A DNA stretch of 64,000 nucleotides from Limnohabitans sp. 2KL-17 (GTDB lineage: Bacteria > Pseudomonadota > Gammaproteobacteria > Burkholderiales > Burkholderiaceae_C), in assembly GCF_003063415.1 (NCBI RefSeq), contig NZ_NESK01000002.1:1-64000 (forward strand), in the 5' to 3' direction. The translations under genes and the position numbers were made by a program. The notes below the pieces were generated by a model that was not told the origin of the DNA, ran no database searches, and saw only the letters and a program-made list of their open reading frames with translations. Positions 1 through 64,000 of the stretch are shown piece by piece. How positions within the stretch are numbered: position 1 is the first letter of the stretch; each line of letters starts with the position of its first letter.

Positions 1-290
1 ATGGGCTTACAAGTGGGCCAAGGCGAACAAAAAACGAAGGGAATATCAGAATGCGAAAGGAAAATCAAAAAAATCAAAACCATGCGGGGCGAAATTGCGC
101 TCGCGAATGGGGTATTTCAGCAGCCTGCTAGGGGAAATGGTTTTTTTTACATCACTTTTGCCAAGAGTTCAGTAGGCTGGATGCATTCCAAGCCGAGAAA
201 TGAAAGGCAAGGAAAAACGATGGCACCTGAATAAAGTAATTCTCGGAATATCCCCAGTTACGGAGGTATGAAATACAGGTGTGAAAAGCA
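1..290. other. left edge, no recognisable gene
   Basis: This stretch carries only a Lys-rich 77-codon open frame (1..234, plus). It has no ribosome binding site inside the window, no recognisable family and no signal peptide. It may be chance or the tail of something outside the window. No promoter or repeat stood out. Confidence 0.4.
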
Positions 291-342
291 AAAAACCCTA
301 AAATCGTAAGTCATTGATTTGACTCATTATTTTAGGGTTTTT
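291..342 (-). terminator. intrinsic terminator after tRNA-Ser / ureG
   Basis: There is a perfect 14-bp inverted repeat, AAAAACCCTAAAAT at 291-304 and its complement at 329-342, with a 24-nt loop. Read on the minus strand it ends in a run of Ts. It lies six bases beyond the encoded CCA of the tRNA, so it should end the transcript that contains the tRNA and possibly the upstream urease genes. Confidence 0.75.
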
Positions 343-348
343 GAGGTC

Positions 349-436
349 TGGCGGAAGCGGTGAGATTCGAACTCACGGACCCTTACGAGTCGCCGGTTTT
401 CAAGACCGGTGCAATCGACCACTCTGCCACGCTTCC
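349..436 (-). tRNA. tRNA-Ser(UGA)
   Basis: On the minus strand an 88-nt class II tRNA can be folded. The acceptor stem GGAAGCG pairs with CGCTTCC, the discriminator is G, and CCA is encoded. The anticodon stem CCGGT/ACCGG closes the loop CTTGAAA, which gives anticodon TGA. The T-arm contains GTTCGAATC and a long variable arm is present, as expected for tRNA-Ser. It begins 21 nt after the ureG stop codon and is followed by a strong terminator. It decodes UCA and other UCN codons. Confidence 0.96.
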
Positions 437-457
437 TTGCGGCCAGATTGTAACGAT

Positions 458-1156
458 TTAAAGCCGCGTTTTGCCTGGCGTGCAGACCAAAAGCGGCTCA
501 AGCTTGGGCCAGCATGCCCTTTTTTCGATAAAGGCCACCACTTCGCTCAGGCCATCCAGCGTTTTGAGGTTGGTCATGACCCAGGGGCGTGTTTCGCGGT
601 TGGGGCGCATGCGGTCGGTGTCTGCCCGCATCACCTCCAACGATGCGCCCACGTGGGGTGCCAGGTCGGTCTTGTTGATGACGAACAAATCGCTCTTGGT
701 GATGCCGGGGCCGCCTTTGCGGGGAATTTTTTCGCCTGCGGCCACATCGATCACGTAGATCGTCAGGTCGCTCAACTCCGGGCTGAAGGTGGCGGCCAAG
801 TTGTCGCCGCCGCTTTCGATGAAGACCACATCGGCATCGGGAAATTTCTCCAGCATGCGGTCAATGGCTTCGAGGTTGATGGATGCGTCTTCGCGTATGG
901 CCGTGTGCGGGCAGCCCCCTGTTTCCACGCCCATGATGCGGTTGGCGGGAAGGGCGCCGCTCTCGGTGAGCAGGCGCTGGTCTTCCTTGGTGTAAATGTC
1001 ATTTGTGATGGCGATCAGGTCCCAGCGCTCGCGCATGTCTTTGCACAGCATTTCGAGCAAGGTGGTTTTGCCGGAGCCAACCGGCCCGCCAATGCCCACA
1101 CGCAGTGGGGGCAGCTTTTTGGTGCGGTTGGCAATGTGGTGCAGGGCAGTGTTCAT
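458..1156 (-). CDS. ureG: urease accessory GTPase UreG
   Basis: This 232-residue SIMIBI-class GTPase powers insertion of nickel into apo-urease together with UreD, UreF and UreE. The P-loop GPVGSGKT is at residues 24-31, the nickel/zinc-binding Cys-Pro-His motif at 82-84, and the guanine-specificity motif NKTD at about 160. Length is normal for the family. The start codon overlaps the ureF stop by four bases, so translation is probably coupled. It is the last gene of the minus-strand series ureA-x-ureB-ureC-ureE-ureF-ureG. No key residue appears to be missing. Confidence 0.97.
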
Positions 1157-1842
1157 GATCTGAAAATTCGGGAGTATTGTGTTTCGTGTCTGGCCGACAA
1201 GATGGCCAGCATGGGGCTGAAGGCTTGGCGGTCTTCATCGCTCAAAAGCAGGGCTGTTTGCACAGCCACAGGAATTTCGCGCGCCAGTCGGGCCAGCATG
1301 CGTTGTCCTGCGCTTTGGCCCAAGGGCACGGCCTTGAGGGCGGCCTGTGTCATGTTTTCTGCCCAGCCAAAGGCATGGGCTTGCAGGGCTTGGTCGATGG
1401 GCGCTGGTGCCAAAGACAAAGCCAGTGCCATGGCCAAAGGGTAGGTGGTCGGCAGTTGCGCGCAGCAGACCAGTTGGGCCTCAGAGGCTTGTTGCAGGTT
1501 GCGCAACCAGTCGAGCAAAGAGCGGCCCATCTGTTCGGTTTGCAAGCGCATCTCGGCTGTTTCGCGGGTGGCCATGACCCAGTCGTTCAGGGCTTTGAGT
1601 CGCAGCGTATCGCCGCTTTGCCATGCCGGGATGGCCTGGGCCAAGACGGCCATGTCACCGCGCGACTGCGTCAGGTGCAGTTGGTCTATCACCCAGTGTG
1701 TGGCGCTGGCTTCGTCGTGCACCAGGCCGTGTTCTATCGCGGCTTCAAGGCCCTCGGAATAAGAAAACCCCCCGATGGGCAGTGCAGGCGATGCAAGCCA
1801 GATCAGTTGCAGCAGACCCGAGGGCGCGGTCTCAGTGCTCAT
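1153..1842 (-). CDS. ureF: urease accessory protein UreF
   Basis: UreF (229 residues) is the all-helical scaffold that links UreD on the apo-urease to UreG and gates GTP hydrolysis. The N-terminal signature [18 protein letters not shown] is typical. The open frame extends upstream, but the family start MSTETAPSG at 1842 is preferred because it overlaps the end of ureE by only 11 bases. It overlaps ureG by four bases at its 3' end. It is probably translated as part of the urease polycistron. Confidence 0.95.
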
Positions 1843-2461
1843 GCTTGCAATCGGGGCCGTGCACATGCGGCTCGGCATGGGCCGCGCGGATCGGGATGGC
1901 CACGCGTTTCGGCGCTGCCTGTGGCGCAGGGGCATGGGAGCCGTGTGTGTGGCTGTGGTCGCTGTCTTGAGCGTGGCTATGCCCATGCCCATGTGAGGAT
2001 CCGCCGTGCTCGCCATAGGCGCCGTTTTCAGGTTCGAAAGCCTCTGACACGGGCACGACGGTCATGTGCATCGCTCGCAACATGTCGGCCAGCACATGGT
2101 CGGGTTCGATCTTCAGGTGATCGGCTTGCAGCTCAATGGGCACATGGCGGTTGCCCAGGTGGTAGGCCGCGCGGGTCAGGTCGAACGGTGAGCCGTGCTG
2201 TTCGCAGGCGGTGATGCGCAGCACATCTTGCGGCGCAGCCTCGACCCGGATCAGCGAGCCGTCTTCGGCCACCAGCACATCGCCACCACGCACCACTGTG
2301 CCGCGCGGCAAGAACACGCCGATGCTGCGGCCCGAGCTGTCGACAGCGTCAAAGCGGCTTTTTTGACGGGTGTCCCAATCCAGCGTGACCGTGGCGGCGC
2401 GTTGTACAAGAACTTTGGCCAGTCCTTGGCCCTGGGGCATGCGTTTGGAGCAGGTGATCAT
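1832..2461 (-). CDS. ureE: urease nickel metallochaperone UreE
   Basis: UreE delivers nickel to the urease activation complex. The 209-residue protein begins [13 protein letters not shown], as family members do, and the start shares one base with the ureC stop (TGATG), so coupling is likely. An N-terminal peptide-binding domain is followed by the metal-binding domain. From about residue 150 there is an extended His-rich tail with repeats such as HGHGHSH and a C-terminal [11 protein letters not shown]. The tail probably stores or concentrates nickel, as in Klebsiella UreE. It is longer than in minimal UreE proteins. Confidence 0.95.
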
Positions 2462-4179
2462 CAAAACAAAAAGTAACGTTGGGTCATGGGCAAACTGGTG
2501 GCGGGTTCGCACACCAGCAATTGGCCGTCGGCGCGCACCGCGTAGGTTTGTGCATCGACTTCCATGCGGGGTGCGTAATCATTGTGAACCATGTCGCGTT
2601 TGCCCACTTTGCGAATGTTTTTGACAGCCGACAAGGTCTTGGCCAGCCCATAGCGTGCGCCAATGCCCGCCTGTAAACCGGCTTGCGACACAAACGTCAG
2701 CGAGTTGCGCGTGAGCGCACCGCCAAAGCTGCCAAACATGGGGCGATAGTGCACAGGCTGTGGTGTGGGGATCGAGGCGTTCGGGTCACCCATGGCTGCC
2801 AGCGCAATGAAGCCGCCTTTCATGATGATGGCTGGTTTCACGCCAAAGAAGGCGGGTTTCCAGATCACCAGATCGGCCCATTTGCCCACTTCGATGCTGC
2901 CCACCTCGTGGCTCATGCCGTGCGCAACCGCTGGGTTGATCGTGTACTTGGCGATGTAGCGCTTGACGCGGGCGTTGTCGTGGCGATCGGTGTCGCCCGG
3001 CAAACTGCCGCGTTGCTGCTTCATCTTGTGCGCCGTCTGCCAGGTGCGGATGATGACTTCGCCCACCCGCCCCATGGCTTGGCTGTCGCTGCTCATCATG
3101 CTGATGGCACCAAGGTCTTGCAGGATGTCTTCGGCTGCAATGGTTTCCTTGCAAATGCGGCTTTCGGCAAAGGCCAGGTCTTCGGCAATCGATGGGTCCA
3201 GGTGATGGCAGACCATCAGCATGTCCACATGCTCGTCGAGCGTGTTGATGGTGTAGGGGCGTGTGGGGTTGGTCGAAGAGGGCAGCACATTCGCCTCTCC
3301 CACGACTTTCAAAATATCGGGCGCATGACCACCACCTGCGCCTTCGGTGTGAAAGGTGTGAATGGTGCGGCCCTTGAAGGCCGCCACCGTGTCTTCCACA
3401 AAGCCCGATTCGTTGAGCGTGTCGGTGTGAATGGCCACCTGCGTGTCGGTCTCTTCTGCCACCGTCAGGCAGTTGTCGATGGCTGCGGGCGTGGTGCCCC
3501 AGTCTTCGTGCAGCTTCAGGCCAATCGCGCCGGCGTTGATTTGTTCGTGCAACGCCGCAGGCAATGTGGCGTTGCCCTTGCCCAGAAAACCCAGGTTCAT
3601 CGAAAAGGCGTCGGCCGCTTGCATCATGCGTTCGATGTTGAAAGGGCCCGGCGTGCAGGTGGTAGCAAAGGTGCCGGTGGCAGGCCCCGTGCCGCCGCCG
3701 AGCATGGTGGTCACGCCGCTGGCCAGTGCTTCGTCGATTTGCTGGGGTGCGATGAAGTGGATGTGGCTGTCGATGCCGCCTGCAGTGACGATCAGGCCTT
3801 CGCAGCTGATGATCTCGGTGCCAGGCCCGATGACGATGTCAACGCCAGGTTGTGTGTCGGGGTTGCCCGCTTTGCCAATGGCTGCGATGCGGTTGCCCTT
3901 GAGGCCGATGTCGGCCTTGACAATGCCCCAGTGGTCGATGATGAGCGCATTGGTCAGCACGCAGTCCATCGCGCCTTGCGCGTTCGTGCGCTGCGACTGC
4001 GACATGCCGTCGCGGATCGTCTTGCCTCCGCCGAACTTGACTTCTTCACCGTAACTGCCGGCTTGCAGTGTGCAGTCTTTTTCGACCTCGATCACCAGAC
4101 AGGTGTCGGCCAAGCGAACGCGGTCGCCCACGGTGGGGCCGAACATTTCGGCATAAGCGCGTTTATCGATGTGGGCCAT
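2461..4179 (-). CDS. ureC: urease alpha subunit UreC
   Basis: This is the catalytic subunit (572 residues), which hydrolyses urea to ammonia and carbamate at a di-nickel centre in the cytoplasm. All expected residues are visible. Metal ligands are His139 and His141 (SHIHF), the carbamylated Lys222 (GLKLHEDW), His251, His277 and Asp365. The flap Cys324 and catalytic His325 are in MVCHHLD. Numbering is five higher than in Klebsiella urease. It starts one base after the ureB stop, and ureE follows with a one-base overlap. It looks fully functional and anchors the identification of the operon. Confidence 0.98.
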
Positions 4180-4180
4180 G

Positions 4181-4516
4181 TCAGGACTCTTTCTGCGCGT
4201 TGTCTGCCAGTGGGCCGTTGGTCAGCCCCCGAAAGCCGAACACCACACGATCGCCTGCGTAGTCCACCAGCTCGACCGTGCGTTGCTGGCCAGGTTCAAA
4301 CCTGACCGCGGTGCCCGAGGTGATGTTCAGGCGCATGCCTTGGGCTTTGCTGCGGTCAAAGCGCAAGCCCGCGTTGGTTTCTGCAAAGTGGTAGTGCGAG
4401 CCCACCTGAATGGGGCGGTCGCTGGTGTTTTGAACCACCAAGGTGCACGTGCGGCGGCCCACATTCAGTGCGTGGGTGCCAGGGTCAATTAAAAACTCTC
4501 CGGGTGTCATGACCAT
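4181..4516 (-). CDS. ureB: urease beta subunit UreB
   Basis: UreB is the small structural beta subunit of urease (111 residues, usual size about 100-110). Visible family motifs include the N-terminal [10 protein letters not shown], the central [11 protein letters not shown] and the C-terminal [13 protein letters not shown]. Met3 (MTPGE) is an equally plausible start. It sits between a small His-rich membrane protein and ureC, with a one-base gap to ureC. It assembles with UreA and UreC into the trimeric urease. Confidence 0.96.
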
Positions 4517-4518
4517 CC

Positions 4519-4698
4519 TTATTTGCGGCGGCCAATGGCCCAGGCTGCGATGGCCAGCACGATGACCACCACGAAGCCGCTGACATCTGTGGCGTGCCAG
4601 TGGCTGCCCAGCAGGCCGTGCCCGTCATGCGCCCAGAGCGGTGCATGCAGGCTGGACAACATCAAGGCGCTGAAGGCCGTTTTGCGATGGTTTTTCAC
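4519..4698 (-). CDS. small His-rich membrane protein in the urease operon
   Basis: This is a 59-residue protein of unknown function lying between ureA and ureB. A GTG start at 4698 is chosen because AAGGAG stands six bases before it; an ATG at 4716 would abut ureA but place that motif inside the gene. Residues 1-22 look like a signal peptide or first membrane segment ending in LWA. A short His cluster (HDGHG...HWHATD) follows, then one hydrophobic segment (about 38-55) and a basic RRK tail. The His cluster is reminiscent of the metal-binding start of HupE/UreJ nickel permeases, but the other membrane segments are missing. A role in nickel handling is inferred only from position and histidines. 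Confidence 0.7.
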
Positions 4699-4716
4699 GG
4701 GGAACTCCTTGGCCAT

Positions 4717-5019
4717 TCAAACAATGGGTTGGTGCACGGTCACCAACTTGGTGCCGTCGGGGAAAGTCGCTTCCACCTGAATGTCGGGGATCATTTCAGA
4801 GATGCCGTCCATCACATCGGCGCGTGTCAACACAGTGCGGCCTTCGCTCATGAGTTGGGCCACGGTCTTGCCATCCCGTGCGCCTTCCATGATGGCAGCG
4901 CTGATCAGGGCAATGGCCTCGGGGTAGTTGAGCTTGAGGCCGCGTGCTTTGCGCCGCTCGGCCAAAAGGCCTGCCGTGAAGATCAGCAGCTTGTCTTTTT
5001 CGCGGGGAGTGAGTTCCAT
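4717..5019 (-). CDS. ureA: urease gamma subunit UreA
   Basis: UreA is the smallest structural subunit of urease (100 residues). The start [12 protein letters not shown] at 5019 is the family start; the frame is open 11 codons further upstream. The motifs [17 protein letters not shown] and [18 protein letters not shown] are conserved. It is the first gene of the structural operon, and ureD, often the preceding gene, is more than 2 kb away. A sigma-54-type promoter sequence lies about 45 nt upstream, which suggests control by nitrogen status. Confidence 0.96.
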
Positions 5020-5064
5020 TTTGGTGCGTTCTGAAAGAGTTGGTGCATGCAATGCATTGAATTA

Positions 5065-5080
5065 AGCAAAGAGCGTGCCC
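5065..5080 (-). promoter_or_regulatory. sigma-54 promoter of ureA
   Basis: On the minus strand this reads GGGCACGCTCTTTGCT. It matches the -24/-12 consensus TGGCAC-N5-TTGCW with correct spacing and only the first base different. The predicted start of transcription is near 5053, about 34 nt before the ureA start codon. It faces away from a second sigma-54 promoter at 5152. NtrC control is the usual arrangement for urease but was not shown here, and no clear NtrC site was found. Confidence 0.65.
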
Positions 5081-5151
5081 TTAATAGGGGAGGGTCGAAT
5101 TTCCAAGGAAGTCGCACGCCATTTTGGGGTGAATCAGGGTTCCCCCTTGGG

Positions 5152-5168
5152 TTGGCACGTTGATTGCA
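5152..5168 (+). promoter_or_regulatory. sigma-54 promoter of the urtA remnant
   Basis: The plus strand reads TTGGCACGTTGATTGCA, a full match to TGGCAC-N5-TTGCA. It lies about 70 bp upstream of the urtA start. It once drove a urea ABC transporter operon. After the deletion it should transcribe the truncated urtA and the sensor-kinase remnant joined to it. Confidence 0.75.
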
Positions 5169-5238
5169 GGAAGGGTTGCAGCGTTGCAAGCGCATCGCCT
5201 TTTTGTTGAACAACTTAATTCCTGAATGGAGTGACCTC

Positions 5239-5571
5239 ATGATGAACCGTCGTGGCAACCTCAAAGCCCTCGCGTCTGCTGCAGCCATCTCTGCTGGCAG
5301 TCTGACTTTTGCAATTCAGGCCCAAGCGCAAGAGGGCAACACCATCAAGGTGGGTGTGCTGCACAGTTTGTCGGGCACCATGGCCATTTCTGAAACCGTG
5401 TTGAAAGACACCGTGCTCATGGCCATCGACGAGATCAATGCCAAAGGTGGCGTGCTGGGCAAAAAGCTCGAGCCCGTGATTGTTGACCCCGCATCCAACT
5501 GGCCTTTGTTTGCCGAAAAAACCAAACAGTTGCTCGGCCAGGACAAAGTTTCCGTGATTTTTGGTTGCTAG
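5239..5571 (+). pseudogene. urtA: urtA remnant (urea ABC transporter binding protein, N-terminal quarter)
   Basis: The 110 residues match the start of UrtA: a signal peptide ending near AIQAQAQ, then [17 protein letters not shown] and [17 protein letters not shown]. The start at 5239 has GGAG seven bases upstream. Intact UrtA is about 400 residues. The frame stops at TAG (5569-5571) right after FGC, where family members have Trp-Thr-Ser, so it looks like a Trp codon turned to stop. One codon later homology ends and the next gene, a sensor kinase, begins without its own start. urtBCDE are absent. A deletion joined the two genes. Confidence 0.9.
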
Positions 5572-5591
5572 ACTTTTAGCCAGAGGGCAGC

Positions 5592-7289
5592 TTGGTCAGC
5601 TACACGCTGCTGCTGGATCTGGCCACACTGCCCGAAAAACCGCTGGGTATTTATGTGCCCAAAATGTCGTTGTCTGGCAACGTTTATGTGAACGGCCAAC
5701 TGTTTGGGGCCTGTGAACGTGGGCAACTGAAAGAAGTACGTTGTCTGCACCGACCCTACTTGTTCACGACACCCACCACTTTCTGGAAGCTTGGGCAAAA
5801 CGAGATCCGGTTTGAGATATTCGCCAACGGTCGCCAGAACAACGGCTTGTCCTCCGTCACGGTGGGAGTTATCCATGCGCTGGAAAGCAGGTTTTACCAG
5901 TGGCGTTACTGGCTGCAAGTGGACCTGGTCACTGGGCTGACCTGGTTATCGGGCTTGCTGGGCGTGATGGCTTTGGTGGTGGCGGTGGCATTGCGAAAGG
6001 GTTCTGTGCACCTGTGGTTTGGCCTGACCAGCATGGCCAATGCTTTCGCGAACAGCGGCGTTTTCATGAGCCGGCCGCCCATCGATTCGGAGTGGTTCAG
6101 CTGGATTGTGTTTGCCAGCCGGTTTGCATCGGGGCACTTGTTGATCTTGATGTTCGCCTCCTTTTTTGACAAGCTCACCCCTCGGATTCAGTGGGGTGTG
6201 CTGGCTTACACCGTGTTGTCCGTGGCCCTGATTGGTTTGTCAGGCAACAACCGCTTGTGGGTGACGGTGCTTTACATCCCGCTGTTGCTGACCATCATTT
6301 GCATGCCTGCGCTTTTGTTTTACTGGACCTGGAAGACGCGCCAGGTCAAGCACATCTTTGCCAGCATCATGATGAGCTTGATCACGGTGGCCAGCAGCTT
6401 TGACTGGTTAAGGTTCACGGGCGACTCTTCTTTTGTCGGCATGTATTTCATTCCTTATTCTTACAGCGGCGTGTTGTTCATGTTTGGCGGCATGTTGTTG
6501 GTGTTGTTGGCTTTCGCCTTGATTCGGTCGCAAAACCAGAGTGCTGAGCTGGAGTTGCGGGTGGCAGAGCGCACGGATGAACTCAATGCGCTGCACGACC
6601 GTTTGCTCAATACAGAAATAGACCGCTCAAGAACGCAAGAGCGTCAACACATGCTGCAAGACATGCACGATGGTTTTGGCTCGCAGTTGGTCATTGCCAA
6701 AATGATGGTCGAGCAAAATCAGATGTCACAAGAGAGTTTGGGGCGCTTGCTGGAAGAGAGCATTGGTGACCTTTATCTGCTGGTGGACACACTGGGCAAC
6801 AGCGACAATTACCTGCCGAATGCGCTGGTTGATTTCCGGTTTAGAACGCAGCAAAGGCTGGCGGGCACTCCCCTCAAATTGCACTGGAATCTGGAAGTTG
6901 AGCATGCGCCAGAAGTTTCTCCGGAGGTTGTTTTGCAAATTCTACGACTGGTGCAAGAAGCCTTGAACAACGCCCTCAAGCACGCCAAGGCCACCAACAT
7001 TCACCTTGAGTTCACCTATGACCAAGTGGGCGGGCTGTTGACAGTTTCGGTGGCAGACGATGGCGTCGGCATCGACAGCACGGTCAGCATCGTTGGCATC
7101 GTCGGCATCGTCGGCATCGTCGGCATCGTCGGCATCGTCGGGCAGCCCGTTCGGGGGCGTGGTCAAAAAAACATGATGGCACGCGCGCGTGCCGTGGGTG
7201 GCAGGCTCAGCGTGTCCAACAGCCATCTTTCTTTGTCCAGCAGCCAACCTGGCACCCTGGTTCAGTTGCTGGTGCCGCTGCCCCATTGA
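5592..7289 (+). CDS. 5'-truncated membrane sensor histidine kinase (NarL/LuxR-partner type)
   Basis: The visible protein has the end of an extracytoplasmic beta-rich domain (to about residue 100), about seven membrane segments (about 110-325), a coiled coil, and a HisKA_3-type dimerisation domain with DMHDGFGSQL (His near 359). A HATPase domain follows with an N-box EALNNALKHAK, DDGVGID and GRGQKNM. No proper start exists: the frame is open only from 5580, just after the urtA break, and 5592 is a TTG. A signal peptide and the front of the sensor domain are therefore missing. No response regulator is adjacent. A run of Gly-Ile-Val repeats interrupts the ATP-binding domain. It is probably a decaying gene, though the cytoplasmic part could still be made. 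Confidence 0.7.
   Translation: MVSYTLLLDLATLPEKPLGIYVPKMSLSGNVYVNGQLFGACERGQLKEVRCLHRPYLFTTPTTFWKLGQNEIRFEIFANGRQNNGLSSVTVGVIHALESRFYQWRYWLQVDLVTGLTWLSGLLGVMALVVAVALRKGSVHLWFGLTSMANAFANSGVFMSRPPIDSEWFSWIVFASRFASGHLLILMFASFFDKLTPRIQWGVLAYTVLSVALIGLSGNNRLWVTVLYIPLLLTIICMPALLFYWTWKTRQVKHIFASIMMSLITVASSFDWLRFTGDSSFVGMYFIPYSYSGVLFMFGGMLLVLLAFALIRSQNQSAELELRVAERTDELNALHDRLLNTEIDRSRTQERQHMLQDMHDGFGSQLVIAKMMVEQNQMSQESLGRLLEESIGDLYLLVDTLGNSDNYLPNALVDFRFRTQQRLAGTPLKLHWNLEVEHAPEVSPEVVLQILRLVQEALNNALKHAKATNIHLEFTYDQVGGLLTVSVADDGVGIDSTVSIVGIVGIVGIVGIVGIVGQPVRGRGQKNMMARARAVGGRLSVSNSHLSLSSSQPGTLVQLLVPLPH
7086..7139 (+). repeat. 9-bp tandem repeat (GGCATCGTC) inside the kinase gene
   Basis: Five perfect copies of GGCATCGTC (7095-7139) follow one imperfect copy (7086-7094). 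They encode repeated Gly-Ile-Val between the DDGVGID and GRGQKN motifs of the HATPase domain. The unit is three codons long, so copy-number change would alter the length of the ATP-lid region without a frameshift. Confidence 0.9.
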
Positions 7290-7338
7290 GCGTGTGCGCA
7301 GCGATGGGCCAGTGCGGTTTGGGCACCTGATTAACCCA

Positions 7339-8169
7339 TCAGAGGTTCCAGAGCCGGGGCAAGGTGCCAGGCAATCCCCACATGGCTTCGCGCCAAGCGG
7401 CCCATACCTGGCGCAGCAGCTGCATCGCAGGCTCTGTGACTGGTGACAGCACGCGCACCACGATCACTTGCGGGTGTGGTGATGTGGCGCCGGCTTGCAA
7501 GCGCAGGGGCGAGGCTTCCAGCAAATCACGGGCGCAGGCCAGGGCGCGTTCGCTGCGCTCGGGCGACAGGGCGCTGCCTGCTGCAAAGACCAGCGTGGCC
7601 ATGCAGCGCTGACCCGCCAAGCCCAGCGGGCTGTCCATCAAGCGGGTGTCGGTGGCGTTGACCGTGCCGCGCTCCAGCCACGCGCCTGAAACCGCCATGT
7701 GCTGGCGGAACGTGCCTTGCACGAACGGCAGATCGGCAGCGGGCAGCCCCAGAGCCGTGATGTCCCAGCTCATCATCTCGGCCCCGGGGGCCAGGTCAAA
7801 CACGGCGCGGTTGAGGGCGTCGCACTGGTTGTAGGCAATCGCTTCCAACGGCAACCATTCCAGCCGGGCGCCTGCTTCAACCCGCGCATGCACTTGCTGC
7901 GTGGCCAGGCCAGCATCTGATCGGTAAAAGCGGGTGGCGCCGGGCGTGGTCACCAGGCCATGGGCACCAGCGCCCACGGTGACTTGAATGTCCAGGGTGT
8001 CGCCGCCCACCAGGCCGCTGGGCGGGTGCACCACCACGTTGTGGCAGACCGCATCGCCTTCGGGGTAGAGGCTTTGCAAAATGCGCAGCGGGCCCTGGTG
8101 CAGATAGCGGGCCACGCTGCGCTCGGCTTCGAGCGTGTAGTCCAGCTTGAGGCTGGCGTGCCAGGTCAT
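7339..8169 (-). CDS. ureD: urease accessory protein UreD
   Basis: UreD (UreH) binds apo-urease and recruits UreF and UreG for nickel insertion. Motifs include YPEGDAVCHNVVVHPPSGLVGGD, TTPGATRFYRS and WLPLEAIAYNQC. The start at 8169 (MTWHASLKLDY) gives 276 residues and lies 22 nt after the upstream permease stop; a start at 8241 would overlap that permease by 50 bases. No strong ribosome binding site decides between them. Unlike the usual ureD-ureA order, it is separated from ureA by the urtA/kinase scar and follows an ABC transporter, so it is probably co-transcribed with that transporter. Confidence 0.93.
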   Translation of the reverse strand: MTWHASLKLDYTLEAERSVARYLHQGPLRILQSLYPEGDAVCHNVVVHPPSGLVGGDTLDIQVTVGAGAHGLVTTPGATRFYRSDAGLATQQVHARVEAGARLEWLPLEAIAYNQCDALNRAVFDLAPGAEMMSWDITALGLPAADLPFVQGTFRQHMAVSGAWLERGTVNATDTRLMDSPLGLAGQRCMATLVFAAGSALSPERSERALACARDLLEASPLRLQAGATSPHPQVIVVRVLSPVTEPAMQLLRQVWAAWREAMWGLPGTLPRLWNL

Positions 8170-8191
8170 GCGTTGCCGCGTTGTTTGCGCT

Positions 8192-8959
8192 TCACTCGCC
8201 TTGCGTGCTGCGGTGTGCCCAGCCGGTGGTGTGCTTTTCAATGGCGCTGAACAGCTCGTACATGATCATGGCCATGGCCCCAACCACCACCAGGCCCGAA
8301 AACGCCAGGCCCATTTGCATGGCCGAGCCAGCAGAGATCAGCAGGTAGCCGATGCCTTCGTTGGAGGCGGTCATCTCGGACACCGTGGTGCCCACAAAGG
8401 CCAGGGTGATCGCCACTTTGAGCGAGCCATAAAAGTAAGGCATGGAGCGGGGCAGGCCGACTTTGATCAGCACATCCCAGCGTTTGGCACCCAGTACGCG
8501 CAGCACGTCTTCCAGCTCGGGCTCGAGTGTGGCCAGACCGGTGGCGATGTTGACCATGATCGGAAAAAAGCTGATGAGAAAAGCCGTGAGGATGGCGGGG
8601 CCGATGCCGATGCCAAACCACACCACCAAAATCGGCACGAAGGCGGCTTTGGGCAGCGCGTTGAAGGCGGTCATCAGCGGGTACACGGCGGCATAGGCCA
8701 GGCGCGAGCTGCCGATCACAAAACCCAGCAACACCCCCACCACGATGGCGATGCCAAAGCCCACCATGGTGACCCAGTAGGTGCGCCAGGCATGGCCGGC
8801 GATCACATCGCGGTATTCGATGGTTTGCTGCGCGATTCGCCAAGGGCTGGGAAAGATGAATTCCGAGACATTGAAGGCGCGGCACAGGCCTTCCCAGATC
8901 AGGATGCTCAGCACCAGCAAGATCCAGGGGGACCAACTTTCAAGGGATTTTTTGTTCAT
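8192..8959 (-). CDS. ABC transporter permease, NitT/TauT (SsuC-like) type
   Basis: This is a 255-residue inner-membrane permease with about six membrane segments and the EAA-type loop (VLRVLGAKRWDVLIKVGLP) that contacts the ATPase. The start at 8959 has GGGAGA at good distance; longer starts run into the ATPase gene. It belongs to the family that moves nitrate, taurine, sulfonates or pyrimidine-like compounds. It follows its ATPase by 13 nt and precedes ureD by 22 nt. Position between urease and purine genes suggests a nitrogen compound as substrate. That substrate is inferred, not seen. Confidence 0.9.
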   Translation of the reverse strand: MNKKSLESWSPWILLVLSILIWEGLCRAFNVSEFIFPSPWRIAQQTIEYRDVIAGHAWRTYWVTMVGFGIAIVVGVLLGFVIGSSRLAYAAVYPLMTAFNALPKAAFVPILVVWFGIGIGPAILTAFLISFFPIMVNIATGLATLEPELEDVLRVLGAKRWDVLIKVGLPRSMPYFYGSLKVAITLAFVGTTVSEMTASNEGIGYLLISAGSAMQMGLAFSGLVVVGAMAMIMYELFSAIEKHTTGWAHRSTQGE

Positions 8960-8972
8960 GAGGGTCTCCCGT

Positions 8973-9791
8973 TTATGGGTTGATGACTGCACCGGTCTTG
9001 CGAATGGCACCGATGTGGCCGCGCAGCTCGTGCACGATGTTGGTGAACTCGGGGGTGTAGGTGATCTCCAGATCGCGCGGGCGTGGCAGGTCGATCTCTT
9101 TTTTCACCACAAAGCGGCCGGGGCTCTTGCTCATCACATACACCGTGTCGGCCAGAAACACCGATTCGCGCAGGTCGTGCGTGACCAGGATGACGTTGAA
9201 CTTTTGCTCGGTCCAGAGGTCGCGCAAGATGCACCAGAGTTCTTCGCGCGTGAAGGCATCGAGCGCGCCAAAGGGCTCGTCGAGCAGCAGCATTTTGGGT
9301 TCGTGGATCAAGGCGCGGCAAATGCTGGCGCGTTGCTGCATGCCGCCCGACAGTTGCCAGGGGAACTTGTCTTCATACCCGGCCAGGCCCACGGTGCTCA
9401 GCAGTTTGCGGGCGCGCTCAGCGTACTCGGCCTTTTTTTGCTTGAAATTGGAGCGGTAGGGCTCGACGATTTCGAGGGGCAACAAGACGTTGTCAAGTGT
9501 GGTGCGCCAAGGCAACAGCGAGGATGCCTGAAACGCCATGCCGCTGATCTTGAGCGGGCCGGTGACGGGTTGGCCATCGACCAGGATGCGGCCTTTGCTG
9601 GGCATTTTCAGGCCGGTGGTCAACTTCATGAAGGTCGACTTGCCGCAGCCCGAAGGCCCGACGATGGCGATGAATTCGCCTTGCTTGACCTGCAGGTTGA
9701 TGTCTTCCACTGCAAAGTGGTTTTCCGCCAGCAACTCCTCGTTGTAGGCGAGCCAGACATTCTGAAAATCAACGAATGCGTCTTGGGACAT
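8973..9791 (-). CDS. ABC transporter ATPase, NitT/TauT (SsuB-like) type
   Basis: The 272-residue ATPase has Walker A GPSGCGKST, the signature LSGGMQQR, Walker B MLLLDEPFGALDAFT and the switch His in VTHD. The start at 9791 (MSQDAFVDF) is preferred because an upstream TGTATACA operator-like site (9821-9828) would otherwise fall inside the gene. It energises the permease that follows. A 158-nt gap separates it from the binding-protein gene, and that gap contains the operator-like site, so ATPase-permease-ureD may have their own promoter. Confidence 0.93.
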   Translation of the reverse strand: MSQDAFVDFQNVWLAYNEELLAENHFAVEDINLQVKQGEFIAIVGPSGCGKSTFMKLTTGLKMPSKGRILVDGQPVTGPLKISGMAFQASSLLPWRTTLDNVLLPLEIVEPYRSNFKQKKAEYAERARKLLSTVGLAGYEDKFPWQLSGGMQQRASICRALIHEPKMLLLDEPFGALDAFTREELWCILRDLWTEQKFNVILVTHDLRESVFLADTVYVMSKSPGRFVVKKEIDLPRPRDLEITYTPEFTNIVHELRGHIGAIRKTGAVINP

Positions 9792-9820
9792 GGTGTGAAC
9801 TTTGAAATGGTGTTCGAAAG

Positions 9821-9828
9821 TGTATACA
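9821..9828 (-). promoter_or_regulatory. TGTATACA operator-like site 1 (ABC ATPase/ureD)
   Basis: A palindromic TGTATACA lies 30 nt upstream of the ATPase start. Read with the gene it continues as TGTATACACTTTCG, close to the sites in front of uraH and puuD (TGTATACACTTCGG). It is the proposed binding site of the GntR-family protein encoded at 20279..20944. Confidence 0.6.
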
Positions 9829-9949
9829 GCTTGCGCTTTGCAAAAGCCCACTGGCGCAGGCTGCGTTGGAGTGGGCTGTTGGCAGGCCCGCAAGGGCCTT
9901 GGTTAGACAGGATGACCAACGCTCAGTGCGGGCTGGTCACCTGGTGGCT

Positions 9950-10984
9950 TTACTTCTTGGGCTTGGGCAGGATGTCCAGCTCTTTGGCCGAAGGCAGGAA
10001 CGAGCCGTTCCAGATGTCTTCGGACTTGACGCGGGTCTTGGTGTTGAAGGCATCGGACACTTGCGAGGCCATCAGTGTCATGCGGGGGCCGCTGATCTGG
10101 CCAAAGCCTTCGGCACGGGCCGATGGGCTGTTGATCACGGTGTCGATGGCCAGTTGCAGTCGGCGTGTTTCGAGTGCGGTGTTGATGATGCCGTCACGGG
10201 CCTTGACCGATTCAATGGCTTTGGCTGGGTTGGCGATCACGTCTTTGGCACCCTTGGTGAAGGCGCTCAGGAACGCTTTCACGGCAGCAGGGTTTTCTTT
10301 CAGGATTTTGGGCGAGGCGATGATCGCGTTGCCATAGAGCTTGACGCCAAAGTCAGGGTATTGCATGACCACCACGTCTTCGGCTTTCACGCCACGGGCT
10401 TCGATGTTGAGCAGCGAGGTGAAGGTGAAGCCGGTGATGGCATCGACATCGCCGCGCACCAGCATGGTTTCACGCAGCGGTGGGTCCATTGCGGTCCATG
10501 CCACGTTGCCGATGTCGTTGGCTTTCTGAAAAATCGGAAAGGCGCGGCGACCGGCGTCAAACACGGGTGCGCCCAGCTTTTTGCCTGCCAGGTCTGCGGG
10601 GGTCTTGATGCCGGATTTCTTGAGCGCCATGACCGAAGCCGGCGTGTTGTTGTAGACCATCATGATGGCCACAGGCTTGTTGGGTGCGTCGGGGTTGTTG
10701 GCGTGGAATTCCATCAGGGCAGCCAGATCGGCGAAGCCCAGGTCGTAGGTGCCAGAAGCCACACGCGTGACTGCGCCACCTGAGCCGTTGCCGGAGTCCA
10801 CCGTCACATCCAGCTTGGCGTCCTTGAAGTAGCCCTTTGCACCCGGCACAAGGAAGAAAGCAGCAGGGCCTTCAAAACGCCAATCCATCTGAAATTTGAT
10901 GGGGGTGGTTTGGGCTTGGGCTGTGCCAAATGCGGCAACAGCGGCCAACACGGCGGTGGCCTTGAGTAAAAAACGCTTGTTCAT
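9950..10984 (-). CDS. ABC transporter substrate-binding protein (NMT1/SsuA type)
   Basis: This 344-residue periplasmic binding protein has a signal peptide ending at AQAQ (about residue 25). The core has features of the NMT1/THI5-like family (FQMDWRFEGPAAFFLVPGAKGYFKDAKLDVTVDSG, GSGGAVTRVASGTYDLGFADLAAL). The start MNKRFLLKA at 10984 has a proper signal sequence; further upstream codons do not fit one. Family ligands are small N- or S-containing molecules such as pyrimidines or sulfonates. A perfect sigma-54 promoter lies about 40 nt upstream, so expression is probably tied to nitrogen shortage. A purine-breakdown or other nitrogenous ligand is the best guess. Confidence 0.9.
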   Translation of the reverse strand: MNKRFLLKATAVLAAVAAFGTAQAQTTPIKFQMDWRFEGPAAFFLVPGAKGYFKDAKLDVTVDSGNGSGGAVTRVASGTYDLGFADLAALMEFHANNPDAPNKPVAIMMVYNNTPASVMALKKSGIKTPADLAGKKLGAPVFDAGRRAFPIFQKANDIGNVAWTAMDPPLRETMLVRGDVDAITGFTFTSLLNIEARGVKAEDVVVMQYPDFGVKLYGNAIIASPKILKENPAAVKAFLSAFTKGAKDVIANPAKAIESVKARDGIINTALETRRLQLAIDTVINSPSARAEGFGQISGPRMTLMASQVSDAFNTKTRVKSEDIWNGSFLPSAKELDILPKPKK

Positions 10985-11022
10985 GGTGGGCTCCAGGGTC
11001 AGATAAACGGTCAATCTTGTCA

Positions 11023-11038
11023 AGCAAAATCGGTGCCA
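11023..11038 (-). promoter_or_regulatory. sigma-54 promoter of the ABC binding-protein gene
   Basis: The minus strand reads TGGCACCGATTTTGCT, a full match to TGGCAC-N5-TTGCT. It lies 39 nt upstream of the start codon at 10984, giving a short leader. This is the third sigma-54-type site in the first 11 kb and groups this transporter with urease under nitrogen control. Confidence 0.75.
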
Positions 11039-11176
11039 TTATCCAGCATGCTTTGGAGCGCCGGTGTCAGGTACATCCCCTAGAAACGCCCGTTTCGAGT
11101 GCCTCAATCGACAGTCGAATGCACCAAAATGGTGTGTTTGGGGCGGCCGCCCCACAGAGGGCGGCGCCAAGACACT

Positions 11177-13474
11177 TTAATGGTGGGCTTGCGCAACCGC
11201 CAGGGCGGTCATGTTCAGCACCCGGCGCACCGTGGCCGCAGGGGTCAGGATGTGCGCGGTGCGGGCTGCACCCATCAGGATGGGGCCCACCGTCACACCG
11301 CCACTGGTGGTGGTTTTCATGACGTTGTAGAGAATGTTGGCCGCGTCCAGGTTCGGGCACACCAGCAAGTTGGCCGCGCCAGTGAGCGAGCTGTCTTCCA
11401 GGTAAGCGCTGCGGATGTCGGGTTGCAAAGCCGCATCGCCATGCAGCTCTCCATCGCATTCGATGTCGGGGTGCTGCGCCACAAACAGGTCACGCGCCAG
11501 GCGCATCTTGCGGGCCGATGCGCGCTTGGACGAGCCGTAGCTCGAATGCGAGAGGAAGGCCACTTTGGGCACGATGCCAAAGCGCTTCACTTCTTGCGCC
11601 GCCATGTAAGCGATCTCGGCCAGCTGCTCGGCGCTGGGCTCTTCGTTGACGTAGGTGTCGGTGATGAAGAGCGGCCCCTGGTTGCTCATGATGGCATTCA
11701 CAGCGGCGTAATTGGCCACGCCAGTGCGCTTGCCCAAAATGCTGTCGATGCGTTCCAGGTGCGTCATGTAAGTGCCTGCCAGGCCGCAGATCATGGCGTC
11801 GGCATCGCCCAGCGAGACCATGAGTGAACCAATGATGGTGTTGGAGCGGCGCACGGCCGCTTTGGCTACAGCCGGTGTGGCGCCATCGCGTTTCATGAGC
11901 TGGTGGTAGTGCTCCCAGTACTGGCGAAAGCGGGCGTCTTCCTCGGGGTTGACGTTGTCCACATCCACCCCCAGGCGCATGCGCAGACCGGCTTTTTCGA
12001 TGCGCGCGGCAATCACGTTGGGGCGGCCGATCAGGATCGGGTGGGCCAGTTTTTCATCGATGGCCATCTGGGCCGCACGCAGCGCGCGCTCGTCTTCGCC
12101 GTCGGCATAGGCTACGCGCTTGGCGTTTTGGGGAACGGCTTTGGCGGCATTGAAGATGGGGCGCATCAGCAGACCGGTCTGCGTGACAAAGCTTTGCAGC
12201 TGCTGGCGGTAGGCGTCCATGTCGGTGATGGGCCGCGTGGCCACACCCGAATCGGCAGCGGCCTGGGCCACAGCGGGCGCGATGCGCAAAATCAGGCGCG
12301 AGTCAAAAGGCGTGGGGATCAGGTAGTCCCGGCCAAACGACAACTCTTTGCCCGCATAAGCGCTGGCCACTTCTTCGCTGATGTCGGCCTTGGCCAGATC
12401 GGCAATCTGGCGCACGCAAGCCAGCTTCATGGCCTCGGTGATCTTTGTCGCACCGCAGTCCAGGGCGCCCCGAAAGATGTAGGGGAAGCAAAGCACGTTG
12501 TTGACCTGGTTCGGGTAGTCCGAGCGGCCTGTGGCAATGATGCAGTCCGGGCGGGCGGCCTTGGCCAGTTCGGGCCGGATTTCGGGTTCGGGGTTGGCCA
12601 GGGCCAGGATGACCGGGTCGCGGGCCATGGTTTTGAGCATGTCCACCGTCATCACGCCGGGGGCCGAGCAGCCCAGGAACACATCGGCGCCGTTGACCGC
12701 ATCGGCCAGGCTGCGGGCCTCGGTCTTTTGGGCGTAGCGGGCTTTGGATTCGTCGTAACCGCCGGGGCGGCCTTCGTAGATCACGCCCTTGGAGTCGCAG
12801 ACAAAGATGTTGCTGGTCTTCACGCCCAGACCCACCATCACGTCGAGGCAGGCAATGGCCGCAGCGCCGGCGCCCGACACGGCCAGCTTGATGCTGCCGA
12901 TGTCTTTGCCCACCAGCTCCAGGCCGTTGAGCATGGCCGCAGATGCGATGATGGCGGTGCCATGCTGGTCGTCATGAAAGACCGGGATGTTCATGCGCTC
13001 GCGCAGCTTCTTTTCGATGTAAAAGCACTCGGGCGCCTTGATGTCTTCGAGGTTGATGCCGCCCAAAGTCGGCTCCATGGCGGCAATGATCTCGACCAGC
13101 TTGTCCGGGTCGCGCTCGGCCAGCTCGATGTCAAACACATCGATGCCCGCAAACTTCTTGAACAGGCAGCCCTTGCCCTCCATGACGGGCTTGGCCGCCA
13201 AGGGGCCAATGTCGCCCAGACCCAGCACGGCCGTGCCGTTGGTGATCACGGCCACCAGGTTGCCGCGCGAGGTGAATTCGTGTGCTTTGGACGGATCGGC
13301 GGCGATGTCCAAGCAGGGATAAGCCACACCTGGCGAGTAGGCCAGCGACAGATCGCGCTGGTTGGACAGGGGCTTGGTCGGGTTGACCGAAACCTTGCCG
13401 CGTGTGGGAAAGCGGTGGTAGTCACGGGCAGCGTCGCGCAAGGCTTGTTCTGCGGGGGAGATGTTGTCGCTCAT
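11177..13474 (-). CDS. maeB: NADP-dependent malic enzyme with phosphotransacetylase domain (MaeB)
   Basis: This 765-residue enzyme decarboxylates malate to pyruvate. The malic-enzyme half (to about residue 430) includes [13 protein letters not shown], the metal/substrate region [15 protein letters not shown] and a Rossmann motif [14 protein letters not shown]. The C-terminal half (about 430-765) resembles phosphotransacetylase and is usually a regulatory domain for acetyl-CoA or acetyl-phosphate. The start [10 protein letters not shown] at 13474 is the family start. It stands alone on the minus strand, separated from the purine permease by a terminator. It connects C4 acids, for example from glyoxylate assimilation, to pyruvate. 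Confidence 0.95.
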
Positions 13475-13568
13475 GGCTGTTGTCTCAATCAAGGAAAAAA
13501 CATAAAAGTTGACAAAGCGTAACCCATTTGTCTGCCGGTTCAAGCTGTGGATTACGTGCATAAAAAGC

Positions 13569-13597
13569 AAAAAGCCAAGCACTTGGCTTGGCTTTTT
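13569..13597 (-). terminator. intrinsic terminator after the purine permease
   Basis: There is a perfect 12-bp stem, AAAAAGCCAAGC (13569-13580) with GCTTGGCTTTTT (13586-13597), and loop ACTTG. It lies 38 nt after the permease stop on the minus strand and carries a T run on either strand. It isolates the permease from maeB. Confidence 0.85.
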
Positions 13598-13635
13598 CAG
13601 TCAAGGCCTGCGCCCCGATGTCGTTGGGGCAAAAC

Positions 13636-15123
13636 TCAATGCGCTTCGGCCTGCTTGGCAGCTTCGATCGCGTCGCGGTTGTCACCGTTGGCACCGTTGA
13701 AGAACAGGTTCAGAGTCACCGCAGTGATGGAGGCCAGCAAAATGCCGGACTCGATCAGCGGGTGCAGGCCGTGTGGCATCCACTGCTTGAAGTTGGGTGC
13801 GATCAGCGGGATCATGCCAATGCCAATCGAGACCGCGACGACGATGGCGTTGGAGCGGTTGTTCTTGAAGTCCACATTGCCCAGAATGCGAATGCCGGTG
13901 GTCGCCACCATGCCAAACATCACCAGACCCGCACCACCCAGCACCACGGTGGGCAGCGATTCGATCAAGGCGGCCATCTTGGGCAACAAGCCCAGCGCGA
14001 CCAGAATCAGGCCACCCGCCACGCACACAAATCGGCTCTTGACGCCAGTGACGGCCACCAAGCCCACGTTTTGCGAAAAGCTGGTGTAGGGGAAGGTGTT
14101 GAAAATGCCGCCAATCAGCGTGCCCAGGCCATCGGTGCGCAAACCGCGTGTCAGGGCCGCTTGGTCGACTTTCTTTTCGGTCATGTCGCCCAGTGCCAAA
14201 AACATGCCGGTGGATTCAATCATCACCACGATCATGACCAGGGTCATGGTCAAAATCAGCACTGGCTCGAAAATGGGCATGCCAAAGTGGAAAGGCATGA
14301 CCACATCAAACCAGGCGGCTTTGCCCACTTTGTCGAAGTTCATCAGGCCCATGGCCGTGGCCACCACGCCACCGATCACGATGCCCAAAAGCACGGAAAT
14401 GTTGGCCACAAAGCCCTTGGCAAAGCGCGCAATCACCAAGATCGACACCAGCACCAGCGCGGCAATGCCGACGCCTGTCAGTTCGGCGTATTTGGGGTTG
14501 GGCATTTTGGGCAAGAGCGCCAGGTCTTTGGGCATGGCGGGCAAGATGGAGCCCGGTGCGTTAGCGGCTGCGGCCGCGGCATCGAGCCATTGCTTGTGCT
14601 CAGGCGTGACGATGTTGTGCGCGGTGGGGCCAAACGGGTTGCCAAAAATCCAGTTGATGCCGATGCGCATCAGGCTGATGCCGATCACGGCAATGATGGT
14701 GCCGGTGACCACGGGCGGGAAAAAGCGCAGCATGCGGCTGACCAGCGGGGCGATCAGGATCGAGATGATGCCCGCCCCGATGATGGAGCCAAAGATCAGC
14801 TGCGCCCCCAATTCGCCCGGGTTGGCGTTGGCCATGGCCACCATGGGCGCCACGGAGGCAAAGGTCACGCCCATCATCACGGGCAGGCGAATGCCGAACC
14901 ACTGGGTGGCGCCCAGCGACTGGATCAAGGTAACCAGGCCGCAGCAAAACAGGTCGGCCGAAATCAGGTAAGCCACGTCTTGCGGGCTCAGCTTGAGGGC
15001 GCGGCCGACGATCAGGGGCACGGCCACAGCGCCGGCATACATCACCAGCACATGTTGCAGGCCCAAAGCGGCGAGCTTGCCCGTGGGCAGTTTCTCGTCC
15101 ACGGGGTGAATGGTTGAACTCAT
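13636..15123 (-). CDS. NCS2/NAT family purine (urate/xanthine) permease
   Basis: A 495-residue proton-coupled nucleobase transporter with about 14 hydrophobic segments. It carries the NAT signature QNVGLVAVTGVKSRFV, and the LGLQHVLVMYAGAVAVPLIVG opening and GTIIAVIGISLMRIGINW are typical of the xanthine/urate branch (XanQ, UacT). The start at 15123 follows a good AGGAG; an upstream in-frame codon would cover the operator region. A TGTATACA site lies 76 nt upstream, the same as at uraH and puuD. It should import urate or xanthine for the pathway encoded around it. Urate versus xanthine cannot be settled by eye. Confidence 0.93.
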   Translation of the reverse strand: MSSTIHPVDEKLPTGKLAALGLQHVLVMYAGAVAVPLIVGRALKLSPQDVAYLISADLFCCGLVTLIQSLGATQWFGIRLPVMMGVTFASVAPMVAMANANPGELGAQLIFGSIIGAGIISILIAPLVSRMLRFFPPVVTGTIIAVIGISLMRIGINWIFGNPFGPTAHNIVTPEHKQWLDAAAAAANAPGSILPAMPKDLALLPKMPNPKYAELTGVGIAALVLVSILVIARFAKGFVANISVLLGIVIGGVVATAMGLMNFDKVGKAAWFDVVMPFHFGMPIFEPVLILTMTLVMIVVMIESTGMFLALGDMTEKKVDQAALTRGLRTDGLGTLIGGIFNTFPYTSFSQNVGLVAVTGVKSRFVCVAGGLILVALGLLPKMAALIESLPTVVLGGAGLVMFGMVATTGIRILGNVDFKNNRSNAIVVAVSIGIGMIPLIAPNFKQWMPHGLHPLIESGILLASITAVTLNLFFNGANGDNRDAIEAAKQAEAH

Positions 15124-15198
15124 GGAGGACTCTCCTAGGTGATAAACGGTTGAGGAAACGCCAAAGAAACTAGATGTGTGCTTCTTTGTGTTCCAAAC

Positions 15199-15206
15199 TG
15201 TATACA
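15199..15206 (-). promoter_or_regulatory. TGTATACA operator-like site 2 (purine permease)
   Basis: A palindromic TGTATACA lies 76 nt upstream of the permease start. Read with the gene it is TTGTATACAGTTTGG, sharing the T-rich right flank of the other sites. It is part of the proposed GntR regulon. Confidence 0.65.
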
Positions 15207-15365
15207 AAAAATACGAGACCAACCTCGGTAATTACCCCAGTGCTCTCAAACACGCCATGGGTGCACCCAAAGTGATCAAGATCAAATTCAGCAATGGCAT
15301 GGGGGCCGATACTTGAACTGGTAGCCGTCGAAAACCTTTCGAGGTACCCAACACAAAGCTTTGTA

Positions 15366-16259
15366 ATGAAAAATATTCATCTGATTGACCGTTGGTCGCG
15401 AATGGCATTGGCCATCGTGTTGGCCCAATGGGCGTACTTCTGGTTGGCCGGATCAGGGCAATGGGCCGCTTATGCGGGTGCAGTGATTCTGGGTGGAACA
15501 GCTTGGGTTCAGGTTTGTCCGGTTTACCGTTTATTCGGGGTGAGCACCGCAAGCCTTTCAGCATATGAGATGGGCACAGCATGGAAAGTTTTGGGGTGGG
15601 CGGCTTTGCTGGCGTTGTGTGTGGGTGGCAGCTACGGCAGCATGTTTTTCAGTCGAAAACTCTTTTTGGAAGAGTTCAATGCGATGAACCATTTTTACAA
15701 GCAAACCTTGTTCTTGACAGGCAAAGATGAGCGGGAAAAAGCCAATGCCGAATATGACCACTTGATGCCCGCATGGTTAGCCTTCCAGTCAAAGTACAAA
15801 AAATATCGCCCATACGCATTGCGCAAAGACACCAATTTGAGTGCGAATCTCGTTTCAGTGCAGGCCATTTTGTCCAGCGTTGAGCCAGGGGTTCGCAGCG
15901 GAGATCTGCATCAAGCGCATTTGGATCTGGAAAAGGTGCGTCCCGTGTTCCAGGAGATGCTCAAGCGCAATGGGTTTTCAATGTTGTCAGTAGCTTTGGT
16001 CGATTTTCACGACAGCATGGAGTTGGTGCTCGATGCTGCGCAAGCGCAGGCGGTTCAAAAAATCGTCCTGCTTTACCCTGCTGTCAGCGAGAAGCTCCAA
16101 CAAGTTGAAGAACAAGCCAACGATGCCGAAATTCAGGCCATTCGCCAGCATCTGGATGCATTGATGGCGATGGCGCAAGCCAAACAGCGCGATGGCTTGT
16201 CAGACCAGGCCGACAAGCTGAAAAGCAGCTTTGTGAAGGTGTACCTTCAAAGGGGCTGA
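15366..16259 (+). CDS. membrane protein: DUF2892-like N-terminus plus helical extracytoplasmic domain
   Basis: This 297-residue protein is of unknown function. Residues 5-60 resemble DUF2892/YgaP-type membrane modules (IDRWSRMALAI, then CPVYRLFGVS). A further membrane segment spans about 75-100. The remaining 190 residues are soluble and helical with charged heptads (for example HLDLEKVRPVFQEMLKRNGF and VDFHDSMELVLDAA) and no cofactor motif. ATG 15366 starts a sensible membrane protein; longer frames add a non-membrane leader. It is the only plus-strand gene in this region, and its stop is 15 nt from the end of the convergent M20 gene. Codon use looks similar to neighbours but is slightly AT-richer. 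Confidence 0.8.
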   Translation: MKNIHLIDRWSRMALAIVLAQWAYFWLAGSGQWAAYAGAVILGGTAWVQVCPVYRLFGVSTASLSAYEMGTAWKVLGWAALLALCVGGSYGSMFFSRKLFLEEFNAMNHFYKQTLFLTGKDEREKANAEYDHLMPAWLAFQSKYKKYRPYALRKDTNLSANLVSVQAILSSVEPGVRSGDLHQAHLDLEKVRPVFQEMLKRNGFSMLSVALVDFHDSMELVLDAAQAQAVQKIVLLYPAVSEKLQQVEEQANDAEIQAIRQHLDALMAMAQAKQRDGLSDQADKLKSSFVKVYLQRG

Positions 16260-16274
16260 CGCCCGAGCTGGCCT

Positions 16275-17534
16275 TTAAGCTAACAAATCCAGCAGCGTGC
16301 GAGCCACCACTTTGGTGGCGCGCCGCAGGTCTTCCAGTTGCACATGCTCGTCGGCGCGTTTGGCGTTGGACTCGCGCACGCTGCGGGGGCCTGCGCCATA
16401 GATCACGCCCGGGATGCCGCGCTCCACGTACAGGCGCACATCGGTGTAGAGCGGGGTGCCCAGGGCCGGAATGGCTTCGCCAAAGACTTGCTCGCCGTGC
16501 TTTTGGATCGCATCGACCAGCGGCTGGTTGCCGGGCAGGGGCTTCATGGCGTTGGCCAGCAGCATGCGCCGGATATCCACCTTCAGTTGTTTGCCGCCGC
16601 GGGGCGGGTTAAAGCTTGCTACGGCGTATGCAATCGTTTTGCGTATGGAAGCCTCGACCTCGGCCGGGTTTTCTTCGGGGATCATGCGGCGGTCGAGTTT
16701 GAAGCTGACTTTGCCGGGCATCACGTTGGTGTTGTTGCCGCCTTCGATCAAGCCCACGTTCAGATACGGGTGGGTGATGCCCTCGATTTTGGAGGTGACT
16801 TTCAGGTATTGCGCGTTCAGCGCGTGCAGGGCGTTGAGGATATGGACAGCGCCTTGCAGCGCGTCGGTGCCGCTGTCGGGAATGGCGGCGTGGGCCATTT
16901 CTCCATTCACGGTCACTTCCATTTGCAGGCAGCCGTTGTGTGCAGTGACCACCTGGTAGCTGAAGCCGGCAGCGATCATGAGGTCGGGCTTGGTCAGGCC
17001 CTTGGCCAGCAGCCAGCCGGGGCCCATTTCGCCGCCAAACTCTTCGTCGTAGGTGAAGTGCAGTTCCACGCCACCCTTGAGCGGGGCCTTGAGTGATTCC
17101 AGCGCTCGGGTGGCAAAGGTGAAGGTGGAGAAGTCGCACTTGCTCACGGCGGTGGCGCGGCCGTACATGGCGCCGTTGTGGATCTCGCCGCCGTAGGGCG
17201 GGTGTGTCCAGCCTTCACCGGGCGGCACCACGTCGCCGTGGGCGTTCAGGGCAATGGTTTTGCCTTCGCCGTACTTGCGGCGCACGATCAGGTTGGTGAT
17301 GGTTTCCAGGCCGTAGGCTTTCACCTCTGATTCGGGCACAGGGTACTTTTCGGCCTCAAAGCCCATGGGCTTGAGCAACTCAGCGGTTCGCTCGGCGTGC
17401 GGGGCGTTGTTGCCGGGTGGGGTGTCGGTGGGCACCTGCACCAGGGCCTGCAAGAACTTGACCTGTTCATCAAAGTGCGCATCGATCCAGGCGTCGAGTT
17501 GTTGGTATTGGGCTTGGGCTTCGGTAGCGCTCAT
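16275..17534 (-). CDS. M20 family (ArgE/DapE-type) metallohydrolase of the ureide operon
   Basis: A 419-residue zinc-dependent amidohydrolase. Metal-site motifs are visible: NAHGDVVPP, the Asp of SKCDFSTF, and the catalytic/metal Glu pair in TYDEEFGGEMG. The dimerisation domain contains NGEMAHAAIPDSG. Its start overlaps the uraD-allC stop by four bases, so the two are translationally coupled in gntR-puuE-uraD/allC-M20. The family normally deacylates amino acids. Here coupling suggests a ureide intermediate, possibly ureidoglycolate or ureidoglycine, for which no other enzyme is evident in the window. That role is a hypothesis. Confidence 0.85.
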   Translation of the reverse strand: MSATEAQAQYQQLDAWIDAHFDEQVKFLQALVQVPTDTPPGNNAPHAERTAELLKPMGFEAEKYPVPESEVKAYGLETITNLIVRRKYGEGKTIALNAHGDVVPPGEGWTHPPYGGEIHNGAMYGRATAVSKCDFSTFTFATRALESLKAPLKGGVELHFTYDEEFGGEMGPGWLLAKGLTKPDLMIAAGFSYQVVTAHNGCLQMEVTVNGEMAHAAIPDSGTDALQGAVHILNALHALNAQYLKVTSKIEGITHPYLNVGLIEGGNNTNVMPGKVSFKLDRRMIPEENPAEVEASIRKTIAYAVASFNPPRGGKQLKVDIRRMLLANAMKPLPGNQPLVDAIQKHGEQVFGEAIPALGTPLYTDVRLYVERGIPGVIYGAGPRSVRESNAKRADEHVQLEDLRRATKVVARTLLDLLA

Positions 17535-19306
17535 GACAGTTCCTGAGAGAGTTGGTTCAAAACATGGGTGAAGGCGTCGACGCAAAGCTGCATGTCGTCG
17601 CTGGTGGTCGATTCGAGCGGGTTGTGGCTGATGCCTGCGTTTTCACCGCGCACAAACAGCATGGCCTGCGGCATGACTTCGTGCAATTTCATGGCGTCGT
17701 GGCCTGCACCGCTGGGCAGTTTGAACAGCGGCACGCCCAGGGCGGTCACGGCACGTTCCCAGCGCGCTTGCCATTCGGGGGCACTGGGCGCAGCGGCGGC
17801 GCTCATGGTCAGCTCGGCTTTCACGCGCACGCCGCGGCGCTCGGTAATGCGGTTCAGCTGGGCCATCACATCGGCCACCAGCGCATCGCGCTGTGCATCG
17901 GTGGGGGCGCGCATGTCCAGGCTGAACAAGCAGCGACCAGGCACCACATTGATCGAGCCATTGGGCACCTGCAGTTGGCCAATCGTCGCCACACTGTCGC
18001 CATCCTTGGAGGCGCGTTGCTCCATGTAGAGCGCCAGTTCGGCCACGGCGCAAGCCGCATCGCGGCGGCGGTCCATGGGGGTGGTGCCCGCGTGGCTGGC
18101 GGTGCCGATCACCTCGCACAGGTAGCGCACGCTGCCATTGATGGACGTCACCACGCCCAGCGGGATGTTCACTTCGTTCAGCACCGGGCCTTGTTCGATG
18201 TGCACTTCGACAAAGCCCAGATACTGTGCCGGGTCGCGCTGGATTTTGGGGATGTCATCCACACACAGCCCCGCATGCTGCATCGCGGCGCGCATGGTGA
18301 TGCCGTCGGCGTCTTGTTGGTCCAGCCAGGCGGGGTTGAACTGGCCAATGAGGGCACCAGAGCCCAGGAAGGTGGCCTTGTAGCGCTGGCCTTCTTCTTC
18401 GGAAAAGGCCACCACCTCGATGCCAAAAGGCAGGCGTTTGCCCTGCTGGTGCAACTGCTGCACACAGGCCATGGGCACAAAGATGCCCAGGCGCCCATCG
18501 TATTTGCCGCCATTGCGCACGCTGTCGTAGTGTGAGCCTGTGAGAAGGTATTGAGCACCGGTTTTGGCCGGGTGGTAACGCCCGACCACGTTGCCTACAG
18601 CGTCGATGTGCACCTCGTCAAAACCGCAGTCGTGCATGTTTTGGCTGATGCGTTGGGCGCAAGCACGGTGTGCATCGGTCAGATAGGTCACCGTGAGTTG
18701 CCCCAGCTCGGCAAAGCCGGGGTCAGAGTGTTGTGCCAGCTTTTCTTGCCAGTCCCAGACCTGCTGGCCCAGTGTGGGTTCTACGTCGAATTTGTCGTTC
18801 AGCCGGATTTCGACAATGCGGTGGATGTTGCGCAGACATTCGGCCAGCTCGAAATCGGGGTGACCGTTCAGGCGGCGCTCAAACGCGTCGATGATCTGCT
18901 GTTTGTTGTAGCCCAGGCCGCGCGGACCGCGCACCGCCAAGATGAAGGGCCAGCCGAACTTGGCGTTGTAGTCGGCGTTGAGCTTTTGGATCTTGGCAAA
19001 TTCTTCGGGTGTGCAATCGGTCAAGCCTGCCTTGGTTTGCTCGTTGGTGGATTCGGCCGTCAGCGTCTTGCTGACCATGGCCTTGCCCGCGAGTTCGGGG
19101 TGGGCGCGGATCAGGCCCAGCTGAGCGTCGCGCCCGGCATGTGCCAACACCTCACACATGGCGTGTTTGAGGTGGGCCAGCGATTGGAAAGGGCGCTCAC
19201 CCAGCGCCTTTTCGGCGATCCAGGGGGAGTGCTCGTAAAGACCATCCAGCATGTGCGCGGCATCGGCTTGCGATGCGCTGTTGAGTTGTTCCAATGTCAA
19301 TGGCAT
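17531..19306 (-). CDS. OHCU decarboxylase - allantoate amidohydrolase fusion (UraD-AllC)
   Basis: One 591-residue chain carries two steps of urate breakdown. Residues 1-170 form a UraD domain (2-oxo-4-hydroxy-4-carboxy-5-ureidoimidazoline decarboxylase) with the catalytic-His motif RAHPELAGK and PFILAVRG. Residues 180-591 form an M20-family allantoate amidohydrolase with GSHYDSV, KYDGRLGI, SEEEGQRY, HIEQGP and SGAGHDAMKL as metal and substrate motifs. The first acts before, and the second after, the allantoinase encoded just upstream (two-base gap). The M20 partner overlaps downstream. No frame break separates the domains, so the fusion is real in this sequence. Confidence 0.95.
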   Translation of the reverse strand: MPLTLEQLNSASQADAAHMLDGLYEHSPWIAEKALGERPFQSLAHLKHAMCEVLAHAGRDAQLGLIRAHPELAGKAMVSKTLTAESTNEQTKAGLTDCTPEEFAKIQKLNADYNAKFGWPFILAVRGPRGLGYNKQQIIDAFERRLNGHPDFELAECLRNIHRIVEIRLNDKFDVEPTLGQQVWDWQEKLAQHSDPGFAELGQLTVTYLTDAHRACAQRISQNMHDCGFDEVHIDAVGNVVGRYHPAKTGAQYLLTGSHYDSVRNGGKYDGRLGIFVPMACVQQLHQQGKRLPFGIEVVAFSEEEGQRYKATFLGSGALIGQFNPAWLDQQDADGITMRAAMQHAGLCVDDIPKIQRDPAQYLGFVEVHIEQGPVLNEVNIPLGVVTSINGSVRYLCEVIGTASHAGTTPMDRRRDAACAVAELALYMEQRASKDGDSVATIGQLQVPNGSINVVPGRCLFSLDMRAPTDAQRDALVADVMAQLNRITERRGVRVKAELTMSAAAAPSAPEWQARWERAVTALGVPLFKLPSGAGHDAMKLHEVMPQAMLFVRGENAGISHNPLESTTSDDMQLCVDAFTHVLNQLSQELS

Positions 19307-19308
19307 GT

Positions 19309-20259
19309 TTATTCCTTGAAGGGGTGCGTCGTCTTCCAGTGCCGGGCAATGTCGATGCGCCGTGCCACCCAGACCTTGTCGTGTGACTGGATGTGGTCCA
19401 AAAAGCGTTGCAGCGCGGTGATGCGGCCCGGGCGACCGAGCAGGCGGCAGTGCATGCCGATGCTCATCATCTTGGGGGCGTTGTCACCGTTGGGGTCACC
19501 CTCGGCATACAGCACATCAAAAGTGTCTTTCATGTACTGAAAGAAGGGGTCTGCGTGCGAGTAACCCTGAGGCAGTGCAAAGCGCATGTCGTTGCAGTCG
19601 AGCGTGTAGGGCACGATCAATTGAGGCGCCACCGTGCCGTCGGTCTTTTGGACCTTCATCCAAAAAGGCAGGTCGTCGCCGTAATAATCGCTGTCGTATT
19701 CAAAGCCGCCAAAGTCGGCCACCAGGCGGCGCGTGTTGGGGCTGTCGCGACCGGTGTACCAGCCCAGGGGCCGCTCGCCGGTGAGCTTTTGCAAAATGGC
19801 CATGGCTTCGGCCATGTGGGCGCGTTCGGTGGCTTCGTCAATGTGTTGGTAGTGGATCCACTTCAGGCCATGGCAGGCGATGTCGTGGCCCAGTTCTTTG
19901 AAGGCGGCGGTCACATCGTCGTGCTTTTGCAGCGCGGTGGCCACGCCAAAAACGGTGAGCGGCAGACCGCGTTTTTCAAATTCGCGCAGGATGCGCCACA
20001 CGCCAGCCCGCGAGCCGTATTCGTAAATGCCTTCCATGCTGATGTGCCGATCGGCAAAAGCGGGGGGGCTGAACATCTCAGACAAAAACTGCTCCGAACC
20101 CGCATCGCCATGCAGCACCGAGTTTTCGCCACCTTCTTCGTAGTTCAACACGAACTGCACGGCCACACGGGCACCGCCGGGCCACTGGGCGTGGGGTGGG
20201 TTGGGGCCGTAACCTTTCAGGTCACGGGGGTAGGGCAGGGTGGTGTCGTAGGTGCGCAT
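19309..20259 (-). CDS. puuE: allantoinase PuuE (polysaccharide-deacetylase fold, cofactor-independent type)
   Basis: A 316-residue enzyme that opens the allantoin ring to allantoate. It has the NodB-like fold with the PuuE signatures NYEEGGENSVLHGDA, EYGSRAGVWRI, CHGLKWIHYQ and GWYTGRDSPNTRRL. Size is standard for PuuE, and it is unrelated to the metal-dependent AllB. It follows gntR by 19 nt and precedes the uraD-allC fusion by two, so it is the second gene of the ureide operon. Confidence 0.95.
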   Translation of the reverse strand: MRTYDTTLPYPRDLKGYGPNPPHAQWPGGARVAVQFVLNYEEGGENSVLHGDAGSEQFLSEMFSPPAFADRHISMEGIYEYGSRAGVWRILREFEKRGLPLTVFGVATALQKHDDVTAAFKELGHDIACHGLKWIHYQHIDEATERAHMAEAMAILQKLTGERPLGWYTGRDSPNTRRLVADFGGFEYDSDYYGDDLPFWMKVQKTDGTVAPQLIVPYTLDCNDMRFALPQGYSHADPFFQYMKDTFDVLYAEGDPNGDNAPKMMSIGMHCRLLGRPGRITALQRFLDHIQSHDKVWVARRIDIARHWKTTHPFKE

Positions 20260-20278
20260 GGTTTTGGCTGGATGAGGA

Positions 20279-20944
20279 TCAGGACAAGGCCATGGCGATG
20301 TCTTGGGTGGGCACTTTGCGGTCGAAGGTCAGGCTGGCTTCAACATGAAGCAGGTGTTCGTGCATCAGGCGCACAGCCAGGTCAGAGTCTTTGGCTTCGA
20401 GCGCGGCCACGATCGTCACATGTTCGTCGGTGGAGTGTTCGGCCTCGTTGCGCGACTGGTACATCAGCGTGATCAGGGCGCAGCGCGAGATCAATTCACC
20501 CAGCACCTGGGCCAGCACATCGTTGTGCATGAGTTCGGCCATGCGCACATGGAAGTCGCCCAGCAACTCGGTGCGGCCTGTGATGTCGCCTTGTGTCACG
20601 GCTTCACGTTCTTGCTTGATGTGCTCCTTCAGTGCGGTGATTTGTTCGGGGGTGACCTGTTTTGCAAAGGCACGGGTCATCTCTGCCTCCAGCATTCGCC
20701 GCACGGCAAAAACCTGTTGGGCTTCCTCCACCGAGGGCGCGGCCACGAAGGCGCCTCGAGCGGGTTCCAGCCGGATCAGGCGGTTTTGTGACAATTGGAA
20801 CAAGGCTTGCCGCACCAGAGTGCGCGAAACACCAAAGTGATCGGCCAGCTTTTGCTCGGCCAACTTGGAGCCGGGCAAAAGTCGGTGCTCGACAATGGCG
20901 CGTGTGAGCGATTCGACGATGTGGTGCGTGGTGGAGGTTTCCAT
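20279..20944 (-). CDS. GntR-family (FCD domain) regulator of purine/ureide genes
   Basis: A 221-residue repressor-type protein. The N-terminal winged helix (about 1-70) contains LADHFGVSRTLVRQALFQL. The C-terminal FCD helical domain has the metal/ligand-binding His set in DFHVRMAEL, STDEHVTIV and LMHEHLLHVEAS. The gene heads the operon with puuE and uraD-allC and is divergent from uraH. A TGTATACA palindrome lies between the two starts and recurs upstream of three other purine-related genes, so autoregulation and pathway control are likely. The inducer is unknown; urate, HIU or allantoin are candidates. Confidence 0.92.
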   Translation of the reverse strand: METSTTHHIVESLTRAIVEHRLLPGSKLAEQKLADHFGVSRTLVRQALFQLSQNRLIRLEPARGAFVAAPSVEEAQQVFAVRRMLEAEMTRAFAKQVTPEQITALKEHIKQEREAVTQGDITGRTELLGDFHVRMAELMHNDVLAQVLGELISRCALITLMYQSRNEAEHSTDEHVTIVAALEAKDSDLAVRLMHEHLLHVEASLTFDRKVPTQDIAMALS

Positions 20945-21021
20945 GTCGCGTGGTCCCTTTCGGGGTTTTACCCCGGGTGTTTTGTTTCAGTCGCAGAAAT
21001 CATAGCCACAAAAAGCAAAAT

Positions 21022-21029
21022 TGTATACA
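21022..21029. promoter_or_regulatory. TGTATACA operator-like site 3 (gntR/uraH)
   Basis: The palindrome lies 77 nt from the gntR start and 88 nt from the uraH start, in the shared divergent region. Its right flank CTTCGGT and a following ACTGGT are also found at the puuD site (21 of 23 bases shared), more than an 8-bp core would need by chance. Confidence 0.7.
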
Positions 21030-21117
21030 CTTCGGTCGACTGGTTTAATGTGGGCCAAAATGGCCTTCTCAAACCGCCTTCATTGCCCTCCAACATTCAA
21101 GACAAGCGAGCAAGACC

Positions 21118-21471
21118 ATGGGATTGAGTACACACGTTCTGGACACCATGAACGGCTGCCCCGCAGCCGGCATGCAGGTTTCCCTCTTCACCACCCAGGG
21201 CGATCAAGCCACCCTGGTCAAAAGCTTCACGCTCAACAGCGACGGTCGCAACCCGGACGGCATGCTGTATGACCATGCCAGCCTGCGCAAGGGCACTTAC
21301 CGGCTGGTGTTCGATGTTGCCGGGTATTTCAAGGCCAAAGCCGTCGATTTGCCTGAGCCCAACTTTTTGAACCAGGTCAGCCTCGACTTTGGCGTGGCCC
21401 ATGAAGACCAGCACTACCACGTCCCGCTGTTGGTCAGCCCGTGGAGCTACTCGACCTACCGTGGTTCTTAA
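21118..21471 (+). CDS. uraH: 5-hydroxyisourate hydrolase (transthyretin-like protein)
   Basis: A 117-residue enzyme that hydrolyses 5-hydroxyisourate, the product of urate oxidase, to OHCU. It has the N-terminal THVLDTMNGCPAAGM and the diagnostic C-terminal tetrapeptide YRGS; the active-site His in STHVLD and in HYHVPLLVSPWSYSTYRGS are present. No periplasmic signal is seen, so it is cytoplasmic. It is transcribed away from gntR. Its product feeds the UraD domain encoded on the opposite strand. Confidence 0.96.
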   Translation: MGLSTHVLDTMNGCPAAGMQVSLFTTQGDQATLVKSFTLNSDGRNPDGMLYDHASLRKGTYRLVFDVAGYFKAKAVDLPEPNFLNQVSLDFGVAHEDQHYHVPLLVSPWSYSTYRGS

Positions 21472-21477
21472 GCAAAT

Positions 21478-21490
21478 GGGGTTCTGACCC
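21478..21490 (+). repeat. GGG(T)TCTGACCC motif, left copy flanking the nuclease gene
   Basis: GGGGTTCTGACCC begins seven bases after the uraH stop. A close copy, GGGATCTGACCCC, occurs in the same orientation at 22153-22165 just after the nuclease gene. Similar GGGGTCAGACCCC-like motifs often border single-gene inserts or REP-type transposase genes in proteobacteria. Confidence 0.5.
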
Positions 21491-21571
21491 GCGTGCAAAG
21501 AGGCGGGAAAGTTCTCGATGGCTTCAAAAATTTAGTTTCGCTGCGGCACCCATAGTGATTACGATGTATGC

Positions 21572-22150
21572 ATGCGAATGCATTTATGGGCTCTTTTGGT
21601 CGCTTTTTTGTCGGCTTGTGGCGGCGGTGGGGATGGCGGTATGCCCGTTCCATCATCGGCCTTGTCTTATTGCGGCGTGACCACAGGCATTGGTCGCATC
21701 GAAGGCCCGGTCACTTCGGTGCACGATGGCGACACGATCACGGTGAATGGGCAGTCGATCCGGCTGGACAGCATCGACGCACCCGAGCTGTCGCAAGCCT
21801 GGGGAATCCAATCCAGGGACCATTTGGCAACGCTGGTGCTGAACCAGCGTGTGACTGTCACGTATGCCAAAAAAGACCTTTATGAAAGGGTGGTGGGAAC
21901 GGTCTTCAAGCCCGATTGCACAAATGTCAGCTTGAAACAGGTGTCTTCAGGTGCCGCCTGGTACTACGAGGCCTACCAGTGCGAGATTGAAATCCGTTTG
22001 CGCAAGGCCTATGCAGCTGCTCAGACCTCGGCTCGGGCCGCTGCACTGGGTTTATGGGGTGCGCCTGCCGTTGCCCCCTGGGTCTTCCGCAACGGAGTCG
22101 ATGCCAAAGTACCTGCTTCATGTCCCAATGGGGACGCGCCTTCCGATTAA
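21572..22150 (+). CDS. staphylococcal-nuclease-like (thermonuclease) lipoprotein
   Basis: A 192-residue predicted lipoprotein. A short signal ends in the lipobox LSAC followed by a Gly-rich linker. The SNase domain has the calcium-site DGDTI, RLDSIDAPE (Arg35, Asp40 and Glu43 equivalents) and LYERVVGTVF (Arg87 equivalent), so the catalytic set is complete. ATG at 21572 or 21578 is possible. It has no metabolic link to its neighbours and is bounded by a pair of GGG-TCTGACCC motifs, which suggests it was inserted between uraH and xdhA. Confidence 0.88.
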   Translation: MRMHLWALLVAFLSACGGGGDGGMPVPSSALSYCGVTTGIGRIEGPVTSVHDGDTITVNGQSIRLDSIDAPELSQAWGIQSRDHLATLVLNQRVTVTYAKKDLYERVVGTVFKPDCTNVSLKQVSSGAAWYYEAYQCEIEIRLRKAYAAAQTSARAAALGLWGAPAVAPWVFRNGVDAKVPASCPNGDAPSD

Positions 22151-22152
22151 TC

Positions 22153-22165
22153 GGGATCTGACCCC
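22153..22165 (+). repeat. GGGATCTGACCCC motif, right copy flanking the nuclease gene
   Basis: This starts two bases after the nuclease stop and is followed by AATTAAAC. See the left copy at 21478. The two copies enclose a 688-bp segment that holds only the nuclease gene. Confidence 0.5.
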
Positions 22166-22251
22166 AATTAAACGCAAGAATATTTTTCTCAGGTGTGGCG
22201 AGGTTCTTTAAAATCTGCTTCTTACCGTCTAATTAAACTTCCCCTCCCAAC

Positions 22252-23727
22252 ATGACCCAAGTCACCAACACTGTGCGCTTTGTGCTCGACGGCCAAATCG
22301 TCGAAGCCCAGGGCGAGCGCCGCACCACCACCGTTCTGGACTATCTGCGCGAGCAGTTGCACCGCACCGGGACCAAAGAGGGCTGCGCTGAGGGCGATTG
22401 CGGCGCTTGCGTGGTGATGGTGGGTGAGCTCAACGCCGCGGGCACCGGGGTGGACTATGTAGCCACTAACTCTTGCATCCAGTTGCTGCCTTCACTGGAC
22501 GGCAAATCGGTCAAGACGGTCGAGAGCCTGAAAAATGCCGATGGCAGCTTGCACCCGGTACAGGAAGAAATGATCAAGTGCCATGGCTCGCAGTGCGGCT
22601 TTTGCACCCCCGGCATCGTGATGAGCCTGGTGAACCTGGTTCAGGTTCTGCCCATGCCCAATCGCCAGCAGATCACCGACTCGCTCAGCGGCAACCTTTG
22701 CCGCTGCACAGGCTACAAGCCAATCATCGAATCGGCGACCAAGGCCTGTGCCAAGCCCGAAGCCCTCAAGCTGGACGACAGCGCCGATGTGCCGTTGCTC
22801 CAACAAATCAAGCGCTCCAGTGTGCCCACACTCAGCCTGGACGGCGACATCATCGTGCAACCGGTGGTACGCACCAAGAAGGGCAACGAATTCGTCTCGC
22901 CCGCCACCCTTGCCGAGGTGGCTGACTACCTGGTCAAGAACCCCAGCACCACGCTGCTGGCCGGCAGCACCGAAATCGGTCTGCAGGTGAACAAGCAGTT
23001 TGTGCGCCCTGACCACATCATGTATTTGGGCAATGTGGCCGAGCTGCGCCAGGTGACAGAAACCGCGATCAGCTGGCGCATTGGTGCTGCCGTGTCGCTG
23101 ACCACCACCGAGGCCTTGCTGGCCAAGGCCTACCCCGATTTTGTGGAAGTGCTGCGCCGCTTTGGCTCGCCCCCCATCCGGTCGACAGCCACTTTGGCGG
23201 GCAACATCGCCAACGGTTCGCCTATTGGCGACACCATGCCCTGCCTGATCGCCTTGGGGGCCACTTTGGTGCTGCGCCGGGGCGAAAAAACCCGCAAGGT
23301 CTTGTTGGAAAACTTTTACACCGGCATGAAGAAAACCGTGCTCGAAGCCGGTGAGTTCATCGAAGCCATTGAGTTGGCCAAGCCGGTGACAGGTCAGGTC
23401 TTTCGCGCCCACAAGGTGAGCAAGCGTTTTGAGCAAGACATCTCGGCCACCTGTGCGGCCATCAGCTACTCGCTCAAGGGTGGCAAGCTCAGCGGCGTGA
23501 AGTTGGCCTACAACGGCTTGGCTCCGTCGCCATGCCGCGCCCCCAAACTGGAGGCACTGCTGGAAGGCCAATTCCCTGTTGATGTGAAAGCGGCCGACCT
23601 GGATGCTGCCATTGCCGCCAGCTTCACGGCCCGCGACGGCCTGCGCGCCACCTGGGCCTACCGCGCTTTGGTCGCACGCAATCTGGTGCTTGAATTCATC
23701 GAAGAACAAACGAAAGAGGTGGCTTGA
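22252..23727 (+). CDS. xdhA: xanthine dehydrogenase small subunit (2x[2Fe-2S], FAD)
   Basis: A 491-residue subunit that carries electrons from the molybdenum site to NAD. The N-terminal ferredoxin domain has GCAEGDCGACVV; the second cluster domain has CHGSQCGFCTPG and NLCRCTGYKP (to about residue 165). An FAD domain (about 200-375, with LLAGSTEIGLQVNK and TLAGNIANGSPIGD) and a CO-dehydrogenase-flavoprotein C-terminal domain follow. All cluster cysteines are present. xdhB starts immediately after its stop, so the two are coupled. It oxidises hypoxanthine and xanthine to urate in the cytoplasm. Confidence 0.97.
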   Translation: MTQVTNTVRFVLDGQIVEAQGERRTTTVLDYLREQLHRTGTKEGCAEGDCGACVVMVGELNAAGTGVDYVATNSCIQLLPSLDGKSVKTVESLKNADGSLHPVQEEMIKCHGSQCGFCTPGIVMSLVNLVQVLPMPNRQQITDSLSGNLCRCTGYKPIIESATKACAKPEALKLDDSADVPLLQQIKRSSVPTLSLDGDIIVQPVVRTKKGNEFVSPATLAEVADYLVKNPSTTLLAGSTEIGLQVNKQFVRPDHIMYLGNVAELRQVTETAISWRIGAAVSLTTTEALLAKAYPDFVEVLRRFGSPPIRSTATLAGNIANGSPIGDTMPCLIALGATLVLRRGEKTRKVLLENFYTGMKKTVLEAGEFIEAIELAKPVTGQVFRAHKVSKRFEQDISATCAAISYSLKGGKLSGVKLAYNGLAPSPCRAPKLEALLEGQFPVDVKAADLDAAIAASFTARDGLRATWAYRALVARNLVLEFIEEQTKEVA

Positions 23728-26088
23728 ATGAACGCTCCTACCCCCATCAAAAACCTGTTGCCTGCATCGGGTGTTCAACAAGGCACTGACGTCGTGCACG
23801 AGTCGGCGCACCTGCACGTCACGGGCTCGGCCACTTACATCGACGACATCCCCGAGCACGCCGGAACCTTGTATGCCGCGCTGATTTTGTCGCCCGTGGC
23901 GCATGGTGAGTTGATCGGCGACGGCATTGACCGCGCTGCCATCTTGCGTGAGCACGGAGTGGTGGCGGTCTACACCGCCAAAGACATTCCCGGCGAAAAC
24001 AACTGCGGCCCCATCGTGCACGACGACCCTTTCTTGGCTGCAGGCAAGGTCGAGTTTGTGGGCCAAGCCGTGGCTGTGGTGGTGGCACGTGACATGCTCT
24101 ACGCCCGCGAAGCCGCGAAAAAAGCCAAGGTGCTGGTGAAAGAACTCAAGCCCATCTTGACGGTGGAAGAGGCGATGGAAGCCAACAGTTTCATCATGCC
24201 GCCCAAGGGCATCACCCGCGGCGATGCCGCAGCCGCCATTGCCAGCGCCCCGCATAAGATCAAGGGCACGACCCGTACCGGCCAACAAGAGCAGTTTTAT
24301 CTGGAAGGCCAGATCACCTATGCGGTGCCAAAAGAAGACGGTCAGCTCACGCTCTACGTGTCGACCCAGCACCCCGATGGCAACCAACGTGAAGCCGCAC
24401 ACGCCCTGAACCTGCACACCAACGATGTGGAGGTGATTTGCCGCCGCATGGGTGGCGGCTTTGGCGGCAAAGAAGGCAACGCCAGCATCTTCAGCCAGAG
24501 CGCTGCCTTGGCGGCGTTCAAGCTGCAAAAGCCCGTCAAGCTGCGCGTGAACCGCGACGACGACATGACGATCACCGGCAAGCGCCATGATTTCCGCATC
24601 GACTACGAAGTGGGCTTTGATGACAAGGGCCGCGTCCTGGGTGCGGACATCACGCTCATGTCGCGTTGCGGTTACAGCACCGATTACTCCGGCCCGGTGA
24701 ACGACCGCGCTTGCTTGCACATCGACAACACCTACCACATCCCGGCCCTGAAGCTGCTCAGCCACCGCTGCAAAACCAACACGCAAAGCGCGACCGCATT
24801 CCGTGGCTTTGGCGGCCCACAAGGCATGTTCGGCATCGAGACCGTGATGGACGAGATTGCGATGACTTTGGGCAAAGACCCATTGGAGGTGCGCAAGCTC
24901 AACCTTTACAAAGACCCGGCCATCAGTGGCACGCCCGACACCATGACCACCCAATACAAGCAGTTGATTGAAGACTGGGTGGGTGACAAAGTGATCGATC
25001 AGGTGGAACAAGAATCAAAGTACGCCGAGCGCCGCGCTGCCGTGCAGGCCTTCAATGCCCAAAGCAAAAGCCGCAAGCGGGGTTTGGCTCTCGTGCCCCT
25101 GAAGTTCGGCATCAGCTTTACCGCCACCCACCTGAACCAGGGCGGGGCGTTGTTGGTGATTTACATGGACGGCTCGGTCAGCTGCAACCACGGCGGCACC
25201 GAAATGGGCCAGGGCCTGAACACCAAGATGGCACAGGTTTGCGCTGACGGACTGGGCATCGGCGTCGACAAAGTGCGCATCACCGCGACCGACTCACAAA
25301 AAGTGCCTAACGCATCGGCCACCTCGGCGTCCAGCGGTGCCGACATCAACGGCGCGGCCATCATGAATGCCACTGCGCAGATGCGCGAGCGCCTGAAACC
25401 TGTGGCGGCCCGCATGCTCGGTTGCCAGCCTGAAGAGGTGAGTTTTTCCAACAGCGAACTGCACGGCGGTGGCAAGTCCGTCAAGTGGGCCGATGTGACT
25501 AAGCAAGCTTGGCTCGACCGCGTGGGCCTGAGCGTCACCGGCTTTTACATGACGCCAGAAATCAAATACGACTTCACCACCCTGAGCGGTCGTGCTTTCT
25601 ATTACTACTGCTACGGCGCTGCCGTGAGCGAAGTGGAAATCGACACCCGCACGGGCGAGTGGTGGCTCAAAGCCGTGGACATCGTGCACGACGTAGGCCG
25701 CAGCATCAACCCGGCATTGGACAAAGGCCAGATCGAAGGCGCGTATGTGCAAGGCATGGGCTGGCTCACCATGGAAGAATGCATCTGGGACAAAAAAGGC
25801 AAGTTGCTCACGCACGGCCCCAGCACCTACAAAATCCCGGTGGCGGGCGACATCCCCGAGCATTTCAAGGTGTCCTTGTTCGACAACATCAACCTCAAGC
25901 CCACGCCGTTCAACAGCAAGGCCACGGGCGAGCCCCCATTGATGTTGGGCCTGTCGGCCTTCTTCGCTTTGCGCGATGCGGTCGCCGCCAGTGCCAACCA
26001 CAAAGCCGTGGTTTACATGGATGCCCCGGCCACACCCGAACGCATTTTGATGGCCTGCGAAAAAGCCAAGGCCACTGCAGGGCTGTAA
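23728..26088 (+). CDS. xdhB: xanthine dehydrogenase molybdopterin subunit
   Basis: A 786-residue catalytic subunit that binds the molybdenum cofactor. Motifs include RRMGGGFGGKE, the substrate-Arg region ATAFRGFGGPQGMF and the catalytic-Glu region GEPPLMLGLSAFFALRDAV near the C-terminus. The start directly follows the xdhA stop. A strong hairpin lies 11 nt after the stop. The maturation factor XdhC is encoded 3.5 kb downstream. It gives urate for PuuD. Confidence 0.97.
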   Translation: MNAPTPIKNLLPASGVQQGTDVVHESAHLHVTGSATYIDDIPEHAGTLYAALILSPVAHGELIGDGIDRAAILREHGVVAVYTAKDIPGENNCGPIVHDDPFLAAGKVEFVGQAVAVVVARDMLYAREAAKKAKVLVKELKPILTVEEAMEANSFIMPPKGITRGDAAAAIASAPHKIKGTTRTGQQEQFYLEGQITYAVPKEDGQLTLYVSTQHPDGNQREAAHALNLHTNDVEVICRRMGGGFGGKEGNASIFSQSAALAAFKLQKPVKLRVNRDDDMTITGKRHDFRIDYEVGFDDKGRVLGADITLMSRCGYSTDYSGPVNDRACLHIDNTYHIPALKLLSHRCKTNTQSATAFRGFGGPQGMFGIETVMDEIAMTLGKDPLEVRKLNLYKDPAISGTPDTMTTQYKQLIEDWVGDKVIDQVEQESKYAERRAAVQAFNAQSKSRKRGLALVPLKFGISFTATHLNQGGALLVIYMDGSVSCNHGGTEMGQGLNTKMAQVCADGLGIGVDKVRITATDSQKVPNASATSASSGADINGAAIMNATAQMRERLKPVAARMLGCQPEEVSFSNSELHGGGKSVKWADVTKQAWLDRVGLSVTGFYMTPEIKYDFTTLSGRAFYYYCYGAAVSEVEIDTRTGEWWLKAVDIVHDVGRSINPALDKGQIEGAYVQGMGWLTMEECIWDKKGKLLTHGPSTYKIPVAGDIPEHFKVSLFDNINLKPTPFNSKATGEPPLMLGLSAFFALRDAVAASANHKAVVYMDAPATPERILMACEKAKATAGL

Positions 26089-26099
26089 AGATGCCGGCG

Positions 26100-26126
26100 G
26101 GATGCCTGAAGTGTTTTCAGGCATCC
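26100..26126 (+). terminator. hairpin after xdhB
   Basis: An 11-bp perfect stem (GGATGCCTGAA / TTCAGGCATCC) has a five-base loop and is followed by TTCAGTT, a weak T tract. It probably ends or attenuates the xdhAB transcript. Confidence 0.6.
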
Positions 26127-26163
26127 TTCAGTTCATACAACCCCAGATTTCAGGAGCAGGCCC

Positions 26164-26358
26164 ATGTCAAACGATCCAAGGTGCTGCGGCACTGGCACAT
26201 GCATCATCAACGCCGAAGGCCTTTGCTGGTGTGGTCAGCGCTGGGATGGCGAAAAGATGTGTTTCATGCCCGAGCCTGTTGCAGCCCCCTCGCAGTCTTC
26301 TTCATCTTCTTCCAGCAGGCAGTCCTTGCCGCGGCCTCTTGCCCAAGATCAGGACTGA
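26164..26358 (+). CDS. small Cys-rich protein of unknown function
   Basis: A 64-residue protein with AGGAG seven bases before ATG. The first 37 residues hold six cysteines (RCCGTGTCIINAEG, LCWCGQRW, KMCF) in a spacing that could bind a metal or Fe-S cluster, or form disulfides. The rest is a Ser-rich tail. No signal peptide is seen. I recall similar short CCGTGTCII proteins in Comamonadaceae, without known function. It lies between xdhB and an MFS gene. It is not an obvious part of the xanthine dehydrogenase system. Confidence 0.7.
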   Translation: MSNDPRCCGTGTCIINAEGLCWCGQRWDGEKMCFMPEPVAAPSQSSSSSSSRQSLPRPLAQDQD

Positions 26359-26443
26359 ATCCGTGCAGGCGCAGCGGCATGCCTGAATGGCATGAGGGCC
26401 ATGTGCAGCGGTATCCCCCAAACTTGTGTGAGATGTTGCGCCC

Positions 26444-27592
26444 GTGAAACCCTCTGCCGCTGAAGCGCTGCCCGCCATGCACTGGCGTGATCCTTTCCGC
26501 GTCCGGAGTTTCCGTTTTCAGTGGCCAGCCGATCTGGCCACTTCATGGGCTTTCGAGATGGAGTCCATCGTGCTGGGCTGGTTCATTCTGGTCGAGTCGG
26601 GTTCGGTCATGATGCTGGTGGTCTTTGCTTCCTTGCAGTATCTGGGTGCTTTGGTGTCGCCTCTGTTTGGGGTGGTGGGCGACCGATTCGGCTACCGGCG
26701 CATGTTGTACCTGTCACGCGCCCTCTACGCGGCTCTCGCGGCCTGCTTCATGCTGCTGGCCTGGCTCAATGCGCTGACGCCTTTGACCGTGTTGTGGATG
26801 GCCGCTTTGGCCGGTGTTCTGAGGCCTTCCGACATGATGATGCGCAACGCCTTGATTGCGCAGACTTTGCCGCCACGGCATTTGCTGGGCGCCCTCGGCA
26901 TCTCGCGCATCACTTCGGATTCGGCCCGCATCGCTGGCGCTTTGGCCGGTGCAGGCGTGGTGGCTTTGTTGGGGATGACTTGGGCCTATGTGCTGATCAC
27001 CGCGCTTTATACGCTCAGTTTTTTGCTGTCGCGGGGCGTGTCGGATGTGCCCGCCCCACCCACGGCCGCTGTGCGCGTGTCGCCGGTGCGTGACTTGCAG
27101 CTGGCTTTTGGCTATGTGTGGACGCGCCCCGTGCTCATGGCGGCCATGGCATTGGCTTTTCTGGTCAACCTGCTGGCCTTTCCATTCTCTTTGGGCTTGC
27201 TGCCCTATGTGGCCAAAAACATTTACCTGACCAATCAGACGGGTTTGGGCTGGCTGGGCGCCAGCTTCGCCTTTGGCGGACTGGTGGGGTCGGTGGTGCT
27301 GAGTTCTCACCGCTATCAGTTTCGCGCCGCACAAACCATGGTGGTGGCTGGCGTGGTGTGGTTTTTGGTGGATGTCATGTTCGCCTTCAGCACCCACTTG
27401 TATGCGGGCATGGCCTTGCTCTGGGGTTTGCCTTTGGGCTTGCTGTTGTCCGGCCCACTGATAGAGCGCTTTGGTTACACCGCTACGGCGGGTTTGTATT
27501 CGGCTTTGGGGCTGCTGCTGACGGGGGCCATGGCGGTTTACTGGCGCCAGCACATCTGGGATAAGGACGCCCCGGCCAATGCACCCCTGTGA
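26444..27592 (+). CDS. MFS transporter (Enterobactin-exporter-like/MFS_3 type)
   Basis: A 382-residue major facilitator with about 11-12 membrane segments. GDRFGYRRMLYLSR is the loop 2-3 motif. GTG 26444 is the start that keeps the full first segment; no strong ribosome binding site precedes it. The lack of long loops and the RPSDMMMRN region suggest an exporter of the MFS_3 type. Substrate is unknown. It is followed by a second MFS gene 93 nt downstream. Confidence 0.85.
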   Translation: MKPSAAEALPAMHWRDPFRVRSFRFQWPADLATSWAFEMESIVLGWFILVESGSVMMLVVFASLQYLGALVSPLFGVVGDRFGYRRMLYLSRALYAALAACFMLLAWLNALTPLTVLWMAALAGVLRPSDMMMRNALIAQTLPPRHLLGALGISRITSDSARIAGALAGAGVVALLGMTWAYVLITALYTLSFLLSRGVSDVPAPPTAAVRVSPVRDLQLAFGYVWTRPVLMAAMALAFLVNLLAFPFSLGLLPYVAKNIYLTNQTGLGWLGASFAFGGLVGSVVLSSHRYQFRAAQTMVVAGVVWFLVDVMFAFSTHLYAGMALLWGLPLGLLLSGPLIERFGYTATAGLYSALGLLLTGAMAVYWRQHIWDKDAPANAPL

Positions 27593-27685
27593 CCAAAGCG
27601 ACAGCGCCAATGTGGCCTTGCGTGCAAAGTGCTGGTGCATGGGTGCCAAGACGCTCGTGCCTTGATAAAAAAGCCTGAACAGCCC

Positions 27686-28912
27686 ATGCCCACCTTTCAC
27701 AGTTCAACCACCGACAAGCCCGAAGCGCCTGCTGATCATCCCCGTGTGGTCAGGGGTTTGCTGAACACCGCCCATGCGCTGGACCATTTGTTTTTGTTGA
27801 TTTTTGCAGCGGCAGTCAGCTCGATTGCAGCCGATATGGGTCTGACCCAATGGCAAGACCTCATGCCCTATGGCGCAGGTGCATTTTTAATGTTTGGTCT
27901 GGGGTCTGTGCCAGCGGGGCGACTGGGCGACTTGTGGGGCCGCCGCAGCATGATGCTGGTTTTCTTTTTTGGCATTGGCGCAGCATCGATCCTGACGGCC
28001 TGTGCGCAAACGGTTTGGCAATTGGCCTTGAGCCTGAGCCTGATCGGACTGTTCGCTTCCATTTACCACCCGGTGGGCATTCCCATGTTGCTGGAGCGTT
28101 CTGCCAACCCGGGTGCCACGATTGGCTTCAATGGTCTGGCGGGCAATCTGGGTGTGGCGGTGGCGGCCTTGATCACGGGTTTTCTGATTCAGTGGATGGG
28201 TTGGCGGGCTGCTTTTGTCTTGCCGGGCGTGGCGGCGATGGTGTGTGGCTGGGTGTTTGCCCGCGCTTGCCCGCAAGAAGTTTCTGCCCCTGCCAAACGC
28301 AGGGGCGGTGCCAAAGTGAGTCTGTCTGCGCCCCTGCTGGCCCGGGCTTTGGTGGTGATGACGGCAGCGGCCATCACCAGCAGTGTTTTGTTCAACTTCA
28401 CAACCAATGGCAACAGCCACTTGCTGGTCGAGCGCTTCCAAGGCGTGGTGGAAGATCCGGTCTCTTTGGGCTTCTTGCTGGCCCTTGTCTATGCCGTGGC
28501 TTCGTTGGCCCAGGTGGTGGTGGGGCACTTGATCAACCGCTTTCCCCTCAAACGGTTTTTCATGGTCATGGTGCTGGCCCAGATTCCCATGCTGGTGTTG
28601 GCTTCGCAGGCGCAGGGTTGGTGGCTGTTGATCGCACTGACCGGCGTGATGGTGTTCATCTTCGGGGCGATTCCCTTCACCGATTTCATGATTGCCCGTT
28701 ATGTGGATGACCGATTGCGCTCTCGCGTCTCGGGCATGCGCCTGGGCGTGTCGTTTGCGGTGAGTTCTTTGTCGGTCTGGGCCCTGGGGCCAGTGGTCAA
28801 GGCCATGGGCTTTGGCTCGTCACTGTTGTTGTTGGCGGGTTTTTCGCTCACCACCGCCCTGATTTTGACTTTGTTGCCGGGTGCTTCGCACGAACAGGTG
28901 CAGACGGCCTGA
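27686..28912 (+). CDS. MFS transporter
   Basis: A 408-residue major facilitator with 12 predicted segments. The loop 2-3 motif is PAGRLGDLWGRRSMM. The N-terminal LNTAHALDHLFLLIFAAAVSSIAADMG resembles the fosmidomycin-resistance/cyanate-type branch. ATG 27686 gives a short cytoplasmic leader. Substrate is not recognisable. It may belong with the purine genes or with the lipoprotein/XdhC region but shows no operator of that regulon. Confidence 0.85.
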   Translation: MPTFHSSTTDKPEAPADHPRVVRGLLNTAHALDHLFLLIFAAAVSSIAADMGLTQWQDLMPYGAGAFLMFGLGSVPAGRLGDLWGRRSMMLVFFFGIGAASILTACAQTVWQLALSLSLIGLFASIYHPVGIPMLLERSANPGATIGFNGLAGNLGVAVAALITGFLIQWMGWRAAFVLPGVAAMVCGWVFARACPQEVSAPAKRRGGAKVSLSAPLLARALVVMTAAAITSSVLFNFTTNGNSHLLVERFQGVVEDPVSLGFLLALVYAVASLAQVVVGHLINRFPLKRFFMVMVLAQIPMLVLASQAQGWWLLIALTGVMVFIFGAIPFTDFMIARYVDDRLRSRVSGMRLGVSFAVSSLSVWALGPVVKAMGFGSSLLLLAGFSLTTALILTLLPGASHEQVQTA

Positions 28913-28930
28913 ATTGGGCCTGGCGCTTTT

Positions 28931-29464
28931 TCAGTCCTGGCCCTCGGTCAGGGTGTCGAGCTGGAACTTGCCGCTCTTGTGCCAAAGCCATACATCGGTG
29001 TAGGTGACCTGACTCAGGTTTTTGGGGATGGGGTAAGGCGCAGAAGCTTTGACCATGCGCTCGATTTCGGCCATGACATGCGGCACATGCATGGGGGCGC
29101 GCATCCAGTTGACGGCTTTCACCGAGCCTTTTTGGTCGATGTCCACATTCAGCACGCCGACAGCCTCCAAAAGCGGCGGCATCCGGCCCTTGTAGATACG
29201 GTGCGCATGCAGGCCGTACAAATGCCCTGCAGCGTCCTTGCGGTACTCTTTGCTGGTCCGAGCCATTGAGGCGGGGCCAGACGGGGCAGTGGGAGGGGGC
29301 ACGATGACGCTTTGCGGCACTTTGGCCGCTGGCGGCGGTGGTGGCGGCGCTTGCACCGCAGGCGGTGGCGTGCTGCACCCGCTTAAAAAGCCCAAGGTGG
29401 CAGCGCCCAGGCCCAGCAAGCTGCGGGGCAGTGCATTTTGAATCGGGTGCAAACGTTTGTTCAT
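28931..29464 (-). CDS. Pro-rich lipoprotein with TonB-C-like domain
   Basis: A 177-residue predicted lipoprotein: signal peptide with lipobox LSGC (about residue 28), a Pro/Ala-rich spacer (about 30-60, runs of PPPPPP), then a domain of about 100 residues. The segment VGVLNVDIDQKGSVKAVNWMRAP resembles the fold of TonB C-terminal-like proteins. It is convergent with the MFS gene and divergent from xdhC. The energy-transducing membrane anchor of true TonB is missing. The function is unknown. Confidence 0.75.
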   Translation of the reverse strand: MNKRLHPIQNALPRSLLGLGAATLGFLSGCSTPPPAVQAPPPPPPAAKVPQSVIVPPPTAPSGPASMARTSKEYRKDAAGHLYGLHAHRIYKGRMPPLLEAVGVLNVDIDQKGSVKAVNWMRAPMHVPHVMAEIERMVKASAPYPIPKNLSQVTYTDVWLWHKSGKFQLDTLTEGQD

Positions 29465-29570
29465 GGCAAGCCTTTGTCCTTGGCATACTCTGCTCTGGTC
29501 CACGATTGTGGCACCGACTCCGCCCGAAGGACAAACAAGTTCGAGCCCCAACTTTGAATGGACAATTAGA

Positions 29571-30368
29571 GTGAACTGGATTGAGCAAGCCCTGAAGCGG
29601 CTGAACACAGAAAACGCTGTGCTGGTCACCGTGCTGGCCACCCAAGGTTCTGTTCCCAGAGAGGCCGGTACGCGCATGCTGGTTTTTGCCCAAGGCGAAG
29701 AGGGCACCATAGGCGGCGGCCACCTGGAGTTTCAGGCCCTGGCCCATGCCCGGCAAATGTTGGCAGGGCAGACCGCACAAGTCACATTGCGCCAAATGCT
29801 GGGCCCCAGCCTGGGGCAGTGCTGCGGTGGCGCGCTGGAGTTGTCCTTTGAAAAGGTGGACGCCAACGACCTGCCACGACTGAGCCCTCAGCTAACGCCA
29901 TCGCGCACCCCATTGGCACTGTTTGGGGGCGGGCATGTCGGCAAGGCGCTGGTGCGCTGTTTGGCACCCTTGCCTTTTGCTGTGCGCTGGATCGACAGCC
30001 GTGATGAAATTTTCCCGGCCGATGTGCCCGCTGGCGTGGCCTGCGAACACTCCAGTCCGGTGCAGGCGGCCGTGGCCGATTTGGCCCCGCGCAGCCGGGT
30101 GCTGATCATGAGCTTCAGCCATGCCGAAGACCTGGACATCGTGGTGGCCTGCCTGAAGCGCTTGCGCGACAAGGCGGACTTGCCCTTTGTGGGCCTGATC
30201 GGCAGCCAGACCAAATGGGCCACCTTCAGGCATCGGCTGGAGGACCGGGGCTTCAGCGAAGTAGAAATTTCCCAAATCACCTGTCCCATTGGTGTGCAGG
30301 GCATCTCGGGCAAAGAACCCGAGGTCATTGCTGTGGCCGTGGCTGCACAACTTTTGCAGTCGCTTTGA
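29571..30368 (+). CDS. xdhC: xanthine dehydrogenase maturation factor XdhC
   Basis: A 265-residue protein that binds molybdenum cofactor, has it sulfurated and hands it to XdhB. The first domain has TQGSVPREAGTRM, GTIGGGHLEFQA and GQCCGGALEL, with the cofactor-binding cysteine pair. The second domain is a Rossmann fold with LFGGGHVGKALVR, and GLIGSQTKW occurs near the end. GTG 29571 is chosen as start because earlier codons lie in the opposite lipoprotein's 5' region. It is separate from xdhAB but needed for them. Confidence 0.93.
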   Translation: MNWIEQALKRLNTENAVLVTVLATQGSVPREAGTRMLVFAQGEEGTIGGGHLEFQALAHARQMLAGQTAQVTLRQMLGPSLGQCCGGALELSFEKVDANDLPRLSPQLTPSRTPLALFGGGHVGKALVRCLAPLPFAVRWIDSRDEIFPADVPAGVACEHSSPVQAAVADLAPRSRVLIMSFSHAEDLDIVVACLKRLRDKADLPFVGLIGSQTKWATFRHRLEDRGFSEVEISQITCPIGVQGISGKEPEVIAVAVAAQLLQSL

Positions 30369-30430
30369 GAGAAGATCATGGTTTCCCCTGATGTCGAAGC
30401 CTGGTCAGCGCTGGATTCAAACGGATAAAC

Positions 30431-30438
30431 TGTATACA
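30431..30438 (+). promoter_or_regulatory. TGTATACA operator-like site 4 (puuD)
   Basis: The palindrome lies 103 nt upstream of puuD. Its right flank CTTCGGT..ACTGGT repeats the uraH site. It is proposed to place urate oxidase under the GntR-type regulator. Confidence 0.7.
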
Positions 30439-30540
30439 CTTCGGTGCACTGGTCGCAGCGGCGCACGAACCCTTGGTTCATGTTCGCGACCGAATACCCG
30501 CTCACAGGGCCCGCGGTGGTGAGCAGGTTGGAGATCTTTC

Positions 30541-31758
30541 ATGGAAACGTATCTGCTGGAATGGGCCAATTTATTGCTGCGCTGGGTGCATGTCATCACC
30601 GCCATCGCCTGGATTGGCTCCTCGTTTTACTTTGTCTTTCTGGACAACAACCTGCTAAAACCCAACTCGCCTGATTTGCTCGAAAAGGGTGTGGGCGGTG
30701 CCATGTGGGCGGTGCACGGTGGCGGGTTTTACAACCCCCAAAAATACATGGTGGCGCCCCAGAAAATCCACACCAAATTGCATTGGTTTTATTGGGAAGC
30801 CTATTCCACCTGGCTGACCGGCTTCGCGTTGTTTACCGTGCTCTACCTTTACAACGCGGGCACCTTCCTGATCGACAAATCCCTGATGGATTGGACGCCT
30901 GTGATGGCGGGCTCTGCAGCCGTCGGTCTTCTGGTGGCCTTCTGGTTGGTTTATGACACCATTTGCCGCGTTTTCGGTTTCCGCAAAAACGGTGAGTTGA
31001 TCGTCGCGGGCTTGATGATTGTGGTGGTGGCTTTTGTTGCATGGCTGGCCAACCAGTTGTTTGCCGGCCGCGCAGCCTTCTTGCTGGTCGGCGCCATGAT
31101 CGCAACGGCCATGAGCGCCAATGTGTTCTTCTGGATCATCCCTGGCCAGCGAAAAGTGGTCGCGGCCATGACCAGTGGTGAGCCCTACGATGCCAATGCC
31201 CTGGCCATCCATGGCAAGCGCGGCAAGCAGCGCAGCGTGCACAACACCTACTTCACGCTGCCCGTCATCTTCGCGATGCTGAGCAACCACTACAGCTTTT
31301 TGTACTCGCACGAGCAACGCTGGGTCTTGCTGTTCATGATGATGTTTGCCGGAGCCCTGATTCGCCAGTTCTTTGTGCAGCGGCACGCCTTCCACCTGGG
31401 CCGTGCTGCCAACCCTTGGCCTTTTGCATTGGTCGGTGTGGTGCTGATTTTGGGTGTGATCGTGGCCTTGCGCCCAGCAGCCCCTGTTGCTGCAGCGGCG
31501 GGGCCCGCCGCCCCCCCCGTGACATTTGCCCAAGTGCAAACCCTGGTGGGCCAGCACTGCCTGACATGCCATGGTGCGCAGGTGCAAATGAAAAATGTGC
31601 GTCTGGACAGCCCGCAAGCCATCAAGACCCATGCGCAAAACATGTACCAGCAGGTCGTGGTGACAAGGCAAATGCCCATGGGCAATGCCACCGGCCTGAC
31701 CGAGGACGATCGCGCTGTGTTGGGGCGCTGGTTTCAGGCCGGCGCAAGGATTGATTGA
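30541..31758 (+). CDS. puuD: membrane urate oxidase (urate hydroxylase) PuuD with cytochrome c domain
   Basis: A 405-residue protein. The first about 300 residues hold about eight membrane segments of the PuuD family (start LEWANLLLRWVHVITAIAWIG, then WFYWEAYSTWLTG). The C-terminal about 75 residues are a c-type cytochrome with haem motif CLTCH and a distal Met in the TRQMPMGN region. It converts urate to 5-hydroxyisourate and should pass electrons to the respiratory chain rather than make peroxide. UraH then acts on the product. The start lies after GGTTGGAGA at a suitable distance. The operator-like site upstream links it to gntR. Confidence 0.95.
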   Translation: METYLLEWANLLLRWVHVITAIAWIGSSFYFVFLDNNLLKPNSPDLLEKGVGGAMWAVHGGGFYNPQKYMVAPQKIHTKLHWFYWEAYSTWLTGFALFTVLYLYNAGTFLIDKSLMDWTPVMAGSAAVGLLVAFWLVYDTICRVFGFRKNGELIVAGLMIVVVAFVAWLANQLFAGRAAFLLVGAMIATAMSANVFFWIIPGQRKVVAAMTSGEPYDANALAIHGKRGKQRSVHNTYFTLPVIFAMLSNHYSFLYSHEQRWVLLFMMMFAGALIRQFFVQRHAFHLGRAANPWPFALVGVVLILGVIVALRPAAPVAAAAGPAAPPVTFAQVQTLVGQHCLTCHGAQVQMKNVRLDSPQAIKTHAQNMYQQVVVTRQMPMGNATGLTEDDRAVLGRWFQAGARID

Positions 31759-31898
31759 TGGCGTTTTTGCGCCAACGGGACAGTCGCCAGAGTTACTGAA
31801 TCTATGGTTGACCCTAGTGGCTTGAAGGGTGAATGGGTATAAATTTTGATGCTGCGGGTGCTATGTGGTCCCGGCTTTACAAATCAAAAGGAATTCCC

Positions 31899-32882
31899 AT
31901 GTTCATCCGTTCACGCCGTACGCTGGTTGCCAGTGCTGTTGCTGGTTTGGCTTGTCTTGCCGCAGCCTTGCCTGCAGCAGCCCAGAATTACCCCACCCGC
32001 CCCATCACCATGATCGTCCCTTGGGGCGCTGGTGGCGGCACCGACGCGGTGGCCCGCATCGTGGCCAGCTTGCTCGAAAAAGACCTGGGACAACCCGTGA
32101 CGGTGGTGAACCGCACCGGTGGCAGCGGCGTGGTGGGTCATGCTGCCATCGCTGCAGCGCCCGCTGATGGGTACACCATCGGTTTGGCCACGGTCGAGAT
32201 CGGCATGATGCACTGGCAAGGCCTGACGCCTTTGACCGGCGCTTCCTACACCCCCATTGGCTTGGTTAATGCAGACCCGGCAGGTGTTCAGGTCAGGGCT
32301 GATTCACCCTATAAAAACGTGAATGAATTGCTGGCTGCCATCAAGGCCAACCCCGGCAAATTCAAGGCTTCGGGTACAGGCCAGGGCGGCATCTGGCACC
32401 TGGCCATTGCTGGGCTCTTGCTTGACCAGAAAATCGATCCGGCTGCATTGCCTTGGGTCCCCAGCAACGGCGCTGCACCAGGCTTGCAAGACATGGTGGC
32501 GGGTGGCGTTGAAGTGGCTCCTGTTTCCCTGCCCGAAGCGCGTTCGCTGATCGATGCTGGCAAGGTAAAAAGCCTGGCCATCATGAACGACAAGCCCTCG
32601 ACGCTTTACCCCAATGTGCCTACGCTCAAGTCGGCAACTGGCAGCAACTGGACCATGGCGGCATGGCGCGGTGTGCTGGCGCCCAAAGGTTTGCCCGCTC
32701 CGATTCAAGCCAAATTGGCCGAAGCCGTGCGCAAGGCGGTCGCCAGCAAAGACTACACCGACTTCATGACCAGCCGTGGCCTGGGCGTGATTTATGGCGG
32801 ACCTGATGACATGGCCAAATTCATGGCCAAGTCCGATGCCGAAATGGGTGTGACCATGAAGGCCGTGGGTCTGGTCAAGTAA
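31899..32882 (+). CDS. tctC: tripartite tricarboxylate transporter binding protein (Bug/TctC family)
   Basis: A 327-residue periplasmic binding protein: signal peptide ending at AAAQ (about 30), then PTRPITMIVPWGAGGGTDAVAR and VTVVNRTGGSGVVGH, the Bug signature. ATG 31899 has AAAGGAA upstream. It is the first gene of a complete tctC-tctB-tctA set. The family brings in carboxylates such as citrate, tartrate or dicarboxylates. The ligand is unknown, and the adjacent Ldh2-type dehydrogenase suggests a 2-hydroxy acid. Confidence 0.93.
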   Translation: MFIRSRRTLVASAVAGLACLAAALPAAAQNYPTRPITMIVPWGAGGGTDAVARIVASLLEKDLGQPVTVVNRTGGSGVVGHAAIAAAPADGYTIGLATVEIGMMHWQGLTPLTGASYTPIGLVNADPAGVQVRADSPYKNVNELLAAIKANPGKFKASGTGQGGIWHLAIAGLLLDQKIDPAALPWVPSNGAAPGLQDMVAGGVEVAPVSLPEARSLIDAGKVKSLAIMNDKPSTLYPNVPTLKSATGSNWTMAAWRGVLAPKGLPAPIQAKLAEAVRKAVASKDYTDFMTSRGLGVIYGGPDDMAKFMAKSDAEMGVTMKAVGLVK

Positions 32883-32890
32883 GCAGATCG

Positions 32891-33364
32891 ATGAAAATCA
32901 ACGACGCATTTTGGGGGCTCTTGCTCATGGCCTTGGGTGCTACGGTGCTCTTTGCCGTGCGCAATTACCCCAACATTCCAGGCCAGCCTGTTGGCCCTGC
33001 CTTGTTTCCGGGCTTGATCGCTTTGGGCTTGTGCATCGGGGGGGCGATGCTGGTCTGGCAAGGCTGGCGCAATCGAACGGATGGGCCATGGCTTGAGTGG
33101 GAAGACTGGGTCAATTCGCCAAGGCATACCCGCGCGCTGGTGGCGCTGCTTGGGTCGGTGGTTTTCTACATCGTGGTCGCAGATGACTTGGGGTTTTTGA
33201 TCACCGCCGTGCTCATGATGGTGACACTGTTCAGGTCGCTGCAAGTGCCATGGCGCCGCTCAGTTTTTTGGGCTGTGGTGGCCACCTTGCTGGTGCACTT
33301 TGCCTTTTATAAACTTTTGCGCGTGCCCTTGCCCTGGGGTGTCTTGACGCCTTTGGCCTGGTAA
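32891..33364 (+). CDS. tctB: tripartite tricarboxylate transporter small membrane subunit (TctB family)
   Basis: A 157-residue membrane protein with four predicted segments (about 7-25, 40-57, 80-97, 100-150). PNIPGQPVGPALFPGLIALGL is typical of TctB. It begins eight nt after tctC. It assembles with TctA to form the translocator that takes solute from the TctC protein. Confidence 0.9.
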   Translation: MKINDAFWGLLLMALGATVLFAVRNYPNIPGQPVGPALFPGLIALGLCIGGAMLVWQGWRNRTDGPWLEWEDWVNSPRHTRALVALLGSVVFYIVVADDLGFLITAVLMMVTLFRSLQVPWRRSVFWAVVATLLVHFAFYKLLRVPLPWGVLTPLAW

Positions 33365-33434
33365 TTGGCTTTAGGCCTTTACCGCTTACTGTTTCTCACC
33401 CAAATGACTTTGTCAGTCTGAGGAGTCTTATCCC

Positions 33435-34928
33435 ATGTGGACAGCCGTTGGCCAAGCTTTTTCGATGGTGTTCGAGCCCTACACCCTGATGGTGATGGTG
33501 CTCGCTTCCTTGTATGGCTTGTTTGTGGGGTCGGTACCAGGCCTGACCGCCACCATGGCCACAGCGCTGCTGGTGCCTGTGACCTTCTTCATGCCCCCCA
33601 TTCCGGCGGTGGCTGCGATGGTCACGGCAACGGCCATGGCTATTTTTTCCGGCGATATTCCGGGCTGCCTGTTGCGCATACCCGGCACACCAGCATCGGC
33701 GGCGTACACCGACGAAGCGTATGCCATGACGCGCAAAGGACAAGCCGAAAAAGCCTTGGGCGCGGGCCTGGTGTTCTCAGCTGTGGGGGGCTTGTTTGGC
33801 ACCTTGGTGTTGATCGTCGCGGCACCTGCTTTGGCCGACTTCGCCTTGAACTTCAGCTCGTTCGAGTATTTCTGGTTGGTGCTGCTGGGCTTGACCTGTG
33901 CCGTCTTCATTTCAACCGGTGCGCCCGTGAAGGGCTTGATGATGTTGCTGATCGGCTTGCTGGTGGCCTGTGTTGGACTGGGCAATCCAGCGGGTTTCCC
34001 TCGTTTTACTTTCGGCAATACCGAGATGTCGGGCGGCATTGGCATGATCGCCATGATGATCGGCATGTTTGCCATCTCAGAGATCATCCGCTACGTGGTG
34101 GACACCAGCCCACCCGCAGAGTTGGTGGTGGAAGAAGTGGGTGGCGTCCTGAAAGGGCAGTGGGCGCTGGCCAAAAAATACCCCAAGCAAATATTGCGTG
34201 GCAGTGTGCTGGGAACGGCCGTGGGCGCATTGCCCGGTGCGGGCGCCGACATCGCCGCCTGGATGTCTTATGCCATGAGCAAGAAGTTTTCCAAGGAGCC
34301 CGAGAAGTTCGGCACAGGCCATGTGGAGGGCATTGTGGAGTCAGGCGCCGCCAACAACAGTGCGCTGGCCGGTGCCTGGATACCCGCCCTGGTGTTTGGC
34401 ATTCCGGGCGACTCGATCACGGCCATCGTGATCGGTGTGCTGTACATGAAAAACATGAACCCCGGACCGACCTTGTTCACCACCAACCCGCAGAACATTT
34501 ACGCGGTGTTCTTGTTGTTCATTGTGGCCAACATCATCATGATTCCCCTGGGCATTTTGTGCATCAAGGTGGCCAAGCGCATTCTCAAAGTGCCCCGTGA
34601 AATCCTGATGCCGATGATTTTGCTGTTTTGCGTGGTGGGCACTTTCGCCATCAATAATTCTGTTTTTCAGGTGGGTGTGATGCTGGTTGCCGGCATCCTG
34701 GCTTATTTGCTGGAAGCCAACAAGTTTCCGACAGCTCCGGCCATTCTGGGCGTGGTGCTGGGGGGCATGCTGGAAGAAAACTTCATCACCTCGATGATCA
34801 AATCCAACGGTGATTTGACGGCTTTTGTGGCCCGCCCGATCGCCTTGTGTCTGGCCATTCTGACGGCCCTGGTGTGGTTTGCCCCCGTGCTTTTGCGCCT
34901 GTTGCGCAAACCGGCCGTTATGGCTTGA
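33435..34928 (+). CDS. tctA: tripartite tricarboxylate transporter large membrane subunit (TctA family)
   Basis: A 497-residue protein with about 12 hydrophobic segments. The TctA motifs LYGLFVGSVPGLTATMATALLVPVTF and LPGAGADIAAWMSYAMSKKFSKEPEKFGTGHVEGIVESGAANNSAL are clear. AGGAG precedes ATG by about seven bases. A hairpin with a T-rich tail follows. It works with tctC and tctB in sodium- or proton-driven uptake. Confidence 0.94.
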   Translation: MWTAVGQAFSMVFEPYTLMVMVLASLYGLFVGSVPGLTATMATALLVPVTFFMPPIPAVAAMVTATAMAIFSGDIPGCLLRIPGTPASAAYTDEAYAMTRKGQAEKALGAGLVFSAVGGLFGTLVLIVAAPALADFALNFSSFEYFWLVLLGLTCAVFISTGAPVKGLMMLLIGLLVACVGLGNPAGFPRFTFGNTEMSGGIGMIAMMIGMFAISEIIRYVVDTSPPAELVVEEVGGVLKGQWALAKKYPKQILRGSVLGTAVGALPGAGADIAAWMSYAMSKKFSKEPEKFGTGHVEGIVESGAANNSALAGAWIPALVFGIPGDSITAIVIGVLYMKNMNPGPTLFTTNPQNIYAVFLLFIVANIIMIPLGILCIKVAKRILKVPREILMPMILLFCVVGTFAINNSVFQVGVMLVAGILAYLLEANKFPTAPAILGVVLGGMLEENFITSMIKSNGDLTAFVARPIALCLAILTALVWFAPVLLRLLRKPAVMA

Positions 34929-34961
34929 CGCGAAACGTTTCGTTCCATCGCTGCAGCACAT

Positions 34962-34986
34962 CCCGGCCTGTGTGCCGGGTTGAATT
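34962..34986 (+). terminator. terminator after tctA
   Basis: CCCGGC (34962-34967) pairs with GCCGGG (34974-34979) around a six-base loop, followed by TTGAATTTTT. It lies between the convergent tctA and dehydrogenase genes. Confidence 0.65.
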
Positions 34987-34987
34987 T

Positions 34988-36043
34988 TTACAAGGGTGAA
35001 GGTGCCGTGGTCTTGAACTTCTCAGCCCAAGGCAAGAGCATGGGCATGATGTTCGGGTAAAGGGCCACGCCTTGGCTGGCGCTGTCGGCCTTCAACTTCA
35101 AGCCCCTTTCACCCGGTGTGCGCACCCATCGGTCAGCCTGTGCAGGCCGCGAGGCATGGCATTGCCTCGATACCTCGACCATCTGCGTATTGAAATCGGA
35201 CAAGCCTGCAAAAGCCCGGGGATCGATGATCTGCAAAAACACAGTGGCGCCCCAACCTTCGGGTGCATCGGCACGGCCATGCCCCGCCAGGCCGCCCGTC
35301 AGGGCCTCGACCATCCAGCTCAGGCCATAGCCCTTGTGCCCTGAATCCATGCCCCCCAGCGGCAAGATCGTACCCTTGGGCTCATTGAATAAGACCGCCG
35401 GATCGCGGCTGGCATGGCCATGGCCATCCATCACCCACTCGGCAGGCAACAAGCCGCCTTCTTTTTGCAAACGGTTGGTCATGCCGTTGGTGGTGGACGA
35501 GGTGGACACGTCGATCAGCACGGGCAAGCCCGACGTGGGAATGCCCACCGAAACGGGGTTGGGCGTGAACACCGGGTCCAGCCCGCCAAAGGGCGCGATG
35601 CTGGCAGCGTTGGGGTCAGAGCAATGCAACAGCATCATCAAACCCTGCTCGGTGACCCGCTGGTGGTAGGCCGCCAGACAGGCAATGTGGTGACTGCGCC
35701 GGATGACCACGGTGCAGGTACCCTGAGTCTGGGCACGTTGCGAGGCCAGTTCAATGGCTTGCAACACCAGCCAGGGGCCAGGCAGACGCTGACCATCCCA
35801 GGTGACGGCAGCCGGGTGGTCAGACACCACCAGGGGATGACCCTCTTTGCGCATCTTGCCCGCTTCCAGTTCGGCCAGATAGGGCGCCAACAAGGCCAGG
35901 CCATGGGTGGTGTGCCCGAGCAAGTCGCCTTCCAGCAGCACATCGGCCACGGCATGGGCCTTGTCTGGCGGCAAGCCCGCTGATTGCAAAAGATGGTCGG
36001 CAAAAGCCAGAAGGTCGGGGGGGGCGTAGTTCATGGGCTTCAT
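34988..36043 (-). CDS. Ldh2/malate-lactate dehydrogenase family oxidoreductase
   Basis: A 351-residue NAD(P)-dependent enzyme of the family that includes malate, sulfolactate and ureidoglycolate (AllD) dehydrogenases. Motifs are GDLLGHTTHGLALL, RRSHHIACLAAYHQRV, TPNPVSVGIP and GGMDSGHKGYGLSWM. ATG at 36043 is chosen; 36046 and 36034 are also possible. It is convergent with tctA. Given the purine theme an AllD role (ureidoglycolate to oxalurate) is possible, but a 2-hydroxy acid imported by TctABC is equally likely. Confidence 0.85.
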   Translation of the reverse strand: MKPMNYAPPDLLAFADHLLQSAGLPPDKAHAVADVLLEGDLLGHTTHGLALLAPYLAELEAGKMRKEGHPLVVSDHPAAVTWDGQRLPGPWLVLQAIELASQRAQTQGTCTVVIRRSHHIACLAAYHQRVTEQGLMMLLHCSDPNAASIAPFGGLDPVFTPNPVSVGIPTSGLPVLIDVSTSSTTNGMTNRLQKEGGLLPAEWVMDGHGHASRDPAVLFNEPKGTILPLGGMDSGHKGYGLSWMVEALTGGLAGHGRADAPEGWGATVFLQIIDPRAFAGLSDFNTQMVEVSRQCHASRPAQADRWVRTPGERGLKLKADSASQGVALYPNIMPMLLPWAEKFKTTAPSPL

Positions 36044-36131
36044 CATAAAAAGAAGCCTGTCATGCTCTGTCACAAGGCGGACTCAGGTCCGCTCGGAACA
36101 GTCTGATGCGCGCGCCCTCTCGGCGCTGCGC

Positions 36132-36794
36132 TTAGCTTTTGGACAAGGGTTTCAGCGCCAACTGAAAAGAGACCGGCGCAGAGGTGGACAAAAAGTTCAG
36201 CCCCACGATGGCACGCAAAGCCTCAACACCTGGCGTTAAACCAAAATCTTTGGCGTCGATCACGATCGCTTCACGTGTGCTGACCCATAAGTTGCCCTTC
36301 ATGGCCACCACCAACAGCTGGGCTTTGATGGGGACGGATTGACCTGCCATGGTCAGTTTCCCGTCGACTGTTAAAGGAACCGCGCCCTTGCCGTCGTTGA
36401 TTTGTTTCAATTTTTGGGGGTCGATTTGTGCAGAAAACTGAACGCTGGGCTGCGTGGCCACATTCCACAACAAAGTTTTCAGCCGTTCATCCCGAATTTG
36501 AACGCCGCTGTCGACACTGCGCAATTCAATTTGCAGCTGGATGCGGCCCTGCCTGTTCAGCCCACCTTTGAAACTTTTAAACCGATTGGTTTCAGTGGCG
36601 CCACCAACCCCAGCAACGCCCGATTTGGTGGTCGTGAACGTCAAGCTTGAATCGGCCAAACTGATGTCCCAATCCGAAGGGGTTTCATTGGCCAGTGCTT
36701 GGCTGGCACCGCCAAATCCCAAGACAAGGGCGCAGGCAAAAGCCAAGCCCAAAGACAGTATGCGAAACCAGTGATGTGCAAATTGTTGGATCAT
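36132..36794 (-). CDS. YceI-like periplasmic protein
   Basis: A 220-residue protein. A signal peptide ends near SQALA (about 35). The mature part resembles YceI beta-barrel lipid-binding proteins: WDISLADSSLTFTTTKSG, GRIQLQIELRSVDSGVQIRDERLK, and PSVQFSAQID. ATG 36794 is followed by an in-frame signal; earlier codons are not hydrophobic. YceI proteins bind isoprenoid-like molecules, and the precise role here is unknown. Confidence 0.85.
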   Translation of the reverse strand: MIQQFAHHWFRILSLGLAFACALVLGFGGASQALANETPSDWDISLADSSLTFTTTKSGVAGVGGATETNRFKSFKGGLNRQGRIQLQIELRSVDSGVQIRDERLKTLLWNVATQPSVQFSAQIDPQKLKQINDGKGAVPLTVDGKLTMAGQSVPIKAQLLVVAMKGNLWVSTREAIVIDAKDFGLTPGVEALRAIVGLNFLSTSAPVSFQLALKPLSKS

Positions 36795-36984
36795 GCGCTG
36801 CTCTCTAAAAAAGAAGTGATTGCAAACCAAACGCCAACCAACAGCCAGGAGTCTGAAGGCCGACCATCAGATGGCCCTTTGCTGCAGCATGGGTGAGCAT
36901 TTCAAACGCCGATACAGGCCAAAGTACGTCAAAAAACCTGCGTATCGTCGATCACTGATGGCCACCCATGCACCGAGCAGTCAC

Positions 36985-37075
36985 AAATGTAAATCCAATT
37001 TAATAATAAAAAAATACCTTTTATTAAAAAAATGTAATTAAAAGTAATTAAATTTTACAATTACACACTTCTGCC
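36985..37075. other. AT-rich segment
   Basis: About 90 bp are far richer in A+T than the rest of the window, with runs of A and T, repeated TAATTA, and an imperfect inverted pair TGTAATT/AATTACA. It may be a scar of an inserted element or a promoter-rich region. No gene is visible. Confidence 0.55.
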
Positions 37076-37212
37076 GAAACATACCCGTAGCCCTGCTTAA
37101 ACACTGGCTTGCCGGCACATGGCGTCTGCTCAGCCACTCCAATGGTCAAGCAACGGCGCTTTTGCCCGAAGCCCTGGAGGCCCCTGTGTCCAACACCGCT
37201 GGTTTTAGGCAA

Positions 37213-37360
37213 TCACCCAGCCAGCGCCAACTGCAAAGCCAGCTGGTTGTGCCGTTCAATGAGTGGCCCCATGTCCACAGTCGTGATCAGGCCCTGGCGC
37301 ACCACCACACGCCCATTCACGATCGTGTAGTCGGCGTTGGCGGTGGGGGCAAAAGACTTG
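37213..37360 (-). pseudogene. 3' fragment of an 8-oxoguanine deaminase-like gene
   Basis: On the minus strand the fragment translates to the last about 45 residues of the amidohydrolase encoded intact at 54002..55405 (ADYTIVNGRVVVRQG, then TTVDMGPLIERHNQLALQL), ending at a stop at 37213. It differs at several codons, so it is a paralogue or an older copy. Upstream of about 37360 the similarity ends and the remaining more than 400 residues are missing. Confidence 0.85.
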
Positions 37361-37428
37361 TGACCCACACGGCACCAGTGCGAGGTGTTCGTCGCGGCTG
37401 ACCGCTGCGCTCGTAACGAGTGCTGTGG

Positions 37429-37788
37429 TTAAACGCCTAAAACCACCACGTCCATCGCTGCGATCAAAACGCTGGCTTGATATGCCAAGTTGCCAACTTG
37501 TTGCCGCAAACTGCGAGTGGGCAAGGGCGCTGAATAGTGTGCCAGAGCACGCCGGCCTTGGCCGTTCACCATGACCATCGGGCAGAGCTTGTCCGGCGAA
37601 TTTTCGGAAAATTCAATGAATGCCAAAGGGATGCTCATGCGCGTGGCCAAGGCATCGAGTAAGTCGCTTTGCACCACGACTACAAAAGGGATGCCTTGCT
37701 TTTCGACCCAGGTGTTTTGAGCCGCAATCCAGTCGTTAAATGCGGTTTCAAATTTCTTTTTCCACGCAGCCAGACTGGTGTTTAAGAG
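37429..37788 (-). pseudogene. ccdA-ccdB toxin-antitoxin deletion remnant
   Basis: On the minus strand one open frame reads the C-terminal part of a CcdA-like antitoxin (AWKKKFETAFNDWIAAQN, TWVEKQGIPF) and then, without a break, the body of a CcdB-type gyrase toxin (VQSDLLDALATRMSIPL to the end at 37429). The CcdA start and the CcdB N-terminus are both missing. A deletion appears to have joined the two at a Pro-Phe position shared by both. The last three CcdB residues important for gyrase poisoning (Trp-Gly-Ile in the F plasmid) are here LGV, so it is unlikely to be active. Confidence 0.8.
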
Positions 37789-37951
37789 CTACAAGGACGG
37801 GCGTACCACCCATTTAATTCTTTCGTGTGCGGGACTTTTGTATTTCAAATTGGCATCTTCGGCATGCGCATTGGCGTGATCCGATGGTGACGCGTGGCAT
37901 CCAAACTGCGACCATGACAACACTCGCAACACATCTACGAACGGAGTTTTC

Positions 37952-38791
37952 ATGGCATCCACATCCCCCAAAAAACAGGTGGCGCTCGTCACTGGCGCAT
38001 CGTCCGGCATGGGCAAAGAAACGGCCAAGCGGCTGTTGCAAGAGGGTCTGACGGTCTACGTCGCGGCGCGCCGATTGGCGCAAATGGAGGATTTGCAGGC
38101 CCTTGGCGCCATACCGCTGCAGATGGATATTTCGGTGGACGCCAACATCGTCTCGGCGGTGCAAACCATCACAAAAGGCCATGGCGGCATCGATGTGCTG
38201 GTGAACAACGCAGGTTTTGGCATGTACGGCGCCATGGAAGATTCAAGCCTGGCCGATGCCCGTTACCAGTTTGAAGTCAATCTGTTTGGCATGGCGCGGC
38301 TCACGCAGTTGGCGCTGCCGCACATGCGTCGCCAAGGGGCGGGCAAGGTCATCAACATCTCGTCCATGGGCGGCAAGATGTACACGCCCCTGGGTTCGTG
38401 GTACCACGCCACCAAGCACGCGGTGGAAGGCTGGAGCGATTGCTTGCGCATCGAATTGGCGCCCTTTGGCATCCAGGTGGTGATCATCGAGCCCGGCGTC
38501 ATTGCGACCGAATGGGGTGGCGTGATGCTGGAGCCGATGCTGCAGCGTTCGGGTCAAGGCCCTTACCAAGCCATGGCGCAGGGCATGGCCAAGGCGATGC
38601 GCAGCACTTACGCCAAACAGGGCGCGGCCTCGCCACCTTCGGTGGTGGCCGATGCCATACTGCAAGCTGTGCGGTCAAGCCGCCCGAAAACCCGCTACGT
38701 CATCGGCAAAATGGCCAAGCCCCTGATGTTCATCCGCAAATACTTCGGGGACCGCCTGTTTGACATGGCCATCATGAGCCAAGCCAAGTAA
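37952..38791 (+). CDS. short-chain dehydrogenase/reductase
   Basis: A 279-residue classical SDR with TGASSGMG (nucleotide binding, about 16-23), NNAG, the catalytic Ser in ISSMGG and YHATK. The Arg after TVYVAAR suggests NADP preference. CGGAG precedes ATG by five bases. It lies in front of an AraC regulator (45-nt gap), so the two may work together. The substrate is unknown. Confidence 0.92.
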   Translation: MASTSPKKQVALVTGASSGMGKETAKRLLQEGLTVYVAARRLAQMEDLQALGAIPLQMDISVDANIVSAVQTITKGHGGIDVLVNNAGFGMYGAMEDSSLADARYQFEVNLFGMARLTQLALPHMRRQGAGKVINISSMGGKMYTPLGSWYHATKHAVEGWSDCLRIELAPFGIQVVIIEPGVIATEWGGVMLEPMLQRSGQGPYQAMAQGMAKAMRSTYAKQGAASPPSVVADAILQAVRSSRPKTRYVIGKMAKPLMFIRKYFGDRLFDMAIMSQAK

Positions 38792-38836
38792 CCCAACCCC
38801 ACGAAACCCTAACGACACGTCAGAAAGGCCCCCACT

Positions 38837-39856
38837 GTGAAACAGGCCACACGCTTTGCCGTGCAGATGGGTTGGAAACTGCTCATCCTGGACATGGGAT
38901 ACGCCCCCTCCGATGTGCTGAGCCTGGCGCGGCTGCCGGGTGACCTGTTTGCACGCCCGGGGGGTGCGAGTTTGTCGCCTGAGCAGTACTTTGACCTGTG
39001 GCGCGGACTGGAGCAGGCCGCAGGCAGCGACGAGCTGGCCCTCAAACTCGCGCAGGCCATGTCGGTGGAGGCGTTTGACCCTGCCCTGTTTGCCTGCTTG
39101 TGCAGCCCCGACCTGAACACCGCATTGCAGCGGCTGGCGCATTACAAACGCCTGATGTGCCCCTTGCTCATGGGGGTCGACATCCGCGCAGACCGCACGC
39201 AGGTCACTCTCAGCTGTTACGGGAGCGCCGAGCCGATTCCCCGCAGCTTGGGTGTCTCAGAGCTGGTGTTCTTCACGCAACTGGCCCGGCTGGGTACGCG
39301 CGAGCGCGTCGAGCCCTTGGCGGCCTCTGTGCCAGATTTGCCCTTGAATCTTGCACCCTACAAAGCCTATCTGGGCTGCGCTCTGGGTGCCTCTGAACAG
39401 ATCCAGATCGCGTTTTCGGCGCAGGATGGACGCCGACCGTTCTTGACCGACAACATGGCCATGTGGGCGGCGTTTGAGCCGGCACTGAACAGCCGACTGT
39501 CGGCGCTGGACGCGCAAGCCGGACTGCGCGAGCGGGTCAGGGCGGTGCTGCTGGAGACGCTGCCCGCAGGCATCAGCAGCATCGATACCGTGGCCCAGCG
39601 CCTGGCGATGAGCAAGCGTTCCTTGCAGCGGCAATTGGCCGACGAATCGGTCGGGTTTCAAGAACTGCTCAGTGAGGTTCGGCATGAACTGGCGCGTCAT
39701 TACCTGAGCCGCACCGACATATCAGCCGGAGAAATTTCGTGGCTGCTGGGCTTCCAGGAAAGCAACTCCTTCATCCGGGCTTTCAGAAGCTGGACCGGCA
39801 CCACGCCTGCAGCCTATCGGCAGGAACGGGTGGGCATGGATGCCCAGTGGCATTGA
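38837..39856 (+). CDS. AraC-family regulator (Arabinose_bd/HTH_18 type)
   Basis: A 339-residue regulator. The N-terminal about 210 residues form an effector domain of the OruR/ArgR-like Arabinose_bd class. The C-terminal about 100 residues are the double helix-turn-helix: IDTVAQRLAMSKRSLQRQLADE and ISWLLGFQESNSFIRAFRSWTG. GTG 38837 is the start. The SDR upstream is its most likely partner or target. Confidence 0.9.
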   Translation: MKQATRFAVQMGWKLLILDMGYAPSDVLSLARLPGDLFARPGGASLSPEQYFDLWRGLEQAAGSDELALKLAQAMSVEAFDPALFACLCSPDLNTALQRLAHYKRLMCPLLMGVDIRADRTQVTLSCYGSAEPIPRSLGVSELVFFTQLARLGTRERVEPLAASVPDLPLNLAPYKAYLGCALGASEQIQIAFSAQDGRRPFLTDNMAMWAAFEPALNSRLSALDAQAGLRERVRAVLLETLPAGISSIDTVAQRLAMSKRSLQRQLADESVGFQELLSEVRHELARHYLSRTDISAGEISWLLGFQESNSFIRAFRSWTGTTPAAYRQERVGMDAQWH

Positions 39857-39868
39857 CAGGAATTAAAC

Positions 39869-40378
39869 ATGAACTCAGGAGAGATGCACATGATGAAAGA
39901 CATGACGGATTATTTTGTCGGGGAGAAGCAAGAAAGTGTGCTTTTCATTTTGGCGGCTTTGATAGCGATAGGACTGGCGGTCTGGTTGTGGAGCAATGGA
40001 CACCGGCTGCGCTTCATGGCGCTGCCTTTGGTGGTGGTGGCATTGATGCAGTTGGTGGTGGGCGTCACCATTTTTGCGCGCACCGATGCGCAACTGACGC
40101 AGCTGAGCACGCAGCTGGCCAGTGCGCCGGCTCAGTTCAAGCAAGCAGAAACCGAGCGCATGAACACGGTGATGGCCAATTTCAAAATGTACAAAACCGT
40201 CGAGTTGGTGCTGCTGCTGGTGGGGGTCTGCCTGATCGTATTTTTATCAAAATTGGATGTGGCTACCGGCATCGGCATTGGGCTGGTGGTGCAAGCCGGG
40301 TTCACGCTGGCGCTGGACCTGTTTGCCGAGGCGCGCGGGGAGGCTTATCTGCGTGCGCTGGCGGGCATTGCTGGTTAG
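39869..40378 (+). CDS. four-helix membrane protein of unknown function
   Basis: A 169-residue protein with about four hydrophobic segments (about 25-40, 50-68, 110-125, 130-150). The segment between the second and third is charged (TQLSTQLASAPAQFKQAETERMN). AGGAA seven bases before ATG 39869 favours this start; ATG 39890 with AGGAG at eight bases is an alternative. No family is recognised. It lies 12 nt after the AraC gene and is convergent with the metal regulator. Confidence 0.75.
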   Translation: MNSGEMHMMKDMTDYFVGEKQESVLFILAALIAIGLAVWLWSNGHRLRFMALPLVVVALMQLVVGVTIFARTDAQLTQLSTQLASAPAQFKQAETERMNTVMANFKMYKTVELVLLLVGVCLIVFLSKLDVATGIGIGLVVQAGFTLALDLFAEARGEAYLRALAGIAG

Positions 40379-40406
40379 GTCAATCTTGCGCAAATGCGAA
40401 TTCATT

Positions 40407-40808
40407 TCATTCTGCAGTCTGACCCACGCAGGCACCACAGCGCCCGTACAAAATGATCTCGTGATCCTCCACCATGAATCCTGCTGGAGCCAGTTTGTCA
40501 AGATTTCCAGGACAAGTTGGCACATCAAATACCTTTTCGCATCGACGACACTGAAAGTAATGGTGGTGACCGTGGTCATGGTCATGTTCGTGGCTGCCAA
40601 TTTCGTAACGCGGGTTTTGACCCGGCAATTGAACTTGTCGAATTGAACTGTCTTCCAGTAAAGACTTGATTTGTCGGTACACCGTGGCCAGCGACAGTTG
40701 CGGCACGGTTTTGGCAGCAAGTTCTTGAATTTCTTGTGCAAGCAATGGCCGCCCCCCATAGGCAATCACCTCGAAGATCGCTTGGTATTGCCGAGTTTTT
40801 CTTTCCAT
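40407..40808 (-). CDS. zur: Fur-family metal regulator, probably Zur
   Basis: A 133-residue Fur-family protein. The winged helix includes LSLATVYRQIKSLLEDS. The C-terminal part is His/Cys-rich (HEHDHDHGHHHYFQC), with structural zinc cysteines in CRRC and CGAC. The start at 40808 (MERKTRQY) fits the family; 40844 is another in-frame ATG. It is divergent from a COG0523 GTPase gene with a Fur/Zur-like box between them. Neighbours of zinc-sparing type (folE2, hisI paralogue, COG0523) make zinc the likely metal, though Fur cannot be excluded. Confidence 0.88.
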   Translation of the reverse strand: MERKTRQYQAIFEVIAYGGRPLLAQEIQELAAKTVPQLSLATVYRQIKSLLEDSSIRQVQLPGQNPRYEIGSHEHDHDHGHHHYFQCRRCEKVFDVPTCPGNLDKLAPAGFMVEDHEIILYGRCGACVGQTAE

Positions 40809-40874
40809 TGCGGTATCAGTTTGCTTTAAAGGTACGCTGATCATGGCAGCAAAAAGGGCATTGTGCCAATTTCT

Positions 40875-40907
40875 TATTGCGAATAGAATATCATTATCAT
40901 TAAATCG
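40875..40907. promoter_or_regulatory. Fur/Zur-like box between zur and cobW1
   Basis: The AT-rich 33-bp segment contains AATAGAATATCATTATCATT, with one half matching the TGATAAT Fur-family half site. It lies between the divergent regulator and GTPase genes, 31 nt before cobW1. A degenerate copy (28 of 33 identical) is at 47611. Confidence 0.6.
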
Positions 40908-40937
40908 CAAGAATTATTTAGCCCAAGCACCAAATCC

Positions 40938-42182
40938 ATGACCGCCCCCAAACCAACACGCTTGCCCGTGACCGTACTTTCAGGTTTCCTGGGAGCAGGT
41001 AAGACCACATTGCTCAACCATGTCCTGGCCAATCGTGAGGGGTTGCGTGTGGCGGTCATCGTCAATGACATGAGCGAGGTGAACATCGATGCGGCCCTGG
41101 TAGACCAAGCCGCAAACAATGCGGGTGCCGCTTTGTCTAGAACAGATGAAAAACTGGTCGAGATGAGCAACGGTTGTATTTGCTGCACGTTGCGCGAGGA
41201 CTTGTTACTTGAGGTCAGAAAATTGGCAGCTGAAGGCCGGTTTGACTACTTGCTGATTGAATCCACTGGCATTGGCGAGCCGCTACCCGTGGCTGCAACA
41301 TTTGACTTCACGGATGAGGATGGTAGTTCACTGAACGAAGTCGCACAGATTGACACCATGGTGACCGTGGTGGACGCTTTTAACTTGCTGGCCGACTACA
41401 GCAGCGCCGATTTGCTGGAGCAGCGTGGTGAAACGGCTGGGCCAGAAGACACCCGAACCTTGGCTGCCCTGTTGGCTGATCAGATTGAGTTTGCCGATGT
41501 CGTGGTGGTCAACAAGATCGATAAAGTAGACGCAACGCGTCGTAATGAAGTGGTATCCGTTGTCAAAGCCTTGAATCCAGTCGCGAAAATCATCTTTTCT
41601 GACCATGGTCGCATTGAGCTCAAAGAGGTGCTTGGAACAGGGCTCTTTGACATGGAGCGCGCCAGTCAGATGCCAGGATGGGTGCACGAATTAGAAGGTC
41701 GGCATACGCCAGAGACCGAAGCCTATGGCATCGAAAGTTTTGTCCTCAAAAGCCGGGAGCCACTGCACCCGTGGCGATTCTCTACCTTCATGGAGTTGCC
41801 ATTGCCGGGACTTCTCAGGGCCAAGGGCTATGTCTGGTTGGCCAGTCGCCCCGATTGGGTTGTGAGCTATTCGCGAACAGGCAACACGGCCACGCATGAG
41901 CCTGTGGGACGCTGGTGGGCCGCTGCGCCCAGGAGCAGTTTGCCTGCTGTGGGCAGCGCAGAGCGCCGCGACATTGATGCGCGCTGGAAGCAGCCACATG
42001 GGGATCGGCTCAATGAAGTGGTTTTTATTGGTCGCCAGATGGACCGTGCAGCCATCGAGCAGGCTTGGAAGGCCATGCATCTGAACTTCACCGAGACACG
42101 CAAGGGCCAAAAGGGCTACGCAGGTTGGACCGACCTGCCTGACCCATTTCCAGAGTGGCAAAGAACTGAGGCGCTTGCATGA
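40938..42182 (+). CDS. COG0523 GTPase 1 (ZagA/YciC-like metallochaperone)
   Basis: A 414-residue G3E GTPase. It has GFLGAGKTT (residues 16-24), the metal-binding motif CICC (about 80-83), ESTGIGEP and NKID, then a CobW C-terminal domain (about 290-395). The size and separate C-terminal half resemble zinc-starvation GTPases (ZigA, ZagA). It is preceded by a Fur/Zur-like box and diverges from the regulator gene. Its role is probably to allot scarce zinc to client enzymes. It is followed by a fragment of the second GTPase gene. Confidence 0.92.
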
Positions 42183-42273
42183 AGAAACAGTTGTTGCCTC
42201 AGAGCTGCGAAAAGCGCCCAGTCGTACACAGATGGTTGCCACGATTCAAGAAACAAGATGGAAAGAATTCACC

Positions 42274-42363
42274 ATGTCGCTGATCCCTGTCACCATCCTC
42301 ACCGGCTTCCTGGGAAGCGGTAAAACCACCTTGCTTAACCGCATTCTCGAAGAGCAACACGGC
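42274..42363 (+). pseudogene. cobW2 5' fragment (first 30 codons)
   Basis: The 90 bp repeat the start of the intact GTPase gene at 47739 (about seven mismatches), including [18 protein letters not shown]. The leader before it (CAAGAT..AA..TCACCATG) is repeated as well. After codon 30 the frame runs straight into the TonB receptor gene without a stop, but the receptor has its own ribosome binding site. Confidence 0.92.
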
Positions 42364-42381
42364 ATGTACCGGAGCGCTGAG

Positions 42382-44640
42382 ATGATGGCCCACCCGCTTC
42401 CAAAGCTCCCGTCCGGGTGGCCACGCCCTGCATTCCCAATCTGTGCCGTGAAGTTGGGTGCGGCCCTTGTGCTGACCGTCCAAGGGGGCCAGCTGTTGGC
42501 CCAGCCTGCACAAGCCTCCGATCCCAGCTTGGTTGCGTTGCAACCTGTGACTATCGTCGGTGAACGGGTGCTGACCGCCTTGGAGCAGCCGGCCGGCTCG
42601 GCTTCTCGCCTTGACCTGAGCGTGCGTGAAACGCCCGCATCCATCGAGATCTTGTCGCAGGGGTTGCTGCGCGAGCGCGGTGCACGCAGCGTCACCGAGG
42701 CGGCCCAGGCAGCAACAGGCGTGACCGCTGGCGACTTTCCCGCTGAGCCAGCCAACTTTTCAATGCGTGGCTTTTCCAACAGCCAGATCAACACGCTGTA
42801 CAACGGTCTGAAGATCGGCCCGCCCAACATGACCTCGCGGGTGATGGACGTGGGCAATCTCGATCGCATCGAATTTCTGAAAGGCCCTGCTTCGCTGATG
42901 TCCGGAGAAGGCGCATCGGGCGGCGCGGTCAACTTCGTCACGCGGCAGCCGCACCGGGGCAAGCCCCAGCACGAAATCAACCTGTCCGCAGGTTCATTCG
43001 GTGCCGTGCGCAGCGGTTTCGGTTCAGGCGGCACCACGTCGGTGGACAGCCTTGACTACCGCATCGACCTGAACCGCTCGGCAGGCAAGGGCTTCATCAA
43101 CGACACCCGTAACGAAAACTGGCACTTCTCAGGTGGGCTGGACTGGTATGTCCAGCCGGGTTTGAAGCTGTTCGGTGCGGTGGAGTTCAAGAAGGACAAC
43201 AGCAGTGCCTACTGGGGCACGCCGCTGGTGTCAGCCGCTGCCCCTGGCATCCAGGGTCAGTCGGGTGTGGTATCGGGTACCTACGTGTCGGGCTTCAACG
43301 GCAGCAACCTGGGCAACGTGACCATCGATCGCCGCACGCTGCGCACCAACTACAACGTGCTGGACAACCGCAACAAGGCAGACGAGCAGTGGTTGCGCAT
43401 GGGCGCTGAGTGGCAGGCCAACACGGCCTTGACCCTGCGCACGCAGTTCTACCGCTTCAGCGCTGACCGGGAGTGGTTCAACAACGAAGTGACGGCCTTC
43501 AACGCCGGCACCGGCCTGGTGGATCGCGAGCGCTTCTTCGTGGCCCATGACCAGACCACTGTCGGCAACAAGACCGAATTGCAGTGGGACACGCCTGTTG
43601 GCGGCCTGAGCAACCGCTTAGTGGCGGCGTTAGAGTGGGCCGATACCCGGTTCGAGCGGCCCGGATCGGCCAATTTTCCCGGAGACAGCGTCAGCCTGCT
43701 GGACCCCCTGCGTGGCAGCTTCGGCCTCCTGACCACGCAGCGACAAACCTCAGACATTAGCAACCTGGCGCTGGCCTTGGAAGATCGTCTGGTGCTGCGC
43801 CCCGGCCTGGCACTGATCGCCGGACTGCGGCACGAGTCGATTGCCCTGGACCGCAGTTCGGCCAACGCCGCTGGTGTTCAGCGCACGGGTTTTCCGTTCA
43901 GCAAGACCTGGCGACCAACGACCGGTCGGCTGGGCCTGACTTGGGACGTGGCGCCGGAGCTGACGATCTATGGCCAATACGCCACGGCCGCCGACGTGGC
44001 CGCGAACAACATCTTCCTGTTGCGGGCCAATCAGCCGCTGGACCTGACCCGCACCCGCAGCTTGGAAGTGGGTGTCAAGCAAAGCTTCTGGGCAAAGCGC
44101 GGCGAATCGACGCTGGCGCTGTACGACATCGTTCGCAGCAACGTCTATGCGGCGCAAGGGGGGCAGGCATTGGCGCTGGCAGGGCAACAGGTTTCGCGCG
44201 GTGCCGAGTTGTCGGCGTCTTTGCGCACCGCTCAGGCCTGGCGTGTGTGGGGCAACCTGGCGATCAACCGCACGCGCTATGAGGACTATGCCGGCCCCGG
44301 TGGCTCGCTCAGCGGCAACACACCGCCCAATGCGCCCAGGCTGGTGGCCAATGCGGGCGCCACCTACCGTTGGGGTGGCGAGTGGCCGGTGGAGCTGTCG
44401 GGCTCGTTGCGCCATGTCGGTGAACGCTTCCACAGCGATGCCAACACCGTGAGGCTGGCCGCCTACACCGTGGCAGATGCAGCCGTGTCCATGGACCTCA
44501 AGTCCAGCACCCGCCTGAGTCTGCGCGTGCGCAACCTCACAGACCGGACCTACGCCGTCTGGAGCGACCCGTTCTATCCCGACCAGGTTCTGCTTGGCGC
44601 ACCACGCAGCCTGGAATTGTCTCTGGGTCTGAAGTTCTGA
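42382..44640 (+). CDS. TonB-dependent outer-membrane receptor (siderophore/metallophore type)
   Basis: A 752-residue receptor. ATG 42382 has GGAG seven bases upstream and opens a signal peptide (hydrophobic AVKLGAALVLTVQGG, cleavage near AQA). A TonB-box-like PVTIVGE and a plug domain follow (about 50-180, with NFSMRGFSNSQIN, DRIEFLKGPASLMSGEGASGGAVNFVT), then a beta barrel ending in Phe. The plug resembles hydroxamate-siderophore receptors. It is the first gene of a receptor-ATPase-binding protein-permease set. An upstream in-frame start (42274) would add a P-loop segment from cobW2 and spoil export, so it is not chosen. Confidence 0.9.
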   Translation: MMAHPLPKLPSGWPRPAFPICAVKLGAALVLTVQGGQLLAQPAQASDPSLVALQPVTIVGERVLTALEQPAGSASRLDLSVRETPASIEILSQGLLRERGARSVTEAAQAATGVTAGDFPAEPANFSMRGFSNSQINTLYNGLKIGPPNMTSRVMDVGNLDRIEFLKGPASLMSGEGASGGAVNFVTRQPHRGKPQHEINLSAGSFGAVRSGFGSGGTTSVDSLDYRIDLNRSAGKGFINDTRNENWHFSGGLDWYVQPGLKLFGAVEFKKDNSSAYWGTPLVSAAAPGIQGQSGVVSGTYVSGFNGSNLGNVTIDRRTLRTNYNVLDNRNKADEQWLRMGAEWQANTALTLRTQFYRFSADREWFNNEVTAFNAGTGLVDRERFFVAHDQTTVGNKTELQWDTPVGGLSNRLVAALEWADTRFERPGSANFPGDSVSLLDPLRGSFGLLTTQRQTSDISNLALALEDRLVLRPGLALIAGLRHESIALDRSSANAAGVQRTGFPFSKTWRPTTGRLGLTWDVAPELTIYGQYATAADVAANNIFLLRANQPLDLTRTRSLEVGVKQSFWAKRGESTLALYDIVRSNVYAAQGGQALALAGQQVSRGAELSASLRTAQAWRVWGNLAINRTRYEDYAGPGGSLSGNTPPNAPRLVANAGATYRWGGEWPVELSGSLRHVGERFHSDANTVRLAAYTVADAAVSMDLKSSTRLSLRVRNLTDRTYAVWSDPFYPDQVLLGAPRSLELSLGLKF

Positions 44641-44647
44641 GGAAAAC

Positions 44648-45457
44648 ATGGCCTGCGCATCTGTACGGCTGGACCGGGTGGGCCTGCGCACCACGCAAGG
44701 TGTGGACCTGTTGCAGGACATCGAAATGATTGTGGCGGCCGGCCAGCGCTGTGCCGTTGTCGGGCCCAATGGCGCGGGCAAAAGCAGCTTGCTCGGTGTC
44801 ATCAGTGGGCGCTTGCAACCGACGGCGGGGCTTGTCCATGTGAACGATGTGCCGGGGTTGGCGCATGGGCATGTCGGTGTGCTCGGTCACCCGTCTGGGC
44901 ATCCATCCCGGCGCCTGCATCAGGTGGCGATGGTGGGTCAGACCGAACATGCCGACCTGCGCTTGACCGTGCACGACTACGTGGGGCTGGGCCGCGTGCC
45001 CCACCAAGGACATTGCTCGAACGCACGCCACCAGGAGGTGGTCGCTCATTCGCTGGAGCTGTGCCATCTGTGCGGCACGGCGCAGCGCGGGTTGCACACC
45101 TTGTCCGGCGGCGAGAGGCAGCGTGCTCATCTGGCGCGTGCACTGGCGCAAGAGCCGACTCTGCTGCTGCTGGACGAACCAACCAATCACCTTGACCTGC
45201 GGGCCCGTGTCGAACTGCTGGATCTCGTGCGCGGTCTGGGCATCACGGTGGTGGCAGCGCTGCATGAACTGTCGCTGGTGGCTGGGTTCGCCGACCACAT
45301 GGTGGTTTTGAATGGTGGCCGAGTGGTCGGGCAAGGCTCTCCGGCAGAAACCATGACGGCACCCTTGGTGGCTCAGGTCTTCGGCATGGCCCTGGTCCGC
45401 ACCCGGCACCCGCAAGAGCAACGCGACCTCTGGGCCTTCGAGAGGCTGGCAGCATGA
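44648..45457 (+). CDS. ABC transporter ATPase, FecE/BtuD-like
   Basis: A 269-residue ATPase of the iron-siderophore/cobalamin/haem importer class: Walker A GPNGAGKSS, signature LSGGERQ, Walker B LLLLDEPTNHLDL and the His in ALHELSL. It starts seven nt after the receptor and overlaps the binding-protein gene by four bases. The segment PGLAHGHVGVLGHPSGHPSRR near residue 75 is a His-containing insertion of unknown role. Confidence 0.92.
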   Translation: MACASVRLDRVGLRTTQGVDLLQDIEMIVAAGQRCAVVGPNGAGKSSLLGVISGRLQPTAGLVHVNDVPGLAHGHVGVLGHPSGHPSRRLHQVAMVGQTEHADLRLTVHDYVGLGRVPHQGHCSNARHQEVVAHSLELCHLCGTAQRGLHTLSGGERQRAHLARALAQEPTLLLLDEPTNHLDLRARVELLDLVRGLGITVVAALHELSLVAGFADHMVVLNGGRVVGQGSPAETMTAPLVAQVFGMALVRTRHPQEQRDLWAFERLAA

Positions 45458-46431
45458 CACTCCGCGCAAACGTGAGCGCGTTGCTGCTGCTGCTTTGCAT
45501 CAGCATGGTCTGTGGCGCTCACGCCTTTCCTGTCACGGTTGACAACTGTGGCACGCCACTGCGCATCAACGCGCCGCCGCAGCGCGCGGTGATCCACGAT
45601 CTCAACATGACCGAGATGGCACTGGCGCTGGGCTTGCAAGCCCAGATGGCAGGCGTGACAGGCATCACGGGCTGGTACAAGACCGATGCCAAGTTCAATG
45701 CCGCTCTGGGTGCCATTCCTGAGCTGGCACCCAAGTACCCGTCTCTGGAGAACCTGCTGGCAGCGCGTCCGGACATGTTCTTCGCCGGCTGGTATTACGG
45801 CATGAAACCGGGCGGTGACGTCACGCCCGCTACACTGGCACGCCACGGCATTGCGACCCTGGTGCTGACCGAAAGCTGTGTGCACACCAGTCAGACGCGT
45901 TCGCGCGTGACGATGGATCTGCTCTACACCGACATGCTCCGCCTGGGCACCGTGTTCGGCCAACGGCCACGGGCAGAGGCGCTGGTGGCGCAGTGGCGCA
46001 AGCGCTTGCAAGCGCTGGTGCCGCCGCCAGTCCCCGGCACGGCACCGAAGGCGACGCCCCTGCGCGTCTTTGTCTACGACTCGGGCGAAGACAAGCCCTT
46101 CACTGCAGGCGCTGCGGCCATGCCCACGGCGCTGATCGAAGCGGCCGGTGGCCGCAACGTCATGGATGACCTGCCCATCAGCTGGGCCCACAGCTCCTGG
46201 GAGGCAGTGGCCGCGCGCAACCCGCAATTTCTGATCCTGCTGGACTATCAGGACGGGCAGGGTCCGAGCCGACTCATGGGCACGCTGCAAGCGCACCCGG
46301 CCATGCGCCACACCGACGCTGTCAAGCACCAGCGCTTCATTGCGCTGCGTTATGCCGAGCTCACCCCCGGGCCAGCCAATATCGAGGCGGTGGAGAAACT
46401 GGCCCGAGCATTGCGCGCCGTGGCACCATGA
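45454..46431 (+). CDS. FecB/BtuF-like periplasmic binding protein
   Basis: A 325-residue binding protein: signal peptide ending near AHA (about 25), then PQRAVIHDLNMTEMALALGL, the usual start of this fold, a long central helix, and WAHSSWEAVAARNPQFLILLDYQ. It has no lipobox. It overlaps the genes on both sides by four bases, so the three ABC genes are translationally coupled. The ligand may be a metal chelate such as a siderophore, metallophore or corrinoid. The COG0523 and Zur neighbours favour zinc, but nothing in the protein proves it. Confidence 0.88.
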   Translation: MTLRANVSALLLLLCISMVCGAHAFPVTVDNCGTPLRINAPPQRAVIHDLNMTEMALALGLQAQMAGVTGITGWYKTDAKFNAALGAIPELAPKYPSLENLLAARPDMFFAGWYYGMKPGGDVTPATLARHGIATLVLTESCVHTSQTRSRVTMDLLYTDMLRLGTVFGQRPRAEALVAQWRKRLQALVPPPVPGTAPKATPLRVFVYDSGEDKPFTAGAAAMPTALIEAAGGRNVMDDLPISWAHSSWEAVAARNPQFLILLDYQDGQGPSRLMGTLQAHPAMRHTDAVKHQRFIALRYAELTPGPANIEAVEKLARALRAVAP

Positions 46432-47441
46432 AGCCTTGGCAGGTGCATGTGGCGCTGGCGGCGAGCCTGCCGCTGCTTTTGTTGATGGGCCTGGGCTTGG
46501 GCGGCGTCAGCATCGACGCCAGCAGCGTTTGGGCCAGCCTGTTTCAGCCCAGTGCTGCCAGCCTGAGTGTGGCGGATGCAGCCCATCGCGCCATCGTCTT
46601 CGACCTTCGACTGCCGCGTGTGCTGTTGGCGGTGCTGGTGGGCGCCAGCTTGGCCATGGCCGGCACCTTGTTGCAGACCGTCACGCGCAACGACCTGGCC
46701 GACCCCTTCCTGTTTGGTCTGTCGTCCGGAGCTGCAGCAGGCGCAGTGGCGGTGATCTCGCTCACCGGTGAGCGCTTTGGCATCTGGACCTTGCCACTGG
46801 CCAGCTTCGCCGGTGGGTTGGTGGCCGCTGCAGGCGTTTTGCTGCTGGCACAGCGTAGCGCTGGACAAGGCGCAGAGCGCATCGTGCTGGCTGGCTTGGC
46901 CATGTCATTCCTGTTCGGTGCACTGACCCATGTGCTGGTGTTTGCTGGTGACCAACGTGCGGCACACTCGGTGCTGTTCTGGTCTTTGGGTGGTTTGGGT
47001 CTGGCGCGATGGGACAACCTGCCGCTGGCCTTTGCCGGATGCGGTGCATTGGCCCTCTTCGTGGCGCTGCGGCATCGCGCGCTGGACGCCTTGCTGGCCG
47101 GCGACGAGGTTGCGCACAGCCTGGGCGTGGCGCCGCAGCGTCTGCGCACGCAGGTACTCATCATCACGGCACTGGCAACGGCCTGCTGCGTGGCACTGGC
47201 CGGGGTCATCGGCTTCGTCGGGCTGATGGTGCCGCACCTGATGCGGCGTTCAGCCGGTTTGTTGCATGCCAAGCTGGTGCCTGCCTGCGCCCTGATGGGC
47301 GCTGTGCTGCTGCTGGGCAGCGACTTGTTGGCCCGTCTCGTCATGGCTCCCCAAGAGCTTCCAGTGGGCATTGTTACCGCCAGCATCGGTGCGGCCTTTG
47401 TCATCGGCTTGCTTTGGCGGCGCAGCCCGCCCGCAACTTGA
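46428..47441 (+). CDS. FecCD/BtuC-like ABC transporter permease
   Basis: A 337-residue permease with about ten hydrophobic segments. It has the family motifs LRLPRVLLAVLVGASLAMAGTLLQ, NDLADPFLFGLSSGAAAGA and VGLMVPHLMRR. It starts inside the binding-protein gene (ATGA overlap). A second permease gene is absent, so it presumably forms a homodimer. After it come 150 bp without gene and then the second metal-type box. Confidence 0.92.
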   Translation: MKPWQVHVALAASLPLLLLMGLGLGGVSIDASSVWASLFQPSAASLSVADAAHRAIVFDLRLPRVLLAVLVGASLAMAGTLLQTVTRNDLADPFLFGLSSGAAAGAVAVISLTGERFGIWTLPLASFAGGLVAAAGVLLLAQRSAGQGAERIVLAGLAMSFLFGALTHVLVFAGDQRAAHSVLFWSLGGLGLARWDNLPLAFAGCGALALFVALRHRALDALLAGDEVAHSLGVAPQRLRTQVLIITALATACCVALAGVIGFVGLMVPHLMRRSAGLLHAKLVPACALMGAVLLLGSDLLARLVMAPQELPVGIVTASIGAAFVIGLLWRRSPPAT

Positions 47442-47610
47442 GCGCTTCTCCAATCGAAACTTCAGGACGCCATGACCTCAAGGGCCGCGCGCGAGGCGCA
47501 CTAGAGCTCAAAACAGCTCGATATTGCCTGGTGTTTTTTTCCATTGAGATGCCAGTCTTCCTGTCCTATCCGCCAACCATTGCCGTGCATAGGGGTATTG
47601 CGCCGTCCTT

Positions 47611-47643
47611 TATTGAGAATAGAATATCAATAGCATCAAATCA
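47611..47643 (+). promoter_or_regulatory. second Fur/Zur-like box, upstream of cobW2
   Basis: TATTGAGAATAGAATATCAA and the following 13 bases match the box at 40875 at 28 of 33 positions. It is followed by a 45-bp cobW1 remnant and then by intact cobW2, so it may drive cobW2 and the genes after it. Confidence 0.6.
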
Positions 47644-47664
47644 TAAAAAAATTTGTAACCCAAA

Positions 47665-47709
47665 CGCTTGCCAGTGGCCGTGCTCTCAGGTTTTCTGGGA
47701 GCAGGCAAG
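47665..47709 (+). pseudogene. cobW1 fragment (codons 8-22)
   Basis: These 45 bp encode [15 protein letters not shown], nearly the same as codons 8-22 of cobW1 (one changed residue). The fragment ends exactly at the P-loop Lys, and what follows is the leader of cobW2. It is the mirror of the cobW2 fragment at 42274. Confidence 0.9.
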
Positions 47710-47738
47710 AAAGAAGCAAGATTGAAAAGGAAATCACC

Positions 47739-48728
47739 ATGTCGCTGATCCCCGTCACCATCCTCACCGGCTTCCTGGGAAGCGGTAAAACCACTTTGCT
47801 CAACCGCATCCTCAAGGAGCAACACGGTCACCGCATCGCTGTGATCGAAAACGAGTTCGGCGAAGCCGGCATCGACAACGATTTGCTGGTGCAGGGCGGC
47901 GATGAGCAGATCGTCGAGATGAACAACGGCTGCATTTGCTGCACGGTGCGTGGCGACTTGGTCCGCATCCTGGGCGAATTGCAGGCCAAAAAATCATCAG
48001 GTCTGTTGAATTTTGACCGCGTCATCATCGAGACCACCGGGCTTGCAGACCCCGCACCCGTAGCCCAGACCTTCTTCGTCGACGAAGACATTGTTCAGCA
48101 CTATGTGTTGGATGCCATCGTCACCATGGTCGATGCCAAACACGCTCCGCAACAACTCGACGAACATCACGAAGCGCAAGAGCAAGTGGGCTTTGCCGAC
48201 CGCATCCTGATCACCAAAACCGATGTCGTCACGCCCAGTGAAGTTGCACAGTTGCGCCAACGGCTTGTGAAAATGAACCCCCGTGCCAAGATCGCCCAAG
48301 CCCTGCATGGTGTGGCCGACATCAACGATTTGCTGGACATCCGTGGCTTTAACCTCACTGCTATTCTGGAGATAGAGCCTGACTTCCTGACTGATGTCGA
48401 TCATGAGCATGACGACGATGTGAGTTCATTTGTTTTTCGAGAAACCCGACCGCTTGACATGGACCGGATCGAGGATTTCATGGGCAGCATCGTGCAGGTC
48501 TACGGAACCCAACTGATGCGCTACAAGGGTGTACTGAACATCTTAGGTATCAACAAACGTGTGGTGCTCCAAGGGGTGCACATGCTCATGGGCAGCGACT
48601 ACGGCAGCGCGTGGAAACCTGGTGAAACGCGGGAGAGCAAATTGGTGTTCATTGGTCGAGACATGCCCAAGGAAATTTTGCTCAAGGGTTTGGCGCAGTG
48701 TGTGGCAGGCGAGGTTCAGTCAGTATGA
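47739..48728 (+). CDS. COG0523 GTPase 2 (CobW-like metallochaperone)
   Basis: A 329-residue G3E GTPase with GFLGSGKTT (11-19), [10 protein letters not shown], the CICC motif (about 65-68), ETTGLADP and TKTD, then a His-containing linker (DVDHEHDDD) and a CobW C-terminal domain. Size matches YjiA/ZNG1-like proteins. It is preceded by the second metal-type box. A 53-codon gene overlaps its stop. Confidence 0.93.
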
Positions 48729-48886
48729 GCGATCAGACGTCTGCCCCACAGGTCGATGCGTTTTTGGCGCAAGCGCAGTTTTTTCACCCCTCGGTGTCTC
48801 GATGGCTTGAACGCAAAGACGCCACCATCGCATGCGGACGGTATTGGACCCAGTGTCAGCAGCCGTTCCGTACGTCGCACGCGTGA
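48725..48886 (+). CDS. small protein of unknown function
   Basis: A 53-residue frame that starts within the cobW2 stop (ATGA). It has two Cys ([11 protein letters not shown]) and an aromatic core ([16 protein letters not shown]). No family is recognised. It could be a small partner of the GTPase or the truncated start of a lost gene, since 90 bp of non-coding sequence follow. Confidence 0.5.
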
Positions 48887-48976
48887 TCAATCCCTTGTCA
48901 CATCGCGCCTGTCAGTCAAGCAGTGGATCCATGCCCGTGACCGCCCGCTTGCATCACCCTGATGTGGAGGTACAAC

Positions 48977-49723
48977 ATGACAAACCACCAACAAACCATT
49001 GTCGAAAAAGTCGATGAATCGGCTGAAATTCGCTTGAACGTCAGCATCCATGCTGGATGCCTTGAAGATCTGCACGTTCAAACAGCGTCGCAGGAGGTTC
49101 GGCTCGGTGTCGAGCCTGCAGTATTGAAATCCATCGCTGAAACGGGCGTTGCACTCACTGTCTGGCAGCGTGGGGTCCGCAATGATTGGCAAGCGTGGTT
49201 AACGCAGCTGCCAAGCCAAACACTGCCGTGTTGCCGCCTTCAAGTTTGCTTGGATGAAGCAATCCCTGCGCTGCAAGATGCCTGCGATGCCAGTGGCATG
49301 CCGCATGGCCAGCCAAGAAACGACTTCGTAGCAGACATTGCAAAACTGGTCGGAATCTTTTTATCGCAAGCAGCTTGCGACAAGGTGCAACTGCGTCTGG
49401 ATGTCATCACGGACAATGCGTGCAAAAAATGGCACCGTGATTGCACACCGCTGCGCATGGTGTGTACCTATCGTGGCCCAGGCACCATGTGGGTGCCCTC
49501 AGACCTTAGCAGGCAGACTTTAGAAAAGTCAGAGGATGAAGTGCCATGGGCATCGACCATGAAGACCGGTGATGTGGCGTTCTTTAAAGGGTGCGGCTGG
49601 CCGGGGCAGGCGCATGAAGGCGGTGTTGTGCATCGCTCGCCAAGCATCACCGGCCAAGGGATTGCCCGTCTGGTGCTCGTTCTTGATGCTGCCAGGGAAT
49701 CGATGACCAGGAGCACATCATGA
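48977..49723 (+). CDS. DUF1826 protein (zinc-starvation cluster)
   Basis: A 248-residue protein of the DUF1826 family, which recurs beside COG0523 GTPases in Zur-controlled clusters. It has KKWHRDCTPLRMVCTYRGPGTMWVP and HEGGVVHRSPS, a His/Asp pattern like that of iron/2-oxoglutarate-type folds, though this is only a resemblance. TGGAGG lies six bases before ATG. It overlaps the DUF1636 gene by four bases. The biochemical role is unknown. Confidence 0.85.
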   Translation: MTNHQQTIVEKVDESAEIRLNVSIHAGCLEDLHVQTASQEVRLGVEPAVLKSIAETGVALTVWQRGVRNDWQAWLTQLPSQTLPCCRLQVCLDEAIPALQDACDASGMPHGQPRNDFVADIAKLVGIFLSQAACDKVQLRLDVITDNACKKWHRDCTPLRMVCTYRGPGTMWVPSDLSRQTLEKSEDEVPWASTMKTGDVAFFKGCGWPGQAHEGGVVHRSPSITGQGIARLVLVLDAARESMTRSTS

Positions 49724-50097
49724 GTACAGAAATACTGGTCTGCGTTCTGTGTCGCCCAGCTGACTTGCCACGAGAACATCCTCGGCCTGGACGCGCACTG
49801 CTGGAGGCGGTAGAAAACATGGCTTTACGTGATGGGCTGAGTTTTCCGATACGTGCTGTGGAATGTATGAGTGGTTGCAACAGGCACTGTACGGTTTCCC
49901 TCCAGGCGCATGAAAAATTCACCTACATGTTTGGGGATCTTGCCGCTGATGAAACAAGTGCTGAACAGATTTTGGTGTGTGCTCAGTTGCACCAAAACAG
50001 CGCTGATGGCTTGATCAGCCGCGACCTTCGACCCGAGCGTCTTCGACAGGGAATTCTTGCCCGTATTCCATCGATTTCATTGAAACCAATCGGGTGA
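49720..50097 (+). CDS. DUF1636 metal-binding protein
   Basis: A 125-residue protein of the DUF1636 family (predicted metal-binding, thioredoxin-like ferredoxin fold). Cys are at CVLCRP near the start and [10 protein letters not shown] in the middle, the family pattern. It starts in the DUF1826 stop. It may handle a metal or an Fe-S cluster in the low-zinc program. No experiment-based role is known to me. Confidence 0.85.
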
Positions 50098-50119
50098 CAT
50101 CACCCTTGAAACCTTCCCC

Positions 50120-51049
50120 ATGAACCAATCGACTAAGCCCAGTGTTCTTCCTGACATTTCATTATCAGAAAGCGCACCCCGCCACAGTGCACTCACCTGG
50201 GTTGGCATGCAGGGTATTGACTTGCCTCTGACCGTTGATGAGCCTGGGTATAGCCGCGAGTTGCATGCATGTGCCGATGTGCAGGTCAACCTTCCAGCGC
50301 CGCACATCAAAGGCATTCACATGTCACGGCTGTACCGATTGCTCGACGCGATGGGGAATGGACAGGGTTTGACTGCAGCTGGAATTCACCAATTTTTGAA
50401 AGCCATGATTGAGAGCCACGCGGATTGTCAAAGCGAAAACGCCAGGCTCCAACTGAATTTCAACTTGCTACTGCGTCGCCCAGCTTTGGTCACTGAAGGC
50501 CTCGCGGGATGGAAGTCGTATCCGATCACAATCCGTGCCTCTCTGATGAGTGGTCAATTTCAGTGCCGCATTCAAGTCAAAGTGGTTTACTCGTCGACAT
50601 GTCCATGTTCCGCGGCATTGGCTAGGCAATTGATAGAACAAGCATTTCTGGCTGAATTTGCAAAGCAACCTTCGCTGGACAAGCATCAGGTGGCTGAGTG
50701 GATTCGACACAATGCCAGTGCAGCAACGCCACACAGTCAACGCAGTCAAGCGCATGTCACGGTCGGTGTCAACGAAACTTCAAGCAGTTTAGGAATCCTG
50801 GCACTGATCGATTGCATTGAACAAGCCTTGGGCACCCCAGTGCAGACCGCAGTCAAGCGAGCGGATGAGCAGGCATTCGCAGCCTTGAACGGACAGAACC
50901 TGATGTTTGTTGAAGATGCTGCACGCCGTATCAAAGCCTCTCTTCAAGGATATGAGCACCCCGAGATTTTTGTGCGCCATTTGGAGAGTTTGCATCCCCA
51001 TGATGCCGTGGCATGGTCAAGCCCTGAAATTGGATTGGGTTCCATATGA
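50120..51049 (+). CDS. folE2: GTP cyclohydrolase FolE2 (type IB)
   Basis: A 309-residue enzyme that makes dihydroneopterin triphosphate from GTP, the first step of folate. Type IB enzymes work with other metals than zinc and replace FolE when zinc is scarce. Hallmarks are [37 protein letters not shown] and the Glu in [10 protein letters not shown]. The next gene overlaps by four bases. The context is strongly of zinc-sparing type. Confidence 0.94.
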
Positions 51050-51555
51050 GCAACTCCATAACAGCCGAAACATCCGGATCAGCAGGCCTGCTCTTTGCGT
51101 CCAGAATTTCGGTCGAGCAGGTCAAAGAAGGATTCGAACTGGCACCCAAATTCGATCGCGATGGACTGATTGCCTGCGTGACCACAGATGCCACGACAAG
51201 GGAGGTTCTGATGCTGGGCTATATGAACCGTGAAGCACTGGAACTCACCCTTCTGACAGGAGAAGCGCACTACTGGAGCCGCAGCCGACAGGTGCTGTGG
51301 CGCAAAGGCAGTTCCAGCGGGCTGGTGCAGCGCGTGGTCGAAATGCGCATTGACGACGATCAGGATGCGGTGTGGCTATGTGTGTCACTCTCAAGCGGAA
51401 TACGCAGCGAACCTGCCAGTTGCCACGTTGGCTACCGCAGTTGTTTTTACCGTACCGTTGAATTAAAGACGGGCAAGCTCTCTTTCGCAGAAAACACAAA
51501 AACGTTTGATCCCAAATCGGTTTACGGGGATGCTCCCAATCCCACGCTACTTTGA
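51046..51555 (+). CDS. HisI-like phosphoribosyl-AMP cyclohydrolase paralogue
   Basis: A 169-residue protein of the HisI family (third/fourth step of histidine synthesis, PR-AMP to ProFAR). It has the core [27 protein letters not shown] and [13 protein letters not shown]. The usual DCDxDA motif reads DDDQDA, so the first zinc cysteine is Asp. It lies directly after folE2 with a four-base overlap, so it is probably the low-zinc replacement copy. It is longer than the standard 110-130 residues because of an about 30-residue N-terminal extension. Confidence 0.88.
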
Positions 51556-51567
51556 AGCGAGCAGGCA

Positions 51568-52530
51568 ATGAACGACAACACAACACCAAGCAGTTTGACC
51601 GTTTACCAATTTGCGGGCTTGCAAACAGGTCCCAAGTTGATCGTTCTTGGGGCCGTGCATGGCAACGAGACTTGTGGAGCTGTTGCCATTCAGAAAATCC
51701 GCCAAGACATAGAAGCAGGAATGCTTTCCATTGAAAGGGGAGCACTGACGTTGATTCCCATTACCAATCCGCTTGCCTATCAAAATGGACGGCGTGAGGG
51801 TCAGCGCAATTTGAATCGGAATATGCAAGTCACTGCAACGCCACAGGACTTTGAAGACCACGTCTGCAACGTGCTTTGTCCGATGCTCGCAGCTCACGAT
51901 GTGCTTTTGGATCTTCACTCATTTCACACGCCGGGCATCCCCTTTGCCATGATTGGACCGCCCAATAACGATGGTGAGTTGGAGGCGTTTGCCCGTGCGG
52001 ATGAAGAAGAAGATTTCGTGCGGAGCCTGGGTGTTCATCGATTTGTCGAAGGCTGGCTGGATACCTACGCCAAGGGCGTGCATGAACGCCAAGTTCGTGG
52101 CGTGGATGCCAACATCAATTACGGCATGGGTACAACTGAAACCATGAGGCGTATGGGCGGCATTGGCATCACATTGGAATGTGGTCAGCACGAAGACACT
52201 GCAGCGCCAGAGCTTGCCTATGCTGCCATCTGCAAGGCCTTAGTGCATCTGGGCATGACATCCAGTGGAGCACCTTCTGAACCACGAAGTCCTCACCAAG
52301 TGATCAATATGTATCGCGTTGTGGACCGTTTGCATCCCGACGATCAATTTTGTCGTGAATGGCGAAGTTTTGAAGTCGTCAAGCAGGGCGACTTGATTGC
52401 TCATCGCAAGGATGGCACAGGGCTATTTGCCGATCAAGACGGTTGGATTGTGTTCCCTAACCCTAGCGCACAGGTTGATCAGGAATGGTTCTATCTTGCA
52501 AAAGCTTCCAGCCGACTGAGTATTGATTGA
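51568..52530 (+). CDS. M14-type succinylglutamate desuccinylase/aspartoacylase family protein
   Basis: A 320-residue predicted metallohydrolase. It has the AstE/aspartoacylase pattern HGNET (His and Glu), ITNPLAYQNGRREGQRNLNRN, DLHSFHTPGIP (third His) and LECGQHED (catalytic Glu). It follows the hisI paralogue by 12 nt. Members of this family sometimes appear in Zur regulons. Substrate and metal are unknown. A role in releasing a metal-binding small molecule or amino acid is only a guess. Confidence 0.85.
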   Translation: MNDNTTPSSLTVYQFAGLQTGPKLIVLGAVHGNETCGAVAIQKIRQDIEAGMLSIERGALTLIPITNPLAYQNGRREGQRNLNRNMQVTATPQDFEDHVCNVLCPMLAAHDVLLDLHSFHTPGIPFAMIGPPNNDGELEAFARADEEEDFVRSLGVHRFVEGWLDTYAKGVHERQVRGVDANINYGMGTTETMRRMGGIGITLECGQHEDTAAPELAYAAICKALVHLGMTSSGAPSEPRSPHQVINMYRVVDRLHPDDQFCREWRSFEVVKQGDLIAHRKDGTGLFADQDGWIVFPNPSAQVDQEWFYLAKASSRLSID

Positions 52531-52565
52531 TAACCTGGTCCTCACTGATTGATTGTGAAATTTAA

Positions 52566-53327
52566 ATGCCTTTGATCCTGCAAATTTTGATGGCTTGTCT
52601 GCTCGGGGGGGTGCTGAGTTTATTGGCTGCTTTCCTGGTGATGTTTGGCCTTCCTAAGAAATGGTTGTCCTATGCGGTCAGCTTTTCTACTGGGGTACTT
52701 CTTGCAACTTCCATGCTGCATTTGCTGCCTGAGGCCTTGAGTTCTGGATTGACACCACAAGAGGTGTTCCCTGTTTTACTGGCCAGCGTTTTAGGTTTTT
52801 TTGTTTTAGAAAAACTGGCCATCTGGCGTCACTCGCATCATGATGCGGACGATAGTCATCTGGAAATAAGTTCGAAGGTGCACACTTCAGGGCATCATCA
52901 CGGGGATGCAGGCGTGTTGGGAATTTTGATCGGTGATGGATTTCACAATTTCACGGATGGCGTCCTGATCGCCGCTGCTTTTCTGACAGATCCGGCAATA
53001 GGATGGGCAACCACACTGGCGGTTATTGCGCACGAGATTCCCCAGGAGGCTGGCGACTTTGCAATATTGCTTGCTTCTGGCTGGGAGCGTAAAAAAGCAC
53101 TGTTTTGGAATGGCGTTTCTAGTTTGGCATCTGTAGCTGGCGGCATCATTGCGTATTTTTCGCTCGAGCACACTGAAGCGTGGATTCCCTATATTGTGAT
53201 AATTGCTGCAGCCAGCTTCATCTACATTGCCATTGCTGATTTGCTGCCCAGGCTCAAGTTTGAATTTCAGGGGCTAGGGTGGCATTCACTTTGTATTTTG
53301 ATGGGCATTTCCATAACATTGCTTTGA
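52566..53327 (+). CDS. ZIP-family metal transporter
   Basis: A 253-residue transporter with about eight segments. The metal-site motifs of segments IV and V are present: LIGDGFHNFTDGVL and AHEIPQEAGDFAILL. A His-rich loop (HSHHDADDSH...HTSGHHHGD) lies between segments III and IV. It should import zinc (or a related divalent ion) into the cytoplasm. It follows the M14 gene by 35 nt. Confidence 0.93.
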   Translation: MPLILQILMACLLGGVLSLLAAFLVMFGLPKKWLSYAVSFSTGVLLATSMLHLLPEALSSGLTPQEVFPVLLASVLGFFVLEKLAIWRHSHHDADDSHLEISSKVHTSGHHHGDAGVLGILIGDGFHNFTDGVLIAAAFLTDPAIGWATTLAVIAHEIPQEAGDFAILLASGWERKKALFWNGVSSLASVAGGIIAYFSLEHTEAWIPYIVIIAAASFIYIAIADLLPRLKFEFQGLGWHSLCILMGISITLL

Positions 53328-53351
53328 ATATTTTATTGTTGGAGAAAACTG

Positions 53352-53846
53352 GTGAAAAAAATCTTTTTGACTTATCTGATGTTGATCTTTTTAAGTTCAG
53401 TTGCCTATGCCCATGGAAAAAAACATGTTCATGGTGAAGGCCGTTTGGATGTGGCTGTTGATAAAGGAAATTTAAGCTTGAATTTAGAACTTCCGCTTGA
53501 CGTAGCTGTTGGCTTTGAGAGGAAGCCAAAGAATGACAAAGAAAAAGCCACACTTGAAGCAGCAGGAAAAATACTACAAGATGCGGGTTTGTTATGGGTA
53601 GTCAATCCAAGTGCAGGATGCCAACTTATATCAGCTCAAGTAGGCCTGCCTAAGTTTGATGGAGGACACGCAGACATTGATGCAAGTTATGCCTACCGAT
53701 GCGCCAATCCGTCAGAGCTAAAGACGATTGAGACAAGCCTCTTCAAGTCATTCAAAAGGATGTATCGACTTGAAGTCCAGCATGTTGGTCTCAAAAGTCA
53801 AGGTGCTGTTCGCTTGACACCTAAAAATCCTGTATTGAGTTGGTGA
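53352..53846 (+). CDS. DUF2796 (ZrgA-like) periplasmic zinc-binding protein
   Basis: A 164-residue secreted protein. The GTG start has GGAG seven bases upstream. The signal peptide ends near AYA (about 20), followed at once by the metal-binding HGKKHVHGEG and ELPLDVAVGFERKPKNDKEK. This is the DUF2796 pattern of Vibrio ZrgA, a Zur-controlled zinc uptake component. The companion ABC genes zrgBCDE are not present. It is the last gene of the metal cluster and its codons are AT-richer than those of the purine genes. Confidence 0.88.
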   Translation: MKKIFLTYLMLIFLSSVAYAHGKKHVHGEGRLDVAVDKGNLSLNLELPLDVAVGFERKPKNDKEKATLEAAGKILQDAGLLWVVNPSAGCQLISAQVGLPKFDGGHADIDASYAYRCANPSELKTIETSLFKSFKRMYRLEVQHVGLKSQGAVRLTPKNPVLSW

Positions 53847-54001
53847 ACCAGATGACCAAGCCAGGGAGCTTCATAGAGCTCTAATTTTGAATGTCTATTT
53901 CAGTAGTGGGTGTGACGGTCATAAGAAATGACTTGCCAATGACTGAATATAAAAAGCGCAAACTTGATCCGCTGATGTCCTAAAGGGAGGTTATAGCCAG
54001 G

Positions 54002-55405
54002 TCAGTTCACACTCAGAGTCAGCTGCAAAGCCAGTTGGTTGTGCCGCTCGATCAGCGGTCCCATGTCCACCGTGGTGATTTTTCCTTGGCGCACGACCAC
54101 ACGCCCATTCACGATTGTGTAGTCGGCGTTGTCACTGGCGCACAGCAGCAGGGCGCCCACCGGGTCGTGTACCGCGCCGCCCGCCATGCTCAGCGTGTCG
54201 GTGCGAAACATCGCCACGTCGGCGCAATAGCCCTCCTTGATTTGCCCCAGCTCTTGGGCCCGGCCCAGCACCTGCGCGCCACCGCGCGTGGCCAGGCGCA
54301 AAGCGTCGCGGGGTGTCATGTCGGCAGGGCCGCGGTCACACCCGAACGGTTCCAGCGCTTTGCCCACACGCGCCAGCAGCATGGCTTGGCGGGCTTCGTT
54401 CAGCAGGTGGGCTGCATCGTTGCTGGCGCTGCCATCCACACCCAAGCCGATGGGCACGCCCGCGTCGAGCATTTTGCGCAGGGGCAGGATGCCGCTGGCC
54501 AGGCGCATGTTGCTGCACGGGCAGTGGGCAATGCCGGTGCGGGTTTTGGCAAATAGGTAGGCGCCCTCGTCGTCGAGCTTCACGCAGTGGGCGTGCCACA
54601 CGTCTTCGCCCACCCAGCCCAGGTCTTGCGCGTATTGCGCAGGCGTGCAGTTGAACTTTTCTTTTGTGTAGGCCACGTCGTGGTCGTTTTCGGCCAAGTG
54701 CGTGTGCAGACGCACACCGTAGGAGCGGGCCAATTTGGCCGCTTCGCGCATCAGGTCCTGGCTCACGCTGAAGGGCGAGCAGGGCGCCACGGCCACATGC
54801 GTCATGGCGCCAAAGCGGGCGTCGTGCCAGGTCTCGATCAAGCGTTGGGTTTCCCTGAGGATGGCGGGCTCTGTTTCGACCAGGCTGTCGGGCGGCAGAC
54901 CGCCTTGCGACTCGCCCACGCTCATGCTGCCGCGGGTGGCGGTAAAGCGCATGCCCATGCTTCGCGCTGCTTCGATGCTGTCGTCCAGCCGCACGCCGTT
55001 CGGGTAAATGTAGAGGTGGTCAGAGCTGGTGGTGCAGCCGCTCAGCAGCAATTCGGCCATGGCCACCTGCGTGGACACCCGCACCATTTCGGGCGTGAGG
55101 CCTGCCCAAATCGGGTAGAGCCCCTTGAGCCAGCTGAACAGCTCGGCGTTTTGCACGGCTGGAATCGCCCGTGTGAGGGACTGGAACATGTGGTGGTGTG
55201 TGTTGACCAGGCCCGGCACCACCACATGGCAGCGGGCATCGATGACTTCGTCCACCTCTGCGGCCAACATGTCCGTGGCTTCGCCGGCCGGGATGATGCG
55301 TTCAATGCGACCACCTCGGATCAACAGCGAAGCATCTTTGAGTTCTGTGTGGGCATCGTCTTGCGTGGCGATGCAGCGGGCGCGGTGGATGAGCAGGGTG
55401 GTCAT
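54002..55405 (-). CDS. 8-oxoguanine deaminase (amidohydrolase family)
   Basis: A 467-residue member of the guanine deaminase/hydroxydechloroatrazine hydrolase group. Metal motifs are NTHHHMFQS, HTHLAEND, WHAHCVKLDD and VDGSASNDA. The sequence corresponds most closely to the 8-oxoguanine deaminase branch, which converts 8-oxoguanine to urate and ammonia. That fits with PuuD and UraH elsewhere in the window. It lies on the minus strand after LysR (126-nt gap). A 3' fragment of a related gene is at 37213. Confidence 0.88.
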   Translation of the reverse strand: MTTLLIHRARCIATQDDAHTELKDASLLIRGGRIERIIPAGEATDMLAAEVDEVIDARCHVVVPGLVNTHHHMFQSLTRAIPAVQNAELFSWLKGLYPIWAGLTPEMVRVSTQVAMAELLLSGCTTSSDHLYIYPNGVRLDDSIEAARSMGMRFTATRGSMSVGESQGGLPPDSLVETEPAILRETQRLIETWHDARFGAMTHVAVAPCSPFSVSQDLMREAAKLARSYGVRLHTHLAENDHDVAYTKEKFNCTPAQYAQDLGWVGEDVWHAHCVKLDDEGAYLFAKTRTGIAHCPCSNMRLASGILPLRKMLDAGVPIGLGVDGSASNDAAHLLNEARQAMLLARVGKALEPFGCDRGPADMTPRDALRLATRGGAQVLGRAQELGQIKEGYCADVAMFRTDTLSMAGGAVHDPVGALLLCASDNADYTIVNGRVVVRQGKITTVDMGPLIERHNQLALQLTLSVN

Positions 55406-55531
55406 GAAATTGTCTTGTTGGGCAATGAATCAAACGTATGAAAAAGTTGCGACTGAATCCCCCGGGCTTCAGAACAATAAGGGCTTGGGGTGTGCAACGC
55501 GTTGCGGGGCATTCCGGGCTGTGCTGGTGAT

Positions 55532-56440
55532 TCAGCCTTGCAACCAGTAGCCCGGTTGGGCGTAGATTTTCTTCAAGTGCTCGATGAAAAACCGCACCTT
55601 GGCGGGCAGGTGTTTTTGCTGCGCATAGACCGCCAGGATGTCGTAGGCGGGCAGGGCGAACTCGTCCAGCACCGTCACCAGTTCGCCGTTTTGCAGTTGT
55701 TTTTGAATCTCCCAGGTGGAGCGCCAGCCCAGACCCAGGCCTTCGCTGACCCAGCGGTGCAGCAACTCGCCGTCATTGCAGTCCAGGTTGCCTTCGGCTT
55801 TGACGGTGACGGTTTTGCCGTCTTTTTGAAAGTACCAGCCGCGTTGCTGTCCGCCTTGCAAATTGAACGCCAGGCAGTTGTGCTGGCGCAGGTCTTCCAG
55901 AGTCTTGGGTTTGCCGCGGCGGCGAAAGTAAGCTGGTGTGCCGCACACCACACGCTGGTTGGTGGCCAGGTGAATGGCTACGAAGTTGGGGTCGATCTGC
56001 CCCCCGATGCGCAGTCCCAGGTCATAACCTTCGCGCACCAGGTCGACCACGCGGTCGGTCAGGTTGAACGAAATTTGCACTTGCGGGTTGGCCTTGAGGA
56101 ACGCGCTGGCGTGGGGTGCCACATGCAGTCGCCCAAACGCAGCGGGGGCCGACACGATCAGGTGACCGCTGGCGCGCTGGTGCTGTGATGACACGGCACG
56201 CTCGGCCTCGTTCCAGCGCGCGAGCAACTGGCGGCATTCGTCCAGGTAGCTGGCGCCCTGGTCGGTCAGCGTCAGCCGGCGGGTGGTTCGGATCACCAGT
56301 TGTGTGCCCAGGCGCTGCTCCAGAGCGTCTAGACGGCGCCCCATCATCACGGGCGTCACGCCCTCGGCCAGGGCCGCAGCGGCGAGACTGCCATGGGCCA
56401 TGACTTGCACAAATGCATCAATTTCCTTGAAGCGGTCCAT
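55532..56440 (-). CDS. LysR-family regulator, divergent from gcl
   Basis: A 302-residue regulator with an N-terminal helix-turn-helix (MDRFKEIDAFVQVMAHGSLAAAALAEGVTPVMMGRRLDALEQ) and a LysR substrate-binding domain. It reads away from gcl-hyi-glxR-ttuD, with a 124-bp gap that holds a CGATAC-N5-GTATCG palindrome, a LysR-type site. It is the most likely activator of glyoxylate assimilation, with a glyoxylate-like effector. Confidence 0.92.
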   Translation of the reverse strand: MDRFKEIDAFVQVMAHGSLAAAALAEGVTPVMMGRRLDALEQRLGTQLVIRTTRRLTLTDQGASYLDECRQLLARWNEAERAVSSQHQRASGHLIVSAPAAFGRLHVAPHASAFLKANPQVQISFNLTDRVVDLVREGYDLGLRIGGQIDPNFVAIHLATNQRVVCGTPAYFRRRGKPKTLEDLRQHNCLAFNLQGGQQRGWYFQKDGKTVTVKAEGNLDCNDGELLHRWVSEGLGLGWRSTWEIQKQLQNGELVTVLDEFALPAYDILAVYAQQKHLPAKVRFFIEHLKKIYAQPGYWLQG

Positions 56441-56458
56441 CGCGGTCTCCGGTTAATC

Positions 56459-56475
56459 CGATACGTGGAGTATCG
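56459..56475. promoter_or_regulatory. LysR-type operator between lysR and gcl
   Basis: CGATAC-N5-GTATCG is a perfect 6-bp inverted repeat with five-base spacer. It lies 18 nt from the lysR start and about 90 nt upstream of gcl. It fits the T-N11-A type of LysR site. Confidence 0.6.
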
Positions 56476-56564
56476 AATGAAAGTACCCCCAATGCAATTC
56501 CCAAACCGCACAGGGGTCCATAGCATCGGGTTCAGTTTGATTCAACTTTGCACAAGGAAACCCG

Positions 56565-58355
56565 ATGACCCGCATGACCGCTGTTGAAGCCGCACTTTGT
56601 GTGATGGAAAAAGAAGGCATTACGCAAGCCTTTGGTGTGCCGGGGGCGGCCATCAACCCGATGTATGCCGCACTGCGCAAACGCGGCCAGATTGCCCATG
56701 TGCTGGCCCGGCACGTCGAGGGTGCATCGCACATGGCCGAGGGTTACACCCGTGCTCGGGCGGGCCAGATTGGCGTGTGCATTGGCACATCGGGCCCTGC
56801 CGGAACCGACATGATCACGGGTTTGTATTCGGCCATCGCCGACAGCATTCCGATCCTGTGCATCACCGGGCAGGCGCCTCGGGCGCGTTTGTACAAGGAA
56901 GACTTTCAGGCGGTGGACATCGAAAGCATTGCCAAGCCCGTGACCAAGTGGTCGGTGACTGTGCGCGAACCGGCCCAGGTGCCTTGGACATTCCAGCAGG
57001 CTTTTCACCTGATGCGCTCAGGCCGCCCGGGCCCCGTTTTGATCGACCTGCCGATAGATGTGCAACTGGCCGAGATCGAATTTGACATCGACACCTACAC
57101 GCCCTTGCCCGTATACAAGCCGGTTGCCAGCCTGGCCCAGGTCAACAAGGCGCTGGACATGCTGATGAGCGCTGACAAACCGCTGATCGTGGCCGGTGGC
57201 GGCATCATCAATGCCGACGCCAGCGACTTGCTGGTGGAATTGGCCGAGCTCACAGGCATTCCGGTCATTCCCACACTGATGGGCTGGGGCAGCATTCCCG
57301 ATGACCACCCCCTGATGGCCGGCATGTGTGGCCTGCAAACCAGCCACCGCTATGGCAATGCCAGCATGCTGGCCAGTGATTTTGTGCTGGGCATTGGCAA
57401 CCGCTGGGCCAACCGCCACACCGGCTCGGTGGACGTCTACACCCAGGGTCGCCGCTTTGTGCATGTGGACATCGAACCCACCCAGATTGGCCGTGTGTTC
57501 ATGCCCGACTACGGCATCGTGTCGGACGCCAAGGCAGCCCTGGCCTTGTTTGTGCAGGTGGCGCGCGAGCGGCGCGCAGCAGGCACCTTGCGCGATTACT
57601 CGGAATGGGCAGAGCGTTGCGCCGAGCGAAAGCGCCTGATGCTGCGCAAGAGCCATTACACCGAGACCCCGATCAAGCCCATGCGTGTTTATGAAGAGAT
57701 GAACAAGGCCTTCGGTCGCGATGCGATTTATGTCAGCACCATTGGCTTATCGCAGATCGCGGGGGCGCAATTTCTGAATGTTTTCGGCCCACGGCAGTGG
57801 ATCAACTGTGGGCAGGCTGGGCCGTTGGGCTGGACGATTCCGGCGGCGCTGGGTGTGGTGGCTTCAGACCCCACGCGCACGGTGGTGGGTTTGTCGGGTG
57901 ACTACGACTTCCAGTTTTTGATCGAAGAGCTGGCGGTGGGCGCGCAATTTGGTTTGCCTTACGTGCATGTGCTGGTGAACAACAGCTATCTGGGCCTGAT
58001 TCGGCAGGCGCAGCGCCAGTTCGACATGGACTATTGCGTGCAATTGGCGTTTGACAACCAGAACGTGGACGACCCCGCCTTGAAGGGTTTTGGCGTGGAC
58101 CACCATGCGGTGGTGCAGGGTTTGGGTTGCAAAGCGTTGCGTGTGACCGACCCGGAAAAAATTCACGAGGCACTGGTCCAGGCTCAGGCCATGGCGCAGC
58201 AGTTCCGTGTGCCGGTGGTGGTCGAGGTGATTTTGGAAAAAGTGACCAACGTGGCCATGGGCACCGAGATCGACCGCATCAATGAATTCGAAGCGGTGGA
58301 CTGCCGACACCCTGAAGGCCTGAAGGGGTTGGAGTTGGCGGGTTTGCTGGAATGA
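56565..58355 (+). CDS. gcl: glyoxylate carboligase (tartronate-semialdehyde synthase)
   Basis: A 596-residue ThDP enzyme that joins two glyoxylates to tartronate semialdehyde and CO2. The defining Val51 is present ([10 protein letters not shown]), where other ThDP enzymes have Glu. The ThDP motif GDYDFQ...NN is at about 445-475. A central FAD-binding region is present. AAGGA precedes the start. It is the first of four genes that turn the glyoxylate from ureidoglycolate into phosphoglycerate. Confidence 0.97.
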
Positions 58356-58380
58356 TTTTTCGAACGTCAGGAGTTTTTTG

Positions 58381-59193
58381 ATGCCACGTTTTTCTGCCAA
58401 TTTGTCGATGCTTTTCACCGAGCTGCCTTTTCTTGACCGTTTTGACAGCGCTGCACGGGCTGGGTTTGAGGCGGTGGAGTTTTTGTTTCCCTACGACCAC
58501 CCTGCCGAAGAAGTGGCCAAGGCCATCAAAGACAGCGCGGTGAGTCTGGTGCTGCACAACTTGCCGGCGGGTAAATGGGCTGAAGGTGAGCGAGGTATTG
58601 CCTGCCACCCTGACCGGGTGCCCGAGTTTTGTGAGGGCTTGAAACGCGCGGTGGACTATGCGCGTGTGCTGGGTATGCCACAGGTCAATTGCCTGGCGGG
58701 CATTTTGCCAACGGGCGTGGACTCGACACTGGCCCGTGCCACGCTGGTGAGCAACTTGCGCCAAGCGGCTGCCACGCTCGGGCGCAAAGGGGTCCGGCTG
58801 CTGATGGAGCCCATCAACACCTTTGACATACCTGGATCTTTTGTCAACCGCACGGCGCAGGCCTTGCAGATCATGGACGACGTGGATTCGGACAACCTGT
58901 ACCTGCAATATGACATTTACCACGCGCAGCGCATGGAGGGTGAGCTTTCAGCCACCCTGCAAAAGCACCTGGCCCGCATCGCCCATGTGCAGATCGCAGA
59001 CAACCCCGGGCGGCATGAACCCGGCACAGGCGAAATCCATTACCCGCACATTTTCAAGTGGCTCGATGCGATCGGCTACACCGGTTGGGTGGGCTGCGAA
59101 TACAAACCCCGAGACGCCCAGCCAGGCGGCACCGAAGCCGGATTGGGCTGGATGCATGAGCTGACTGCGAAGGCGCAGGCTGTCGCGGTCTGA
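58381..59193 (+). CDS. hyi: hydroxypyruvate isomerase
   Basis: A 270-residue TIM-barrel enzyme that interconverts hydroxypyruvate and tartronate semialdehyde. Start PRFSANLSMLFTELPFLDRF is typical, and the metal-site Glu residues are in LLMEPINTFDIPGSF and GCEYKP. CAGGAG lies seven bases before ATG. It stands 25 nt after gcl. Confidence 0.95.
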   Translation: MPRFSANLSMLFTELPFLDRFDSAARAGFEAVEFLFPYDHPAEEVAKAIKDSAVSLVLHNLPAGKWAEGERGIACHPDRVPEFCEGLKRAVDYARVLGMPQVNCLAGILPTGVDSTLARATLVSNLRQAAATLGRKGVRLLMEPINTFDIPGSFVNRTAQALQIMDDVDSDNLYLQYDIYHAQRMEGELSATLQKHLARIAHVQIADNPGRHEPGTGEIHYPHIFKWLDAIGYTGWVGCEYKPRDAQPGGTEAGLGWMHELTAKAQAVAV

Positions 59194-59229
59194 TGGCCGA
59201 ATTCCATCCAATCAACACAAGGTAAAGAC

Positions 59230-60168
59230 ATGACCAAAAGTGGCATGAAAGTGGGCTTCATTGGCCTGGGCATCATGGGCGCGCCCATGGCCCTGAACCT
59301 GATGAAAGCCGGGCACATGATGTTTGTGCAAACCCGCAGCAAAGTGCCTGCTGAACTGGTGGACGGTGGCGCCACGCTGTGTACCAGCGCTGAAGAGGTG
59401 GCCAAGCGGGCCGATGTGATCATCACCATGCTGCCCGACACGTCCAATGTGGAAGATGTGCTTTTTGGTGCGCGTGGGGTGGTGGCGGGTCTGAAGCCGA
59501 CACAAGGCAGCACCGGCCAGCCCAAGCTGGTGATCGACATGAGCTCGATCAGTCCGATGGTCACCAAAAAGATGGCCGAGCGCATCCATTCGCTGGGTGG
59601 CGAATACCTGGACGCCCCGGTTTCGGGCGGCGAAGTGGGGGCCAAGGCGGCCAGCCTGACCATCATGGTAGGGGGGCTTGACAGCAGCTTTGAGCGTGCC
59701 AGGCCCTTGCTGGAGGCTCTGGGCAAAAACATCACGCATGTGGGGGGGCATGGTGACGGGCAAACTACCAAGGTGGCCAATCAGATCATCGTGGCGCTCA
59801 ACATCGAAGCGGTGGCCGAGGCCTTGCTCTTTGCAAGCAAGGCAGGGGCCGATCCGGCCAAGGTGCGCCAGGCCTTGATGGGGGGCTTTGCCGCCAGCCG
59901 GATTCTGGAAGTTCATGGCGAGCGCATGGTCAAACGCAGCTTTAACCCTGGCTTTCGCATTGCCTTGCACCAAAAAGACCTGGGCCTGGCGCTGCAGGGT
60001 GCACGCGAGATGGGTCTGTCTTTGCCGCACACCGCCAGCGCGGCGCAGTTGATGCAGGTGTGTGCAGCGCATGGTCTGGCAGGGCTGGACCATTCAGCGC
60101 TTTGCCGCAGTCTGGAGATCATGGCGGGCCATGACATTGCAGCCGGAGACGTTACCATCTCGGCATGA
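59230..60168 (+). CDS. glxR: tartronate semialdehyde reductase (GlxR/GarR family)
   Basis: A 312-residue beta-hydroxyacid dehydrogenase that reduces tartronate semialdehyde to D-glycerate. It has the Rossmann start GFIGLGIMGAPMA, the substrate motif DAPVSGGEVGAKAASL and the catalytic Lys in KVANQIIV. It starts 36 nt after hyi and overlaps ttuD by four bases. Confidence 0.95.
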   Translation: MTKSGMKVGFIGLGIMGAPMALNLMKAGHMMFVQTRSKVPAELVDGGATLCTSAEEVAKRADVIITMLPDTSNVEDVLFGARGVVAGLKPTQGSTGQPKLVIDMSSISPMVTKKMAERIHSLGGEYLDAPVSGGEVGAKAASLTIMVGGLDSSFERARPLLEALGKNITHVGGHGDGQTTKVANQIIVALNIEAVAEALLFASKAGADPAKVRQALMGGFAASRILEVHGERMVKRSFNPGFRIALHQKDLGLALQGAREMGLSLPHTASAAQLMQVCAAHGLAGLDHSALCRSLEIMAGHDIAAGDVTISA

Positions 60169-61520
60169 ATGCACCGACACCTTTGACGCCGGCCTCTGCG
60201 CTGGTCAATGTGGGCCTTGATCCCCTGCTTTTTTTGCGTCAGCTTTACGATGTGGCCGTGCTGCGGGCCTTGCCTTTGCACAACACCGCTGCCCATTTGC
60301 CAACACCGCCAGACCCAGCCAAAGGCCGCACCCTGGTGCTGGGCGCAGGCAAGGCGGGGGGCGCCATGGCGCAGGCGGTGGAAGCGCTCTGGCCGCAAAA
60401 CGCGCCGCTGTCGGGTCTGGTGGTCACGCGTTATGGCCACACGCCACCCAGGCCTGCGGGCTTGCCCGAGCGCATTGAGGTGGTCGAGGCTTCGCACCCC
60501 GTGCCCGATGCCGCAGGCCTGCACGCGGCCGAGCGCATCTTGGCCCTCACGCAAGGCCTGACGGCAGATGACCTGGTGCTGTGCCTGATTTCTGGCGGTG
60601 GCTCAGCCTTGTTGACCTTGCCTGCCGAGGGCATCAGCCTGCAAGTCAAGCAAGACATCAACCGCCAATTGCTGGCCAGTGGCGCCAACATTGCCGAGAT
60701 GAATTGCCTGCGCAAACACCTCTCACGCATCAAGGGCGGGCGCCTGGCAGCGGCCTGTGCGCCGGCACGTGTGGTCACCCTCACCATCAGCGATGTGCCG
60801 GGCGATGACCCTTCCATCATCGCCAGCGGCCCCACTGTGGCCGATGCCACCAGTTGTGCCGACGCGCTGGCCATCTTGCAGCGCTACGCCATTGCGGTGC
60901 CGCCAGAAGTCGAGCAAGCCTTGCGCTCAGGCGCCTGGGAAACACCCAAACCCGGATCGCCTGTTTTTGCAGGCCATACCGTCCGCATGATCGCCACGCC
61001 CCAGCAGTCGCTGGAGGCCGCAGCGTCTGCCGCTCGCGCGCAGGGGCTGAACGCGTACATCCTGAGCGATGAAATCGAGGGCGAGTCCCGAGAGGTGGGC
61101 AAGGTGCACGCGGCGCTGGCCCGTGCCACCGCCAAGGGTCTGGGGCCCTTTCAGAAACCCTGTGTGATCTTGAGCGGGGGCGAGACCACGGTAACGATCA
61201 AGCCGCAGCCTGCGGGCACGCCCAAAGGGCGCGGTGGCCGGGCGGGCGAGTTTTGTTTGGGGCTGGCGCAGGCCCTGCAAGAACAGCCAGGTGTTTGGGC
61301 GCTGGCAGCGGATACCGATGGCATTGACGGCATTGAAGACAACGCCGGGGCACAAGTGGCGCCTGACACCTTGGTCCGCGCCCAAGTGCTGGGCATGAAA
61401 GTGGATGAGCACCTGCAGCGCAACGATGCTTATGGCTTCTTTGAGCCCTTGGGCGATCTGGTCATCACGGGCCCCACACACACCAATGTGAACGATTTCC
61501 GGGCAATGCTGGTGGTTTGA
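60165..61520 (+). CDS. ttuD: glycerate 2-kinase (TtuD/GckA, MOFRL type)
   Basis: A 451-residue enzyme of the MOFRL family, often annotated as hydroxypyruvate reductase, that in most characterised members phosphorylates D-glycerate to 2-phosphoglycerate. Motifs include GAGKAGGAMAQAVE, LISGGGSALLTLP, MNCLRKHLSRIKGGRLA and LSGGETTVTI, with a MOFRL tail (NDAYGFFEPLGDLVITGPTHTNVND). ATGA overlap with glxR. It completes the glyoxylate route. Confidence 0.93.
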   Translation: MNAPTPLTPASALVNVGLDPLLFLRQLYDVAVLRALPLHNTAAHLPTPPDPAKGRTLVLGAGKAGGAMAQAVEALWPQNAPLSGLVVTRYGHTPPRPAGLPERIEVVEASHPVPDAAGLHAAERILALTQGLTADDLVLCLISGGGSALLTLPAEGISLQVKQDINRQLLASGANIAEMNCLRKHLSRIKGGRLAAACAPARVVTLTISDVPGDDPSIIASGPTVADATSCADALAILQRYAIAVPPEVEQALRSGAWETPKPGSPVFAGHTVRMIATPQQSLEAAASAARAQGLNAYILSDEIEGESREVGKVHAALARATAKGLGPFQKPCVILSGGETTVTIKPQPAGTPKGRGGRAGEFCLGLAQALQEQPGVWALAADTDGIDGIEDNAGAQVAPDTLVRAQVLGMKVDEHLQRNDAYGFFEPLGDLVITGPTHTNVNDFRAMLVV

Positions 61521-61622
61521 TTTTTCCCGGCAAGAGTGACCGTCCGATTTTGTGGGTGTTGATCCCGGTGTTGATGTGTGTCAAAGCTGCTGGCCCGCTG
61601 CTCTGGCACATTCGGCAGCACC

Positions 61623-62249
61623 ATGTTGGATATCTCTTTGCCCCTTGATGCCGAGACCATTGTCAGCCAGTCTGCTGGCACTGTTTTGTTGCGCCGTGGC
61701 GATGCCGCGGACCACGTGGTCCATGTCCTCCAGGGCAAGGTGGTGCTGGGGGTCATGACCGATGGCCACATGACGCACCAGTTGGGGGCGGTGGACGGAC
61801 CTTTCTGGCTGGAAGCCGCCTCAGGCCTGTTGGGCTTGCCCCATGCAGTTGATGCCGTGGCTGAAACCGATGTCAGCTTGCAATACGTGAGCGTGACTGA
61901 CTTTGCAGCACAGGTGCAGGCCATGCCCGAGGCCTCGCAAAACCTGATGATGGACATGGCCCGATCGCAGCGACAACAAACCGAGTTGGGTGTGAGTCGC
62001 CTGGCCAAAGACGCCGATGCGCGCTGCGCCGAATGGTTGCTGCGCCACGCTGAACCCGATTCGCGGGTCGGTGGTCTGGCGGTCACCCTGCGCGAACGCA
62101 AACGCAATATTGCCGCGCAACTGGGCATTGCGCCTGAAACTTTTTCACGGGTGCTGCGTCATTTGCGCGAGCGCCAACTCATCAGCGGTTGCGGGCGCGT
62201 GCTGGGCTTGCCCAACCCGCAAGCTCTGCGCGAGCTGGCGGGCGTTTGA
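61623..62249 (+). CDS. Crp/Fnr-family regulator
   Basis: A 208-residue regulator. The cyclic-nucleotide-binding-like domain (SAGTVLLRRGDAADHVVHVLQGKV) and a C-terminal helix-turn-helix (RNIAAQLGIAPETFSRVLRHLRERQLI) are visible. There are no Fnr cysteines at the start. Start is uncertain: ATG 61623 or the upstream GTG 61578. It follows ttuD by 100 nt and ends three nt from the convergent TctC gene. A role in oxygen/redox or carbon control cannot be told. Confidence 0.88.
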   Translation: MLDISLPLDAETIVSQSAGTVLLRRGDAADHVVHVLQGKVVLGVMTDGHMTHQLGAVDGPFWLEAASGLLGLPHAVDAVAETDVSLQYVSVTDFAAQVQAMPEASQNLMMDMARSQRQQTELGVSRLAKDADARCAEWLLRHAEPDSRVGGLAVTLRERKRNIAAQLGIAPETFSRVLRHLRERQLISGCGRVLGLPNPQALRELAGV

Positions 62250-62252
62250 CGT

Positions 62253-63245
62253 TCAGTCCCCGCTGATTTTTCGCTCGCGGATGATGGCGCCAAAACGCTT
62301 GGAGTCGTCAGCGGCACGGGCGCCAAATTCAGCAGGCGTCAAAGGCAAGGCTTCACCCCCCAGGTTCTGGATGCGGTCTTTCAGGGCTTGTGTGCCCAGA
62401 ATGCGGTTGATTTCACGGTTCACACGGTTAATTACCTCGGCAGGGGTGCCGGCAGGCGCGTAAAAGCCGAACACCGAATCGGCGTCAAAACCTTTCAGAC
62501 CCGCCTCGTCCAATGTGGGCACGTTGGGGAACAGCGGTGAGCGTTTCATGCTGCCCACAGCCAGCAACTTGAGCTTGCCTGCGCGCACCTGGCCCAGGCC
62601 AATGCCGGGGTCAAAGTAAAAGTCGAGCTGCCCGGCCAGCAAATCCTGCAGGGCAGGCGCTGCGCCGCGATACGGCACGTGTACCGCAAACAAGCCGGCC
62701 TGGCTTTTCATCATTTCACCGGCCAGGTGGGGCGAACTGCCGTTGCCTGCCGAGCCATACGACAGACGCCCTGGGTTGGCTTTCACGTAGGCCAGAAATT
62801 CCTGGATGGTGTTGGCTGGAAAATTGGGCTTGGCCACCAGAAACACCAGCACGCGTGCAGCCGAGGCCACAGGCACCAGGTCTTTTGCCGGGTCAAACGG
62901 CATGCGGGCATAAATGTGGGGGTTGACCGACACCATGCCGCCTGAACTCATGAGCAGGGTGTAGCCGTCGGCGGGGGATTTGGCCACCACCTCACCGCCC
63001 AGGTTGCCGTTGGCGCCGCCCCGGTTTTCCACCACCACAGGCTGGCCCAGCGCTTCACCCAAAGGCACGCCAATGGCGCGGGCGATCTGGTCAGCAGCAC
63101 CGCCTGGTGGAAAGTTGACCAAGATTTTCACAGGCTTGGAGGGCCAGCTTTGGGCTGCAGCGCTCAGGCACAGAGCGGGTCCCACGATGCATGCCGCCAG
63201 GGCTGTGCCGAGCAAGCGCCTTGTGAAGGAAAAGGTTTTTTTCAT
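62253..63245 (-). CDS. lone TctC/Bug-family binding protein
   Basis: A 330-residue periplasmic binding protein: signal peptide ending in AAAQ (about 31), then WPSKPVKILVNFPPGGAADQIAR and VVVENRGGANGNLGGEVVAKS. No tctA or tctB lies beside it, as is common for Bug proteins in Burkholderiales. The start at 63245 (MKKTFSFTRRLLG) is supported by the signal sequence. The ligand is unknown. Confidence 0.92.
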   Translation of the reverse strand: MKKTFSFTRRLLGTALAACIVGPALCLSAAAQSWPSKPVKILVNFPPGGAADQIARAIGVPLGEALGQPVVVENRGGANGNLGGEVVAKSPADGYTLLMSSGGMVSVNPHIYARMPFDPAKDLVPVASAARVLVFLVAKPNFPANTIQEFLAYVKANPGRLSYGSAGNGSSPHLAGEMMKSQAGLFAVHVPYRGAAPALQDLLAGQLDFYFDPGIGLGQVRAGKLKLLAVGSMKRSPLFPNVPTLDEAGLKGFDADSVFGFYAPAGTPAEVINRVNREINRILGTQALKDRIQNLGGEALPLTPAEFGARAADDSKRFGAIIRERKISGD

Positions 63246-63295
63246 GTCGTCTCCTTGATGTTCTTGAATGGATTGGGGGCCATGTCGCGACCCCA

Positions 63296-64000
63296 TCAGG
63301 ATTTTTGAAGCCGAGGATTTTTCATCCACAGAACGGGTTGCTCTTTGACTGGACGGGCCGGGGCGCCGTGTTGCAGCAAGGCCTGGTCGAGGGCCTGACC
63401 GGCTTCGTCTTGCAAGGCCGCTTGGCGCACGCGGGCCACCGCCTCGGCTTGATGGACCAAGGGTACGGTCGATGCAGGTCCGCAGACATGGCGCAGGATG
63501 TGCAGCAGGTTGTCCTTGCCGCGCTCGTTGGTGCTGCCATAGCCTTTGATGAGTTGGCCGCAACGTGCCAGCTCCAGTCCCAGCGCAGGGGACTGCTCTG
63601 TGGCACGCTCAATGCCGCCCAGCCATTCTTCGATCAGGGCTTGCTCGGTGGCATAGCGGCTGCCGTAGGGGCGCAACACGCGCAAGCTGGCCAGCAGGCG
63701 CAAGCTGGCCATGCCCCACAGCGCATGCCGTGCCACTTTGAGCGGCATGGCCCAGGGCGCCAAGCCACGCGCTACCCGCGCACGGTCCCAGCGCTGCAGC
63801 CGGTTGGCCAGGCCCTGCGGCAACAAGGCGGCCAATTCGGGCACGCCGGGCTTGAAATGGTCGTAGACCTTGAGCACATCGCCTTCTTTGGCCTTGACCT
63901 CTTGCGTCACACGCGTCCAGCGGCTGGCACGGCTTTTCAGATCGGCCACGCGGATGATGTCGTCAAACGCCATCCACAAGGCCAGCCAGCGGGTGGTCTC
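63296..64000 (-). CDS. IorB-like indolepyruvate oxidoreductase subunit, C-terminal part (cut by window end)
   Basis: The frame is open to the window edge; the last 234 residues are seen. They resemble the C-terminal domain (DUF6537-like) of the beta-type subunit of indolepyruvate ferredoxin oxidoreductases: ETTRWLALWMAFDDIIRVADLK, VYDHFKPGVPELAALLP, GYGSTNERGKDNLLHI. Its N-terminal part is beyond 64000. It lies 50 nt upstream of the TctC gene on the same strand. Its assignment rests on memory of the family and is moderate. Confidence 0.7.
   Translation of the reverse strand, partial: ETTRWLALWMAFDDIIRVADLKSRASRWTRVTQEVKAKEGDVLKVYDHFKPGVPELAALLPQGLANRLQRWDRARVARGLAPWAMPLKVARHALWGMASLRLLASLRVLRPYGSRYATEQALIEEWLGGIERATEQSPALGLELARCGQLIKGYGSTNERGKDNLLHILRHVCGPASTVPLVHQAEAVARVRQAALQDEAGQALDQALLQHGAPARPVKEQPVLWMKNPRLQKS

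Follow-up and report, generated by a model that had tools for sequence, protein, structure and literature searches.

In the degradation of purine nitrogen to glyoxylate, the slot behind the ureide-forming enzymes is occupied in other genomes by AllA after allantoicase or by HpxJ/HpxW-type genes after allantoate amidohydrolase (AllC). The HpxJ/HpxW route, composed of a ureidoglycine aminotransferase and an amidohydrolase, consumes the product of AllC, and AllC of E. coli functions without a partner protein. Ureidoglycolate lyase (AllA/DAL3, PF04115; EC 4.3.2.3) is described in PMC3793230 as a Ni-dependent cupin-type protein forming urea and glyoxylate, and ureidoglycolate amidohydrolase (UAH, EC 3.5.1.116/3.5.3.19) in the same paper as releasing ammonia and CO2; PMC4016543 characterizes ureidoglycine as thermally unstable. 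Two further families are relevant here. PRK13799 (NF010373) comprises fusions of UraD with an N-carbamoyl-L-amino acid hydrolase, although its NCBI name lists the UraD half as 'unknown domain', and the ArgE/DapE enzymes of the M20A type (3pfo, 7uoi, DapE, ArgE) share the fold of the protein analysed below. Among the matches listed in the open-access PMC literature, no paper assigns a function to the M20 family of this protein. It is encoded in a stretch of 64,000 nucleotides of Limnohabitans sp. 2KL-17 (contig NZ_NESK01000002.1), referred to as the window.

Gene content of the window

The window contains a UraD-AllC fusion and, overlapping it by four bases, the gene of a second M20-fold protein (Table 1), an arrangement already recognized in a preliminary description of this DNA. 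In the fusion, the OHCU_decarbox domain occupies residues 9-170 and the M20 match starts at residue 256; residues 3-589 align over the full length (positions 3-589) of the 591-position NCBIfam model PRK13799, with the same domain order and length, at a score slightly below the curated cut-off of 1087, which is exceeded in 10/150 genomes of the family, most family members scoring below it. As PRK13799 is an existing family, the fusion was rejected as a novelty in its own right. The AllC half aligns with 3n5f, E. coli AllC (1z2l) and plant UAH (4pxb/4pxe), carries the SHxD, YDG, EEEG, HIEQG and SHNP motifs in the alignments to 3n5f and 1z2l, and is matched by NCBIfam models named allantoate amidohydrolase. 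Because these motifs and model matches are retained, a swap of roles, with the M20 protein as allantoate amidohydrolase and the AllC half as UAH, is not favoured. The M20 open reading frame listed by the program opens farther upstream, with a TTG at 17585, and the ATG at the ATGA overlap was chosen as its start; domain profiles detect only PF01546 and PF07687, the catalytic and dimerisation domains thus being present. In 96 of 100 loci, a set that includes the window, the M20 gene immediately follows the fusion, and the arrangement is therefore not a product of chance.

For every step from xanthine to glycerate, other than the slot considered here for the M20 protein, the window holds a candidate gene (Table 1), including the neighbouring allantoinase, the urease and the glyoxylate route that had been named before; in the last, the glycerate 2-kinase match of the glycerate kinase-type gene lies below the cut-off.

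Table 1. Features of the purine-to-glycerate gene set in the window
Feature	Position	Strand	Evidence
Urease alpha subunit (UreC), ORF of 572 aa	2461-4179	(-)	PF00449 match 3808-4173, 5.9e-53
NCS2 xanthine/purine permease	13636-15222	(-)	TIGR03173 518.5 bits
M20-fold protein, ArgE/DapE-type by sequence, 419 aa from ATG	16275-17534	(-)	TIGR01910 218.5 bits, cut-off 217.6
ATGA overlap, 4 bases, fusion stop / M20 start	17531-17534	(-)	junction sequence ...CTGTCATGAGCG
UraD-AllC fusion (OHCU decarboxylase + allantoate amidohydrolase), 591 aa	17531-19306	(-)	PF09349, PF01546; PRK13799 1054.5 bits
PuuE allantoinase	19309-20259	(-)	TIGR03212 504.6 bits, cut-off 424.6
GntR/FCD regulator at head of gene set	20279-20944	(-)	PF00392, PF07729; same order in related loci
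HIU hydrolase (UraH), 117 aa	21118-21471	(+)	tblastn 44% identity, 1.2e-28, to PF00576 protein of locus L142
XdhA-XdhB xanthine dehydrogenase	22252-26088	(+)	TIGR02963, TIGR02965 above cut-off
PuuD-type membrane urate oxidase	30541-31758	(+)	PF06181 410 bits
8-oxoguanine deaminase family	54002-55405	(-)	PRK08203 682.7 bits, cut-off 532
Glyoxylate route: Gcl, Hyi, GlxR, glycerate kinase-type	56565-61520	(+)	PRK11269, TIGR03234, TIGR01505 above cut-off

The preliminary description had seen neither an AllA nor a UAH gene, and had named an allA elsewhere in the genome as the finding to look for against its proposal. Both points were examined genome-wide. PF04115 has no match in the genome of origin (0/1; completeness 100), by which AllA elsewhere in the Limnohabitans genome is ruled out as the last step, and a single PRK13799-type match at E<=1e-100 leaves no second strong AllC/UAH-like paralogue. 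Searches of the same genome revealed no allantoicase and no match to the UGHY-type bicupin (TIGR03214), and HpxJ/HpxW-type genes were not found in the scanned parts of the window. Over its curated cut-off, TIGR03214 is likewise found in 0/150 genomes of the order, with weak matches in 29.

Distribution of the M20 gene and its association with AllC

The distribution was analysed in samples of 60 genomes of the genus, 150 of the family and 150 of the order (23 with and 127 without M20), the gene content of high-GC loci being derived from tblastn panels and a codon-GC filter. A strong M20 match (E<=1e-179) is present in 57 of the 60 genus genomes and a weak or partial one in the remaining G037, G040 and G045. 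Within the family, M20 occurs in 126/150 and the fusion in 128/150 genomes, both together in 126 and M20 alone in 0 (Fisher p 2e-24, uncorrected for kinship); in one of the two fusion-only genomes (G065 and G152), namely G152, the contig stops inside AllC. Four genera (g20, g28, g29 and g41) each include one sampled genome with both genes and another with neither. At the level of the order, AllC is found in 22/23 M20 genomes versus 6/127 M20-negative ones; the contig of one of the latter six, G334, again stops inside AllC. The pair also exists with an unfused AllC, in other families of the Burkholderiales and on plasmids of Azospirillum, Roseomonas and Aminobacter; in Aminobacter the order is PuuE-AllC-M20, and genes for urea transport and urease come next. 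The positional argument is thus much stronger once it is extended beyond the window. As separate observations, a phage search returned only distant matches of 25-26% in six records named Listeria and Enterococcus phage, and in plasmid records of Caballeronia, Variovorax, B. cenocepacia and A. brasilense the stretch carries no features.

Each gene is also found without the other nearby. M20 has no adjoining AllC in loci L008, L069 and L088, nor in L186 of genome G149, where PuuE is also not found nearby, and seven relatives of 50-53% identity (L143, L144, L164, L176 and L178-L180) have no AllC in the fetched flanks. Five AllC purine clusters (L188-L192) are devoid of M20 in the fetched stretch and belong to genomes without M20 at E<=1e-60; AllC therefore does not require M20. 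In G264, which has AllC and no M20, the genes on either side of AllC encode a class-V aminotransferase and a protein resembling gamma-glutamyltranspeptidase, both identified by family-level matches only; we take this to be an HpxJ/HpxW-like pair (locus L192), of protein families other than M20. G164, of the same family as the window, possesses neither AllC nor M20, and Alc-AllA sits in its purine cluster.

AllA is absent from 102/128 fusion genomes, a PF04115 gene being present in the other 26/128. We rejected AllA as the working last step in these relatives: among the ten PF04115 neighbourhoods examined (L141, L142 and L145-L152, from 10 of 28 genomes with a match), only that of L142 is a purine cluster, which contains an allantoicase as well. 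The PF04115 gene is accompanied by a 35% AllC-like match in L151 and by a racemase-like match in L152, and the PF04115 matches of L147 and L148 are weak and unseen by tblastn. Mutual exclusivity of allantoicase and M20 was dropped as a statistical argument, their overlap in the order sample being no less than expected by chance (p=1). Strong urease matches (E<1e-40) occur in 20/23 M20 genomes of the order versus 39/127 others, an association that may stem from kinship; the three M20 genomes without strong urease are G162, G326 and G346.

Fold and metal site of the M20 protein

The AF2 model of the M20 protein (pLDDT 89.4) superimposes onto 3pfo with Z 40.6 over 400 residues, and the fold as well as the HGD and DEE motifs are shared with the ArgE/DapE enzymes, TIGR01910 being barely above its cut-off. 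The metal site was inspected by aligning 162 rows of the family, of which 136 are distinct sequences, with three canonical paralogues, and the M20 metal ligands (His, bridging Asp, Glu, Glu and C-terminal His) were labelled in this alignment. The window protein retains H99, D101, E164, E165 and H215, but from the five-ligand di-metal centre of the M20A ArgE/DapE type it keeps only H99 and E165, the remaining positions being V130, A189 and K392. The bridging Asp is replaced by Val in 135/136 distinct sequences and by Thr in 1, and the Glu ligand by Ala in 134/136 and by Pro in 2; in place of the C-terminal His, Lys is present in 118/136, the window protein included, and His in 18. The three canonical paralogues retain Asp, Glu and His at positions 130, 189 and 392. 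The catalytic Glu164 and the HxD aspartate Asp101 are conserved in 136/136 distinct sequences; H99, E165, H215 and many other residues are equally invariant. So are D134, N200 and R367, which are additions relative to the canonical enzymes; D134, missing from the three canonical paralogues, could be a relocated metal ligand. The seven relatives without AllC in the fetched flanks carry the same Val and Ala changes with His at position 392; losing these two ligands is therefore not linked to AllC alone.

The M20 gene is under purifying selection, with dN 0.04-0.14 versus dS 0.47-0.93 in five pairs; dN well below dS, together with the conserved residues, led us to reject a decaying pseudogene. 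The preliminary description had called the protein an ArgE/DapE-type M20 hydrolase. The fold assignment is borne out by PF01546, PF07687 and the structural match, but the ligand loss had been overlooked, and 'hydrolase' is doubtful for a family in which two canonical di-metal ligands are missing, and a third in the window protein.

Proposed function and alternatives

The M20 protein probably represents the missing last step of purine-nitrogen degradation to glyoxylate in the freshwater genus Limnohabitans and in many of its relatives. It would form glyoxylate directly after AllC, either from ureidoglycolate or from ureidoglycine as the precursor of the latter, and would fill the slot otherwise held by AllA or HpxJ/HpxW. 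We consider it likely that the protein acts on the AllC product, and slightly favour the view that it makes glyoxylate from this product by whichever chemistry, a UAH-type one included. With the di-metal centre dismantled, the likeliest chemistry would be an acid-base cleavage of the hemiaminal C-N bond with release of urea rather than a hydrolysis by metal-hydroxide, and the urea might then be opened by the window-encoded urease. Provided that the AllC product is indeed the substrate, urea elimination would come first, at not quite an even chance, followed by UAH-type ammonia release as a lesser prospect, by ureidoglycine deamination behind it, and by any other chemistry as an improbable remainder. 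Taken as a whole reading, urea elimination alone is accordingly a tentative proposal. Its most specific version, a clade of the ArgE/DapE fold that has abandoned its di-metal centre, carries Lys instead of the last metal His and serves as a metal-independent ureidoglycolate (or ureidoglycine) urea-lyase, is somewhat doubtful. Such an enzyme would catalyse the reaction of AllA/DAL3 on an unrelated fold, PF04115 being absent from the M20 protein.

The protein had previously been put forward as the best positional candidate for a ureidoglycolate/ureidoglycine hydrolase. Its position is corroborated by the co-occurrence with AllC, the unfused and alphaproteobacterial pairs and the absence of AllA, but the ligand loss speaks against hydrolysis. 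As two or three di-metal ligands are lost, a di-metal UAH analogue is not our first choice, and urea-releasing elimination or deamination appears at least as likely as UAH-type hydrolysis. A UAH-like enzyme, which would hydrolyse the ureido bond to two ammonia and CO2 on a mononuclear or rebuilt metal site (H99, E165 and D134, plus H392 in basal members), profits from the same positional argument, from the invariance of H99 and E165, from the His still found at 392 in 18/136 distinct members, and from D134, which is specific to the family relative to the three canonical paralogues. We nevertheless regard it as unlikely: no member keeps the bridging Asp or the Glu ligand, and Lys replaces the last His in the window protein, whereas the alignment of the AllC half with E. 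coli AllC extends over the usual motifs, and a UAH would need no urease, yet urease is enriched. Plant UAH (4pxb, 4pxe), whose metabolite is the one proposed here for the M20 protein, shares the M20-like fold (Z 28.9) but is a member of the hydantoinase/carbamoylase branch; it is matched by the AllC half, and the M20 protein has no sequence match to it in the PDB at E<=0.001. UAH-type structures stand lower in the structural list, where their presence or rank decides nothing.

A ureidoglycine aminohydrolase, replacing the cupin UGHY and leaving ureidoglycolate to another enzyme or to slow self-decay, would agree with the lack of UGHY-type cupins above the cut-off in the order genomes and with the M20-fold 5-nitroanthranilate aminohydrolase (5k8m-5k8p), which ranks near the top of the structural matches (Z 38.5; whole-protein E 4.5e-6). 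The latter has non-peptidase chemistry and, in a weak C-terminal alignment (E 0.014), likewise shows no His at the canonical place, but differs by its aromatic substrate at ca. 20% identity. This assignment is nevertheless improbable, given that it would leave AllA-less genomes without a final step and that ureidoglycine is labile and decays by itself. Equally improbable is an accessory function, in which the M20 protein would act on a different ureido or amide compound and the last step would fall to some unrecognised enzyme encoded elsewhere in the genome, for instance a class-V aminotransferase; it is suggested by the AllC-less relative L176, which adjoins an amidohydrolase, a CN hydrolase and an Asp/Glu/hydantoin racemase, but conflicts with the nearly absolute co-occurrence with AllC in the family and the recurrence of the pair on alphaproteobacterial plasmids. 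Finally, the tight coupling and the lost catalytic ligands might point to a non-catalytic partner, i.e. a metal-stripped M20 protein in complex with AllC or the fusion, tuning or channelling it. This is very unlikely in view of the invariant Glu164, His215 and many other residues, the separate location of M20 and AllC in G213 and G149, the lack of an AllC match (E<=1e-100) in G313 despite the presence of M20, and the independent activity of E. coli AllC.

If a last-step role of the M20 protein is correct, it would close the pathway gap in most of the family genomes examined, i.e. the 102/128 fusion genomes without AllA, and would correct the annotation of proteins that currently carry the name 'ArgE/DapE family deacylase' or 'M20/M25/M40 family metallo-hydrolase'. 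Whether this purine nitrogen leaves the bacteria in the form of urea or of ammonia depends on the reaction catalysed. An M20 fold that is otherwise intact and strongly conserved, yet consistently lacks metal ligands, offers a clean test case for a metallohydrolase shifting to other chemistry. A urea-lyase, if true, would constitute another, unrelated solution to the last purine step in most Comamonadaceae and several other Proteobacteria.

Gene set for purine degradation

The nearest named loci to the window are Limnohabitans and Comamonadaceae records, and the window is part of a Limnohabitans-type genome. A minus-strand row of four genes encodes a GntR/FCD regulator, the allantoinase PuuE, a UraD-AllC fusion (OHCU decarboxylase and allantoate amidohydrolase in one chain) and an ArgE/DapE-type M20 protein. 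The overlap of the last two genes, pointed out in the preliminary description, is borne out: the stop codon of the fusion gene and the start codon of the M20 gene lie together in one ATGA. The window also encodes the remainder of the purine pathway, with an NCS2 permease, XdhA-XdhB, a urate oxidase of PuuD type, HIU hydrolase, an 8-oxoguanine deaminase family protein, urease alpha and Gcl-Hyi-GlxR-glycerate kinase type genes. Given ureidoglycine from AllC, the sole purine step without a recognised gene is that from ureidoglycine/ureidoglycolate to glyoxylate. In the window's own genome (completeness 100), neither ureidoglycolate lyase AllA (PF04115) nor allantoicase was found and the model of the cupin ureidoglycine aminohydrolase UGHY had zero matches, so that the earlier statement of a lacking allA holds genome-wide.

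A dehydrogenase of the malate/lactate/ureidoglycolate superfamily, adjoining TctA and TctC genes, reaches 89.4 bits against the AllD model, far under the cut-off of 496. A further row of genes looks like a zinc-shortage set. The substrate-binding protein of an SsuA/NMT1-type transporter is also located near purine genes in many Comamonadaceae loci, and the transporter is therefore possibly a ureide or nucleobase importer.

Features of the window
Feature	Position	Strand	Details
SsuA/NMT1-type ABC transporter	8973-11023	-	substrate-binding protein and ATPase genes
M20 protein	16275-17534	-	419 aa
UraD-AllC fusion	17531-19306	-	591 aa
Allantoinase PuuE	19309-20259	-	
GntR/FCD regulator	20279-20944	-	
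Dehydrogenase superfamily protein	34988-36073	-	
Zinc-shortage-like row	40938-53327		ZigA-type and CobW/YjiA-type GTPases, TonB receptor, siderophore-type ABC genes; further members: DUF1826, FolE2-type GTP cyclohydrolase, AstE-like, ZIP transporter

The fusion and the rebuilt M20 site

The UraD-AllC fusion is already known, as the same two domains occur in NCBIfam PRK13799, which the protein matches end-to-end with 1054.5 bits, the curated cut-off of 1087 being slightly higher. Fusions at E<=1e-100 were detected in 128 of 150 family genomes, 10 of them exceeding that cut-off. The second half of the fusion, its AllC part, can be aligned to both 3n5f, an N-carbamoyl-L-amino acid hydrolase, and 1z2l, the AllC of E. 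coli; it also matches plant ureidoglycolate amidohydrolase (UAH) and retains the SHxD, YDG, EEEG, HIEQG and SHNP motifs, which we take to carry the metal ligands.

Sequence searches put the M20 protein among the ArgE/DapE enzymes, and the M20 fold is complete in the predicted structure (AF2; pLDDT 89.4, pTM 0.87), which matches 3pfo (Z 40.6 across 400 residues) and 7uoi (Foldseek E 5e-29). The metal site is altered. At what we take to be the canonical M20 ligand positions of the family alignment, His99 and Glu165 are found in all 162 M20 rows; the bridging position is occupied by Val (161) or Thr (1), the second Glu position by Ala (158) or Pro (4) and the C-terminal His position by Lys (137) or His (25). 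These rows contain locus duplicates; the 136 distinct sequences give Val 135/Thr 1, Ala 134/Pro 2 and Lys 118/His 18. Three canonical paralogues carry His, Asp, Glu, Glu and His, and alignment with solved enzymes indicates the same replacements. The exchange of His for Lys looks like a single change, because the Lys variants form one supported tree group (39 rows, 100/99) which includes the window, the His variants lying outside. Asp134, Asn200 and Arg367 are invariant across the family and replaced by other residues in the paralogues. Purifying selection acts on the gene (dN 0.04–0.14 versus dS 0.47–0.93 in five gene pairs), which rules out a decaying copy. Intact fold, ligand changes and selection combined indicate that the protein is functional and that its active site has been rebuilt.

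Seven M20 relatives at 50–53% identity (L143, L144, L164, L176, L178–L180), in whose fetched flanks AllC was not found, form one tree group (85/83); in them, too, Val and Ala have taken the place of two ligands, and His is retained at 392. The ureide role is therefore only partly readable from ligand loss alone. On a Burkholderia aenigmatica plasmid (L176, 10467–14062), an amidohydrolase, the M20 relative (again with Val at the bridging position) and an Asp/Glu/hydantoin racemase stand in a row, the relative also adjoining a CN hydrolase; in genome G313 a copy of this type occurs alongside allantoicase and AllA.

Gene order and co-occurrence

Among 100 loci (20 from genus genomes, including the window's own copy, and 80 named records), the fusion gene lies directly upstream of M20 in 96; it was not found there in L008, L069 and L088, and in L062 its match stops 517 bases from M20. 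Both genes share a strand in 78 of the named loci, and in 37 of these an in-frame start gives the 4-base overlap. M20 is retained with the fusion missing from that spot in L069, L088 and L186/L187, the latter from genome G149, where PuuE-UraD-AllC sits on a different contig. Outside the family, M20 pairs with unfused AllC (L156, L158, L159, L162, L163, L165, L168–L171), mostly with PuuE or other purine/glyoxylate genes nearby; with the panel used, none of these were found in the stretches of L158 and L168, a GntR match occurring in L158 only. Azospirillum and Roseomonas plasmids carry AllC-M20 pairs, and an Aminobacter plasmid the order racemase, PuuE, AllC, M20, urea transport and urease. Plasmid-borne M20 genes (36 records, 35 at <60% identity) occur in these three genera, Tistrella and some Burkholderiales.

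The M20 protein was detected in 57 of 60 genus genomes (E<=1e-179), with weak or partial matches only in G037, G040 and G045, and in 126 of 150 family genomes (E<=1e-60), all 126 containing the fusion (Fisher p 2e-24, kinship ignored). The fusion without M20 is confined in this sample to G065 and G152, the latter with a contig end inside AllC; neither gene is present in 22 genomes. In the G065 locus (L172) no PuuE lies within the fetched stretch, and M20 and AllA were not found in the genome. Four genera (g20, g28, g29, g41) each include one sampled genome with both genes and another with neither; M20 and fusion are thus gained and lost jointly. In the order sample (n=150), M20 occurs in 23 genomes, AllC or fusion in 28 and the combination in 22 (Fisher test ignoring kinship: M20 and AllC, p 6e-20), and in the class sample M20 is found in 3 of 281 genomes, all from the window's family.

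AllA is absent from 102 of the 128 fusion genomes of the family; PF04115 matches 28 of the 150 genomes, 26 with the fusion and seven weakly (E 1e-12 to 1e-7). At some PF04115 loci of the family, among them L141 and L149, AllA-like genes lie apart from purine clusters, that of L141 adjoining an enoyl-CoA hydratase gene. In the order sample, AllA is lacking in 15 of the 22 genomes where AllC and M20 occur together; it is present in 17 of 150 and in all 10 allantoicase genomes. No exclusivity between allantoicase and M20 was seen there (Fisher p 1, kinship ignored).

Two genomes without M20, G164 and G264, illustrate other ways of filling the slot. G164 (L142), of the same family, encodes PuuD, HIUase, allantoicase, AllA, NCS2, PuuE and UraD, AllC and M20 both being absent. 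Six genomes of the order sample have AllC without M20, among them G334, whose contig ends inside AllC. In G264 (L192), PuuE, a class-V aminotransferase, AllC and a gamma-glutamyltranspeptidase-like gene form a layout resembling what we take to be the HpxJ/HpxW route. The other four (G212, G218, G262, G331; L188–L191) contain AllC-PuuE clusters, possibly a further last-step route; what was scanned next to them points to no particular route, being in L188 a dipeptide-type ABC transporter and in L189 a hydantoinase A/B fusion plus an arylmalonate decarboxylase-like gene.

Proposed reaction

AllC would generate ureidoglycine, which decays to ureidoglycolate. In both compounds one carbon carries a urea nitrogen plus OH or NH2, and acid-base catalysis alone can cleave this C-N bond to urea and glyoxylate (or glyoxylate imine). 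An active site that retains Glu164, His215 and a Lys after loss of the metal bridge would suit such an elimination better than a metal-hydroxide hydrolysis. Urea release is supported by the Aminobacter gene row with urease and by the enrichment of strong urease matches in M20 genomes (20/23 versus 39/127 others; Fisher p 5e-7, kinship ignored), although G162, G326 and G346 have M20 without strong urease. A UAH-type release of ammonia, for which Asp134 might serve as new metal ligand, would not need the urease that is enriched in M20 genomes. Deamination of ureidoglycine is a possible alternative: 5-nitroanthranilate aminohydrolase shares the M20 fold, is structurally close to the model and likewise has no His at the canonical C-terminal place, in a region of weak alignment.

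AllA releases urea and UAH ammonia, and gene position has been used to argue against an earlier lyase assignment (PMC3793230); ureidoglycine is unstable, and a different AllC substitute was found via gene context and backed by assay (PMC4016543). Among the matches listed in the open-access literature there was no paper on the present M20 family. Of the initial proposal of a hydrolase for the missing step, the candidate position is strengthened by co-occurrence and by the 96 of 100 loci; the unexpected loss of the metal centre, as read from the alignment, argues against plain hydrolysis. For this step the M20 partner of the fusion is a strong candidate, and one that can be tested.
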